Shown here in pieces: positions 1 to 64,000 of a stretch of 64,000 nucleotides of DNA (positions are counted from its first letter, which is position 1; the number at the start of each line of letters is the position of its first letter). The stretch spans positions 120,903 to 184,902 of the forward strand of contig JBAMJV010003989.1 of assembly GCA_037951105.1 (NCBI GenBank), read 5' to 3'. Made by a program: the position numbers and the translations under genes. A model generated the notes under the pieces. That model was not told the origin of the DNA. It did no database searches and saw only the letters and a program-made list of their open reading frames with translations. This DNA is from Echinarachnius parma. Taxonomy: Eukaryota; Echinodermata; Echinoidea; Clypeasteroida; Echinarachniidae.

Positions 1-751
1 TTAACTGTATATGATCATAACTAAAATGTTTTTGACAGTGGTGTGGTAATAATTATTTGCAGGAAACAGTAATGTTGTGTAGATATATTATTCACATATT
101 ACAATCTACCATACATTGATTTGTTTTGTTATAATTTTAAAGTCAAATAATTTATTTACACTTAATAAAAAGAATAGATACTTCAAAAGGAATACTAATA
201 TTAGAAACATTGTATTAAGCGCTATATAAATTTTGTATATTATTTTGTATATTATAATAGTATTATATCAACCATATCTTTGCTTCAAATAAATCCATAT
301 TCATATATCTACTTTATCCACAATATATACAATCAATATCACACATGCTTTGAATGAAAGACAGATTATAAATCTTAAAATATGTAAAAGTTCAAATACA
401 AGAGATGAGTTTGTAGTGAAGATACTAAACTTGTAGAAAAAAAACCAATTTGATACAAATAAGTGTACAAAGAAGATTTAACTTCAACTAAATACCAATA
501 AAGTTTATAACCAGTAAAGGGGGACAAAGATGTCATCCAATATGGATATTTGGAATAATTGAGGAAAAAAATATTGCGGAAGCAAGTAGGCACTTGATAT
601 ATATGCACCAAGTTTTCTGAAAGACAAAAGTTATGTTTTGCCTACTGTGAATAAATGCAGTCAAGTAGTCAACACTGCTTTAATGACATCCTGCATATAA
701 AGACCACCTTTCTTTACCCCAAAGGAAGCAATTTGCATGTAAATGACCCTT

Positions 752-1060
752 GGGGGTTTTCACAAAGATCCTAAGTTGAACTTAACACTAAGTTGGACTT
801 AAAAAGTATGGAAAGCCATTTGTAGCCTTGGAATAAAATATATTCCAAAGCAAACAACAAGAATTTTAAACTTTTCATAAATGTTGCATCAAGATCATGA
901 AATCTCCTTGATAATAGAAAACTATTAGTGATTTTAAACAACATTTCATGCCTTTTAAAAGGACTTTTACCAATTTTGTTCAAAGAAACTAATGGTTTTC
1001 CATACTTTTTAAGTCCAACTTAGAGATAAGTTCAACTTAGGATCTTTGAGAAACACCCCC
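752..1060. mobile_element. MITE family GTTTCACAAAG, copy 1
   Basis: The ~65-bp TIRs TTTTCACAAAGATCCTAAGT … ACTTAGGATCTTTGAGAAAC enclose an AT-rich core (GTATGGAAAGCCATT, CCTTGGAATAAAATA). Other copies are at 13191 and 31446. Confidence 0.85.
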
Positions 1061-1467
1061 TCTGTCTTTAGAGACCACCTGCTCATTTAAAGACTGCATT
1101 TTCTGACTCCCTCGGGTAGTCTGTTTGAAAGGTTTGAATGAATTATCTACCCTTGTCCAATCATCAACATTTTATAAAAAAGAAAGAAAAATAAACACTT
1201 TGTTATAGTCTGTAACAGCTTAAAACTTCCATGTCGCAAACCAACATTATTTGAAAAAGTACAATATAGGCACCTCTGCATAAGCAAACAAAAAAGGAAA
1301 GATTGAACAAAAAAAACCCTTAAATATGAAGAATCATCACTGTAACACATCATCGTGGGGTGGACACCAACATAGATCAGCTGTAATTTCCATTGTTCAG
1401 AAGAGAAGGTGAATTTATAGAGTGCAAAAATGGTGACATTTCATTCTTTTGTTGAAACATAGTAATT

Positions 1468-1655
1468 GTATCGAAAATAATATCGCTAGTGATATCCGTT
1501 TGTCTCGCAATGTATGGTCAACAAAGAATCTAAAAGATCACAACGTTTCGTGCACCGCTGCAACACTTCGTCAGGTGATACAATCTACTGTAGATTCCTT
1601 GTTTACCATACATTGCGAGACAAACGAATATCACTAGCGATATTATTTTCGATAC
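1468..1655. mobile_element. TIR element, ~190 bp
   Basis: Inverted arms GTATCGAAAATAATATCGCT and AGCGATATTATTTTCGATAC extend to the CGCAATGTATGGT core. The arm sequence GATATCCGTTTGTCTCGCAA is related to the hairpin element at 62968 and 63702. Confidence 0.8.
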
Positions 1656-2052
1656 TATATCCGCAATGAGTAATATATTTAGCATTATAGTAATTGTACT
1701 TTGAAACAACTTTTCCTTTGATTTATAAACTTATGGTAGTGTGTTTTGAGCTAAACGATTGACTTCCTAGCAACTGCTAGGGCACAGATTTCTCGCTTGT
1801 CGAACATTGTTCAGTACAATTACCCAATGCAAAGAGTAGCTGTGCATTGTTGTTGTATATGGATCATGTATTCATGTATTCACCCCCTGAACAAAAGGAA
1901 CAACTTGCTGATCTACGCGCATGGAGGAGGAAGATTTCTTTGTAATTTAGAATAAGCAATAAAATTGAATATATGCAACCGAGTGGTCCAAAATATCTGC
2001 GCATCTTCAGATTTTCTTGGAGGGATGAGCGGTGACTGAATTGCGATGACAT

Positions 2053-4332
2053 CTACAGTCGAATACGGAACGAACTAAAGAAAAGAAGAAACAAAATATT
2101 GCGTATGAGTAAAAGTGAAAGACCTATAAATGTATGCAATGCTAGAAATTATTGTTTTTCTTCATGGCCGAGTCGAGCAAGCAAAATTAAGATTTCTCCC
2201 AACTTTTGCGGCCTGAAATGACAATCTGGTAGCCCTAAACAAAGAAAATCACACAAAATTGTCCTATTCGGTTGCCCACTGGTGCACATAATATTTTGAT
2301 AAATGTAATTTTGGTGGACCAAAACTTAATTTTAGTGGATAGAACTAGAGAAAAGACAGAACTCTCTCTGTCTTTTCTCTCAATCTCTGACAGTGAGAAA
2401 TACATATATATAGTGATATTCACCCACAACTTTTATAGCACTTTTTGTTTTAATAATAGGGGCTATTCTGTTATAATCAGGGGATCAAAATTTGCAATTT
2501 AGGTGCAAAATTACCCCCCCCCCCATATAGTCTCATATCTGACACTTACTTCATGAAATCTGGAGCCTTGGAGATCACATGCTCAAACTCAGCGAAGGAC
2601 AGCGCATCATCATCATCCAGATCAGCTTCCTCAAATATCTGGAATTATAAACAAGGGTAAATTCAAATTCATTCATGGCATTCTCAGAGGGGATTCATCA
2701 GTATGCATGATGCAAACACAAATAATCATATCATGCATATGATAGCTGGTATACAGTTGTTGTTGCACAGAGTGAAATTAAATGAATGAGGATGCTATGG
2801 ACAGGGAATAATTGATCAACATGTTTCATTTTTAGATTCTGCCTGACTGCATTAAAAATCAATCAGGAATCATGTTGTGCTACAGTTGTGACTTTTCTGC
2901 ACACTTGTACATGTACCAATAACATTCTCAATCTACCACATCATTGCCACCATCATCATCATCATCATCATCATCATCACCATCACCATCACCACCACCA
3001 CCACCACCACCACCATCATCACCATCACCATCATCACCATCATCATCATCATCACCACCATCATCACTGTCACTGTCATTAACATAACATCTCCTCATCA
3101 ACATCACTATTATCTTACATTGTTGATGAGTTGCTGCATGTCATCATCGGTCAGCTGTTGTTCTCCGGTCAGTCTGTTGACCATCTCACGAAGGTCTGCA
3201 CTGCTGATGAAATCATCCTCATCAAAATCTGGATAGGATCATGAACAAACATGGAGCAACCATTTTTAAGTGAGTTATTTCTGCAGTGAAGTGGACTGTC
3301 AGTTTTACAAAGAAAATATGAAGTTCTACATGATGTTATAATTGAGTATAATTTCCAGTCAAAATTGGTCGAAAAGAGTTTGAGAAGAAAATCCACTAGA
3401 GTAAGGCATTACATTCATTAGAAGTATGACAGTCAGATAGTTGAAAGATAATTACTGAACAAGGTTTATACACAGTACTAAGGGAAAAGTATTCAATACG
3501 ACAGATTAAGTCTGAAAGCATGCAATCATAATAAAAGTAGAACATGTCCACTATCATGGTCATTCATATGTTTATTTCACTTTATCTATGATCAAGAAAA
3601 TACTACTAATAAAATATTCTAGTAATATGATAGGACATAGAACTGTGTTTACAAAAGATGCAGAAGGCATACTCAGCCTTCTGCTATTGGAACCAGAGTT
3701 ACTGATAACTGACAACATGATGATATATCCAATAGACCGCTTCTGTAATGTATGCAAATAATATGCGTATGACGTCAGACTCCCCGTTGGCAAGCTTAAC
3801 AATAGTAACTAGGTCCGGCAAGCTCTGACAAACTTAGCTTGCCGGACCTAGTTACTATTGTTAAGCTTGCCAACGGGGAGTCTTACGTCATATGCATATT
3901 ATTTGCATACATTACAGAAGCGGTCTATTAGATGATAATTAATATTTTAATTAGAAACAATGATACAATATGATATCAAAGTCACACAAAAAAAGATGAC
4001 ATATATGAGAGAACAGTATTTACCGTAGATGCGGAAGGCATACTCGGCCTTCATGCTTTTGGGGGCAGAATCGCTGAAGACAGACATCATGTCCAGGAAG
4101 TCCTCAAAGGTCAATGCCCCATCGTCGTTGGATGAGAACACCTTGCAGATACGATCCTTGAATGGGTTCACCTGCAGATAATGAACATTTTAAAGGAGTG
4201 TTATTTTTGGAAGGCAGCAGATAAAATTAAAAACAACATAAAGATGAACTGTAAAAGAGTTAGTTGTACTAATCGTTACTCATAATCATAGAAAGGTACA
4301 TCATCACAACATCATCTTCATCTTCATCGTCG

Positions 4333-4377
<45 letters not shown>

Positions 4378-4411
4378 CCACCACCACCACCACCACCACC
4401 ATCACCACCAC

Positions 4412-4461
<50 letters not shown>

Positions 4462-7400
4462 CCATGATCCACCATCACCATCACCTGTGATCACCATCAC
4501 CATCGCCATCACCACCACCATCACCATTGCCATCACCACCATTACCATCACTAAGTAACCATCACCACCATCTTTATCATCATTCTCCATCTAAAGTTCA
4601 CTACATACCTTCAGCTCAGGCAGTTCCAGTATTTTGTCCATGGGGAGGCAAGCATTCTTGTCACTCCGTACAGCATCAGGATCCAGAAGATGGAACCTCT
4701 TGTGCACACTGTAAGACAATATTGTCAAATGAAAGTTTGTGTCAATCACATCTACAAAGTATTGTAAATGGTCCTGGTAGGACATCAATGACTCCTTATA
4801 CCTGAAGTCTTTCTTTATCTTTGAATGGTCTTAAATAATAGTATATATATTTTTTAAATGTAGAATACTTTTCGAAGTTAATCTATAATGTGACATAATT
4901 CCAATACCACCATCTGATGACATAAATGGTACCCTGGGCCCTGGGGTACCTAACGAATATCCGTCATTTTGTTTAATTATTTATTTATTTTTTAGGGCTG
5001 TACTAGCGTGCATACAATCGCGCGCTGCACTGCATACACAACGCAATACGGTTGTGCTTCGAGTGGACACAAGATGGCGCTACACAACGCGGTACGCCGG
5101 GTACAACGGTACCCCGGGGTTCTGCGTGTGTCATCATCTAACAATATTCTGCTGAACCTCTTTGTATGTTTCTTGGCAATTAGCAAGAAGTCATGAATAT
5201 TTCTATTGGCTCAAAATGCAAGTCAAGTGGTTAACTGCATGCTGCATCAAGTGTTTAAAAAGAGCCCATTGAGTACAAACTTGGAAGGTTAGAGACTTTG
5301 AATAATAATTGAATTGTATGTACTCACTGTAAGATTTCTTTTTTGCTGAAGAAAGTCAACTCCTGTAAAAAGAACAAAAACAAATTCCAGTTAAAGTTTA
5401 ATGCTTGCAGTTGCATACACTTTACAGCATAAATTATTAAATTTCATATACATCGACCATCGTGTTATATTTATACTGTCTGTAAGTTAGACTTGTACAC
5501 ATGTTCTTCTAGTTCACAGTTTTAACAAGGCAAAATGATGTAGAATTCTACAAGTGCAAGTGATACCATCAAAGTCAAACGCATGCTCTGCAGCCATTTA
5601 TATAATTTTGATGACAAATTCCACTAATGATTGAATTAACATTGCTCTGCCTGAGCTGTGTTCAACATATGTTTAACATTCAATCGACAGTGCTTCGTAG
5701 CCAAAATTCCTTAAATAAGCCTTCTAGTTCTAAGCCTTAGTTAAATGTAGATTCATATACAAAGTTAGCTAATGATAGATTCAATCAACTAAATGCCGAA
5801 CCGATCAGTACCAACTAACAACAATAACAATTGATGTTATTTTGACTTAAATTAAATTCTTAATTTCCACGAGTCATAAACTCATAATTCAACAAAATAA
5901 TAGAAAATATAATGCCGCATTTCTCTTTTTGTATTCAGATAGTAAGCAAATAATTACCGTTGGTGAAGGTGATGGGACAAACTATCATTTCCGAGGCGAT
6001 CTGGATGTAGCTATCTTTCCGAAGCGAAGCTGAGGAAAGATAGCGTATACATTCAGATCGCCGAGGAAGTGATAGTTTGCCATCGCCTGAAACCAAAAGG
6101 TGATTATTTGCTTTTTATATTCCACATACTAAGAATCTTGCTCTACGATTGGTCAAAAGTTAATCACGTGATGAAATATAGTTTCGCCCATTCGTTACAC
6201 TCTGTAGATATCTTGGGTGAAAGTGCGTTGCACTCACTAGATAAAAAGTACTATCTACACTCCGCGGTTGCATTGAATTGAATACCAATAAGTGGCGCGA
6301 TAACTCTATGCGCGCGGTTGCATTGAATTGCTGTGGAGAGTGTGTATTCAAATTCCGCACTATTCAGCAGACCATAGAAGTATGACTCCAACACTGCCGT
6401 TGTATTGTAGGTAGGTACCACCCGGGTACGGTAGGTCTGCTTCATTTAATACGGGATTTGAATAGCCACACACAACCGCGGATGTGTGTGTTGCGCGAAT
6501 TACAAATGCATGTAATGCGTACTTTGCACTGTATGTATCGTACACCGCTTGCCATGACTCTGACGTTTAGACTTTAGAACGTTGACTTATGAACTGTTTT
6601 AGTGTTTCATCATCATTGATTACAATTTTCTTGGAGTCTGACTTGGAGTTGGAGTTCACTTTCATTTTATATAGACCCAAGTGCTAGCCTATAGCCTTAG
6701 GCTATGGAATTGTCATGGAGTTAAACAATTGGAATAGCCATTGTTGGTAAGTAGATCAAAGTCTAGTACCGGTAACTGTAGTGTTAGTGTTAGAACTAGG
6801 CCTAGACATTAAAAGCAGTTTAAGTTGTCTTTCTCGTAGACCTAGCTACCAGTGAAATGTTTCCAATGTAGAATATAAAGCAAATAATCACCTTTTGGTT
6901 TCAGGCAATGGCACAATCTATCACTTCCTCGGCAATCTGAATGTATACGCTATCTTTCCTCAGCTTCGCTTCGGAAAGATAGCTACATCCAGATTGCCTC
7001 GGAAGTGATAGATTGTGCCATTGCCTTCACCAACGGTAATTATTTGCTTAATATTCCACATCAATTATTTTGATCACAAACGACCTATAACTAACACAAA
7101 TGGCTAAAAAGTTTGGAATATTGAGCAATTGATCGAGTCTTTTATTTTAATTTAGTCAATCCTGCACATGAACAAGATTTATGATTAAAAGTCAAAGACG
7201 CTTATACCATTGTCTATTAAGCGTAGCCGCGCGCAAACGTTGCGCATCAGTGCGCTACCTTTCTGTGCACTAACGCGCGCACGCGTATACTTGCGCGCGA
7301 ACAATTGAATATCTACACAGTGCAACGCACTTTTACCGACTATATAGTGAGTGCAATGCACTTTCACCCAAAATATCTACACAGTGTAACGAACTTTTCT

Positions 7401-10044
7401 TCTCCCATCAATGATGGGCGAAACTATATTTCATCACGTGATTAACTTTTGACCAATCGTAGAGCAAGATTCTTAGTATGTGGAATATAATAACTAATAT
7501 TTTGGAAATAAATAACTAAGATGATCTCAGATAAAGCTACCAAGGTTATTAAGTTGCGATAATCATTTAATATGCAACTTTGCTTTAGTCGATGGAGCGG
7601 TAATACCAATGTCCAATGTCTTTATTACCGCGCTATACAGTGCATGTTTTCTTTATATAACTTATAATTTCCGTAAATTCATATAAGTATGAGCCACATT
7701 AATTGATATAATCATTTCATCTATGCATTTTCTATTATATGTGGTAGTATATTTAGCTAAATATGGACGTTGGTATAGATATAGGTATACATTAATTGTT
7801 ATTTATGTTCCGTAATGCTGCATCTTCTGGAGCCAAGGTGTGAGGGTTCACATGCCCTAGGGCGACAGTAATGAACTTTACTTTTGTGAACCCTGACCCA
7901 CACACTGCTTCTAACTATTTTCTTCTGTCTTGTAACTTGTATTTTTTGTAATTTGTGCATATATAGTTGTGTTGTATTTTACATTGTATTGTGCTTTTTG
8001 GTCGAATAAATAATAATAATAATAATAATAATAGACAGGAGTAAATTTGCACAGCAAAAGTTAAATTCACCGTTCAGCCTAACCTAACCAGGCTCTGTGC
8101 GTAGCACAGAGCCTGGCATATTGAAGTGTGTGTTAGGTGTATCGCTCGTAACAATTATTGGTAAAAATAGTATATAAGATACTATACAATTTATATCTGG
8201 TTTTATACTTACGACGGATGTTATCCATGGACATCAATGGTCCACTGTCTTGATACATGAGGCTCCATTCGGTGTATTTATTCACAAAATTAGGTTTTTA
8301 TCGTCCAGATTGTGGTAAGAAGCAAAAATTCCAAAATGGTATCCGAATTTGTGTCCACAGTGCGCATGCGTGAAGTCGCAGGTCAAACTTTGGCGTACGA
8401 GCCAAGATGTACTCAATGTTAACCTAACCGCCTGGCATATACATCGCTCGAAATCTTGCAGGAACATGTTTGTAGATGGGCGATGAGGTGTTTTATCCTC
8501 TTTAAGCAGATTTTTTTAAAATTTTGTTTACTTGTACTGCACCCTAAAATACCTATGTACGACGGCGCTACACAAAATTGCTATAAAAACAATGATAACC
8601 TACCTCAAATTGATTATTTATGTCGATTGTCCTTGTTAGAATCCCGCTGTGCGATGCCGACGGATCGAAAAAAAAAGCCGGATTCTAACAAGGACGATCG
8701 ACATAAATAATCAATTTGAGGTAAGTTATCATTCTTTTTATAGCAATTTTGTGTAGCGCCGTCGTACATAGGTATTTTAGGGTGCAGTACAAGTAAACAA
8801 AATTAAAAAAAAATCTGCTTAAAGAGGATAAAACACCTCATCGCCTAACTCAGGTGAGCGCTACCGCGGAGCGGTAGCGCTCAGGGTCGGGCTCATAGTG
8901 CCCCCGATTTTTTGCGGTAATGTGCACAATAAGTGTGCTTAAAATTATAGATATGATACGGTACTTACCACCGTGTAGATGATACATATGTTATGCAACT
9001 ATGGGGTGGATCAGAATGATGATTTTTCGCTCCATTCCGCATCAAAATGAGTGATTTATGCACCTCCTCGACTTCTATCTGTGTTGTATCGCGACTTAGG
9101 AACGAGCGATGATCAGGCGAACGCGCGGGTACAGTCTCCATTCATGTACCGCGCCCGTCGAATAGATGGCAGATCTGACTCGCGCGTTTAGTGGTCGTAC
9201 GGTAATCGATCGTTCAGAAGTCGCGATACAACACAGATAGAAGTCGATGATGTGCATAAATCACTCATTTTGATGCGGAATGGAGCGAAAAATCATCATT
9301 CTGATCCACCCCATAGTTGCATAACATATGTATCATCTACACGGTGGTAAGTACCGTATCATATCTATAATTTTAAGCACACTTATTGTGCACATTACCG
9401 CAAAAAATCGGGGGCACTATGAGCCCGACCCTGAGCGCTACCGCTCCGCGGTAGCGCTCACCTGAGTTACTCATCGCCCATCTACAAACATGTTCCTGCA
9501 AGATTTCGAGCGATGTATATGCCAGGCGGTTAGGTTAACATTGAGTACAGTGGCCTGGCTTATATGTATTAGTCAACCGATCGCCACTTACGCGCGGAAC
9601 CGGAATAAAACCTCGCCTATATATCCCAGCATGCATTGCCGATGACTTTGGAGGCGACAGGACAATTTCGAATATTTGTGCGAAGCCGTTTGGGATTAAT
9701 CATCAAATTTGAGGTAAGTTATTATTCTTTTCATATAATTTCTATGTAGCGCGCAGATAAAACGCACTTTTGTTCTCTAGAAAAGGTTAACCAAATACAA
9801 AAAAATTATAATTAAAGGTGATAAAAACACCTCATCGCAAAAACGCTACACCATTTCGATCGTCAGTAATTCACAGCTCTGTGCTATGCACAGAGCTGAT
9901 CATAGTTACGTTCAGCCCAATTGCTACTGAAATTTAAGCGGTTCCCCACTGAACAGTACCCCGAAAGGATCGGCGTAGCGACTATTGACTCACTTGGTAA
10001 TCTTCCAACTCCGCTTCGGTGAAAACGCTGTGTGATCCTCCCAT
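2053..10044 (-). CDS. Calcium and integrin-binding (CIB) family EF-hand protein, 7 coding exons
   Basis: Minus-strand coding exons are 9994-10044, 5328-5362, 4609-4708, 4024-4171, 3119-3228, 2550-2638 and 2053-2074. All have AG/GT borders and phases join without a break, giving 555 nt and 184 aa. The start is the ATG at 10044, opening [17 protein letters not shown]; Gly2 fits an N-myristoylation signal as in CIB1. The protein ends APDFMNSFRIRL, close to the CIB1/CIB2 C-terminus. The EF3 loop (about residues 112-123, D-F-D-E-D-D...D) and EF4 loop (154-165, D-L-D-D-D...E) keep the calcium ligands. The N-terminal pair lacks canonical loops, as is usual for CIBs. Family role: a membrane-associated Ca2+ sensor binding integrin tails, kinases or TMC channels. 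NPFKDRIC and SVFSDSA motifs place it nearer CIB1 than CIB2, but the paralogue is not certain. Intron 1 (4.6 kb) is packed with foldback elements, and introns 3 and 5 carry GAT-type microsatellites near the donors. Confidence 0.93.
2945..3080. repeat. (CAT/CAC)n microsatellite in CIB intron 5
   Basis: ATC and ACC triplets for about 130 bp, starting ~40 bp from the exon 5 donor on the transcript side. Histidine- or aspartate-rich frames here are spurious. Confidence 0.95.
3645..3719 (-). pseudogene. Ghost copy of CIB exon 4 3' half
   Basis: On the minus strand this segment aligns with the last ~76 nt of CIB exon 4 and its donor (4020-4095), with roughly 18 mismatches and one gap by eye. It shares CTGAGTATGCCTTC versus CCGAGTATGCCTTC and ends with a GT. 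The gap shifts the frame (…[14 protein letters not shown] instead of …[13 protein letters not shown]). It lies 3' of the real exon and stops where the foldback element at 3731 begins. Confidence 0.75.
3731..3930. mobile_element. 200-bp near-perfect foldback element in CIB intron 4
   Basis: The arms AATAGACCGCTTCTGTAATG and its inverse run about 95 bp on each side with a loop of under 15 bp. Mismatches are few. It sits directly beside the ghost exon at 3645-3719. Confidence 0.9.
4310..4560. repeat. (CAT/CAC)n microsatellite in CIB intron 3
   Basis: Long (ATC)n with ACC interruptions, about 50 bp from the exon 3 donor in transcript orientation, where it reads (GAT/GGT)n. Confidence 0.95.
5944..6113. 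mobile_element. Palindromic MITE, copy 1
   Basis: A whole-length palindrome with ends AAGCAAATAATTACC and GGTGATTATTTGCTT, and centre CTTTCCGAAGCGAAGCTGAGG. A second copy in the opposite orientation is at 6878-7049. Confidence 0.85.
6115..7490. mobile_element. Larger inverted-repeat structure around the second palindromic MITE
   Basis: Arms TATTCCACATACTAAGAATC (from 6116) and GATTCTTAGTATGTGGAATA (to about 7488) continue inward for over 70 bp (ACGATTGGTCAAAAGTTAAT and its inverse). The interior holds diverged inner arms with TAGATAT / GTGCGTTGCACTCACT-type sequence. No ORF. Confidence 0.7.
6878..7049. mobile_element. Palindromic MITE, copy 2 (inverted)
   Basis: Same element as at 5944, reversed, with scattered substitutions in the arms (for example GGCAATGGCAC versus GGCGATGGCAA). 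Confidence 0.85.
7802..8037 (+). mobile_element. Probable LINE 3' end with (AAT)n tail
   Basis: A short 3'UTR-like stretch (GTGCTTTTTGGTCGAATAAA) ends in (TAA)n at 8010-8033. No coding part is retained. It lies on the strand opposite the CIB gene. Confidence 0.5.
8409..9548. mobile_element. Outer foldback element interrupted by the MULE-like insertion
   Basis: Left arm 8409-8665 and right arm 8680-8845 plus 9479-9548 are inverted copies (GTACTCAATGTTAACCTAAC … GTTAGGTTAACATTGAGTAC). The right arm is split by the inner element. The loop is only about 30 bp. A diverged relic of the same arm lies at about 9700-9835 (TTGAGGTAAGTTATTATTC; AAACACCTCATCGC). Confidence 0.8.
8846..9469. mobile_element. 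Mutator-like foldback element with ~250-bp TIRs, 9-bp TSD
   Basis: The terminal arms begin TAACTCAGGTGAGCGCTACC and end in the exact inverse. Arms run about 8846-9105 and 9215-9469 with very high identity. The flanks are direct repeats CTCATCGCC (8837-8845 and 9470-9478). Long TIRs with a 9-bp TSD are characteristic of MULE-type non-autonomous elements. A subterminal palindrome (GAGCGCTACCGCGGAGCGGTAGCGCTC) adds a hairpin at each end. No coding capacity. Confidence 0.85.
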
Positions 10045-10796
10045 TTTGGACACTAAATTTCACCTCCAACAAGATCGAATGTTTTTTCCTCTTTAATTCC
10101 TGTATCTTTGAATTTGTCTCCGTCCTCTAAAACATAAAACTAGCCGTTGATCGTCCTATATTTTCCGGAAATCCGGCTTGATATCTCAGTGACGGATCTT
10201 TTCCTTATTGTTTGTTGCGTCGAGCCGCGATCAATAGTTGCTCATAACATCAACAAAGAGGGCAGCAAACATAATTACTTGTATCATAATTATCAAACAA
10301 CGATTTTGTTTATCTTGTTTAGTTTTCCTCTAAATTTTCAGTTGTTTTGTTTATTCCCAATTTGTTTATTCAAATTGCATATTTTTTCTTGAAGGTGGAG
10401 AACAAATTAATGTTGTCGGCGATTTATTTTTGGGGGGCACACTTTTTGTATTTGTTTAATTGTTTAATGATTTCTCCCTTGTTTTTGACGAATAGGGGGG
10501 GGGGGGCAAATGTGCCTCTCCATGCATGTGCACCCCCTAGGCCCTCCCCTTCACCCATGGCTTCACCACTGTAATAAACTTGTCCCATCTTAGGTGTAAA
10601 AGGGCAATTTTTAAATATTTGTATTTAGGTCTGAATTACTTATAAAACTGTTGTCATTGTAATTTGTTTGCTCAGGCCCACACAAACACAAATCCACAAC
10701 CAGCAAAATGACACCAAGAACAAATTACACTCACAGTATACACGCACACACACATACAACACACATACACATAAACCAGACTCAGAACCAGAATTT

Positions 10797-10829
10797 TCCA
10801 AGGGGGTGCGTAATTTACAAAAACGTTAG

Positions 10830-10863
<34 letters not shown>

Positions 10864-10953
10864 GGACCCGAGACCAATGAAAAGTGGACCGTTTACATAA
10901 AATTCATTTGGGGGGTGCGTATGCACCCAACGCACCCCCTGGCTACGGGCCTG
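10797..10953. mobile_element. Poly-G-containing repeat with GTGCGTA and GGCTACGGGCCTG end
   Basis: It contains a run of more than 30 G's at 10831, GGGTGCGTATGCACCCAACG, and ends CCCTGGCTACGGGCCTG. The complementary end CAGGCCCGTAGCCAGG is seen at 40747-40762, with the same core at 40820. It is a TIR-type repeat family. Confidence 0.6.
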
Positions 10954-11681
10954 TACACACACACACATGCTATAAACAAATACTTGCACATACATACACA
11001 CCAAAACACATCCATGTTTATATCATATACATATAGTTTAAACACATTATACATACACGATCACACCAATGAACACACCAACAACTCCAGTTGACGAGGT
11101 TGCTGAAGTCTCTGCCTCTCCCCTCCCCACCCCCCCCCCCCCCACCCCCACCCCCTTGGAAAATAATAGCTAAGGATTATTGATAAGCTTTTTCACCAAA
11201 TTAGATGTGTAAATCTTTTCAATAATCCCAACTCCAAAAAGTCCTAAGAGTGGGAGGGGGAATTTGCCTTCTACACACCCCAACCCCTCAAAATCGTTAC
11301 TTATTACATGTACACTGTTTTATTTCTTACGACGGCTACTGACACAACAAAATTATCACGAGTGAGATATTTGTAGATACTATACATGGTTTGATTATTT
11401 TATTCCAATGATGGAACATCTGAATAATACATCAGTATTTTACATAAAAATATGCATTAAGGTGAGTAGCAAACAATTTGCTGTTTTTTAAAATTATTTT
11501 AGAATCTTCTAACTGAACTAAATTCTGGTGGACAACTGACATATTAGAGACTATAGTATACCTGTACCAAAAATGACAGTTTTAATTTTGAATTCAATTT
11601 GGAATCTTACATTTTAAAGAACAAATAAATAAGCAGAGAGAAAAAAAAAACTGCTAGGAATGAAGAACAAGAAGGGTTATA

Positions 11682-11945
11682 CAAGCCTCCACACTAACTT
11701 TTTTCCTTACTGGCCCGTTCGGGCAAGTAAAATCATAACTTGTCAAATTTTACATGCCCAAACAGAAAGTTTACTTGCCCGCTTACTTCTAGATGAGATT
11801 TGGAATTACATTATTCTCTCATATTTGACCAATAAGTTAGTTGCCCGATCGGGCAACCAAACTAGGCCATTTATGAAATTTTACTTGCCCGACATAAATT
11901 TTTACTTGCCCCGGGCAATAGGGCAAGTGCTAGTGTTGAGCCCTG
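11682..11945. mobile_element. CTTGCCC-rich MITE, copy 1
   Basis: Imperfect TIRs CAAGCCTCCACACTAAC and GCTAGTGTTGAGCCCTG. The interior repeats TTACTTGCCCG and GGGCAAGT. Copies also lie at 24121 and 30253, with fragments at 18694-18765 and 36796-37045. CAGGGCTC-type ends suggest hAT affinity, not proven. Confidence 0.8.
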
Positions 11946-13190
11946 GGTTATAAATCATGCTAGAATATGATAATAATAGTTTTATAGACTGTAAACTCAA
12001 GATCATTTTCATTAAAATATGTTTCTCCATCTCAACTACACATCTTGATTTCAAAGGTCCGACTGGGCCAAAAGGAGGAAAGTTTTATTTCCAGTAATAC
12101 ATCGAGGAAAATTGGTGCAATCTACAAGTTTCTGAAAGATAAATAACTCTAAGATTCCAGAAAACTACATGTAAAGAGCCTGAAATATTGGTCATGATAC
12201 TTGATTTGTATGAACATTATTACAATGGTGCAGGGTCTGTACTCTGGTATGCATGATACAAATTCATCTTTGAAATACATTACAAATAATACACAAAGAG
12301 ACAAACAAATTCAATGACTTTTAAAGAGACAAGAAAAGTGGACACCGTAAACAGGTGACCTCTATAGACAGGTTCTCTAACATTGCATTTCTCTGCAGGG
12401 GAATGCATTTTGTGGCCACTATAGGCTGCTGTTACAGACAGGTTTGACAGTAATTTGCAATTTTCGTTTGAATATAATAATATTCGTTTAGCAAACCAGT
12501 AGACTTTCCTTCATCAACTACATTGACAGTTTGAAATATACATTATTTATATGTCTCATAGTATACAAACATTCTATGGAAAATACAAAATGTTTATTTT
12601 TTTTACCAGAACAAAAAGAAGTCTAAAGAAAAGAAATCAAACTTGTTTTAAATGGTGAGCAAATATGGTGTGACATTGTTGAATATTTTGTTTGTACCTC
12701 AATCATCCTTTTTTTCTTCAAATGTCATAAGAAATATATTTATTGTACATAAAGGTATACATTTAAGTAGGGGAACGTGATATTTCAAATATCAAGCTAA
12801 TGTTTTACATTTATGACAGCCATACAGTCAAAACCAGTCTCAAGAAATTATGTAACATCTCAAGCTTGATTTCAGGTCTTAAATAGAAATCTGTATGTAC
12901 TACGTACATGTCAAACATATGGCAGATCTTGATACTGAAGACCCAATTTAATGCGACCTTCGTATCTGCAATTCTGCATCTCTACCAGTTTTGTAGCTAG
13001 AACTTCCTTCTTTATAGTGTGGGTGTGATTTGATGGTAAATGTACACAATTTGCACTTTTCAATTGCATATTGTCAACACATGTTGACTAATACAATGAA
13101 AACTGTGCATTCTTATTATGTAGAACTGCTGTTAAGTAATGTGCTCTTTTATCGAACCATCACCGGATGTAGCTACAGGACGTGTTTCAC

Positions 13191-13582
13191 AAAGATTTAA
13201 AGTTGAATTTAAAATTCCAGCTAGACTTAACCCATTCAAAATGAACTGTTCTTGTTATATTACATGTCTTCTACACTGACCTCTGCCCGAGTATACTGGA
13301 GATCAGTCCTGAACGGGTTACAATTATGGTTGGTAGGCCGTATGTAGCCTTGGAATAAAATCAATTCAAAAGCAACGGTTCAAATATTTGATACTTGTGA
13401 GAAATTTGATATCAAGGCAGCATATATGACCTTTCCCTGATAACGGAAAATAGCTGTTTTTGAAAATGTATGTCTTGTTTTGAAACCTTTTTAGCAATTT
13501 TACAAAACAACTAAACGCTTTCCATGATTTCAAGTCCAAAGTTATTTAAAGTTCAACTTCAACATCTTTGTGAAACACCACC
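13191..13582. mobile_element. MITE family GTTTCACAAAG, copy 2, with nested short palindrome
   Basis: Ends GTGTTTCACAAAGAT and ATCTTTGTGAAACAC. A ~93-bp segment with ends TAACCCATTC / GAACGGGTTA at 13229-13321 is inserted in the left arm. Confidence 0.75.
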
Positions 13583-13584
13583 CT

Positions 13585-13727
13585 GGGCCCCCATTACATA
13601 GAACTGTTCTGATTGTTGTAAATGTTCAATTATTGTAACTACCATGGCAACCGCTACAATGCTTCATGCTGATAGGCTCTTGCCAAAGTAGTTTCAACAA
13701 TTGGACAAGTTTTATGAAACAGGGCCC
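13585..13727. mobile_element. Small TIR element near eIF2-alpha 3' end
   Basis: Ends GGGCCCCCATTACATAGAAC and GTTTTATGAAACAGGGCCC. Interior AT-rich, no ORF. Confidence 0.6.
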
Positions 13728-13808
13728 AGGGTCCTGATTGGCAGGGATTATTGTCCTACAATCTCAGCACATTTACTCTATTCTTTGTGATTTGTAACTA
13801 CGGAGACG

Positions 13809-16800
13809 CTAGTCTTCGTCATTCCCTATCTCCTCGTTGTCGTCATCGCCGTCGACCTCTGCGTTGGCCTTCTCGAGGTTCTCCAGATGCCTGGCAAGCT
13901 CCTGTTCTTCTGTGTCTGTCACCACCTTGGGCTGCAGATGGAGTAACAAAGAAAGAGAACAAAACCATCAATGAAATGCCATTTCATACACCGACAGTCA
14001 CATGCATAAACTAGACACAGTGCACTCAGGGAGTGCATACCTCCGCCAACACTCGAATGTTGATGTTTGCGTGACCTTGACCTTGCCCTTTGACTTTTGA
14101 TCTTGAAAATTAAATGGGTTCTATTCTAGATGAACACGAAGCTTCTACGAAAAATTGGTTGAGATATCTGTGAAATTGTGCGCAGGAGACTGGTGACGCA
14201 CTAACAAACAAACAAACGGGACAGAAAACATACTTCGTTGGCGGAGGTAATTACTATTCCTGCTACATATTCTAGAGACTATTTGTACTCGGCCCAAAGA
14301 GAAAAAATACAAAACAAAATACTTGTTTATGTAAAGATTGTTCTTCCGTGTATGTCTCAACCTTAGGCTACAGATGGAGAAATAAATAAAGAGAACAAAA
14401 CTAAGAAGATGTCATAAATATTCATTATTAAAGGGATCTAGTAACTTTGTTGACATGACTTGTGCAAAAAGCGATGAGTGGTTGATACAATGTATATTGT
14501 TGTTATCTGATATGTCCACGCGGTGTTGTGTGAAAATTTCAAGTTAAATGGACTTTATATGGCGGAGTAATGAGCAAAAATGCAAAGTGACATTCACTAA
14601 CTCATTGCACTCACTTTGTACACGGTTCTGACGATCCATTGGATAATTTGACATCTGAACACTTCAATCGTAAATATCTTTTTAATGAAAGGGAAATTTG
14701 AACAAACGAAACCTGTCCCATGCTTTTTTTGTTAATAAGAATACAACAAGGTATGAGGGAACCGCTATAATTTCAATTGGATTTTGAGGATTTGGACAAT
14801 GTTACTAAGTCCCTTTAAATTGATCCATTTACTTGTCAAATTCAATAAAATATCATTTCACATTTCTCTTGTACCTTGTTGATAGGCTAATGGTAACAGG
14901 AGAATGAAATGGGTTTTGATTTTTCAAATGTATCCCTATTTATGGAAATATTTATAATTGAATTGAAAAGCTTTCCTTACACTTACAATTGAAGTCGAAT
15001 GTATCTGAATTTGGATTCTTCGCACCATCGATCCGAGGATGATAGTTGATAAAATCTGACATAGATTTTTCACTTTTTTAAAAGTAGGTAAACAGCTTTC
15101 TTTTTCTATGCAACTTTCACACAACATTGAGAAGAATCTTACGATTATAAAACAAGCGACTTACAGCCATTATGGTCTTGAACTCTCCGCCGCCTGCTAG
15201 GATGCATTCCTTGATCTTTTCTAACGCTTCTTTTAATTTATCAACTCCTTCCACTCGTTCTAACGTCTGGGTAGTGACAACGTACAGGGGTGGGGCGATG
15301 AGATTGATCTGTTTAAAACAAATTAAAACACAATAAAGAAAATATGTTAATTCCTATTGGAGCAGTCATAATAGGAGAATGCATGCAATAGAATCATTTT
15401 TTTGAATTCAATTTAAATCAAATCCCTGATATAATATACTTCAATGCTTGTGTCGTTGATAATTTTATGCGCTAGAGTCGTTTACTTATAGCTACGTTAT
15501 GGAGTAAGTCAACCCAGCAACTCTGTGTTCAAACACAGTAAAAGTTGCCTTTAATTTCATGTGCAATTTGCATTTGATATCAAACCCACCTTTGATTTAG
15601 ATCCATTAGTTAGCACAAAGATGTGTTTGATTGATCTCTTTATGCAATGGACAGTTTTCGTTTAACTGCAAAGTTGATCTATTCATTCATCCCACATAAA
15701 AATAGGTTTCATGCAAGGATCTATGCTAGTTAGTCTTGCATTTCAATGCGTAAAACAGTGCACATCATGCATCCTTACGTAATACCTATTGTTTAGCGGG
15801 GTGTTTGAATGATCTCTTTATGCAATGGACAGTTTCGTTCAACTACAAAGTTGATCTAATCATTTATCCCTTGTGATCAATGGGTGTACTGCAAGGATCT
15901 ATGCTAGTTAGTCTTGCAACTTTATTAGAGCCCTTGCGAATGATATGCTTGGTTAGACTTTCCCTTGGGCAACTTCTGCCGGGTAAACAGGGCAATATGA
16001 TCAGGCACTTGTCCCCGGTAGGGCTAGATTAGTCACAGAGCATGCTGATTTCGCTTTCCTTTCAATTCATTTCATGTACATGAACACTCTCTGGGATAGG
16101 ACCTTGCAGATGTACTTGTCAGTATGTATATAGTAATTCAAGTTACTACGCAGCATAGTATGCTAAACCTTTCTTTCTTTAATTTCAGTTTCTAACAGCG
16201 AATAGAGACATACATGTATGTGATATGCTGGTTATAAATACATTATTATTATAATGAATTATTTGAATGCGTAAAAGAGTGCAAATCCACCTACCTTGAT
16301 AGGCATGTCTTCTGTTGACATATCCAGACCCTTCATAAGAGCATCCTTTACAGCATCGATGCCATCATAGCCGTAACACGCCACCTCAATGTCTGTGCAG
16401 AGAAATAATCATTAAATCATAAGAAGAGACCAAAAAAGGATTACTTTGATTGATTGATAAATCAAGGGCCTTTGTTAGATCATTCTCATGCCATCATAGC
16501 CATAAATTGTAAAACACCACCTCAATATCAGTTATGGAGAGGAAAAGGAAGAATCATAATTTAAAAGAGTGGCATTGTGAGAGATCTATGATTTCAGAAA
16601 TTTTCATCAACTGATAAAATCACTATTTTAAGCTATAAATTGATTAATAATTGACAGTACTTCACCTGGCTCAACATCCATTTTTACTGGCCCAGGGTAT
16701 CAGGACTATTATATACAACTTGACACTAAAAATGCATCTAATATGTCTGTAGATGCATTTAATGAATTTTTTGCATTAAAATTTGTACAAAAGCGCATAC

Positions 16801-19800
16801 TATAAAAGCAGATGATACATCTGTCAAGTTGTACATAACTGCCAGTATAGAGTGGTGAAGTGTGACGTCATCAAAAATCTATTTTTAGAATTTTCAAATT
16901 TGAACTTCATTTTCCGAAAGAGCATAACAAATAATGTCCAAATACCGAAAATCAATTGAATATGTTAAGTATTGGCTGAGATATGCCCATGTGAATGAAT
17001 TTTATTTCAATAGGCAATCAGTGTTATAGTGCTCTGGTTCATAATGCTCTGTCGGAAAATGAAGTTCAAATTTGAAAATTCTAAAAATAGATTTTAATGA
17101 CATCATAGATTCTGTAAAATTTACCTGATCTGATTTTGACAGCTTGTGGCGTGAGCTTCCTCTCAATGTTCTCCAGTAAAACCTGGTGCGTCTTCTCATC
17201 CAAGTTGCACTCATTCAGGAGCTCAGGCTCACTAAACATCAAAACAAATACAAATTTGTCATCCATTGTAAGTCAACATTCTATCAATAGTTATAACCAG
17301 CTTTCTATTATTCATGATGAACCCCGCCCCATAAAATTTGCAATTGCAGGAGCATGGCCTTGAAGGTTATATTTTATATCCTTACAGATAAAGAAAATCT
17401 TCTGCATGCAATGATGCCACACACCTTTTGAGTAATGCAGGAAGCATTCTGGCAAATTTTTTTTTTTTGGGGGGGGGGGGGGGTGTGGGGGAGGGGCACT
17501 TTTTGAGTTAGATTTTCTGTTAATGAAGAAACACTTTTATCATAATTGTTTTCTCTGTGAACAATTACAAAAGTCTGTCTCAAAGGCAAACTGTGTGCCC
17601 TTTAGATGTCGAGTAACTTTAAGAAGTTAAAACTCGCTTAACATATGTTTTGAAGGCCTCATACGAGTCATATCCTACTGTGGTGTATTTCTTCTATCTT
17701 GGAACAGTTACATTTCTTAAAACAAATGATACAATAAAGTTACAACTCACTTGACACATGTTTTGAAAGCATCATAGGCACCATATCCTACTGCGGAGTA
17801 TTTCTTATCAAAGAACCACGGAGTCTTTACAGAAAGTTCCTCACGTTGTAAGTCTTTGGGAGTCTATCTTAATCACCTTTCTATGTATAATTAATCATCT
17901 TTCTGATAATGATACAATTAAAGTTACAACTCACTTGACACATGTTTTGAAGGCATCATAAGCACCATATCCTACTGCAGAGTATTTCTTATCAAAGAAC
18001 CACGCAGTCTTGACGTAAAGGTCCTCCAGTTGTGCATCGCTGCGGTATTTCAGGATCTCCCCAACGTGTCTAAGGATGCTGTTAACCTGAACAAATAATT
18101 CAGCAATAAAATAGTGTACATTGACATACTTTGACATTTAACAACGCAAGTTCTATTGTTGAAAATTAAGCATGTACAGTCGAGCCTGTGTATTGTGATC
18201 ACCTACGGGGGAAAATACAAGAGGCCACTGTAAACAGGTGACCACTACAAACAGGTTTTATAACATTGCTTTTCTGTGCAATAAATGTACAGAAAATTCA
18301 CATTTTACCAATTTCTTGAAATACAATATATAATGGATTTCAGATAAAATGTTGAATTTGCAATTCTTCAGTCCTCTCAGTACAAGTAATCATAATGTTT
18401 TAACTTAAGTCAAAAGAAGCAGATACCAAAGTGTGACTTTATAGTAATTCATTGCAATGGGTTTATGGTTCTGAACCATGTCAGACAAGCCAATACATTC
18501 TGACCTACATTAAGTGGATGCTAAGAAGGCAATCAACCAGCTCCATTCACTATTAACCCCTTGCCTACGGGAACCGAGTGGGATATGTACAAAGTCTATG
18601 GGGATTTCAGAATCTCGTAGGGAATGGGTTAAAAGCCAAAATCAAAGGACACATTATTTAGAACCTAGACTAAACACATAATGTAATGGCATTACAGGGC
18701 TATACAAACCCACATGCCCACTTGTCTAGGGCAAGTGGAAATCAGTTGTGGGCAAGTGATTTATATCCAAGGGTATTAATATTATATATAAATCATCTTT
18801 ATTTATTCAAATCAATCGAATGTTACAAAGAAGGGTTGAAACCCAGGTCCATGGCAGAAGTTGAAAATAAATTCGCATTCTGCAATTGGCAGGGTGTTTG
18901 AATTTGACAGTATTGCATTCTGCAAAGATAATTGAAAGCAACTTATCTCTTGACATTTTTAAACAATCTATAAACAAATTGCTCTTTTCTTACTGTTAAA
19001 AAATCATGTAGGTAACTCATGATTTCGAGCAGTTCTATTTCATTAGGAACTTGCCCAACTGAGCTAGTTATAAAATACAATTTTTAAAGGCCTGTGCCCA
19101 TATTAATACAATCCTGCTAGCTAAGTATATTTTTGATAGGACTGCAAAAGCAAAACAAAATTTTGTTTAGACACTAACATTGGTTATCTGGGTAAGCCTT
19201 AGGTACCCACTAAAGCAACTAAAAAGATGATGAGTACAATTCTTAGCCATCTCATCCAAAATTAACTTAGAATGGAACTAAGCTAGCGGGGTTTTGTGAA
19301 TATGGGCCTGGTTATTACTAGGGCTGAGTTCAAACGGATATCCGTCCGATATCCGACCGTGAAGGTTGGATACCGGATTCAAATTCTCGGATGCGGGTAT
19401 ACAAAAGAACAAAAAAAAAAAAAAAAAAATTTTTTTTTTTTTTTTTTTTAAAATCCCCATTCTATAGATTCGGTCAGAAAATGGCACGTTGAACCCTGCT
19501 AATCTATTGCTAAAGTTAGGGTATTTTACATATATCACAAATAAACAAATGGTAAGAGGATTAATGAATAGATTAGTGGTATAGTGAGAGCCAAATTTAG
19601 AAGAATCAATGATGAGATATCCGAAGGCTTTCATCTTGACAGCGGTTTTTTTTTTTTTTTACATTTTGGATATATCCGATATCCGTCCGTTTTTACTCGG
19701 CTCATATCCGGATATCAAAATATCCGGTTTGACTCAGCCCTAGTTATTACTTTGGTGCTCAATACTTACTGCTTTGGCTTTTGCAAATTTCTCCTCACAC

Positions 19801-20313
19801 TTCTTGATTTCTTCTGCCGAGACTCTCCTCTTCGACAAATCAATGTAACCTGTTCAAAAGGGAATTAGGGGAAAAAACAATGTTATTGATAAAAGACATG
19901 ACTGACAGAAAACAGTCATGAACATTATAGAAAATCAATGCATTTTGCACACTCACATTTTGTCAGTTGAGAAAGAATGACAATTATCAACAGAAATACA
20001 AGGTCTGTCTAAATGTAACAGTATTGTGTCTGTAAATAGCCCAAACCATGACCCAACCCTAACTGAAGAACAAACCTTTGTCTTTGTCTACTCTGATAAC
20101 CACTACGCATTCATCACGGCCGACTCTGATCAGCTTGTTGATGGATCGGATACGCCTCCTCGACAGCTCACTCAGCAGGATCATCCCCTCAATGTTGTTG
20201 TACTCCAGCAAGCTGACGTACGCCCCCATCTCCGCAATGGAACGGACCTTCACCATGACGACATCATCCACCTCCGGGAAGTGTTGTTCGTAGAAGCGAC
20301 AGGAAAGCGGCAT
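13809..20313 (-). CDS. EIF2S1: Eukaryotic translation initiation factor 2 subunit alpha (eIF2-alpha), 7 coding exons
   Basis: Minus-strand coding exons are 20076-20313, 19770-19849, 17935-18086, 17125-17231, 16295-16392, 15165-15308 and 13809-13931. They total 942 nt and 313 aa (human protein 315 aa). The start [20 protein letters not shown] matches the family N-terminus. The S1 domain spans about residues 15-88. The regulatory serine is at position 51 in [15 protein letters not shown], and the kinase-docking KGYID is at 79-83, split by intron 1. The middle helical domain carries [20 protein letters not shown]. The alpha-beta C-terminal domain ends in an acidic tail ([15 protein letters not shown]). 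The protein joins the eIF2-GTP-Met-tRNAi ternary complex; phosphorylation at Ser51 by stress kinases blocks eIF2B recycling. It is head-to-head with RAE1 and followed on the same strand by the CIB gene. Introns 2, 3, 4 and 6 contain decayed exon fragments or TIR elements. Confidence 0.98.
14348..14412 (-). pseudogene. Ghost copy of eIF2-alpha exon 7 acceptor region
   Basis: CAACCTTAGGCTACAGATGG followed by an AAAGAGAACAAAAC-type stretch matches CCACCTTGGGCTGCAGATGG and its flank at 13920-13970. Only the exon border and adjoining intron are recognisable. It lies about 400 bp 5' of the real exon. Confidence 0.7.
14428..14818. mobile_element. TTAA-flanked TIR element, copy 1
   Basis: Ends TTAAAGGGATCTAGTAAC and GTTACTAAGTCCCTTTAA. 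A related copy in opposite orientation is at 36330. The TTAA at each end suggests a piggyBac-type target, but the TIR itself is not diagnostic. Confidence 0.8.
15630..15920 (+). repeat. Tandem ~170-bp duplication in eIF2-alpha intron 5
   Basis: GATCTCTTTATGCAATGGAC and GCAAGGATCTATGCTAGTTA occur twice in the same order (15630-15745 and 15803-15918), with moderate divergence between. Confidence 0.8.
16487..16555 (-). pseudogene. Ghost copy of eIF2-alpha exon 5 acceptor region
   Basis: ATGCCATCATAGCC, CACCACCTCAATATC and a following purine-rich stretch mirror the exon 5 start and its intron (16365-16430). A ~10-nt insertion and scattered changes separate the blocks. It lies about 100 bp 5' of the real exon. 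Confidence 0.7.
16869..17106. mobile_element. TIR element in eIF2-alpha intron 4
   Basis: Arms ATCTATTTTTAGAATTTTCA and TGAAAATTCTAAAAATAGAT extend through TTCAAATTTGAACTTCATTTTCC. It ends about 20 bp from the exon 4 donor. Confidence 0.8.
17610..17690 (-). pseudogene. Second, more decayed copy of eIF2-alpha exon 3
   Basis: The segment AACATATGTTTTGAAGGCCTC…CATATCCTACTG resembles the same exon 3 end and donor as the intact copy at 17935 and the duplicate at 17748. It carries more substitutions and loses similarity after TATTTCTT. Confidence 0.65.
17726..17852 (-). pseudogene. Partial duplicate of eIF2-alpha exon 3, reading frame intact
   Basis: This is a near-identical copy of the 3' two-thirds of exon 3 including the donor and the following intron bases (AATGATACAATAAAGTTACA). 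It translates without a stop as [18 protein letters not shown] followed by [16 protein letters not shown]. The upstream part differs and the acceptor is poor (purine-rich, a TAG just before). It could be a young tandem duplication or a rarely used alternative exon; a duplication relic is likelier. Confidence 0.8.
18553..18632. mobile_element. Short TTAACCC palindrome (eIF2-alpha intron 2)
   Basis: Ends TTAACCCCTTGCCTACGGGA and CTCGTAGGGAATGGGTTAA in 80 bp. Confidence 0.6.
19319..19742. mobile_element. hAT-like non-autonomous element in eIF2-alpha intron 2
   Basis: Ends TAGGGCTGAGTTCAAAC and GTTTGACTCAGCCCTA with GGATATCCG repeats inside. It is flanked by the 8-bp direct repeat GTTATTAC (19311-19318 and 19743-19750). 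The 8-bp TSD with TAGGG ends fits hAT. The right end lies 27 bp from the exon 2 donor. It contains a long A-tract followed by a T-tract. Confidence 0.85.
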
Positions 20314-20492
20314 GGCTGTCTCGTTGACTCGGAGCTTTGATCAGGGAATGAGTGGTCTTTTATGATGGTATGTGTATCTGTAAACTGGAAGATATTGTGG
20401 GCAGGAAATCTGGTGAAAACAGGGTCAAAGTTAATTTTCTTAAAAACATGAATATCTCAGAGTCAAGATATCACTCATCGGCAGATAATAAA

Positions 20493-20909
20493 TTAAAGGG
20501 GACCACCAGGCAAAGAACAACACATTATTATATGTTTTGGTACCGTTTTGTGATATCAAATAGATACCCAACATTTTGCAAAGGGTTGTGTAATTCATAA
20601 ACAAAGCAATTCATTTCCACCACTTACGGAACCCGTACTATTTCCTGGTTCATACGGGCCAAACATTTGCGAGTGCGTCAATGCGATTCACGCGTATGTT
20701 TGTAGACAATAGAATCCTCGGCGATTCGTTCGCTCTGCACACAGCCTTCACAATTCAGACCGCATGAACGCTTTAGACTGGCGAGGCGTTTTCCAATTAT
20801 ATATTATTTTCTGGAAATATATTTTCGTGAATTTGTTGATGGAAAGGAATACTAAAGATGTTACCTTTCTTTAATAATAATATTATTTTTGGGTGGTGGT
20901 ACCCTTTAA
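20493..20909. mobile_element. TTAA-ended TIR element upstream of eIF2-alpha
   Basis: Ends TTAAAGGGGACCACC and GGTGGTACCCTTTAA. It includes a GC-richer part (20620-20790) with several CG dinucleotides. No ORF. Confidence 0.65.
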
Positions 20910-22065
20910 TGTAAAGAGGCCCATAATTATGACTTATTATAATAATATTATTATTGGTCTTCTGAAAGACTTGATAGTTTTTTAAATTCATAATTGATTG
21001 CAAAAGAAAACAATGAAATTAATGAATTTGTGCAAAAAATGTATGCTTGTCCAACTTTCCCTCTTTCAACGAGTAAATTGTCATACTCATACTGTTCAAT
21101 GTCATGACAATTGGTTCAACAATATTCAGTCGTAGTCGTACATGCAACAAGCCAAGGCAACATGAACCATGATCATTCATGAACATGTACTGTCTCACTC
21201 TCAACACGACAACAGGCACAGAAATAAGCTCAACAACATGATGCTCCAACTTAATTTATTATTTTCATTATTATCTGAGGGAAACTATCACTCACACTCA
21301 TATGACAAAGACTTAGACACTGCTTTTTTGGTCTGAACATGTAGTAAGTTCACACTACATGAATACCAATATGTGGGACAATACAAATAAATTATTTTTG
21401 GAGATCCATACGTCAATCTTAAATATCAAATAAAACGTCATATATATTACTATTTAACACACAAATAACACAATAGCTGACTTACAATTTTACAGTGTGA
21501 TATATTTGCAGAACAATATTTGAAATCTCGACTGACTAAAAGGAGCAATTTTATCCGCTTCACACGTGTATCCTGATGCAATTTTCGTGGGCGATGCTCG
21601 CAAACAAAATTGATTGATTGTCGCCCTCTTGAGTTTCGCGCGTGACAATTTTTCATGTCGATCTTCTTTGAATTTTACATGCAGCGCATATGCGACTTCA
21701 CTTTGCATGCATTTGCTATGCACATGCACTGAGTCTGAGCTGATCGAATGAATGGAAATGGAATGGAGATCTGAGAGTGGATGGAGACACTAAATCACTG
21801 ATGAATTTATGATGATTGAAAGAGGATAACTCTTGTGCGAGATCATAGCAGTTTAAGTCACTTGGAAACGGTGGAATCCAGAAACTAAGCTGAATAAGTT
21901 TGTGTTAAGTGAGTAAAACTAATTACTAAGTTCAAACTTCAATTTCAATGACAATGTTCAAAATCAAATAACAAACTGTATGTGAAATTCATTTGAAACA
22001 TTACAAATACATGCATCAGAATTGGTGTTGTAAATATTGCTCTTAAATTAAAACTAAGGCAATAT

Positions 22066-22301
22066 CGTGTATTAGGCCCCACCACTGCTATACTGTATAC
22101 ACTTATGTAGCCAACTATAGCCACTAAATCTGACCTATAGTATAGCCACTAAATCTGACCTATAGCCATTAATCTGACATATAGCCATTAATCTGACCTA
22201 TAGCCACCAAATTAGGGTTAGGGTTAGGGTTAGGGTTAGGGTTTAGTTAGGGTTATGGTTAGGTTATATGTATACAGTATAGCAGTGGGGCATAATACAC
22301 G
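22066..22301. mobile_element. TIR element carrying telomere-like (TTAGGG)n
   Basis: Ends CGTGTATTAGGCCCCACCAC and CAGTGGGGCATAATACACG; arms also share TATACTGTATACA. Inside are ~20-bp tandem repeats (CTATAGCCACTAAATCTGAC) and about five TTAGGG units followed by degenerate ones at 22213-22265. Confidence 0.85.
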
Positions 22302-22469
22302 ATTATGCCAAAACTAAAAGAGTAACTAGTACTTGCTGTTTTTTGTTGGACTGATTGTGACGTGATTAAATTTCATGTTGACGTGAATTGTGAGTTTGCG
22401 AGTGACGTCTTGTTGTGTCCGACTTGTCTCTAGAAGACAGAAGTCGACTGACAGAATAAAATAAACGTC

Positions 22470-22550
22470 CACATTCTCTGTGATTTTTGTTTGGGGTTTT
22501 GGGCAATAAATCGTCTTGTTTGCCTTATCCATAGCATTTGGTTTATTGAA
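22470..22550 (+). pseudogene. Ghost copy of RAE1 start-codon region
   Basis: About 58 aligned bases (CATTC…GGCAATAAATCGTCTTG) match the sequence around the RAE1 start (CATTC…GACAATAAATCACCATG) at roughly 70% by eye. The ATG is replaced by TTG. It lies 600 bp upstream. This is the weakest of the ghost copies. Confidence 0.55.
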
Positions 22551-23109
22551 CATTTCTTTGTTCAGTTTACTTCAGAATAGTTTGAGGAACGGGAACCACG
22601 CCTGATGATCAAAGGACATTGACATGGATTGAGGTGAAGACGACTCCTCAATTTCAAAATGAAAGCAGCCATCGGTTCAACAGACAACCCGAACAAATTA
22701 ATTTTCTTCACGAACTTCAATTTATACTTTTCCGAAATAGAGAATGCAATATAATTCAAACAGTGATCAGTCCGTAAATGGGTTATTCATTGATCAGTAT
22801 CACATAGATACAATGTAAATGGTTCTGGTAGAACCATTTACCTTACACTGTACATAATTTGTGTAGAACCTATATTTGAACCACAACTTTTTTACAACTT
22901 TTTTTCTTTGTTTGATAACCAAGCTTTTTCCAGATTAGATATTTTTGTTTCATCAAATTGTACATAACGCATTATATTCTAAATTCATTCTATGTCATTT
23001 CTTTTAAAATTATAAATGTCTTTGTTTTCCTTGTGCAGAATTCAACTTCATTCAGATCCATCAAACATTCCCCCGACCTTTCCTTTGTGGTTTGGGACAA
23101 TAAATCACC

Positions 23110-26100
23110 ATGTTTGGGTCATCAACTGCGTTTGGCGGTGCCGCGTCGAACACGAGCGTATTTGGCCAGACTAGTACAGGGAACCACAACCCAATGAAGG
23201 ATATTGAGGTGACGTCACCACCGGATGACAGCATCAGCTCGCTGAGGTTCAGCCCCGCCAGCATCCCCAACACATTCCTCATCGCTGGATCGTGGGACAA
23301 CAATGTAAGAGAATAAAAAAAAGTGTTATTTTCACTCGATCAATTTACTATTTTTTACTTGACTTTTTGAACATCTTCATTGTTCCTTCCTTGAAGTTGT
23401 CATCAACGATGTTCGAAACATCAAGTAAAAAATAGTAAGTTGATTTTGTTGATTTTTTATTTACCAATTTAATTTCATGATCAGATGAATCTTATCAAGG
23501 ATTTACGCAAGAACAACTTATGTTAATCGTAGCCCACTATTCTCACCTAAACATTATATTTACTTTTACAAGGTTAATTCAATTGGGCATTATTTTTGTT
23601 TAAATACAAAATTTGAATGGAGAAAAAAATACTGTTGAAAGCTGTTAAACAATTGCTAAATGGAATAACATGCTCAAGAGTCAATAGAGGCCTAAGCTTT
23701 CCATCTAATCAGAATCTAAATCAATAGGTCACACTTTTATAAATAAATATATAAATATTCTATAAATAAATGCATTTCTTTCCTACTTTTTACTTATCTT
23801 TTGAATTTGATATTTAGGTGCGTTGCTGGGAGATCCAATCCTCGGGCCAGACCATCCCCAAGGCCCAACAGACACACACAGGGCCCGTCACGGACGTTGA
23901 CTGGCACGACGTAAGTATGATTGCAACATTTGGTAAATTGGGCCCTTTATAGTTTATACATGACAATAGGTAATGCAGGTGTCATTTGTATTAGACGCAC
24001 CTCTTGACCCCCGGGAAAGGTGCGTCATGGATGCATCCATGACGCACCCATGCCGCATCCATGACGCACCTTTCCCGGGGGTCAAGAGGTGTGTCATACA
24101 AATGACACAGGTGCATAAAGCAAGCCTCCACACTAACTTGTTCACTTTACTGGCCCGATCAGGCAATGTATACATTCTTAAATCGTCAAATTTTACTTGC
24201 CCGCTATCTTTAGATGAGATTTACATGTAAGGAATTACATTTGTCTAAGTTCTGTTCGTTGCCTAATGCAGAGATGCCAACTAGTATGATTTTATCGTAT
24301 TTAGTACGTTTTGTTGATGTAAATACGACAGTACGTTTTCTAAGCAAAATTGTTTGTTTCCCCCCCCCCCCCCCCCCCCCCCCCCCCACCATTCTATAGT
24401 AACGGTCAGAAAATGGCAAAAAGAACCCTGATATTTTTAATATATTACAAAGAAACAAAACAAACTCATAAAATGTTGTGTGATCAACTGAACCAACTTT
24501 TATATTAACACAAACGTATAGAGTATTTTTGTTGCACAAATTGGCCTCGCGAAAAAAATATGATTTTTTTTTTTTTACCTTGAGGTTGGCTGCTCATTAA
24601 ATTTTAATTAAAGAGCAAACATTTTGCTTGCCCGTTCTTACAAGTAAAAACACTTTCCTGACATTTTACAGGCCTGGGGCCAACGGGCTAGTGGAAGTGT
24701 TGAGTTTCCGTGAAAATCTGATTTTTCTCTCCAAAATCTGATTTTTTAGGATATTCAGTCTGTTTTTTGTGTTGGCATCTCTGCTAATAGGCAACCAACT
24801 AGACCATTTATGAAATTTTACTTCCACTACATTAATTTGAACTGGCACTATGCACGTGCTTGTGTCAAGCCCTGTGTCTGTGTGTGTTGGAATTAAGTTT
24901 TGTAATTTATGTTTTTGTTGTTGTTTCTTGTTCGCTTGTTTTGTAAAGGTGTGCCAAGGTAGTCACAAGCATCGAGTGACAATACGTCCAACATGTGGAA
25001 CTATCTTGAACAGCAACAAAGCCATACTTGTAACAGCATAATGTTTGATTTATGTGTGTAGAGAAGGCAAGATGTTTAATGTTATTTTGTTGTTTCTTGA
25101 TTGATTTTGTTAGGACGGAACCAAGGTATTCACAGCGTCATGTGACAACACAGCCAAGATGTGGGACCTGAACAGCAACCAAGCCATACAGATTGCTCAG
25201 GTGTGTACACATTTGTGACCCGCTATAGCAAAACCCGGCACTTGTCGGTAATTCATGTTTTCAAGAAATGGGCATTTTAAGTTCACACAATGTGTTTAAA
25301 AGACCTGTTATTGTAAAAATTATATCTTTGCCAATTATTGACCAATTAGTTAGAACAAATCATCAAATGAAAGCTTGTGATAAGGCCTTTCTAATGGTTT
25401 GAAAATCTACATTTTTGTTTTTACCGATAAGTTCAACATTGTTATCCATTCATATTTGCACAATGTGTGTTGTTCAACTTGGTAAATGTATGTTGTTTTT
25501 TAAAGAGAAATGGCATGGTTTTCTATTTATCTGTCGATTTAGTTGGTGAAATCTAGACAAATACGTGCTTCAACTAAAATGTGACAGCTTTAATACCTGG
25601 AGGACAGCGTGAGAAAACCAGCTATACCTAGCTCAGTGCATGTACCTTTTAATGAATAATGCCCTGTACTTACTTGCTTAACCGGTATATGCCGTCTGCA
25701 CCATTGCCTGGATGTGTAGTGGATTCTGTTTCATTTAGCTTGGGATCTAGTGGTGCAGTCTTCTTTTATATACAATTTGTCAACTTTTTGGCTGGTCTTC
25801 ATTTAGTTACCGACTGACAATTCTTTGACGATAAATTTGTTTAGATAGTGCTTTATATCAGCTTTTTATATTTTTCGTAGATTTTAAGCTTTTCAGGATT
25901 GGTCTCCAAAATACTCAGGCTGGGGCCTAGCATGTTATACCTGAAATTGGCATTAAATTGAGCATCACTATACTACAGTAAAACCTGTGTTTTTTGTGAC
26001 CACCTACGGGAAACAAGAAAAGTAGACACTGTAGACAGGTTCGATAACATTGTTTTTCTCTGCAGGGGATCACTCTGGGCACTTTATGCAGGTTGGCAGG

Positions 26101-29100
26101 TTGGCTGCTACAGACAGGTTGACCGCTATAGACAGGTGGTCACTATAGACAGGTTGGCTGCTATAGACAGGTGGCTGCTAAGATGGGTTTGACTGTAAAA
26201 TAAAAACATGGGAGGAAAATTGTTACCAGAAATAAACTAAATAATTTAAGTATGCCAATTTATCTTCAAGATACATTTATATTATTCATCTTTGATTTAC
26301 TTCTTATTTTTTGCAGCACGATGCTCCAATAAAGTGTGTTCGGTGGGTGAAGGCTCCCAACTACTCCTGCGTCATGACTGGCAGCTGGGATAAGACCATC
26401 AAGGTATATTCCTGACAACAATTATATTTTAGATGAGAATAGATTATTAATTTATTGTCCAAAACTGGACATTCATTCTGGTGTACACTCCAACATAAAA
26501 TCATACATTGTAATTTCACATGCTGGGTTTTACAAACATTTAATTTCTTTGCTACATACTCAGTCAGGCAAGTTTCTATGAACATAGCTTGCTCAAATTT
26601 GTTTTTATTAGAAATGAAATGTTTAAATTATCATTGCTATTAAAAACACTCACAAAAAAATAAGTGAAACCATTGGAAAGTTCAGTGAGAAGTTGCTGTT
26701 GATTATTTTCTTGCATTATATCCACATAATCGTGTGATTTAAACATGATTACTTGCCCCGGTTGGAGAAGTGACAAATGTACCTGACCTCCACTGATTTT
26801 CTCTTGCCCTGCTAGGTTGGCACCTCTGATTCATCATAAAGATATTTTTTATTTTTTTAATAAATTTATTTCCACAAATGGGCAGGACACCCTAGTCAGC
26901 ACATCTGTTTTTCATAGGGGTCCAATTAAAAATACATGACATTTTTTTTTACAAAATGAAACAAGACAATAAATCAAATACAAATCAATACAACTAAGTT
27001 AATTATACACTGTCCAAAAAAAACAAAAAAAAAAACATCCCCACCCACCCACAGAAAAGATTACCTATACCGGGGCCCTACCCTTTTACAATACAATGGG
27101 TGATTTCAAGTATGGTGTTTAGGGCTGGTGTTAGTGTTTATCAAACTGATGTTTGTGTGTAATAAACACTAACACCGGCCTTAAACACCATACTTGAAAT
27201 CACCCATTGTCATCACTATCATTATTATTATTCAACTATTTATCTCTTGCTCTATCTCACTCCAGTTCTGGGACACAAGGACCCCCAACCCCATCATGAG
27301 CATACAGCTTCCAGAGAGGTGCTACTGTGCAGATGTGGTGAGTAATATTTGTTTTTTCACCCTCCAAGTGACAAATTAAATTGCAAAAGTCCACTTGACC
27401 CAGCTTGATACCCATTCATCTACATTTGTATGGGAGCCGGGTGGGTTGTATATGGGGATATCAGAAACTACCCATTCATGTACATTTGTATGGGAGCCGG
27501 GTGGGTTGTATATGGGGATATCAGAAACTACCCATTCATGTACATTTGTATGGGAACCGGGTGGGTTGTATATGGGGATATCAGAAACTACCCATTCATG
27601 TACATTTGTATGGGAACCGGGTGGGTTGTATATGGGGATATCAGAAACTACCCATTCATGTACATTTGTATGGGAACCGGGTGGGTTGTATATGGGGATA
27701 TCAGAAACTACCCATTCATGTACATTTGTATGGGAACCGGGTGGGTTGTATATGGGGATATCAGAAACTACCCATTCATGTACATTTGTATGGGAACCGG
27801 GTGGGTTGTATATGGGGATATCAGAAACTACCCATTCATGTACATTTGTATGGGAACCGGGTGGGTTGTATATGGGGATATCAGAAACTACCCATTCATG
27901 TACATTTGTATGGGAACCGGGTGGGTTGTATATGGGGATATCAGAAACTACCCATTCATGTACATTTGTATGGGAACCGGGTGGGTTGTATATGGGGATA
28001 TCAGAAACTACCCATTCATGTACATTTGTATGGGAACCGGGTGGGTTGTATATGGGGATATCAGAAACTACCCATTCATGTACATTTGTATGGGAACCGG
28101 GTGGGTTGTATATGGGGATATCAGAAACTACCCATTCATGTACATTTGTATGGGAACCGGGTGGGTTGTATATGGGGATATCAGAAACTACCCATTCATG
28201 TACATTTGTATGGGAACCGGGTGGGTTGTATATGGGGATATCAGAAACTACCCATTCATGTACATTTGTATGGGAACCGGGTGGGTTGTATATGGGGATA
28301 TCAGAAACTACCCATTCATGTACATTTGTATGGGAACCGGGTGGGTTGTATATGGGGATATCAGAAACTACCCATTCATGTACATTTGTATGGGAACCGG
28401 GTGGGTTGTATATGGGGATATCAGAAACTACCCATTCATGTACATTTGTATGGGAACCGGGTGGGTTGTATATGGGGATATCAGAAACTACCCATTCATG
28501 TACATTTGTATGGGAACCGGGTGGGTTGTATATGGGGATATCAGAAACTACCCATTCATGTACATTTGTATGGGAACCGGGTGGGTTGTATATGGGGATA
28601 TCAGAAACTACCCATTCATGTACATTTGTATGGGAACCGGGTGGGTTGTATATGGGGATATCAGAAACTACCCATTCATGTACATTTGTATGGGAACCGG
28701 GTGGGTTGTATATGGGGATATCAGAAACTACCCATTCATGTACATTTGTATGGGAACCGGGTGGGTTGTATATGGGGATATCAGAAACTACCCATTCATG
28801 TACATTTGTATGGGAACCGGGTGGGTTGTATATGGGGATATCAGAAACTACCCATTCATGTACATTTGTATGGGAACCGGGTGGGTTGTATATGGGGATA
28901 TCAGAAACTACCCATTCATGTACATTTGTATGGGAACCGGGTGGGTTGTATATGGGGATATCAGAAACTACCCATTCATGTACATTTGTATGGGAACCGG
29001 GTGGGTTGTATATGGGGATATCAGAAACTACCCATTCATGTACATTTGTATGGGAACCGGGTGGGTTGTATATGGGGATATCAGAAACTACCCATTCATG

Positions 29101-29786
29101 TACATTTGTATGGGAACCGGGTGGGTTGTATATGGGGATATCAGAAACTCAAATGGAACAGGTTAATTATAATAGAAGCTGGGTGTTAAATGTCCATACA
29201 AGTCATTCCGAACTTAATAGATTGTGTGTGTGAGGGAACAAATCAAGAGATCTGATTCTATGGATATATTGGCACTATTTTGACTAGAGTCAACCATGGT
29301 AATCGAGAGGTTTATACTTGAATTTCATCCTTGAAACCACCCTTGCTCACAATGAAATCAGTTAAATAAGAGTCAAAATCAGTAAAACAAAATAAAACAA
29401 TTTATGTGAACTAATTTTTCAACATCTTTTCTATTCACAGGGGAAATCATATTAGATTACACCTTTTACACAACCATATTATTATTATGATTATTTGGGG
29501 GGGGTCAAAATTTATTTGATGTTCAAGTTTTCTATCTTGTGTTTTCAGATGTACCCGATGGCCGTGGTAGGCACGGCAGACAAGAACGTCATCATCTACC
29601 AACTCGAGAACCAACCTTCAGAGTTCAGGAGAATGGACTCACCTCTGAAATACCAGGTAATGGTGGTGGTGATGGTGATGATAATGATGGTGATGGTGAT
29701 GGTGATGATAATGATGGTGATGGTGATGATAATGATGGTGATGGTGATGGTGATGGTGATGGTGATGGTGATGGTGATGTTGATGT

Positions 29787-29871
<85 letters not shown>

Positions 29872-32800
29872 ATATATGATGATGATGACAATGACGGTGT
29901 CCACAATGATGATTGTCACGATAATTTATGACTAATACTCGTATGATGTGTATGACTAGTATGACATCTGATGTATGTTTGACTAAATATAATTATGCTT
30001 TTACAAATTTATAAAGGTTTTGAGAAATGTCAAGACCAAGAGTCCACACATCTCCAAATTACTGAATGTTAATGAGCTTTGTCATGTGTTCTTTTGCTTT
30101 TCAAGCTTCGAACGATTGCCATCTTCAAAGACATGAAGAAGAACGTACCAACAGGCTTTGCTTTGGGGAGCATTGAAGGGAGATGTGCAATCCAGTTTGT
30201 GCAGGCTGCAAATCCGTGAGTCAAACTAATTTTTGTTGTATTAAGTTTTAGGCAAGCCTCCACACTAACTTCTTTTCGTACTTTGAAATGATTAATTTTG
30301 CAATTTTACTTGCCTGCACAGAAAATGTACTTGCCCCCCAAAAAGCAATGCGAAACAAAAGAAAAACGCCATGTAGCTCGATCTGGTTAGCAAATTTCTT
30401 GCCTGTTTCTAGATGAGATTTATTACATGATTTACATTTTTTCTTTTGTTGTTGAACAGAAATGTTAGTTGCCCGATTGGGAAACCACATTAGACCATTT
30501 ATGGAATTTTCTGGGCAATTGAGCAAGTGATAGTGTGGAGCCCTGACTTAGGTTTGTATGTAGACAAATCTGTATGTTCAAAGGTGGCAAAAGCAGCCTT
30601 TACAAGCAGGTGATCTGTATGGACAGGTTCAATTACATGCCAACAAAATTCTGGGGAAAACCAGATGATTTTATAGACAGATGGTCACTAGAGCAAGCTT
30701 AAATTGGAATTAATTGTTAAACAAAGTTTTACATTTCTGACATATAATAATAATAATAATATACTTGATAGCACCTAATATGATTGATAATCATCTCTAA
30801 GCGCTTTACAATGATAATATTACCCCCGGTCATAGCATACAATGCAAACCTGCACACATTGTGTGTACCATCTCCACTCCCTGGGGAGCATCCCTTCCAA
30901 GCGGCTCATGGGCATTGAGAAGATCATTCACATAAAGGCTTTCACCTCCTACCGGGTCCCCATTTATACACCTGGGTAGAGAGCAGCAATTGTGGATATT
31001 GTCTTGCTTAAGGACAAAGGGAGTGGGCAGGGTTCGAACTCGGGATCTCATGATCGGAAAGCTTCTTTATTGGATAATAAGTTGAAATTAATATACTATT
31101 TAGTGAGATTTAAATATGTTTGCTTTTCTTTTGATGTTTACAGAAAGGATAACTTCACCTTTAAGTGCCATCGATCGAATGGAGCGTCGTACAACAGCCA
31201 GGACATCTATGCAGTAAGTCTTCCTTTAATTTCTTTGTTAAAGCTATATACAGGTCCATAGGCTAAGGGGATGCTAGAAATATGTTGTTATTGTTTTGCT
31301 TTTTCACATTATAGTGGCCCGTAACCTTAAATCTGTTGGCCCCAAACAAAGAAAAAATGCAACAAATGTTGTTATATTTGGTTGCCCATTTGGGACCAGT
31401 GGAATTAAGCATCAATGAAATTTGTTGGACAGAAGCTACTCCTTGGAGGTGTTTCACAAAGATCCTAAGTTGAACTTAACTCTAAGTTGGACTTAAAAAG
31501 TATGGAAAGCCATTTGTAGCTTTGGAATAAAATAAATTCATAAGCAAACATGCAAGTATTTTAGACTTTTCATAAATTTTACATGAATAACATGAAATCT
31601 CCTTGATAATAAAAATATTAATGATTTGAAACAACATTTTATGCCCCTTTATAGGACTTTTACCAAACAAATTTAATGAAACTAACGGCTTTCCATACTT
31701 TTTAAGTCCAACTTAGAGTTAAGTTCAACTTAGGATCTTTGTGAAACACCCCCCAGGCCAGTAGACCTGTGCTTATGTTGAGCCATTGGCTTTAGATATT
31801 CTTTTTAAAGTTCCATGGGCTAAGGGAACTTGACATCAAAATCAATTAAAAGTTGACCCTGTTTGTTTTTTTAATGAAAATAATGGAAAATGTTGAAAAA
31901 CAAACACAAAAAAACATTTAAAGGAATTATTAGTGGAATATGGAATATGATTTACGTTGAAGGCTGTTGAACGATTGTAGATGACACCTTCAAATTGCAG
32001 AGTTATCTTGTACTGTGACAGCAATTTTGAAGTGAAACTTGTCAAACTTGTCTATATCTCCTTTAATTATTTGCAGGTAAACTCGATAGCCTTCCACCCT
32101 GAATACGGCACGCTAGCGACGTCGGGATCGGACGGAAAGTTCAGCTTCTGGGACAAAGACGCGAGGACCAAACTGAAGACGTCCGAACAGATGGAACAGC
32201 CAATCACGTGCGGCGCTTTTGATGCCAAGGGTCATATCTTTGCCTATGCTGTCAGCTACGATTGGTCAAAGGTAAGACTACCGAAAAATGGCCTCACATT
32301 TGTTGTAATGTAGTAATGGTTCTGAAACAAATGTTGTTTGTTTGGGGCTTTTAATAGTGGTTGGATCTAGGAGATTTTTAGTGTTTCATTCATCAAAATT
32401 GTACTTGCCATATTGGGCTACAAAAAACAAACATAGTAATTAATTCCTTTTGGTTTGAAGGGACCACTCAGTTCTGGCTTTGGGCCACCAAAATTGAAAG
32501 TTCCGTAATTTCTGAAATGGAAGTGTTGTTGCACAATCGGATAAGCACTTATATTACAGGATCGAGTTTAAAACGGATCAATGCCCGGGCAAAGTATATA
32601 GCTGCTCTCTACCTAGGAGTATAAATGGGAACTTGGTCGGATGTTAATTAGCCTGTAGTGCCCTAAGCATGCAGCTTGGGCTAGCATGCTCCCAGTGGAG
32701 TTGAAATGGTGCACAAGATGATTGCGCTGGTTTGAACTGCACCTCCTTATCAAGGCTTCAGTGTTGAGAAACCTTGTATTAAGCGCTTTATGCATGCAAT

Positions 32801-32982
32801 CTGTTATTATAATTATTACCCGTCCAATGGAGCTACAATGATACAAAGTTATCTACTAGCGTTGGTCTGTTTGTTTTATTTTACTCCAGGGACACGAGTT
32901 CTACAATCCGCAGAAGAAGAACTACATTTTCCTGCGCGGGAACGCGACCGAGGAGCTTCGTCCCAGGAACAGAAGGAGGTGA
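23110..32982 (+). CDS. RAE1: mRNA export factor RAE1 (WD40 propeller), 10 coding exons
   Basis: Plus-strand coding exons are 23110-23304, 23818-23910, 25114-25200, 26317-26403, 27266-27337, 29549-29656, 30106-30215, 31144-31213, 32077-32271 and 32890-32982. They join in frame to 1110 nt and 369 aa (human 368). The N-terminus [10 protein letters not shown] leads to [20 protein letters not shown], diagnostic of RAE1. WD40 blades include [44 protein letters not shown] and [15 protein letters not shown]. The C-terminus [20 protein letters not shown] is also typical. RAE1 binds the GLEBS motif of NUP98 at nuclear pores and acts in mRNA export and spindle assembly. An acceptor at 23037-23038 suggests a 5'UTR exon starting at 23039. 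Intron 5 holds a 1.7-kb 60-bp satellite. Intron 6 starts with a GAT microsatellite a few bases after the donor. No AATAAA was seen in the first 300 bases after the stop. Confidence 0.98.
23341..23444. mobile_element. Short foldback element in RAE1 intron 1
   Basis: Arms ACTATTTTTTACTTGA … TCAAGTAAAAAATAGT within about 100 bp. Confidence 0.7.
23977..24110. mobile_element. Foldback MITE in RAE1 intron 2
   Basis: Arms CACCTCTTGACCCCCGGGAA and TTCCCGGGGGTCAAGAGGTG, with outer GTCATTTGTAT / ATACAAATGAC. The centre has repeated GCATCCATGACGCACC. Confidence 0.85.
24121..24874. mobile_element. CTTGCCC-rich MITE, copy 2, split by another TIR element
   Basis: The ends match the family (CAAGCCTCCACACTAAC … TCAAGCCCTG). 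The middle is interrupted at 24269-24783. Confidence 0.78.
24269..24783. mobile_element. TIR element inserted in the MITE (TIR CAGAGATGCCAAC)
   Basis: Ends CAGAGATGCCAAC and GTTGGCATCTCTG, flanked by CTAATG / CTAATA. It contains a run of about 27 C's at 24361 and A/T-rich sequence. No ORF of note. Probably a hAT-type non-autonomous element. Confidence 0.7.
24905..25040 (+). pseudogene. Ghost copy of RAE1 exon 3 with its acceptor
   Basis: The stretch TTGTTTCTTG…TTTGTAAAGG then GTGCCAAGGTAGTCACA… and GAACAGCAACAAAGCCATAC parallels real exon 3 and its acceptor (25090-25200), in the same order and strand, about 160 bp upstream. It holds substitutions that remove the coding frame. It is an old partial tandem duplicate. 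Confidence 0.8.
25975..26197. mobile_element. ACAGTMAAACCTGT MITE (RAE1 intron 3)
   Basis: Ends ACAGTAAAACCTGTG and GGGTTTGACTGTA. The interior repeats CTATAGACAGGTGG. Same family as 34187, 37552 and 38916, with fragments near 12340-12455, 18178-18260 and 30590-30700. Confidence 0.75.
27094..27209. mobile_element. Palindromic MITE (RAE1 intron 4), copy 1
   Basis: Arms CAATGGGTGATTTCAAGTAT and ATACTTGAAATCACCCATTG. Second copy at 48754-48869. Confidence 0.88.
27409..29149 (+). repeat. 60-bp satellite, ~29 near-identical units, in RAE1 intron 5
   Basis: The period is exactly 60 bp and 1741 bp of array is visible. The first two units differ from the rest (GGGAGCC versus GGGAACC, and the first also CATCTAC versus CATGTAC); the remaining units look identical. 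Each unit contains an imperfect dyad, CCCATTCATGTAC then ATTTGTATGGG, centred on TGTACA. Because 60 is divisible by three and no plus frame has a stop, long open frames appear in all three frames; they are artefacts of the repeat. Confidence 0.97.
29660..29915 (+). repeat. (GAT/GGT)n microsatellite at the start of RAE1 intron 6
   Basis: Begins within about 5 bases of the exon 6 donor (CAG|GTAATGGTGG) and becomes pure (GAT)n at 29787-29869. Confidence 0.95.
30253..30545. mobile_element. CTTGCCC-rich MITE, copy 3 (RAE1 intron 7)
   Basis: Starts CAAGCCTCCACACTAACTT and ends GATAGTGTGGAGCCCTG. The interior is more diverged than in copy 1. Confidence 0.75.
30741..31065 (-). mobile_element. tRNA-related SINE (minus strand) in RAE1 intron 7
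   Basis: Read on the minus strand it has a B-box-like GAGTTCGAACCC, the central TACCCAGGTGTATAAATGGG and GGGAGTGGAGATGGTA, then AAAGCGCTTAGAG and a (TAT)n tail. This is the usual order for deuterostome tRNA-derived SINEs with a LINE-like tail. Confidence 0.75.
31446..31754. mobile_element. MITE family GTTTCACAAAG, copy 3 (RAE1 intron 8)
   Basis: Ends GGTGTTTCACAAAGATCCTA and TAGGATCTTTGTGAAACACC. It has the same core order as the copy at 752. Confidence 0.88.
32525..32820 (+). mobile_element. tRNA-related SINE (plus strand) in RAE1 intron 9
   Basis: Diverged copy of the same family: CACAATCGGATAAGC (A-box-like), GATCGAGTTTAAAA (B-box-like), CTCTACCTAGGAGTATAAAT, GCATGCTCCCAGTGGAGTTG, TTAAGCGCTTTATGCATGCA, then a TTATTATAATTATTA tail. 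Confidence 0.7.
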
Positions 32983-33300
32983 ACAGAGTTTGCAAATCAA
33001 AAAATGAAAAAGAATAAGCGATCGCTTAGGTTCAGTTAAAAACAGACTATCCATCTGTGATTCTATTTGTGCTGATTACAAGAAATTTGTAAGCATGTGA
33101 GGCACATTTTGTTGTTAATGTAAATAGTATTTCACTTTAAGTTTTCCACATTAGCTTCAAGTGAGAAGCATATATAGCACTTAAACAGTGAAATTTCGAT
33201 TTCAACTGTTTAATCTGTTTAGAAAAATATGCCTATGACAGAATTGTCTTTGGTTTCCATCAATGTAACTAAAGTCATCTATTCAACATTATCTATACTA

Positions 33301-33447
33301 GGCCCAGTTGCAGAAAGAGATGCAATCGATTGTAAAGTTACAATTAATTGTATCTTAGATCATGTGACTAAATACTCAAATCTAAATGGTTGAAGTGCGC
33401 ACATTTTCCAACTTACAATCGATTGTATCTCTTTCTGCAACAGAGCT
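33301..33447. mobile_element. TIR MITE just 3' of RAE1
   Basis: Arms GTTGCAGAAAGAGATGCAAT and ATTGTATCTCTTTCTGCAAC, both continuing to CGATTGTAA/TTACAATCG. Confidence 0.85.
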
Positions 33448-34032
33448 CTAGCCCGGGGGGGGGCACTCAAATTATTTTTTGACGGGAGTGTGCCGCACGG
33501 AACTCTGAAATGGGGGTCTGAAGAGCGAACTACAAGCACAAAATATAGGGTCTTTGGAGCTACAAAATCCCTTAAACGCACAAAATATAGGTCTTTGGAG
33601 CTACAAAATCCCTCAAACGCACAAAATATAGGGTCTTTAGAGCTACAAAATCCCTGAAAGGGGAGTTAAGGGGTCTAAGGAGCAGACTAAAACTACAAAA
33701 TACATAGACTCGGAGATTCCAAATACCTACGGAAACCCTCAAAAAGGCTCAAATTGTGGTCTAAGGAGCCGAACTAGGAGAAGAATAATGGATTTGGCGC
33801 TACTCAAATACAAAGCCAAGTCATTCCGGGGGTCTATGGAGCCAAACTAGAAGAAGAATAAAGGATTGTCGCTACTCAACTACCTAGCCAAGTCATTCCG
33901 AGGGTCTATGGAGCGGAAAGTTTTGAAAATCGGGTATCTTTAGAGCTGCGATCGGGTGTGAAAAAGGGGGTCTTTTAAGCGGCACATACCCGTCTTACAT
34001 TATACTTGAGTGCCCCCCCGGGAGCCCTAGAG
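33443..34032. mobile_element. TIR element with internal tandem repeats
   Basis: Ends CTCTAGCCCGGGGGGGGGCA and GTGCCCCCCCGGGAGCCCTA. The interior has about three ~42-bp units with TCTTTGGAGCTACAAAATCC and later GGTCTATGGAGC repeats. No protein recognised. Confidence 0.8.
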
Positions 34033-34186
34033 ACCTATAGCCGCTCCGCTGCACCCGTGGGCTTACTTAAATGTGTCGCCTATAAGCTTTTACCAGAGAT
34101 AGGGGGTACGCATATTGATCAATAGCTATATCCCCAAGTTTGGCCATAGACAAACCCGCATCGGTCATAGCCATATCTATATCATA

Positions 34187-34364
34187 TACAGTCAAACCTG
34201 TCTTAGTGGCCACCTGTCTATAGCAGCCAACCTGCCTATAGTGGCCACTAAACATGATCTGCAAAAAAAAACAATGCCATGTACCTGTTTATAGAGATCA
34301 CCTGTCTACAGTGGCCACATTCCTTACTTTGCTTCGGTGGTCACTATACACAGGTTTGACTGTA
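34187..34364. mobile_element. ACAGTCAAACCTGT MITE
   Basis: Ends TACAGTCAAACCTGTCTTAG and CACAGGTTTGACTGTA; interior GTGGCCAC and CTGTCTATAG motifs. Confidence 0.85.
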
Positions 34365-34784
34365 TAGAACTTGAGAAGATTAATTGACATCAATAATTGT
34401 TCAAGTGCATACCTGTTAACTACTTAAGTTTGTGATTCACAGTTTGGTGACATAATTTGTATTATTTTATGATTCTCAAGTAGAGTACAGTATTCACAAG
34501 TGATAATTAACCTATTTTCTTAGTGCATTCATTCTTAACCAATTTCAGTCGATTTGATTTTTATATAACATTAGGTCTCCATTGTCCCTTCCCCAAGTAT
34601 TTTTGGGACCAGTCCAGCATTGGTTAATAGAATACAACAGCTTGCTTCATATAGTACCACCATGGTTTTGCTTTCCAGAAAAGAAGTGTGTGATTTCACA
34701 CTAACAAAGTCATACATTACCATGAACTAATTGTGTGACCCTCATACAAATAAACATAAATTCTCAACTAGTTTCATTTTAGGT

Positions 34785-35115
34785 TCATTTTGAAACTTGC
34801 TGTCTGGAAAGTCAACTTGACAGCACCATACATTTGTCCTTGACATGTTTTATTGCTTCATTTTTCTTACTTCATGCTGTCATAACTAGTATCATATTGT
34901 CAAATATTTAAATGATCATCATAAGCTGTATTAAGACATACAAATGAATTAAATGAAAAATGAAAAATAAACTAATTAAAAAGTTGAATTAGCCATTCTT
35001 TTACAGAAATTGCTAAAAATCATAAAAAGTCACCTTAACAACACCATAGATTTGCTGTTGACGCGTTCTCTTGCTTCAAATCTCTTTCTTCATGCTATCA
35101 TAGCTAGTACCATGG
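34785..35115 (+). repeat. Direct duplication of ~110 bp
   Basis: Two diverged copies (34790-34900 and 35020-35115) share AACACCATA/AGCACCATA, TTTGC/TCC TTGAC, TTGCTTCA, TTCATGCT(A/G)TCATA and CTAGTA. No gene recognised. Confidence 0.55.
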
Positions 35116-35666
35116 TGGGGGCCTTGAGCGAGGTTCGGTGGACCAAACTTCTGGGGCTAAGTTCAAAGGTCAAATGTTGCGGTAAGATTGGAAATGTCAA
35201 CTTTTCCTCTCTGGCTTTGAACCAAAAACTTTGGTCTTTTTTCATTTTTTTCCTTCTTTTTTTTTGTTACTGTTGCAAATATTACAAGAAGCATCACATG
35301 GATACTTGCCATCCTTTGGTCATATGCAATTTTGAAGAAAAATATTGCTGGAAACTGCTTTTCTACTAAAAAAAATTTGCCAGTGTAATAAAATGAGAGT
35401 CGGTAATGCCATTTTATAAAAAGTAATATTATTGCAAGTGTATAACCTAAAGTATGGGAATGTGGAAAAGGGTTTTTAAATGAGAGCTATAGCAGGAAGG
35501 CTGCTTTGGTTTGGGTGAGAAAGAAATTAGTAACGCTCTGAGGGCATTGAGATATTGTGATATTGCTCTGTACCAGGGTAGGAAATATACGGGGGCAGGG
35601 GGCGATTTTGCCCCCTAATTTTCAAAATAGCCCCCTGAAATCAGTAGGTAGCCCCTAAAATTAACA

Positions 35667-35886
35667 TACCGTAGAACACCATCGACAAGCACCCCCAAGC
35701 ACCTATACGCATCTTGCTTTTAAAGACGTTTCCATGAGATTCACCTCCATTATTATCCTCATGAATATTCCTCACCATTATTTGCATTCTTGATTAAAGT
35801 TTCCCGTTTGGACAGAGAGCGGGCGCCCTTTAAAAGCAAGATGCGTATAGGTGATTGGGGGTGCTTGACGATGGAGTTCTACGGTA
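35667..35886. mobile_element. TA-flanked TIR MITE
   Basis: Ends TACCGTAGAACACCATCG and CGATGGAGTTCTACGGTA; arms continue through GCACCTATACGCATCTTGCT and its inverse. Confidence 0.88.
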
Positions 35887-36329
35887 GGGTATTATGTGAA
35901 ATATTTTGTGATATCCATCAGATTGAAAAAGTAGCCACCTTAAATTATAAATTAATTCCTGCATTGCTCTGTACTGGCATGGTAGCTATAAATAGTTTAC
36001 CACTTGTCCTCGGACAAAGTTACCGAGTACCGTTATTGCGATATATACTGCTTTAATGTTGATCAACTTTCACATTATGCTTACGGTACTTTCTTTTGTG
36101 GAAAACAGTGGTTTCATAACTGGGTCATTGCTGTGCCAGATTTCTGTTTTTACAAGGAAGTTGTCCTATTTATGGTAATGGTGATGGTGATAAAAATAAT
36201 GATATGTACACAGTTATATCAGCTTTCAAAACATCTGCACATTATACTATCCAAGCTTGCATGTAATGAAATAGCACTCTGATATTTGTTGTCCATTGAA
36301 CTCTATGCAAAGTTATGGGTACTCTTTGA

Positions 36330-36708
36330 TTAAAGGGACTAAGTAACATTGTCCAAATCCTCAAAATCCAATTGGAATTCTAGCGGTTCCCTTATACCTT
36401 GTTGTATTCGTATTGACAATAAAATCATGGGACCGGTTTCGGTTTTTCAAATTTCCCTTTCGTTAAAAAGATATTATTTAAGTGTTCAGATATTGAATAA
36501 TCCACTGGATCGTCAAAATCGTGTACAAAGTTAGTGCAATGAGTTAGTGAATATCACTTTGCATTTTTGCTCATTACTCGGCCATATAACGTCCGTTTAA
36601 CTTGAAATTTTCACACAACACCCAATGGACACATCATATAAAAATATCCATTGTATCAACCACTCATCACTTTTTGCACATGTCAACAAAGTTACTAGAT
36701 CCCTTTAA
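36330..36708. mobile_element. TTAA-flanked TIR element, copy 2
   Basis: Inverted relative to the copy at 14428; shares CAAAATCCAATTGGAATT and CATTTTTGCTCATTACTC-type interior. Confidence 0.8.
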
Positions 36709-37551
36709 TTGTTGAACCTCTTCATGGCATTTTGGGGGCTAAATGACCCTGAGCCCCAGTGTATTTTTTTTCTCCATTGCTCTACATCTATTTTGAAATC
36801 TTTCCTACATGACTTGTCCGTGCACTTGCCCAGTTGGGCAAGTAAATTATCAAAATGTTGACGTTCTACAACATTCACCCATTTAGAAAATTCACTTGCT
36901 CAAATAGTAAAACATTGTTGAATTTGCTTTGAATTATTGAATAGAATGTGCTTGCCCGATTTGGGCAACTACTTTCCGTGCTTGTTCTGAACCTGACTTG
37001 CACGTGCCCCGGGCAATCGTGCAAGCGCTCATGTAACTCTGTGCTGTATTTGATTACAGCTACACATAATGCTGAACTTTTCTGTTAAATATCTAGGCTT
37101 TGTTCAAAAGTCACATGAAAGTAGTAAGAACATTACATCAACTTTATGAAATTCCTTCATTACATGTTTAATGCTTTGTAGTACATGTTACTTGACTACC
37201 GTAAGCTGTACTTGATTACAGCTATGTAGGAATATCTTGTCATGTAGTATGGCTCAAAACGAAAGTAGGCACCCTTTAATACATGTAAAGCAGATATGCA
37301 TAAATCTGCTGTGCGACTTTGTGAAAGGTTGTGTACTTTTCTTTCGAGCAAATTTGTATTAGGCCTTTGATAAATTAATATTTTCGTTGTCAGCTGTAAA
37401 TGATTTGACATTTTGACACAAAAGTGAGATAAACTATGATATTTGTACTTTCCAATTAACCTGCAAGATATCATTTCTGTATTCTATATTCCTGATAGCA
37501 GACACCTCTAAGTTTTGTATTATAAGTAATGTGTACAAATGTATACTACTG

Positions 37552-37900
37552 TACAGTGAAACCTGTCTATAGAGACCACTCATGGGAGACAGAAAATGTG
37601 GGCTTTATAAGTAGGTGGTCTTGAAAGACGGGTTAATTTACATGTAAACTGCATCCTAAGAGTCAAGTACATGTACAGTCAAAACCTGTCTTGGTGGCCA
37701 CCTGTCTATATCATCTAACCTGCCTATAGTGGCCATTATAATGTTCCCCAGCAGAGGAAAACAATGTGATAGAAGCTGTCTATAGAGGTCATAAGTCTAC
37801 AGTGGCTTTTTTCTTGTTTCCCCTGGGTGGTCACTATACACAGGTTGGAATGTAATGTGATCTTTATAGACAGGTGGTCGTTAAGGCGGATTTCACTGTA
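37552..37900. mobile_element. Two nested ACAGTMAAACCTGT MITEs
   Basis: Outer ends TACAGTGAAACCTGTC and GCGGATTTCACTGTA. An inner copy begins TACAGTCAAAACCTGTCTTG at 37674 and ends CACAGGTTGGAATGTA near 37855. Confidence 0.75.
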
Positions 37901-38424
37901 TATTCATTTTGCTACCATTGTTCTCTCATTAAAACACCAATTTAAACAAATTTGTTTGTGACAAGATGTACAAGTATTATTTGTCGCTGTCATGCCTGTA
38001 AAATATTGGTTATTTTTCCACTGCATGTATTAAAAGAAAAGGAAATGTTTGTAAAAATGTATGCATGAATAAAGTGGCATCAAATGTGAATACAGAACTT
38101 TGTGATCAATTGACTTATCAATTGGATTACTCATTGAATTGTCAATTGAATTGTAGTGGGGGTGAATTTAGTGGTAGTGGCTATGGTATTATTGGTTATG
38201 GTATTATTGGTTGTAATGGTGGTGCGGTAGTTGTGATGAAGTGATGATGATAGTGGTTGCAATAGTGTTTTAGGTTGTGGTGCCAGTAGCTTAGTGTTAT
38301 TGTGGTGTTTGTAGAAATTATATATATTTGCAATATTAGTAGTGTTGGCTATGGTGTTGGCAGTGGTTGTGGTGATGATTTAGTGATGGTACTTGTAGCA
38401 ATGGTGGTGATTTAACTATGAAAA

Positions 38425-38625
38425 TTATTGCTATGGCGTTGATGAGGGTGGTGGTGGTGGTATTGTTGGTGGCGCTTGTGGTGGTGGTGGTGATGTGGTA
38501 GTAGTAGTGGTGGTGGTGATCATGGTGGTAGTAATGTTGGTAGTAGTTGTAGTATTTGTAGAAGAAGTAGTGGTTTTGGTGGTGGTGGTAGCAGCGGTAG
38601 TGGTGGTTTTGACAGTGGTCACAGG
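38425..38625 (+). repeat. (GGT)-rich microsatellite
   Basis: GTGGTGGTGG and GTAGTAGT runs; a 16-base C-run follows at 38652. Confidence 0.9.
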
Positions 38626-38915
38626 AGTCGTTATGCATGAAGCAATAGATCACCCCCCCCCCCCCCCCTTCCCCCCTCACAAACAAATTGTTTCATAAAT
38701 CGGCCCCTAAATCAGTGACAGTAAGTTTAGTTTTAGTGATTTCATCCGTTGTCCAAAAAGATCTAGTGAAGAGAGGACCCTGTAATGTTTTTCACAAATG
38801 CTCAAAATTTGTTTTGAACAAGAAAATTAATATACCAGAAATGGGGAAAGGCAGAAATATGTACAAAAGAGGAAAGAGGAAAGAAAAGTCTGACAAGTTA
38901 CGAAGGGGAAGAGGG

Positions 38916-39096
38916 TATAGTCAAACCTGTCATAGCGGCCACATGTCTATATAAGCCAACCTTCCTATAGGGGCCACCAAATGTATTCCCCAGCAGAGGA
39001 AAACAATGTTATAGAACCTGTCTATAGGGGTCACCTGTCTATAGTGGCCACTTTTCGTGTTTCCCGTGGATGGTCACTATACACAGGTTTGATTGT
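38916..39096. mobile_element. ACAGTCAAACCTGT MITE, diverged copy
   Basis: Ends TATAGTCAAACCTGTCATAG and ACACAGGTTTGATTGTG. Confidence 0.75.
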
Positions 39097-39584
39097 GTGA
39101 CTACTTTCCAGCGAACTTATAGGTGAAGGATGGGACACGACTCAGCAAATTTGAGAGATTTTTTTTTTTTTTTTCATTGAAAGTCATTATTGCGGCAAGG
39201 CGAGTTTTTATTTGTTTAATTATCTGTGTTGTTTTTTTTTTCTTTCTCTGTATCGATCAGATCCAAGAGGTCTCGTTTATCTGATCGATTCCTGCATGTG
39301 TCGTAAATGGCCGAAGATTAAAGGGTTTATCTATTGATCCGATCTTGTTATCCTATTAATCCCAATCAATTGTGATCGATGGTCGCTTAATCCTTTCACA
39401 CAAAAAGAACGGGATTCGTCGATTATGTCGTAGGATGATCGATAGGATAAAGACCTTTTGCCATTTTAGTTCATATACGTATACCTGTTGCATATAGCTA
39501 ACGCACATACACTAAATACAATGAATGTGTATGTCGGCGGCGTCGCCGTCGTCGCTGTCGTCGTCATCATCACCAATACCATAC

Positions 39585-40215
39585 CGAACCATATTTTAGT
39601 ATGCACCATCTCATCTCCCCGGGAGCATGCTAGCCACAAGCGGTCATATTACATGTAGGCAGGTCGATCTACAGGCTAATTTAATATGATGAAATGGAAT
39701 GTGTATTTTGTTAACCAAAATGATAGTTACTAATGGCATGGCGCACCTACTCAACTCCCCCGGGAGTATGCTTGCTACGGGCAACCATTAAATACGTGCA
39801 TCTACATTATATAGGATACAGGCTAATGGTGTATGGAACGTGTATATATTGACCTATAAACGTTACTTGGCATGACGCACCTTCTGAACTTCCTGGGGAG
39901 CATGCTAGCCACAATCAATCATTATATTTAATAGGCGCATCTACAGGCTACGTACGGTATTCCTGGGTCTACATAATTATAGTAACTTGGTATTGCGCAC
40001 CTTGTCAACTCCATGGGGAGCATGCTAGCTAGCCGTAAGCAGTCACATATATATAATTTATATATGCACATCGATTTACAGGCTAAATTAATTAATATGA
40101 TAAAATGGAACGTTTATTCGTTAACCAATTTGTTACTTAATGGTATGGCGCAACTTCTCAATTCCCCGGGGAGCATACTTGCTGCAAGCAATCATTAAAT
40201 AGGCGCATCTACGGC
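39585..40215 (-). repeat. Tandem array of a SINE-core segment, ~5 degenerate units
   Basis: Units of roughly 110-160 bp each contain a GCACC(A/T)…CAACTCCCCGGGGAGCATGC-type motif, a purine-rich CAAGCAATCATTAAATA-type block and GCATCTACAGGCTA. The motif matches the centre of the SINEs at 30741 and 32525 (ACTCCCTGGGGAGCAT). Confidence 0.75.
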
Positions 40216-40746
40216 TCGATCTCCGAAACAGGGAAATAGAATGAAATGGAACGTGTATTCGTTGACCTACACATACATGTAGTTACTTGGTATGACCGTA
40301 GTAAGTCTATGGTAAGGGTGAGTAAAACCGTGTGTATATGCTGTATGATGTGTGAATATCGACAAAACACCAAGAGGGACAGAATAATGATTGTTACATT
40401 ATCATCACGTGCCCCCGAATAAGTCCTTGTGTTCAGATTTATCGCTTTAGTTTTAGCCAAGATTTTGACAATGTGTGGGTTTTTTTCAGTATCGGCGAAA
40501 AATCGCACAATAAACTTTATTTTGCATTGAGCGGGAACTTGCGGGTGCTATTTTAGTATTATCATTATTTTGTATATTTGTATCATTTGTGTCCTTTTGG
40601 GGGGGGGGGCAGCACGGGGGGGGGGGGGCTCGGGGGTTGGTACAATGTTTTAATGATCCTTTTGTTTTAGCATTCGGGCGCTAAATCGCTAATCGCATTA
40701 AGCCACTAATTTAAAATCCCCTATGAGCATGAGCCTACTCTCGCAC

Positions 40747-40861
40747 CAGGCCCGTAGCCAGGATTATTGTAAGCTTTTGTAAGCTTTTAACAATTATTTT
40801 GTATTTGGGGGGGGGGGGGGGTGCGTACGCACCCAACTTACCCTGGCTACTAGCTGGCCTG
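40747..40861. mobile_element. CAGGCCCGTAGCCAGG repeat, short copy
   Basis: Ends CAGGCCCGTAGCCAGG and CCTGGCTACTAGCTGGCCTG. The core has a G-run and GTGCGTACGCACCCAAC. Confidence 0.65.
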
Positions 40862-41593
40862 CTCGCACTTGCCAAGGGTCCGGTGAGCTATGATGAATAA
40901 TGATAGTCCAGCTTTGTGCTGTCAAAAATGTGCCGCAATGTGCGTACGCGCACGTTTTTGCCGCCGGGGATGAGGTTCTTTGTCCCAGTCATGTTTTTTT
41001 TTACTTGGCAAGCAATAACAAATACATAACAAAAGAAAATCAATCAAACAACAAAGAGACAATTAATAAATCAAACAATCAATACATCAAACAAAAAGCA
41101 AAAAAACACAAAACACAAACTAACAAACACAAACAAAATTAACTGAACCTAATTACTGTTCATTTTTGGTAAGAATGAGCAATAATTGGACAAAATATTA
41201 TGCAGTTGGGCATAGAAATGCCCAGTTTTGGTTTACCCATCAATGAGGGCACTTATGTATCCAAGCTTTACCCACTATTTCTAAGAGTTAAGGCTAAGAT
41301 GTGCCATACATCATCCTTGCCCTTCGATGTGCTATACAATATCTAGGACGACCTTATTATGTAACACCTTAATATTCTACCTTAGATATACTTTCCGAAA
41401 TGTCTGCCTAGTTTCTGGTTGTTGGTGACATCATATATATACCGTGCCAATTTGAATTAGGTGTTACTTGGAGTTCGTGTTGGGACTGTTAAGCCTTTAA
41501 AAAACATTTCAGATAGTATCGGCTTGGACTAGAGACGGATCGGAACGTACATGTGCGTTATCCATGTCACAATGCGAAACACGTGCATTAAGA

Positions 41594-41945
41594 GGTTCAG
41601 GTGCAGTGATAATGATGATAATGATGATGACGACGATGATGACGATGACGATGATGATGGTGATGGTAATGGTGATGACGATAATGATCATGATGATGTT
41701 GCTGATGTTGTTGTCGTTGGTTTTGTTGTTTTATGATCATGCTGCTAGCTGCTGCTGATGATGATGATGATGACTATGATGATGATGATGTTGATGACGA
41801 TGATGATAATGACGTTGAGGATGCATGATGATATTGTTATTTTTTGTTTAGATCACGCTGCTGCTGCTGATGTCATGATGACTATGATGGCGATGATGAC
41901 GATGATGAGGATGATGATGATGGATGATGATGATGTGCTACTGAA
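41594..41945 (+). repeat. (GAT)n microsatellite block, unit A
   Basis: Imperfect GATGAT/GACGAT runs broken by a GTTGTTGTCGTTGGTTTTG-type spacer; the same order recurs in unit B at 50803. Confidence 0.9.
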
Positions 41946-43413
41946 GGCGGGACCCTGGACCCCCACTCGAACGCCACTGCATGGATATAAAAGCCTCAAA
42001 ATGGAGGGGGGGGGGGTAATCTTTGATAAATATGACCTTTTTCTGAAGGAAGCCGACCGCGGAACAACCTTCGAAACAGAGACTGATTTTCGGCCGTTTT
42101 ATAGAGCGCGAGGATATACGTTAATTGCGTGCAATTTACCATCGATATTTCTGTACACGTCAATGCTAGTCTACAGAATATCCATATGGCTAAGCTAGAT
42201 AGGATCTCACAGACAGACTGGTATGACAAGAACTGTTCTATATAGTCTAGTGACCAGAGCTCTGCTTTATAAATGAATCGGCTCGGGTTCGAAACATAGA
42301 CTGCGTCCCTCGATGGTTACGGTAAAAGGCTGCCCCAGACGCAGATATTCACAATTGATTATAATTGAATGAATGCGTCTGTAAAATTCCAAATAACCAA
42401 ACAGCTAAACTATATAACAACTAATGAAACAAGCAAGAAACTAAGAAACCAACCAACCACCAAACAAACAAACAAACCAATTAATTATATTCATAAATTA
42501 TTTTTACTACATAATTGGACAAGGATGCTAGATTGGTAGATTATCAAACAGTGATTTATAATAACGCACTCCTCCGAGGCAATATATCTAATTATCTACG
42601 TTTATACAGCCAGCCGTATAAGCAAAGTGCTATACTGTACATTAGTATGGGTCGCTGGCTATAATTAACCAGCTTCCTTCTCATTCGCCGGATAATTATA
42701 AAAGGCGTTTGGGCATAAAATATCATTATACAATCAATGGCGCAGCTACTTAAGGGAACTTAAGAGAAGAAAAGAAAAAATAGAGAGATACACAACTTCC
42801 CCTCCCCCTCCCCCCCCCCCCAATAATCCGTGTGCCCCCGCCCCCCAATCAGTCCGACATCGCTACGTCCACTGTATAGTCTTCGACTTGTATCATTATT
42901 CGTTTAAACCCATGTTTGTACTTTCTTACTTACTTGTATTTATTACCGTACTCACAGGACTCACAGTTCCGGGTTCAGTGAAATGAAACGAACGTGTACT
43001 TGAATTTGTAAATTATATTATATTTTGTTTGAAACGAAAATGAAATGAAATTAAATGAAATGAATTATGTTATTATTCATTTTCAATATCATTTTAATTT
43101 ATTACAGTGGTAAAGTGATGGCAAAAAAGTATGTCTCAACTTTCACTCGACATATAAACGTGTACTTTGTATTTGTGTTCAGTATTATTATGCTTGAATA
43201 CATTAGCATCGTCAATAATGTATGCCTGGGTATAACGAAGGCGTTGGTGGCGCAGCTAAGAGGGGGCACCGTGGAATTTACCCCTTAATATTTGACAAAA
43301 ACATGAGTGGAAAATCTTTGACAAAAACATAGATACTTACATAAGGTGTGCCCATCACCCCCCCCCCCCCCTTTCCAATCAGCTCGACCACGCCGCCACT
43401 GGAAGGCATATAG

Positions 43414-43604
43414 CAGGGGCTGCGGAAAGGTTTTGAAAGTGGAGGGGGGGGGGGGCTGACCACATTTGAATTGTTATATATTTTATTATTTTATGCTTAT
43501 GTATTTCTTTGTTTTAAGCCCCAAAAGTGGGGGGGGGGGGGGCTGCAGCCACCCCCCCCCCCCCCCCCCCCCCCCCCCCAGCCCCCGTGGTTCCGCGGCC
43601 CCTG
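43414..43604. mobile_element. TIR element with long G and C runs (unit A)
   Basis: Ends CAGGGGCTGCGGAAAGG and CCGTGGTTCCGCGGCCCCTG. The interior carries G-runs (43443, 43531) and a C-run of about 27 (43553). It is absent from units B and C. Confidence 0.75.
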
Positions 43605-44553
43605 TATAGAGTGTAGTGACATTATTTTGATTGGACAATAAGTATGCTGTAACTTTCACTCACTCACACTTTCTTTGTTAAATAACACAGTAGATCTGTT
43701 CAGGCTGAACTAGATCGATTTATTCAACTTATCTGTCGCGGCGCAGATCAATCTGAATTGCAGCATCCCATAATTATGTGTGACTGTCTCCAGAATTATG
43801 GTTGTACGATCTTTATGAGAACATGGTCGAAACGAAGTCCCGCCATTCGTTGCTTTGTAAAATAATGGAGAAGAGTATTTCTGTAATTATGTAATCTTTA
43901 CTTTGACAACGCTCCAATTACTAATTATCTGACAGAGGGGTGAGTATCGTTGTGACTTGTCACTTCGCCGGATAAGAACGTCCACAATTGCTGTTGTGAC
44001 TCATCGGCGCTTAATACTGAGGTGGAGAGGATTCCTACTCAAAGACTGGATATAAATTTATTTGCGATTTGCCCAACTTTATGGGAACCGCTGCATGTGC
44101 ATTGGATACTTTTGATGCTATTCACCCAAAACCCGACAGAGCAGCGTCTTTTGTTTACAACCTGGTCATCAATAAGTGTAATTTTAAGAACATTGGACTA
44201 CAGTACCTATATACAGTATATGGCGAGGGAAAGAATTAGGTGAAACTACTTTTGTGTGCGTGAAAACAAGATATTCGAGCAAATTCTTAAAATGACAATG
44301 TAAATGTGACAGTATCTCCTAAGAACCAAGCGACTAATTTCTATGTAACCTGGTAATTATAGGAGCATTTAAGCATTTCATGGAATACATTATCGCATGA
44401 AAGAAGTTTATATATAAATTGACCTTCTTGTGAAACTTGATATATAAGCCAATCTGGAATTAATGTCTATAATATATCTATGAAAACATTTGTCGATTCC
44501 CCAAATTTCGGTCAGAGCACCGTTTGTTTTAATGAAATGGAGCAAAGAAACTA

Positions 44554-44616
44554 GGGTTTACCCGGGATTCGAACCCGAGACCTCCGGATTGCTCTACCAA
44601 CTGAGCTAGAAAGCCC
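44554..44616 (-). pseudogene. tRNA-like pseudogene, anticodon arm lost (unit A)
   Basis: On the minus strand GGGCTTTCTAGCTCAGTTGG, GTAGAGC, then GGTCTCGGGTTCGAATCCCG and GGTAAACCC give an acceptor arm (two mismatches), a D-arm and a T-arm. About 11 nt are missing between D-arm and variable loop, so there is no anticodon arm. Comparison with the relic at 52816 suggests a tRNA-Ala-like or tRNA-derived SINE origin. Confidence 0.75.
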
Positions 44617-45070
44617 GTGCACCGGTTGTTTGTTTACAATAATTCCCTCTGAGCAGAAGCGTTTTAACTATAATACTATCTCGTGAGTAAATTATCATGT
44701 GAAACTATATCTTCTCATAAATCAAGATATTCGAGCATGTTGTTCTCATACCTTTTCAATATCGTTGGCGCCAGTTGGAATATGATAATGTCTGAGGAAA
44801 CCGAGAAAACATAGTGCTTGATATTTTTGTTTACATTTTGAATGTGAACATCGCTCTCTTTCCTTTTTAAGAATCAACAAGGGTGACTCCGATTAATAAA
44901 TCGGGAAAACGAAAGATCATAGTCGTTCAGTTTTACGTTTTGAATTCAAATGGGGTTCGCGCAATTATGTAATCATGAGAAGGAATATCGAAATGACAGT
45001 TGGATTTTTACGCCGAGTGTTCAGATATCTATGAGCGATCAAACGGTCATCATATCGTCTACCAAGTGCG

Positions 45071-46405
45071 ATGCCGACATTGAGCGGGATTAATGACAAC
45101 TTTCGCGATCAGCATCAACTCGGGAACGGGACACATTCTCCGTCTTCCGTGTCCTTGTCGACCAACGAATCGTCCAGGGTGTATACTCCATTTAATATAT
45201 ATAATGATTCACACGACTTCGACACCAAAACTAATACGATGTCCATCATCAGTACACTCGACATCAGCAACGACACTCATTCGCTGTTTCATTTTCAGAT
45301 ATCAAACAACGAATCACCATCGGTGATAAGTAATGATGATGATCCCTTTGAGAATGAATACACTCCCAATCAGCCAGTACTGCTCATCACGTTCATCTCC
45401 CTCGCGCTCCTCATCGGCATCGTCTCCAACATCGTGGCCCTGGTCGTCACGCGGCGGGCGATGCAAATCTTCCCAATTCGGCAGTCACGCAAGACGACCA
45501 TCGCCCGCTACCTCATACTCTGTCTCATGGTCGTCGACCTCAGCGCGGTGTCGTTTTTCTTCCTTCGCGGTATGTTCTACGGACTCTACTCTTCGACATC
45601 GTTTAAATGCTACTTCGACTCGATCACAAACTTGTTTTTCTCGTGGTTGAGCGGGTTCATCAACGCACTAATGTGTTTTGATCGATGCGTAGCACTCGTG
45701 GCTCCGTTCTACTACCACGGCAACGCGACAGTCGGCAAGGCGAGACTTGCTGTCGTTGCCGTCGTCATCATTGCTATCGTCATCTCCTCGCTTCCCGTCG
45801 TCGGGTTCGGCTCGTACGAGGCAACGATTAATGGAACGAGTCACTGCGTGGGCCCCGGCGACTATAAAGTCCATGGATCAAAATACGACTTCGAATTTGC
45901 CATACTCTTCATATTGACGGGAATCGCAATTGTTATATTCATTCATGCCTGCAACGTCGTCGTCATCATGAAAATCATGAAGCTCCACCGTCGAAAGAGC
46001 TCAGTAAAATTGATATCAATGAAAAGGACTACAAAAGACGAAGACGGGATCGGCGGCCGTAAACGTCGGATTTCCTCGACGAGATCGTCCGACATCATGG
46101 AAACTTCGTCAATGATACGGAACTACGACGTGATAACGACTCACGACTCGATCATCGAACGCGGTGAGATGACGGACGAAGAAACGGCATATTATTATGA
46201 CTCGACAATGAGGTCGAGCCAATCAAGCTGTACCGATGAAATTAATGATAAAGACTCGGATAAGAACAGAAATTACACAAAGCGACATCGCCATCGATTT
46301 CGTCGTCCGAGCGGTGGGAGGAAACTGGGACGAACCGAGGTGAACGTTGCAAAGCAGATTGTTGTCATCTCTGTCGTTTTTACGATATCATGGATGCCAT
46401 TTTAT
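45071..46405 (+). CDS. Class A GPCR TM1-TM6 exon, copy A (partial gene)
   Basis: A single exon of 445 codons. Residues 1 to about 100 are a Ser/Thr/Asn-rich ectodomain with five N-X-S/T sites and no evident signal peptide. Next come TM1 (LLIGIVSNIVALVV, Asn1.50), TM2 (LCLMVVDLSAV, Asp2.50), TM3 ending in DRC rather than DRY, TM4 (AIVISSLPVVGFGSY), TM5 (about 35 hydrophobic residues), a long basic and acidic loop 3, and TM6 (ISWMPFY, W6.48/P6.50). The Cys in SFKCYFD and in SHCVGPG can form the TM3-ECL2 disulfide. The exon ends at TTTTAT|GTAAGTAT, phase 0. DRC, APFYY, the LPVVGFGSY ECL2 entry and an intron at the end of TM6 recall prostanoid receptors; this is inference. Start: compared with copies B and C a 5-nt deletion puts the upstream ATG at 45031 out of frame, so the ATG at 45071 is used. 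The TM7 exon was not found. Confidence 0.85.
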
Positions 46406-46489
46406 GTAAGTATTTAATTGCCATAGACCGGCTCTTCTGATTATCTTCCATGGCAATGATCCACCATCAATGTTATGATTGTTCTCCTT

Positions 46490-46885
46490 GCTTTATTCAT
46501 CTTTCTCCTCCTCCTTCCCCTCCTCCTCCTCCACATTCTGCCCCTCCTTCTTCTCTTCTGCTCCTCACCTCCTCTTCTTCTCCCTACTCCTACTCCTCAT
46601 CATCATCCTCTTCCTCCTCCTCCTCCTCCTCCTCCTCTCCCCTCCCCCTCTTCTTCTCCTCTCCTCCTCTTCCTTTTCTTCCTCCTCCTCTTCCTTCTCC
46701 TCCTCCTCCTTCTCCTCCTCCTCCTCTTCCTCTCCCTCCCCATCAGCTCCACCTCCTCCCCCTCCTCCTCTTCTCCCCCTCTTCCTTTTCCTCCTCCGCC
46801 TTTTATCCCCTCCTTCTTCTCCTCCTTCTCTTCTTCCTCCTCCTCCATGTCCTCCTCCTCCACCCGCTTCTCATCCTCTTTATCT
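46490..46885 (+). repeat. Polypyrimidine tract after GPCR copy A donor
   Basis: About 400 bp of CTC/TCC-type sequence with almost no purines on the plus strand. It gives long Ser/Pro/Leu frames that are not genes. Confidence 0.95.
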
Positions 46886-47510
46886 CATTGTTATTACCAA
46901 TATAGAGTAATTTTTGAATTGTTCAACTGGACTGAGATAGACTAATCTAAACTGTATTGATGTGATCTTATTTGCCTGTTGAATCACCATGATCACGTTT
47001 GGACGTCACGTGACAAACATAGCCATTAACGTGGCCTAGAAAAGTTTGTTGAGACATAATTAAACATACGAATGGTGTATTTACTCTACGAGTGTACATT
47101 GTTAGGTAGAAAATGAAAGGTTCATGTTTTATACGTGTTTAAAAAGAAAACGTTATGTGAGAAATCGGGGTAGGTGTTATATCCTACATATGTCACTTCA
47201 TTATATTCCCAAACATTTTCAGGAAGATGACTGGTTATGTGTGAACAACTGACGACTCCCACAAGGGCTAACCCAGACCCCTCGGGGCGGGGAGGGGGTA
47301 AAGATCGAGTTGACTGGTTTCTCAAAAAGTAGCCTATTGCCGCCGACGAAAGTTACATAATGGAAACTCAAAAACTACGCGTATAAAGATAACCAGGGTA
47401 GTTACTTCCGGTCAGTCCGGTCAGGCTGTTTGCTTTAGACAACGACAGGTTGACACATATAACGACTGACCCTTTACTTGTGCCGCTCTAGATAGAGAGT
47501 TATTAGTAAA

Positions 47511-47765
47511 GGCCCGGTCACATATCACCGGATAGCGTAAACGTATGCCCGACGGAGAGTACAATTTTATAAAATCTGTTCGTCTCTGATCTGTTCGTAT
47601 GCGTTTATTGTCCATTCTTTTTCAGGCGATGTACGTTGTTCGTTCCGGCGTAAAAGTGTGTGCATGAAGCGATGGAGACGACTAATACGACCGGATAATT
47701 TGATTTCTCAAATTTTCTTTTCATTGGTCATCCGTTTACGCTATCCGGTGATATGTGACCAGGCC
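47511..47765. mobile_element. TIR element at the 3' edge of unit A
   Basis: Ends GGCCCGGTCACATATCACCG and CGGTGATATGTGACCAGGCC; arms continue through GATAGCGTAAACG. Confidence 0.88.
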
Positions 47766-47780
47766 TCTACTCCTTGTTCT

Positions 47781-48732
47781 ATACCTCGCACAAAAAGTTT
47801 GGCAATCGAGGTTTGCACATTAATAACTTTTTTATTACGCTATTACCATTCATAAATTTGGTATCATTGGAAAGCGTGAATCCTTCTCTTTACATTAATA
47901 TAACATTTGCTATGAATATTATGTCATGGAATGTGCATTGCATCCAAATGTAGGGCAAAGTCAAAAGTGAAATGTTGCAAAATGCACTGATTTTGTCAAC
48001 AGAGTGCCTTCCTTGGCTTGAATGGGGGTGAGGTGGTCATGCATTCAAGTCACGTTTTAATCTTCAAACAAAAGGAAGGCACACTGTTGACAAAATCAGT
48101 GCATTTTGCAACATTTCATTTTGTACTTTGCCCTACATTCGGATGTAATGCACATTCCATGATAAAATATCCATAGCAAATGTTATATCAATGTAAAGAG
48201 GAGGATTCACGCTTTCCAATGATACCAAATGTATGAATGGTAATAACGTAATAGGCATTCAAGCCACATTTTAATCTTCAAACAAAAGGAAGGCACACTG
48301 TTGACAAAATCAGTGCATTTTGCAACATTTCATTTTGTACTTTGCCCTACATTCGGATGTAATGCACATTCCATGATAAAATATCCATAGCAAATGTTAT
48401 ATCAATGTAAAGAGGAGGATTCACGCTTTCCAATGATACCAAATGTATGAATGGTAATAACGTAATAGGCATTCAAGCCACATTTTAATCTTCAAACAAA
48501 AGGAAGGCCCTTTGTTGACAGAATCAGTGCATTTTGCAACATTTCACTTTTGACTTTGTCCTACATTTGGATGCAATGCACATTCCATGATGAAATACTC
48601 ATAACAAATGTTATATCAATGTAAAATATAGAATTCACGCTTTCCAATTATACCAAATTTATCAATGGTAATAACCTAATAGAAAAGTTATTAATGCGCA
48701 AACCTCGATTACGGAACTTTTTGTGCGAAGTA
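47781..48732. mobile_element. Long-TIR element whose right arm is tandemly triplicated
   Basis: The left arm 47781 to about 48010 (GCACAAAAAGTTTGGCAATC … GTCAACAGAGTGCCTTCCTT) is matched by an inverted right arm present in three tandem copies starting near 48043, 48257 and 48471 (period about 214 bp, each with AATCTTCAAACAAAAGGAAG). Copies 1 and 2 are almost identical; the terminal copy is more diverged and carries the true end. Confidence 0.85.
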
Positions 48733-48753
48733 TATATAGACAGAAGATCGTTA

Positions 48754-48869
48754 CATTGGGTGATTTCAAGTATGGTGTTTAAGACCGGTGTTAGTGTTTA
48801 TTACACACAAACACAAGTTTGATAAACACTAACACCAGCCCTAAACACCATACTTGAAATCACCCATTG
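48754..48869. mobile_element. Palindromic MITE, copy 2
   Basis: Same arms as at 27094, with GGTGTTTAAGACCGGTGTTA inside. The loop orientation is reversed relative to copy 1. Confidence 0.88.
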
Positions 48870-50639
48870 CGTGGCAGCTATGGGCAATTGTGTTGCGCCC
48901 TTGTTGGGAGGGGGCATGGGGGCACGTGCCCTCCCCGAATAATAACATTTTTAACAAATAAAGAAAAGCGGAAATTCCTTGTCAAAATGAAATATAACGT
49001 GTGCCCTCAATAATTCGTGTTAGATAAATGCTCGGTATTAATTAAAGCGAACCAAAATGATAGTATTTCATCTATGCTACTTCGTTTGCGACACCGAGAG
49101 CATTAATTTGATATACAAATCACAAAAAATGGCCCACTGATGAGGCCACACCAATCTCGCAAAGAGACAACACAAATTATTTGTTTGCGGCGTCCCGTAC
49201 TAACATGGAAACTGCCATGTTTACATTTTTGTGCAGACCCCCAGCAAAGATGTGACGTTTTTTTGGACTTCAAAGCTAAAATTCCATTTATGATCATGTG
49301 GAAAAAAGAGACAATTTTGTCTTTGTTGAAACACAGGCCACAACAAAAAGTATATATATAAAAAGAGAAGACATTAACCAACAACCATTTGAGACGGGGA
49401 AGTGTAGAAATGTGGCTAAATGTGGTTATTTAGCCAATATACCATAGCTTTTTGACAGAATTGTCAGAGGTTGCCATGGTAACAATTGTTTTGGCGTAAG
49501 CGTGAACGTGCACACTACTGTATATGATTCGTGCCGAGCATGTTCGATTTTCTCTAACATGCGCCCCCAACACAGCTGCGAAGATGCCTAACTACGTACC
49601 AAACATTCCTTTTCTTTGATTTGGAAAGGGGTGTCATTCCTCTTTGTCGTACAAAACAAAGGCTTGTGCAGTGAATTAACTGCCTAGTCATTTACCCCAC
49701 TATTTCACCTAAACAATTGAGCTGTAGTATCGAGATGGCATTGTTTCCCTGTCTGAAGCCAATTTAGTTGCTTTTGCAGTGATTCATATCAGAATAATAA
49801 ATGCTCGTGGTCTAGATTATGCTTCGCTACGGCGGAAATAAATGCATGACTTTTTGTATCATTATTATCTATATATACCATGATATTTCTAAGAATAACT
49901 ATTGAATTAAAAGTAGCAAAAGTATTACAATTATGGAGGATTGCGAACGCGTACGCGCTCGTTGATATCATTATAGTCCAAGGTCGTATGAACACCCTCG
50001 TGCTGACTAGAAAATAAGTACTATCATGTTTAACATGTTTTCGAAGTAGAAACAAATAAAACACATACTAAATAATTTGATTCAAAATGCTAAACTAATA
50101 AGCAGTGCAATGTATTTTTGTTCGCTCTAATTTTTCATAAAAATACGTTATTAAACTAATAGTTAAAGTGGCACTTGGCTAGACCAATCAACGTCAGTCC
50201 AGAAAACGTCACGTTTCGGCGGCAAACAAAACTCATGGCGCCACTCAGAGCATCCATAAAGAGCCTGCGATAGCAAAACAGAAACTATGCCCACTCTTCA
50301 TAAAAGAATCATGGAACGGGTGATTCAGGGACATTTGGGATGTGTGAAAATAGGTCTTACTACACAGTTTGCTTTGTGTTATGCGTTTTGGTTTGCTATA
50401 TTGAGGCTGTGATTTCGTCAAGTTTGTTGTGCATCTGTAATGAGTTGTCGTTTGGCAACCCAAAATTAGACCAAACGTGTCTATACTATTCATTATTATC
50501 ATGTTTTCTATTAAATATGTGATGATAATGATATTATCAATGATGATAAAGAGCAAAATAACGATAGTTCCCTAGATGCAATACCGCATTTATTTAAGCT
50601 CGAAGAATCCTTCCAAGTCCTAACCCATAACCCTGTCTA
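48870..50639. other. Spacer between GPCR units A and B
   Basis: No gene, RNA or clear repeat was recognised; open frames are short and without family motifs. No TM7-like coding sequence (N/D-P-x-x-Y context with splice acceptor) was seen here. Confidence 0.5.
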
Positions 50640-50802
50640 GACCGTATACCGTGCTAATTATGTGCTACTCGGAGGTCATGTTTACACTGCGAAGCCTTTG
50701 AAGAAATTTCATATGGACTAACACCAAGGACCTTTCTAATACCTCCTTGGTAACACACACCTTTTTCGTAGGCCCCGGCAGTCCGACACGAGATATGTAT
50801 GC

Positions 50803-50804
50803 TC

Positions 50805-50871
<67 letters not shown>

Positions 50872-51075
50872 TTGTTGATGATGATGATGATGATGATGAC
50901 GAGGATGATGAATGATGATGATGATGATATTGTTGTTGTTGTTGTTGGTTTTTGTATGATCTTATGGCTGCTGCTGATAATCATGATGACTATATGATGA
51001 TGACGACGATGATCATAATGACGATGATGACGATGATGGCGATGATGATGATGATAAAGACGTTGATGATGCATG
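50803..51075 (+). repeat. (GAT)n microsatellite block, unit B
   Basis: Pure (GAT)n followed by GTTGTTGTTGTTGGTTTTTG and more GAT/GAC. Homologous in layout to 41594-41945. Confidence 0.9.
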
Positions 51076-51380
51076 ATATGATGCGCAACCAAAGAGCAAG
51101 TGGAACCCTGCATGTACCGCACTCATCTTTGATAATAAGACATTTTCTTACCATGCCTACAGCTAGAAGCCGTCAACAGTGGAACAACCTATAGGAGACT
51201 GATTTTCGGTCTATGTATCATTAGAGCGCGTTGATGTCCCTCACATTTTTATACTATGTATATTGATGAGTTAATTGCGTGCAATGAATTATACATGTAT
51301 TACCATCGATAGTCTACGTACACCCCAATGCAAGCCTATATACTATCTAAAATGCCCCATTGGTGCAGCTCAATGTATAG

Positions 51381-51755
51381 TTAAAGGAGCACCTGTAAAG
51401 TGTCAGATATTGCCCAAAATGACATTTGAGACTTCAATCCTATACCAAAATCATTGTAAGATAATATGTCCGAATGATGTGTGAAAGTTTCATTGAAAAA
51501 GAACACTGGTTAAAAAAGCGAAAATGTGCGTCAGCTTTTACAACAAATTACAGTATGACGTTTATGACCGTTTATAAACGCTCTTGAGCTGAGTTATTAT
51601 CAATGATAGATATCGTCATACTAAAGGGGCATTTGACAAAATCTAACCCTATTTTATTCTTCTCTTATCATAAGCCAAACAACACGGTGGAAGAGAAATG
51701 TGGAAGCTCAATTTCATTTTTGTGGAGAATTAGACACTTACAGGTGCACCTTTAA
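51381..51755. mobile_element. TTAA-ended TIR element in unit B
   Basis: Ends TTAAAGGAGCACCTGTAAAG and CTTACAGGTGCACCTTTAA. Confidence 0.8.
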
Positions 51756-52815
51756 GTCTCCAAGACAATGACCCAGTAGGTACGACTCCAATTAGACAGT
51801 GTAGTTCGAGGATCTTATAAACCCTCATTCTTCTCCATCCTTCTTGTTAATCTTTTGAGTTTTCTGGAGATGAGATTATTGATTATGGCTTAGATACGGT
51901 TATTAAACTTCAACTTATTGTCTACTGTGATACGATTGACCCATGCAGGCCCTTATAGTGGCGGGTGCATGTTGCCACTGTATGCGAGTGGAGCTGATTG
52001 TGAATTATGCTAAGCTCTCCTTTGTTAAGTCCACTTATTGCATTTCTTATGCAGGTTCATGTAACAGTATACTATACACTATACGAAGGTGTACATAACA
52101 TTTATATATAGAGTAAAGTGACATATATCCAGCCATTCTTTGCTTTATGGAGAGGAGTATCTTTGTTCTTCACTTGTACAACTCTAACTGCTAATTATTA
52201 TCGGACAGAGTAATTTCGGATAAGTACGTCCACAGATGCTGTTTAGATTCATAGGCGCTTAATGCTGATCGAAGTGGAGAGTATTCATACTCAAAGACTG
52301 GATATAAATTTATTTGCGATTTGCCCAACTGTACGCCACTGCTGTGTGTTGGATAGTTTTGTATGATATTTCTTTAATACCCGACAGGCCAGCGTCGTTT
52401 GTTTACAACCTGGTCGCCAATGGTGATTTTAATAACATTGGACGAGGGAAAGTAAAAAGTGAAACTATTTTTGTGTGCGTGAAAACAAGGTTTTCAAACA
52501 AATTCTAAAATGTGACAACATGTGACAACTTCTATACAACCCTGGAAGTGAGGAACATTCAATTGAATACAATATCGCGTGAATGAAAACTCTTCTCGAT
52601 TCCAAAAGTTTAGGTCACCGGGTTTGTTTCAATGATTGAGCAAATGAGTCTCTTCTCGTTTGACATCTCTTTGCCTACAATATATTTTGATAATCATTAA
52701 TGTTCGTCATCGTATATGCATCATTGCTGTATCTGTTCTACACCGTCCAATTTGGGCTTGCCTTATACAGTTCGCTGCCGATCTCTGCATTTCGGAGGAA
52801 TACATATTAGAAGAA

Positions 52816-52867
52816 GGGGAACCCGATACCTCCGTATTGCTAGACTTGTGCTCTACCAACTGAGGTC
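52816..52867 (-). pseudogene. tRNA-like relic at the equivalent place in unit B
   Basis: Minus strand CTCAGTTGGTAGAGC … CTAGCAA … GGAGGTATCGGGTTC. The anticodon loop region is present (CTAGCAA, anticodon AGC if aligned) but the stem is mutated and the T-arm is lost after GGGTTC. It ends just before the GPCR start codon. Confidence 0.6.
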
Positions 52868-52870
52868 TTC

Positions 52871-54250
52871 ATGTCGTCTTCGAATTGGAGTGCGATGCCG
52901 ACATCGAGCGGGAATATTGACAACTCTTACGATCAATATCAACTCGGGAACGGGACATATTCTACGTCTTCCGTGTCCTTGTCGACCAACGAATCATCCA
53001 TGATGTACACTCAATTTAATATATCTAATGATTCACACGACTCCGACAGCAACACTAATACGATGTCCATCATCAGTACACTCGAGATCAGCAACAGCAC
53101 TCATTCGCCGTTCCATTTTAACGTCACTCATTCACCGTTTTATGATCACAATATATCAACCGACGAATCATCGGTGTTAAGTAATGATTACGATCCTTTT
53201 AAGGATGAATTCACTTCATACAAGCAGCCAGTATTGTTCATCACGTCCATCTCCCTCGTGCTCCTCATCGGCATCGTCTCCAACATCGTGGCCCTGGTCG
53301 TCACGCGGCGGGCGATGCAAATCTTCCCAACTCGACGCAAGACGACCACCGCCCGCTACCTCATCTTCTGCCTCATGGTCGTCGACCTCAGCGCGGTGTC
53401 GTTTTTCTTCCTTCGCGGTATGTTCTACGGACTCGACTCTTCGACATCGTTTACATGCTATTTCGACTCGATCACAAAATTGTTTTTCTCGTGGTTGAGC
53501 GGGTTCATCAACGCACTCATGTGTTTTGATCGATGCGTAGCTCTCGTGGCTCCGTTCTACTACCACAGCAACGCGACAGTCGGCAAGGCGAGACTTGCTG
53601 TCGTTGCCGTGGTCATCATTGCTATCGTCATCTCCTCGCTTCCCGTCGTCGGGTTCGGCTCGTACGAGGCAACGATTAATGGAACGTTTCATTGCGTGGG
53701 TCCTGGGGACCATCACGTCCATGGATCAAAATACGACTTCGAATTTGCCATACTCTTCATATTGACGGGAATCGCAATCGTTATATTCATTCACGCCTGC
53801 AACGTCGTCGTCATCATGAAAATCATGGAGCTTCGCCGTCGAAGCTCAGTGAATTTGACACCAATAACGATGACTACAAAGGATGACGACGATAAATGCG
53901 GACATAAGCGTCCAATTTCCCCGGCGAGATCGTCCGACATCGGGGAAACTCCGTCAATGAAACGGAACTACGACATGGTAACGACTCGTGGCTCGATCGT
54001 CGAACATAGTGAGATTACGAACGATGATACAATATATTATATTGACTCGATAACGAGGTCGAGCCAATCGATCTGTACGGATGAAATTAATGATACAGAC
54101 TCGGATAAGAACAGAAATTACACAAGGCGACATCGTCATCGATTTCGTCGTCCGAACGGTGGGAAGAGACTAGACCAAACCGAGCTGAACGTTGCAAAAC
54201 AGATTATTGTCATCTCTGTCGTTTTTACGATATCATGGGTGCCATTTTAT
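52871..54250 (+). CDS. Class A GPCR TM1-TM6 exon, copy B (partial gene)
   Basis: A 460-codon exon, clearly a paralogue of the copy at 45 kb; TM1-TM5 are nearly identical in codons as well as residues. It starts MSSSNWSAMPTSSGNIDNSY. The ectodomain carries about eight N-glycosylation sites and a short internal repeat (THSPFHF...THSPFYD) that copy A lacks. The TM3 end is FDRC, TM6 is ISWVPFY, and the donor GTAAGTATAC lies at the same codon as in the other copies. The reading frame happens to stay open past the donor to 54613, giving a hydrophobic stretch and then a low-complexity Ser/Pro/Leu tail. I treat that as intron, because the equivalent frames stop soon after the donor in A and C. Likely role: plasma-membrane receptor, ligand unknown, prostanoid-like at best. 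Confidence 0.85.
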
Positions 54251-54344
54251 GTAAGTATACTGTATATGATTGCCATAGACCTGCTCTCTAGTACTGCAAT
54301 AATCCTCGTCAATGTTATATTTTCTTATTCCTACTTTCTCAATC

Positions 54345-54600
54345 TTCATCTCCGTCTCCTCCTCAACTCATCCAGCTCTCCTTCCCCCCTCCTATTGCTT
54401 TCCCCATCTTCAGATTTCCACATCCCCCCCCCCTCTTCATCCTCCTCCTCCCCTTCCCCTCTTCCTCTTCTCAACCTCTTCCTCCCCCTCCTCCTCCTCT
54501 TCTTCTCCCCTTTCCATTCGTCCTCCTCCCACGACCCCCTCCTTTTTCTTCTCCTTCTCTTCCTCCCATTTCCTCCTCCACCCGCTACTTATCCTCTTAA
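54345..54600 (+). repeat. Polypyrimidine tract after GPCR copy B donor
   Basis: Same position as in copies A and C relative to the donor (about 100 bp after it). It creates the open-frame tail after the copy B exon. Confidence 0.93.
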
Positions 54601-54985
54601 TCTTTTTTGTTAGTAGCCTACCAATATAGTGTAATGTATATACATGTATGTCTGTCATATTAAAGTTGTCACAATGTTCAACTGGACTGAGATAGACTAA
54701 TCTAAACTGTAATATTGATGTGATCTCATTAATTTGCCTGTTGAGTTACCACGATCACGTTTGGAAGTCACGTGACAAACAGCCTAGAAAAGTTTGCTAA
54801 CATACTTGTACTGTAGAATAACCCGGTGTAATTAGTACAGCTTCACATTTCAAATGTGGGCTATGACTGCTACCCTGTGCTGTTATTGTTATTTTCAACA
54901 ATGTTATTACAACGATGTGTTATGGCTGCTACCCTGTGTTGTTATTGTTATTTTCATTTAAGTCATTTATTGTTATTATCAGTTG

Positions 54986-56168
54986 TATTGATGTTGTACA
55001 TTGATGCCGTCTTGTGTCTGACGTTGGTCTCGGTCTGGAAGATCTTCGCCACTCCTTCATGACCGCGATTCTGCCCTCGCTGTCTCATTCCAGTCCCAGG
55101 AGTCCACAACGAATTACGACTCATCCTATGTCCTCCTAAAATGAGGTCAAGCATTTGTTGAAGTAGTGTATATTGTACAACCTTGTGAATTTACATGTTT
55201 AGGGGAAATGCACGAGAACGGGTCCGGGGTTGCACGCCTTTTTTATCCGTTATATTTCTTCTTTTTTTTAAAAAAATCACTTTTTTTCCTTTCCATAATT
55301 GCCCATTCGATGGAGTCCACTTGCATGCCCTCCATAGCGCCCCGACCCTCAATAATATGACAAAATCCTAAACACATAAGAGGTAAATGTGTGAAAAATA
55401 AAGAAATACATAAACATAGGTGTGCCCCCCCCCCCCCCCCACCCCGGTCTGACCAGACGGCGCTACATAATCATTAAGTATTACACGATGACGAAAACAT
55501 AACGCCATATTTCCCGCACATGAAAAAGAGCATGACGTATTTGGAATTCGCTCCCTATTTGCCGCGTCATGCATAAACTTCTGTATGTAATAAACATGTG
55601 TGGAAATGGGACAACAAATTTTCGTGAGTGACCGCGATTCATAAAAAAAAAGATTATTGCGTTATGCAGAGTACGCTACATAATCTAAATTTGGATGCAT
55701 TCGAGAAGGCTATAATAATGTCCACACCGGCACACACATAAATCAATACACTGCACAGTAATTTTGAGCAATAACGGCATTATAGAAATCATAAAAATGC
55801 AAGTGCGTATAGATTTGGTCTCTAATTGTAAGAGTACGACCCCTTTTCGACAGGGTGATTGCTTCAGCTGGATTAAGATTGTAATTATGAAGTTAATCAG
55901 TTTTATTGGGCCATGGATACCATTAGTCTGAAAAGATCAGACAATGTTTCGAGGGTTCTTTGACGATTTTTTTTGTATCACCTGCTATCTCGGGGATTGC
56001 ATGACGTCATAATATTAAAGGACCCCTCCAGAACGAGATGGATTTTTCTGTCTAGGATACCATACATGTATAACTGATACGCCTAGTTTCAAATGCTGCG
56101 CCATAACTCCAATATAGTATTATTACTTCAATATAAATGATGGAATCCTGTTTTCAAGGTAAGCCCTC
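54986..56168. other. Spacer between GPCR units B and C
   Basis: AT-rich sequence with a poly-C run at 55426. No gene and no TM7-like exon recognised. Confidence 0.5.
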
Positions 56169-56382
56169 TGCAGACAGAGCCGACTCGACCCGATTCGACT
56201 GTTTTTCAATCGGATCGGCTCAGTTTTCAGTGCCTCGCGACACACATTGTGCCAGTCGAGAGACAATCGGATGCCAGTTGGGACCAATTCAACACGATGA
56301 ATCGGCTCCGACCGACCGGGACCAACAGTACTCTAGCCTGATTGAAACCAGTCGGATCGGGTCGAGTCGGCTCTGTCTGCAG
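56169..56382. mobile_element. TIR element, ~214 bp
   Basis: Arms CTGCAGACAGAGCCGACTCG and CGAGTCGGCTCTGTCTGCAG, continuing ACCCGAT; GC-richer than its surroundings. Confidence 0.85.
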
Positions 56383-56423
56383 AAGATGCACCATGCTTCG
56401 TCCTTGTCCTTCGATGTGCTATA

Positions 56424-56952
56424 CAGGGTGGCCCAAAAATAACGGAACGGGGCACTTCCCAAAATAAAGTAACGAAATGACTGGGTCCATCGGATAGTGT
56501 GTCTTTTCAAATGAAAATTGATACCAAGAACATTAATTTTGGTCGTGTAGTTTTTGTTTTAGACCGCTGTGAGTGACACCATGTCAGGGTTCATTTTTCT
56601 TCAATTTTGACTGACCTATTGGCTAAAGAATGACCCGAACGGCTCGTCATAGAATTACGATGCACAATGATGCGGACACCTTTGTTAGTGTGCATTCGAC
56701 TGAATAGCCACAGCGCCGTAATTCTATGCCGAGCCGTTCGGGTCATTCTTTAGCCAATAGGTCAGTCAAAATTGAAGAAAAATTAACCCTGACATAGTGT
56801 CACTCACAGCGCTCTAAAACAAAAACTACACGACCAAAATTAATGTTCTTGGTATCAATTTTCATTTGAAAAGACAAACTATCCGATGGACCCAGTCATT
56901 TCGTTGCTTTATTTTGGGAAGTGCCCCGTTCCGTTATTTCTGGGCCACCCTG
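56424..56952. mobile_element. Tc1/mariner-like long-TIR MITE at the start of unit C
   Basis: Ends CAGGGTGGCCCAAAAATAAC and GTTATTTCTGGGCCACCCTG, flanked by TA on each side. Nearly the whole 529 bp folds back (arms about 240 bp). The interruption is visible because unit A has CTATACAATATC at the same place. No transposase. Confidence 0.88.
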
Positions 56953-57996
56953 TATTACGTAATATATAGGATGTTACTTGGCGGTCATTTTTGCACTGTT
57001 AAAGGGAATAATATTCTTTTAAATAAAAGGTAAACATTTTAGTAGTCCATTCCATCAACAAGTTCAGGAAAATAGGATTCCAGACAAATTATATAATTGG
57101 AAAACGCATCACCATATACTTTAGGTACGTCTCCAAGACAGGTACGACTCCATGCAATTAGACAGTGTAGTTGGAGGATCTTACCCTCGTTCCCGCCCTC
57201 GTTCTCCTCCACACTTTTTGTTCTATTATTTTGAGTTTTCTGGAGATGAGATTATCGATTATGGCTTAGATACGGTCATTGAACTTCAACTTCTTGTCTA
57301 CTATGATACTACAGCCCCCTATTGTAGTGATGGGTGGTGCCATATGCGAGCGTATGCGAGTGGTTCTGATTGTGCTGTAGTGCTAAGCTCTCCTTTGTTA
57401 AGTCAAGGAGGTACTAGTACCTCCTTGGTTAAGTCCACTTATTCCGTTCTTATTCAGGTTCATGCAATGTTTGAGCGAACTTGCAGTATACTATACACTA
57501 TACGAAGGTGTACATAACATTTATATTTATCACCTGACTTAGTAAATACAGTACATGCCGCTGCCGTGTTATATTTTTGGATAGTACATGGCAATATAAC
57601 ATGGCAATTATTTACGATACAAAATGTACACATACCGTATTAAACGTGTACATAAACGGCGTATCGTACCGTGTTATTGGTACATGCATGTGACACGTAT
57701 AAAATCATTTATCTCGCGGGCAGCGAACGAAAGAAGAAACAAAAAAGAAAATCAGCGATTTTCAGTACAATTGGATCAGAAAGTGACCTGGTAAATATAA
57801 TCGAAGGAAACAATCGACAAATAGTTCTGATAGAAATGCAGTGATCTGAATATGTTGAGATATTAGTGCTAAGAAAGGCAATCTAAGTACGCCGATCGAC
57901 TGTATTGTGCGTGTTATGTGAATGTGATGTGAAGCGGGTGTTTGTGTGAGCGAGTGAAACGGATTATGATTTCAATTTGACAATCAGATGATAAAA

Positions 57997-58160
57997 CAGT
58001 TGTTAACTTTGTTGTCGGGAAAATCACGGAATATTCCTACCCTCGGGATTTCAAATTCTATTTCGTGAAGAAAAACTTATTTACTCTTCCCTCAATAGCA
58101 TTTAAAATCCCTCGGGATGTAATATTCCGTGCTATTCCCTCCACCGCCAGTTAACAACAG
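57997..58160. mobile_element. Small inverted-repeat element
   Basis: Ends ACAGTTGTTAACTTTG and CCAGTTAACAACAGT, with internal GGAATATT / AATATTCC and CCCTCGGGAT pairs. Confidence 0.6.
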
Positions 58161-58315
58161 TATAATATAAGATGATGACGTCATAATGAAGGTAAATTGA
58201 GCATTCCTATTGGTTGATTACCGATGCTTAATCCAGTATATAAGATGATGACGTCATAATGAAGGGAAATTGAGTATTCCTATTGGTTGATTACCGGTGC
58301 GTAATCCGGTATAGT
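58160..58315 (+). repeat. Tandem ~75-bp duplication
   Basis: TATAAGATGATGACGTCATA followed by TTCCTATTGGTTGATTACCG occurs twice in direct order. The ATGACGTCAT core is a CRE/ATF-type site and ATTGG is a CCAAT box in reverse; function unknown. Confidence 0.75.
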
Positions 58316-58574
58316 GAACGTTGCTACCTGGTAACGTGCACTATAACATCAATTTATGCACGCTATGTGTGTACACATTTCCCATAGAGAGCCAAACAAG
58401 CCGCGTGGGGGATGGCATTGGAGTGCGTAATGTGTACTAATGCGCTTGTTCTTGAATGGGAAAAATGCGCAAAGCGCGAAGTTATTTTCAACACGCGCTG
58501 GCGCTTGTACACATTACGCAGGGCCTACGAAGGCTGGAGGGAACACTCACAATTTGAGCAAGGTCAATTTGGAT

Positions 58575-59065
58575 TTATCAAATAATGATAACAAAATCAG
58601 TTCCTCAAAATAATCATCTTGTATAACAAATAGTACATGCTTCTTGTCGTTAAATATTTCATAATACACACCTCTACATTTTGAATTTCACTCGTGCAAA
58701 TATATTGCACTCGGCCTGCGGCCTCGATGCAATATAGACACTCGAGAAATTCAAAATGTATCGGTGTCTATTCTGGTATATTCAACTCCAAACCCTGCAC
58801 TTGTATAATAGTGCACGTTAAATTACTACCTGGTAACGTGCACTATAACATAGTTAAAAACCAGTTCCTCCAAATAATCATCTATAACAAATAGTACATG
58901 ATTCCTGTCGTTAATATTCCATAATAGGCACCTCTACATCTTTAATTTCTCTCGTGCGATTATATTGCATTCGGCTATACGGCCTCGATGCAATATAATC
59001 GCTCTCGAGAAATTAAAAATGTATCGGTGTCTATTCTGGTATATTCAACTCCAAACCATGCACTA
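58575..59065 (+). repeat. Direct duplication of ~215 bp (two copies)
   Basis: Copies at about 58585-58800 and 58858-59062 share AGTTCCTC, AACAAATAGTACATG, CTCGATGCAATATA, GTATCGGTGTCTATTCTGGT and ATTCAACTCCAAACC. Each contains its own hairpin (GATTATATTGCAT / ATGCAATATAATC in copy 2). Confidence 0.75.
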
Positions 59066-60462
59066 TTTCATATAATTTGTATAATAGAGTACATTGTATA
59101 GTGACATATATCCCGCCATGTTTTGCTTTATAGAATATAAATGGAGAGGAGTATCTTTGTTCTTCACGTGTACAACTCTAATGGTGAGTGGAACAACCTC
59201 CCAGTCCACAAGATGTTATTGCAGCACCATCAGTAAACGTTGTAAAAGGAAATTAGACCAATTTTGGTGGGAAGAAAGATTCAACCTGCACTGAAGTCCG
59301 TCTCACGCGTATACGCCCAAATATAGTTATTATATTATAGTACAGTATAAAACCATCCGCACCAACCCAACCTATATGTAACGACCGGAAGATCTACAGG
59401 ACACAACATATCCTTCCGTATACAGATGTTGATGAATGCTGAAGTGGAGAGGATTCATATACTCACAGACTGGATATAAATTTATTTGCAATTTGCCCAA
59501 CTTTATGGGGACTGCTGCATGTTGGATAGTTTGTATAATATTTCCTGAATACCCGACAGGCCAGCGTCGTTTGTTTACAACCTGGTCATCAATGGTGATG
59601 TTAATAACATTGGACTATATTGAGAGCCGTAAAATGTGAAACTATTTTTGTGTGCGTGAAAACAAGGTTTTCGATCAATTTCTAAAATATGACAACACAA
59701 ATGGAACATCATCTGTATTCGTCTAACTTCTATACACATCCTAGACCTAGGAAGATAGGAACATTCAATGGAATACAATATCGCTTGAAAGAAAGTATTT
59801 AAAGCTACTTTTTATATGTTCGAACCAATCCTGAATTAATGTTAATAATTATGGAAGTGAAAACTCTTCTCGATTCCCAAAGTTTAAGTCAGACCACCGT
59901 TTGTTTTATAATGACGGAGCAAATTAGTCTCTTTTCATTCTCTTTGACTACAATATATTTTGAAAATCATTAATGTTCGTCATCGTTATGCATAATTGCT
60001 GTAACTGTGCTATACACCATCCAATTTGGGCTTGCCTTGCAGTTCGCTGCCGATCTCCGCAAAGTATAGACTTTATATTTGTTTTTACAATAATTCTAAC
60101 CAGAAGCATTATTTTTACTACTATCTCGTGATATCATGTGAAACTACATGACTGTACTTTCTCATAAAAGCAAGACATTCGAGCATATACAGTTCTCTTT
60201 CCCTTTCAATTACACTGGCGCCAGTTGAAATACATGTATGATCATTTATGGGACGACCGAGAAAACATAGTGCTTGATATTTTTAAATTTTCAATATTCA
60301 ACAAGGGTGACTCCGATTAATTACAAATTCGGGAAAACGAAAGATAGTCGTTCGGTTTCACGTTCTGAATTCAAATGATGTAATCATGGAAATGAATATC
60401 GAAATGACAGCTGAAATTTTACGCCGAGTGTTCAGATAAATTTGAGCGATCAAACGGTCATC

Positions 60463-61842
60463 ATGTCGTCTTCGAATTGGAGTGCAATGTCGACATCGAG
60501 CGGGAATATTGACAACTCTTACGATCAACATCAACTCGGGAACGGGACATATTCTCCGTTTTCCATATCATTGTCAACTAACGAAACATCCAGGATGTAC
60601 ACTCCATTATCTAATGATTCACACGACTCCGACACCAACACTAATACGATGTCCATCATCAGTACACTCGACATCAGCAACAGAACTCACTCGCCGTTCC
60701 ATGTTAACGTCACTCATTCACCGTTTCATTTTCATATATCAACCGACGAATCATCGGTGTTACGTAATGATGACGATCCTTTTAAGAATGAATACACTTA
60801 CAAGCGGCCAGTAATGTTCATCGCGTCCATCTCCCTCGCGCTCCTCATCGGCATCGTCTCCAACATCGTGGCACTGGTCGTCACGCGGCGGGCAATGCAA
60901 ATCTTCCCAACTCAACAGTCACGCAAGACGACCATCGCCCGCTACCTCATTTTCTGCCTCATGGTCGTCGACCTCAGCGCGGTGTCGTTTTTCTTCCTTC
61001 ACGGTATGTTCTACGATTTCTACTCTTCGACATCGTTTAAATGCTATTTTGACTCGATCACAAGATTGTTTTTCTCCTGGTTGAGCGGATTCATCAACGC
61101 ACTCATGTGTTTCGATCGATGCGTAGCACTCGTGGCCCCGTTCTACTACCGCGTCAAAGCGACAGTCGGCAAGGCAAGACTCGCTGTCGTCGCCGTCGTC
61201 ATCGTTGCTATCGTCATCTCCTCGCTTCCCGTCGTCGGGTTCGGCTCGTACGAAGCAACGATTAATGAGACGAGTCATTGCGTGGGTCCTGGGGACTATA
61301 AAGTCCATGGATCAAAATACGACTTCGAATTTGCCATACTCTTCATATTGACGGGAATCACAATTGTTATATTCATTCACGCCTGCAACGTCGTCGTCAT
61401 CATGAAAATCATGGAGCTTCGCCGTCGAAGCTCAGTGAAATTGACATCAATAACGAGGACTACAAGGGATGACGACGAGAAATGCGGACATACATGTAAG
61501 CGTCCAATTTCCTCGGCGAGATCGTCCGACATCAGGGAAACTTCGTCAATGAAACAGAACTACGACATGGTAACGACTCGTGGCTTGATCGTTAAACAAA
61601 GTGACATTACGAACGATGAAGCGATATATTATATTGACTCGACAACGAAGTCGAGCCAATCGATCTGTACTGATGAAATTAATGATACAGACTCGGATAA
61701 GAACAGAAATTACACAAAGCGACATCGTCATCGATTTCGTCGTCCGAGCGGTAGGAAGAGATTAGACCGAACCGAGCTGAACGTTGCAAAACAGATTATT
61801 GTCATCTCTGTCGTTTTTACGATATCATGGATGCCATTTTAT
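60463..61842 (+). CDS. Class A GPCR TM1-TM6 exon, copy C (partial gene)
   Basis: A 460-codon exon, closest to copy B. The start is the ATG at 60463 (MSSSNWSAMSTSSGNIDNSY), matching B. The in-frame triplet 21 nt upstream is TTG where copy A has ATG, so it is not used here. TM1-TM6, FDRC, the TM3 and ECL2 cysteines and ISWMPFY are intact, and no internal stop is present. Loop 3 has a three-residue insertion (HTC) relative to B. The donor is TTTTAT|GTAAGTATAT, phase 0. Downstream in the remaining 2.2 kb I see a polypyrimidine tract and repeats but no TM7 coding sequence. The locus is the third unit of a tandem segmental duplication. Confidence 0.85.
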
Positions 61843-61944
61843 GTAAGTATATATGACAGGCCTGATATATGATTGCCATAGACCGGCTCTCTAGTATTGC
61901 GATAATCCTCGTCAATGTTATATTTTCTTATTCCTACTTTCTCA

Positions 61945-62222
61945 ATCTTCATCTTCGTCTCCTTCTCCTCGTCCTTCTCCTCCTCCTCTCCTCATCCAGC
62001 TCCCCTTCCCCCTCCTCCTCTTGCTTTCCTCATCTTCATATTTCCACCTCCTCTTCTCCCCCCCCCCCCCCTTCCCCTCTTCCTCCTCCTCCTCCTCCTC
62101 GTCTCCTCCTCTTCCTCCCCCTTCTACTCCTCTTTTTCTCCCCTTTCTTTTCCTCCTCCTCCCATCACCCCCTCCTTTTTCTTTTCCTTCTCTTCTTCCC
62201 CTTTCCTCTTCCACCTGCTACT
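61945..62222 (+). repeat. Polypyrimidine tract after GPCR copy C donor
   Basis: CTCCTC-type run following the intron segment CAATGTTATATTTTCTTATT that copy C shares with B. Confidence 0.93.
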
Positions 62223-62970
62223 CTTTTGTATTACCAATATAGTGTATTTAATTATGTCTCTGTCATAATGAAGTTGTCACAATGTTCAACTGGACTGAGA
62301 TAGACTAATCTAAACTGTAATATTGATGTGATCTCATTAATTTGACTGTTGAGTTAATACCACGATCACGTTTGGAAGTCACGTGACAAACATAGCCTAG
62401 AAAAGTTTGCTAACATACTTATACTGTACATTATGAATAACCCGGTGTAATTAGTACAGCTTCACATTTCAACAGTGGGCTATGACTGCTACCCTGTGTT
62501 GGTAGCCCCCTTAAGGAATAACTAGAACATTCTAGAATTCCGAACTGAAATTAACCAGGAACCCCAGGGTTCCACTCGATGTACATGTACGATAGGAAGG
62601 GAATGGTGTATAAAAGTGTTTTAAAGAAAATGTTATGTAGAACTGACAACTTCCACAAGGGCTAACCCAGACCCCTCGGTGTCGGGGAAGGGGTAAAGAG
62701 TTGACCGGTTTCTCAACTTGAAAGTATGCATGGCGAGTTGGCGACGTAAGAAAGTTACATAATGGAATCTAATAAACATGATAATACATTGTAATATACG
62801 CGTATACAGATAACCAAGGTAGTTACTTCCGGTCAGTCCGGTCAGGCCGTTTGCTTCAGACAACGACAGGCTGACACAGATAATAACTGACCCTTTCCTT
62901 GTGCCGCTCTATACACAAAGAGTTATATTGTAATGCTAAATATGGTACTCATTGCGGAAATAGTACCGTT

Positions 62971-63037
62971 AATAATATCGCTAATGATATTCGTTTGTCT
63001 CGCAATGTCAACAAGGAAGCAAAAATCATTAGCGATA
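62971..63037. repeat. 67-bp target-site duplication, left copy (small hairpin MITE target)
   Basis: Identical, base for base, to 63702-63768. It is most of a ~75-bp palindromic element with arms GTTAATAATATCGCTAATGAT / ATCATTAGCGATATTATTAAC. The left copy lacks the last bases of the palindrome and the right copy lacks the first, as expected if the LINE landed in one MITE. Confidence 0.85.
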
Positions 63038-63701
63038 AGTCATTCTAGACCTTTATTTTTATCTTTGAATATTTTACCTATTTGTCTTTTACATGAATTC
63101 CAGCTTGGTGTATTTATGTACTCTTATTATCATAATTTATTACCTATGACTTTTAATAATATGTTTCAGTGCAATAGTGATGTGCATCAGTATAATACGA
63201 GATTTGCCTCTGACACTCGATTAATATATGGCCGTAAATCTTTTTCAAATTCTATATTTTTATATAAAGGACCATTATTGTGGAACAAACTTGCCAATGA
63301 CATTAAACAGTGTGCAACATTAAGCACTTTTAAAAGAAAATTGAAAATGTATTTAATGCAACAAATTTAAATGCAACAGCCCTCCCTTCCGTTATCCTTT
63401 GTAGGTATCCTCTTACCCTTTTTCTATTTCAATGCTCTAGGGTCATCTATTCATAAGTTCTCTGCAACTTTCCTGATGATCCTTCCACTTCATAATTCTT
63501 TACTTTCCTCTCTCTTCTCTTCTTCTTGTTTTTTTTTTTTTTTGTTTTTTTTTTTTCTTCCATTGTTTGTTTGTTCTCAAACTTACTTTGTACTTATTAT
63601 TGTAATGATCTATGTAAATTGTACTTGTGTTTATATTGTATTTGCATGTTTTTTATGAAAGTGGTTAATAAAATTCAATTCAATTCAATTCAATTCAATT
63701 C
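63038..63701 (+). mobile_element. 5'-truncated LINE (non-LTR retrotransposon), 3' end
   Basis: The frame ending at 63370 gives the C-terminal RT-domain tail typical of CR1/Rex1/L2-like LINEs: HQYNTRFASD, YGRKSFSNSIFLYKGPLLWN and KLANDIKQCATLSTFKRKLK, then a stop. A ~330-nt 3'UTR follows, ending in (CAATT)n before the target-site duplication. The element is heavily 5'-truncated. The clade assignment is tentative. Confidence 0.85.
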
Positions 63702-63768
63702 AATAATATCGCTAATGATATTCGTTTGTCTCGCAATGTCAACAAGGAAGCAAAAATCATTAGCGATA
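63702..63768. repeat. 67-bp target-site duplication, right copy
   Basis: Identical to 62971-63037 and directly follows the (CAATT)n tail of the LINE. It then continues into TTATTAAC, completing the hairpin element. Confidence 0.85.
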
Positions 63769-64000
63769 TTATTAACGAGTTATATATAATTACTCCTTGC
63801 TCTATATGAAGAGCTTAATTCCAAAAGGCGCTAAATCCACTTTTACAAGTTTCGAGAAAAAAGGGTTTTTTTGCCCAACTTTGTATGCATGCCTTTGGGA
63901 ATATGAAAGCGGAATTTCTTTTATTTCGATTTTGAATAGGTAATTTGTCCTAAAATTTTCATTTTGTAGATACAATGTAGTTATGTAGCTTATTAATATA

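Follow-up and report, generated by a model that had tools for sequence, protein, structure and literature searches.

Tandem six-helix exons and one downstream TM7/C-tail exon suggest a complex class A GPCR locus

In the 64,000-nucleotide stretch of Echinarachnius parma DNA analysed here (the window), long exons coding for an N-terminus and TM1-TM6 stand in tandem, and another contig of the same assembly carries such an array followed by one TM7/C-tail exon. We put the probability at roughly three in four that these elements form one complex GPCR locus, in which tandem alternative first exons would share one downstream TM7/C-tail exon. This model is well supported at the DNA level; the promoters, splice joins, expression and ligand of the locus are what we infer.

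RESULTS

Long exons of the window

The initial annotation had described three intact long exons ending in phase 0 at one identical donor, and the ORFs and the donor matches agree on this (Table 1). The sequence TTTTATGTAAGTAT occurs three times in the window, always as the end of exon A, B or C; the chance expectation, with one mismatch tolerated, is 0.10. Exon A starts at the position of Met9 in exons B and C. At the place of their upstream ATG it has ATA instead, and it lacks 5 bp directly before its start.

By PF00001 (7tm_1), the three exons belong to the class A (rhodopsin-like) GPCRs, with scores (60.8 bits for A; see Table 1 for B and C) above the curated cut-off of 30.5. Exon C had a sub-cut-off Srsx match besides 7tm_1, and no other Pfam family was matched by A-C at an E value of 0.001. 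The 7tm_1 match of each exon ended at profile position 219 of 260; therefore, TM7 is absent from these exons. The N-terminus coded by each long exon contains many glycosylation sequons, and the ICL3 is large. The AlphaFold2 model of exon B (eight copies) placed six helices and a pair of strands in the order expected, but with a mean pLDDT of 34 it was too poor for a fold search.

The further claim that no TM7 follows A, B or C in the window also held. A motif scan of the plus strand of the window gave no plausible [ND]PxxY/F TM7, and tblastn of the window with the TM7 exon of contig C9533 (see below) gave chance-level matches only, the best with an E value of 0.50. The TM7-less 2.2 kb after C stands as an observation, but its extent is simply all the sequence available, because the contig of the window (C3987) ends at window position 64000.

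Table 1. Coordinates of the array, its duplicated units and the TM7/C-tail exon (window positions unless a contig is named)
Feature	Position	Strand	Remarks
Duplicated unit around A	44013..47503	+	about 1.1 kb of 5' flank, exon and about 1.1 kb of intron; pairwise blastn
Candidate variable first exon A	45071..46405	+	445-codon ORF, N-terminus and TM1-TM6, phase 0 end
Donor A	46400..46413	+	TTTTAT/GTAAGTAT
Duplicated unit around B	52217..54885	+	pairwise blastn; without about 0.4 kb of the proximal 5' flank of A and C
Candidate variable first exon B	52871..54250	+	460-codon ORF, 7tm_1 62.9 bits, donor as in A
Donor B	54245..54258	+	TTTTAT/GTAAGTAT
Duplicated unit around C	59435..62926	+	pairwise blastn
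Candidate variable first exon C	60463..61842	+	460-codon ORF, 7tm_1 60.9 bits, donor as in A
Donor C	61837..61850	+	TTTTAT/GTAAGTAT
Post-array sequence	62501..64000	+	colinear with C9533 (reverse complement)
TM7/C-tail exon	C9533 105-344	minus	phase-0 acceptor; outside the window

A TM7/C-tail exon downstream of the array

An assembly search found nine TM1-TM6 exons on three contigs, representing four types with alleles: three in the window, four on C9533 and two on contig C14099. All nine have an open frame and the GTAAGTAT donor in phase 0; the donor phase is the same in all long exons of each tandem array. C9533 is taken as the other haplotype of the locus. Its order is A-B-C-D and then one TM7/C-tail exon, which lies 29.4, 23.0, 15.1 and 5.7 kb after the donors of A, B, C and D, respectively; on this one contig, a constant exon is thus present downstream and none was found between the copies. 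A TM7/C-tail exon common to the copies had been predicted beyond the 64 kb, and the order on C9533 supports this. Moreover, the TM7 exon was the sole TM7 match in the search of the 1.2-Gb assembly, and the window after C is colinear with C9533. Window positions 62501-62613, 62641-63037 and 63702-64000 correspond to 44607-44719, 45112-45481 and 45415-45713 of C9533 (reverse complement), the latter two also having matches in C14099, and on C9533 the TM7 exon is found about 3.9 kb beyond the point matching the window end. C is apparently the last array copy on the haplotype of the window contig.

The TM7 exon was seen on C9533 only, 104 bases from the contig end, and a tract of about 0.9 kb (87% C+T) between the array and this exon could hide a misjoin. 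Since an allele of the TM7 exon is missing from the assembly, the single match is no proof of a single exon.

The TM7 exon alone gave no Pfam score. When it was joined to exon B, the 7tm_1 score was 76.7 bits over profile positions 9-259 of 260, compared with 62.9 bits over 9-219 for B alone. In a decoy control, a TM5-TM6 fragment with the ICL3 omitted scored 17.7 bits alone, 29.6 bits with the TM7 exon (just below the cut-off of 30.5), and 8.8-18.8 bits with six other acceptor ORFs. The distinct PDB sequences matched at an E value of 0.001 increased from 21 for exon B to 95 for the joined sequence, with EP1 first in both cases (E values of 1.2e-14 and 2.1e-16, respectively). The NPxxY-type motif of TM7 is present as the variant DPFVF, in the aligned place of which EP1 has DPWVY, and the C-tail after TM7 is cysteine-rich (IQRLLKTLYIEQPDWYLPAVIFLLVSNHVIDPFVFVFMKQQSRTVLKDLCCRGACCCRNGCRITAEKETSISMATCGER).

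Selection on the array copies

An alternative is that only the TM7-nearest copy, which is C in the window and D on C9533, is functional, and the rest are incomplete duplicates still awaiting decay. We consider this unlikely, although several observations fit it. The blastn homology among the units of A, B and C terminates within the intron, which places TM7 outside the copied unit, and the upstream ATG seen in B and C is absent from exon A. However, all nine exons are open with an identical donor. The array copy nearest to TM7 is D-type on C9533, whereas C14099 and the window have a C-type copy in that place; therefore, the C-type exon is intact in both the proximal and the non-proximal positions.

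All 15 pairwise indel events in the exons are multiples of 3 (counted from the start codon of A, some events being common to several pairs), compared with 9 of 26 within the initial 600 bases of intron; this in-frame pattern also argues against decaying duplicates. Neutral evolution along the A-B and A-C paths would be expected to produce 3.4 and 3.6 stops, with a probability of no stop of 0.03 and 0.02, which again speaks against the alternative; for B-C and C-D, this probability is 0.09 and 0.53.

In TM1-TM5, amino-acid changes were fewer than in the neutral simulation (P of 0.0015, 0.0005 and 0.013 for A-B, A-C and B-C). The constraint in comparisons with A, the copy most distant from TM7, likewise counts against a single functional copy, though it is not divisible between A's own branch and the B-C-D stem. 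The whole exons showed weaker constraint (dN/dS of 0.49-0.71; neutral-simulation P of 0.051, 0.003, 0.34 and 0.81 for A-B, A-C, B-C and C-D). The dN/dS of the ectodomain was 0.76-1.4, and for some pairs that of the ectodomain and ICL3 was at least 1. In the youngest pair, C-D, 23 nucleotide differences result in 18 amino-acid changes, and no constraint was detected in TM1-TM5 by the neutral simulation (P of 0.47). The unconstrained look of the C-D differences, the non-significant whole-exon test for B-C and the high ectodomain and ICL3 ratios are in favour of a single functional copy. Constraint in TM1-TM5 is seen for the older splits but does not extend to the youngest pair. Three broken tandem copies, the simpler explanation offered by the initial annotation, are disfavoured by the nine open frames, the in-frame indels and the TM1-TM5 constraint, least so for the youngest copies.

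Conservation of alleles relative to flanks was discarded as evidence: the 5' flanks show about the same conservation as the exons, and the low P in three of five comparisons stems from a CT-rich intron tract.

Search for private TM7 exons

It is very unlikely that every long exon is served by a TM7 exon of its own, missed as divergent, split or located in unassembled sequence. The TM7 of the family is indeed divergent; a TM6-TM7 profile built on seven different GPCRs that this genome encodes missed the found exon, in our reading because the family is too distant from these seven, and all three contigs break in the region. Nevertheless, in the stretches of C9533 that separate the copies, the TM7 motif occurred solely in CT-rich low-complexity frames and in one frame that lacks a hydrophobic helix (24027 of C9533; window 51645), and nothing similar to the TM7 exon was detected there. 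Among 54 phase-0 acceptor ORFs of at least 40 aa that passed filters for pyrimidine tract and complexity in C9533 20247-50000, a hydrophobic helix together with the motif was present in those of the found exon only. The assembly search, with its single TM7 match, and the end of the unit homology within the intron also argue against private exons, and this candidate was rejected, as none emerged by motif, by similarity or by acceptor-ORF enumeration.

Slightly less likely still are six-helix truncated receptors acting as modulators rather than signalling receptors: intronic read-through extends A and C only briefly and B by a long stretch of low complexity, but these tails are unlike one another, the GTAAGTAT donor is kept in all nine copies, and a fitting phase-0 TM7 exon exists.

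DISCUSSION

In the shared-exon model, a transcript would begin at one of the long exons, and the remaining long exons would be traversed as intron, since first exons need no 3' splice site. Splicing would then join the phase-0 donor of the chosen exon to the one TM7 acceptor, yielding 7TM receptors that differ in the ectodomain, parts of the outer face and the ICL3 and have TM7 and the tail in common. If so, one desensitisation and trafficking tail would be common to every receptor of the locus, promoter choice and splicing would decide which receptor is made, and the set of receptors would vary among haplotypes carrying three, four or perhaps more copies. Whole-gene copying is the usual way in which GPCR repertoires expand; here, the copied unit would be the ligand-binding part alone, with all copies reliant on a single TM7 exon. 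It would also follow that gene prediction programs can mistake arrays of this kind for series of pseudogenes.

By sequence, prostanoid receptors (EP1, EP2, EP3 and others) are the nearest solved structures to this receptor. Prostanoid receptor genes typically have an intron at the end of TM6, and the TM7 arginine R7.40 of prostanoid receptors binds the ligand carboxylate. In this receptor, a Phe aligns with the Arg of the EP1 RLASWNQILDPWVY stretch, and it is therefore not filed as a prostanoid receptor. The locus also differs from prostanoid receptors in its tandem first exons and in having DRC after TM3, as opposed to the ERC described as usual in them (PMC2700072).

With somewhat less assurance than for the locus model itself, we think that a class A GPCR gene has probably evolved independently the design of Gr39a and the protocadherins, namely an array of first exons that varies in copy number, each exon carrying a complete ligand-binding unit of ectodomain and TM1-TM6, and one invariant TM7/C-tail. 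Among the literature matches listed, there was no class A GPCR in which alternative first exons share one TM7 exon; the locus would represent convergence of rhodopsin-class receptors on the insect Gr39a design. To our knowledge, insect Grs are outside the rhodopsin-class GPCRs. At an E value of 0.001, Pfam gave 7tm_1 for A, B and C and did not place them in the insect chemoreceptor superfamily; the resemblance to Gr39a is one of gene architecture, not of sequence.

UGT1 and the clustered protocadherins are described as having tandem variable first exons and common downstream exon(s), with an own promoter for each UGT1 first exon (PMC1885805, PMC3325998). They are not 7TM receptors, and the own promoters of UGT1 contrast with the partly conserved 5' flanks here. 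Across 600 bp of 5' flank, identity was 77% of the aligned columns for A-C, 76% of 273 columns for B-C and 45% for A-B, about 0.4 kb of this flank being absent from B. In Drosophila Gr39a, four large exons with six TM domains each are reported to be spliced to small shared exons coding for the seventh TM domain and the C-terminus, which any large exon may join; Gr23a and Gr28b are likewise alternatively spliced gustatory loci, and Gr39a has undergone exon duplication, pseudogenisation and loss across species (PMC2204066). Tandem six-TM exons with a separate exon for the seventh TM and C-terminus are the architecture of this locus as well; according to that account, Gr39a has three shared exons and several reported products, whereas one shared exon was found here and its splicing is predicted. 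Bark-beetle GR genes are described in which tandem exons 1A-1D precede one C-terminal exon 2 (PMC11302349); although they belong to an unrelated receptor family and another phylum, they resemble this locus in having tandem alternative first exons and a single C-terminal exon.

Exons and donors in the window

As the initial annotation had claimed, the window carries three tandem exons (A, B and C), and their coordinates and codon lengths were confirmed (Table). The 14-mer TTTTATGTAAGTAT occurred three times in the 64 kb, every time at an exon end, while 0.10 occurrences with at most one mismatch were expected by chance. All three exons scored well above the cut-off (30.5 bits) of the Pfam 7tm_1 profile, and the matches ended at profile position 219 of 260, which is the end of TM6. 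When exon B was compared with the PDB sequences, prostanoid receptors were the closest among solved structures, with EP1 at the top (E 1.2e-14). The claimed absence of TM7 from the window was borne out by a motif scan and by tblastn of the TM7 exon described below. The window corresponds to C3987:120903-184902, and contig C3987 terminates exactly at the window end.

An exon resembling what we take to be RAE1/mRNA export factor precedes the array and has the same orientation. The window also contains a minisatellite, a long near-perfect tandem repeat with several open frames on both strands. Between A and B, a 214-base unit is repeated three times head-to-tail, and related sequence is inverted on contig C14099.

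Table. Coordinates of the array exons and other features (C9533 positions refer to the reverse complement)
Feature	Location	Strand	Remarks
Exon A	window 45071-46405	+	445 codons, open frame
Exon B	window 52871-54250	+	460 codons, open frame
Exon C	window 60463-61842	+	460 codons, open frame
Exon A	C9533 18912-20246
Exon B	C9533 25264-26643
Exon C	C9533 33188-34567
Exon D	C9533 42574-43947
TM7/C-tail exon	C9533 49657-49896 (contig 105-344)	minus	after A-B-C-D
CT-rich tract	C9533 48739-49640		87% C+T
Motif frame without hydrophobic helix	C9533 24027; window 51645
Post-C block 1	window 62501-62613		C9533 44607-44719, 98%
Post-C block 2	window 62641-63037		C9533 45112-45481, 91%; C14099, 97%
Post-C block 3	window 63702-64000		C9533 45415-45713, 99%; C14099, 99%
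LINE 3' fragment	window 63038-63701
Mosaic segment	window 45487-46257		also the corresponding segments of B and C
RAE1-like exon	window 29456-29935
Minisatellite	window 27376-29233
214-base repeats	window 48041-48682
Distant relative L022	C3402:41670-42083
Distant relative L021	C14286:44880-45296

The exon family across the assembly

The assembly (1.2 Gb, 14,790 contigs) was searched with the exon B protein, and 12 matches were obtained. Nine are family exons, which are 80-100% identical and free of internal stops; the other three are distant GPCRs (21-32% identity). In the mitochondrial contig with COX1, TGA codons occur in frame, AAA stands at expected Asn positions and AGA at expected Ser positions, and the frames after COX1 were read as ND4L and COX2; this code and gene order are those of echinoderms. 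Three family exons are in the window, four on the minus strand of C9533 and two on C14099; by type, there are two A, two B, three C and two D, and all nine have an open frame and the identical donor. The inter-exon stretches of C9533 aligned colinearly to the window with 93-98.6% identity, and C9533 was therefore taken as the other haplotype. L022 and L021 are distant relatives; the L022 frame spans only the N-terminus and about TM1-TM4, and its intron position seems different.

One TM7 exon found downstream of the array

A TM7/C-tail exon had been predicted past the array, and one was found on C9533, whose reverse complement was assembled from five stretches (50,000 bases). The exon follows a CT-rich tract, its earliest in-frame acceptor is TCTTCTCCGACTTCAG/ATTCAGCGT, and two further AGs lie within 18 bases with the frame unchanged. 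It is read in phase 0, the phase of the donor, and the predicted joined protein of A, C and D is ...VVFTISWMPFY/IQRLLKTLYIEQPDWYLPAVIFLLVSNHVIDPFVFVFMKQQSRTVLKDLCCRGACCCRNG..., followed by a stop.

The TM7 exon by itself had no Pfam profile match; joined to B, the 7tm_1 match covered positions 9-259 of 260 with 76.7 bits. As a control, the TM5-TM6 fragment of B without ICL3 scored 17.7 bits alone, 29.6 bits with the TM7 exon, and 8.8 to 18.8 bits with each of six decoy acceptor ORFs. The decoys came from 42 distinct ORFs including the TM7 exon; four were chosen as the most hydrophobic, and two more were added. At E 0.001, joined B matched 95 distinct PDB sequences versus 21 for exon B alone. 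Joining raised the EP2 score from 28.6 to 48.5 bits and that of EP1 from 57.6 to 63.1 bits, and left that of EP3 nearly flat (41.7 to 40.4 bits).

A search of the assembly with the TM7 exon gave one match, and the 700 bases of surrounding DNA found C9533 itself and no second contig; since the second allele of the exon is absent from the assembly, this count covers assembled sequence only. Between the C9533 copies, coding-strand occurrences of the TM7 motif were confined to CT-rich frames of low complexity, apart from one in a frame that lacks a hydrophobic helix. When the rest of the three contigs was searched with the TM7 exon by tblastn, matches were at chance level only. The filters left 54 phase-0 acceptor ORFs, each 40 amino acids or longer, and a hydrophobic helix together with the motif was present solely in those of the TM7 exon. 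Furthermore, homology among the window units ends 0.5-1.1 kb inside the intron, so TM7 lies outside the copied unit.

Haplotypes and copy number

The three blocks downstream of C correspond to C9533 sequence beyond D. On the window haplotype the array thus appears to end with exon C, giving three copies versus four on C9533; by homology, the TM7 exon would be expected about 3.9 kb beyond the window end (49657 minus 45713). C14099 carries a D-type exon, then a C-type exon, then the same post-array sequence, and stops at C9533-equivalent 48738, just before the CT-rich tract. Therefore, copy number and order differ among the contigs (D-C on C14099, three copies in the window, four on C9533). In the region ahead of its two copies (1-14900), C14099 resembles the window and C9533 solely in short, repeat-like blocks, so this contig may represent a third arrangement or a chimera. 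Among the post-C blocks lies a LINE 3' fragment (a reverse-transcriptase tail as read) with an ATTCA repeat at its end; it is flanked by a 67-base duplication, the alignments skip the empty site on C9533 and C14099, and the insertion looks polymorphic.

Selection and possible gene conversion

Counted from the start codon of A, exon indels among A, B and C were multiples of three in 15 of 15 pairwise events, some common to several pairs; over the first 600 bases of the intron, 9 of 26 were. The dN/dS values were 0.25-0.45 in TM1-TM5, 0.49-0.71 for whole exons, 0.76-1.4 in the ectodomain and 0.57-1.5 in ICL3. TM1-TM5 had fewer amino-acid changes than neutral simulation (P 0.0015 for A-B, 0.0005 for A-C and 0.013 for B-C); for C-D the number was not below it (P 0.47). 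The whole-exon values were P 0.051 (A-B), 0.003 (A-C), 0.34 (B-C) and 0.81 (C-D). Neutral paths were expected to yield 3.4 stops for A-B and 3.6 for A-C, with probabilities of no stop of 0.03 and 0.02. Between the C and D types, 15 alignment columns differ. A rough topology from a poor model places 10 of these in the N-terminus or close to the outer ends of helices and loops, which is only suggestive.

Synonymous divergence is mosaic. A and B are close in TM1-TM5 (dS 0.10, versus 0.31 in ICL3), and B and C are close in ICL3 (dS 0.05, versus 0.12 in TM1-TM5), which suggests gene conversion among the copies.

Proposed mechanism and comparison with known systems

We propose that every long exon would act as a first exon with its own start codon, 5' flank and putative promoter. 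In a transcript initiated at A, the exons B, C and D would be part of the intron, and the donor of A would be joined to the sole fitting acceptor found. The products would be receptors differing in N-termini, outer-face parts and ICL3, with a common TM7 and tail. Exon B is without the approximately 0.4 kb of proximal 5' flank that A and C have in common, and its start site therefore needs separate proof.

The array receptor is similar in sequence to prostanoid receptors but lacks their TM7 Arg; for this reason, it was not assigned to them. In a sea cucumber GPCR survey, as excerpted, a small prostaglandin cluster is reported, most OR-like genes are single-exon, and the excerpt makes no mention of common exons (PMC7042368). 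No class A GPCR of such design was recognised among the open-licence PMC papers listed by the searches. In architecture, the array resembles Drosophila Gr39a, in which four large exons, each encoding six TM domains, are joined by splicing to small exons that encode the seventh TM and C-terminus (PMC2204066), but the receptor here is rhodopsin-class. In beetle GR genes, first exons can stand in tandem and share one exon for the C-terminus (PMC11302349), and the UGT1 and protocadherin clusters are organised on the same principle as this array.
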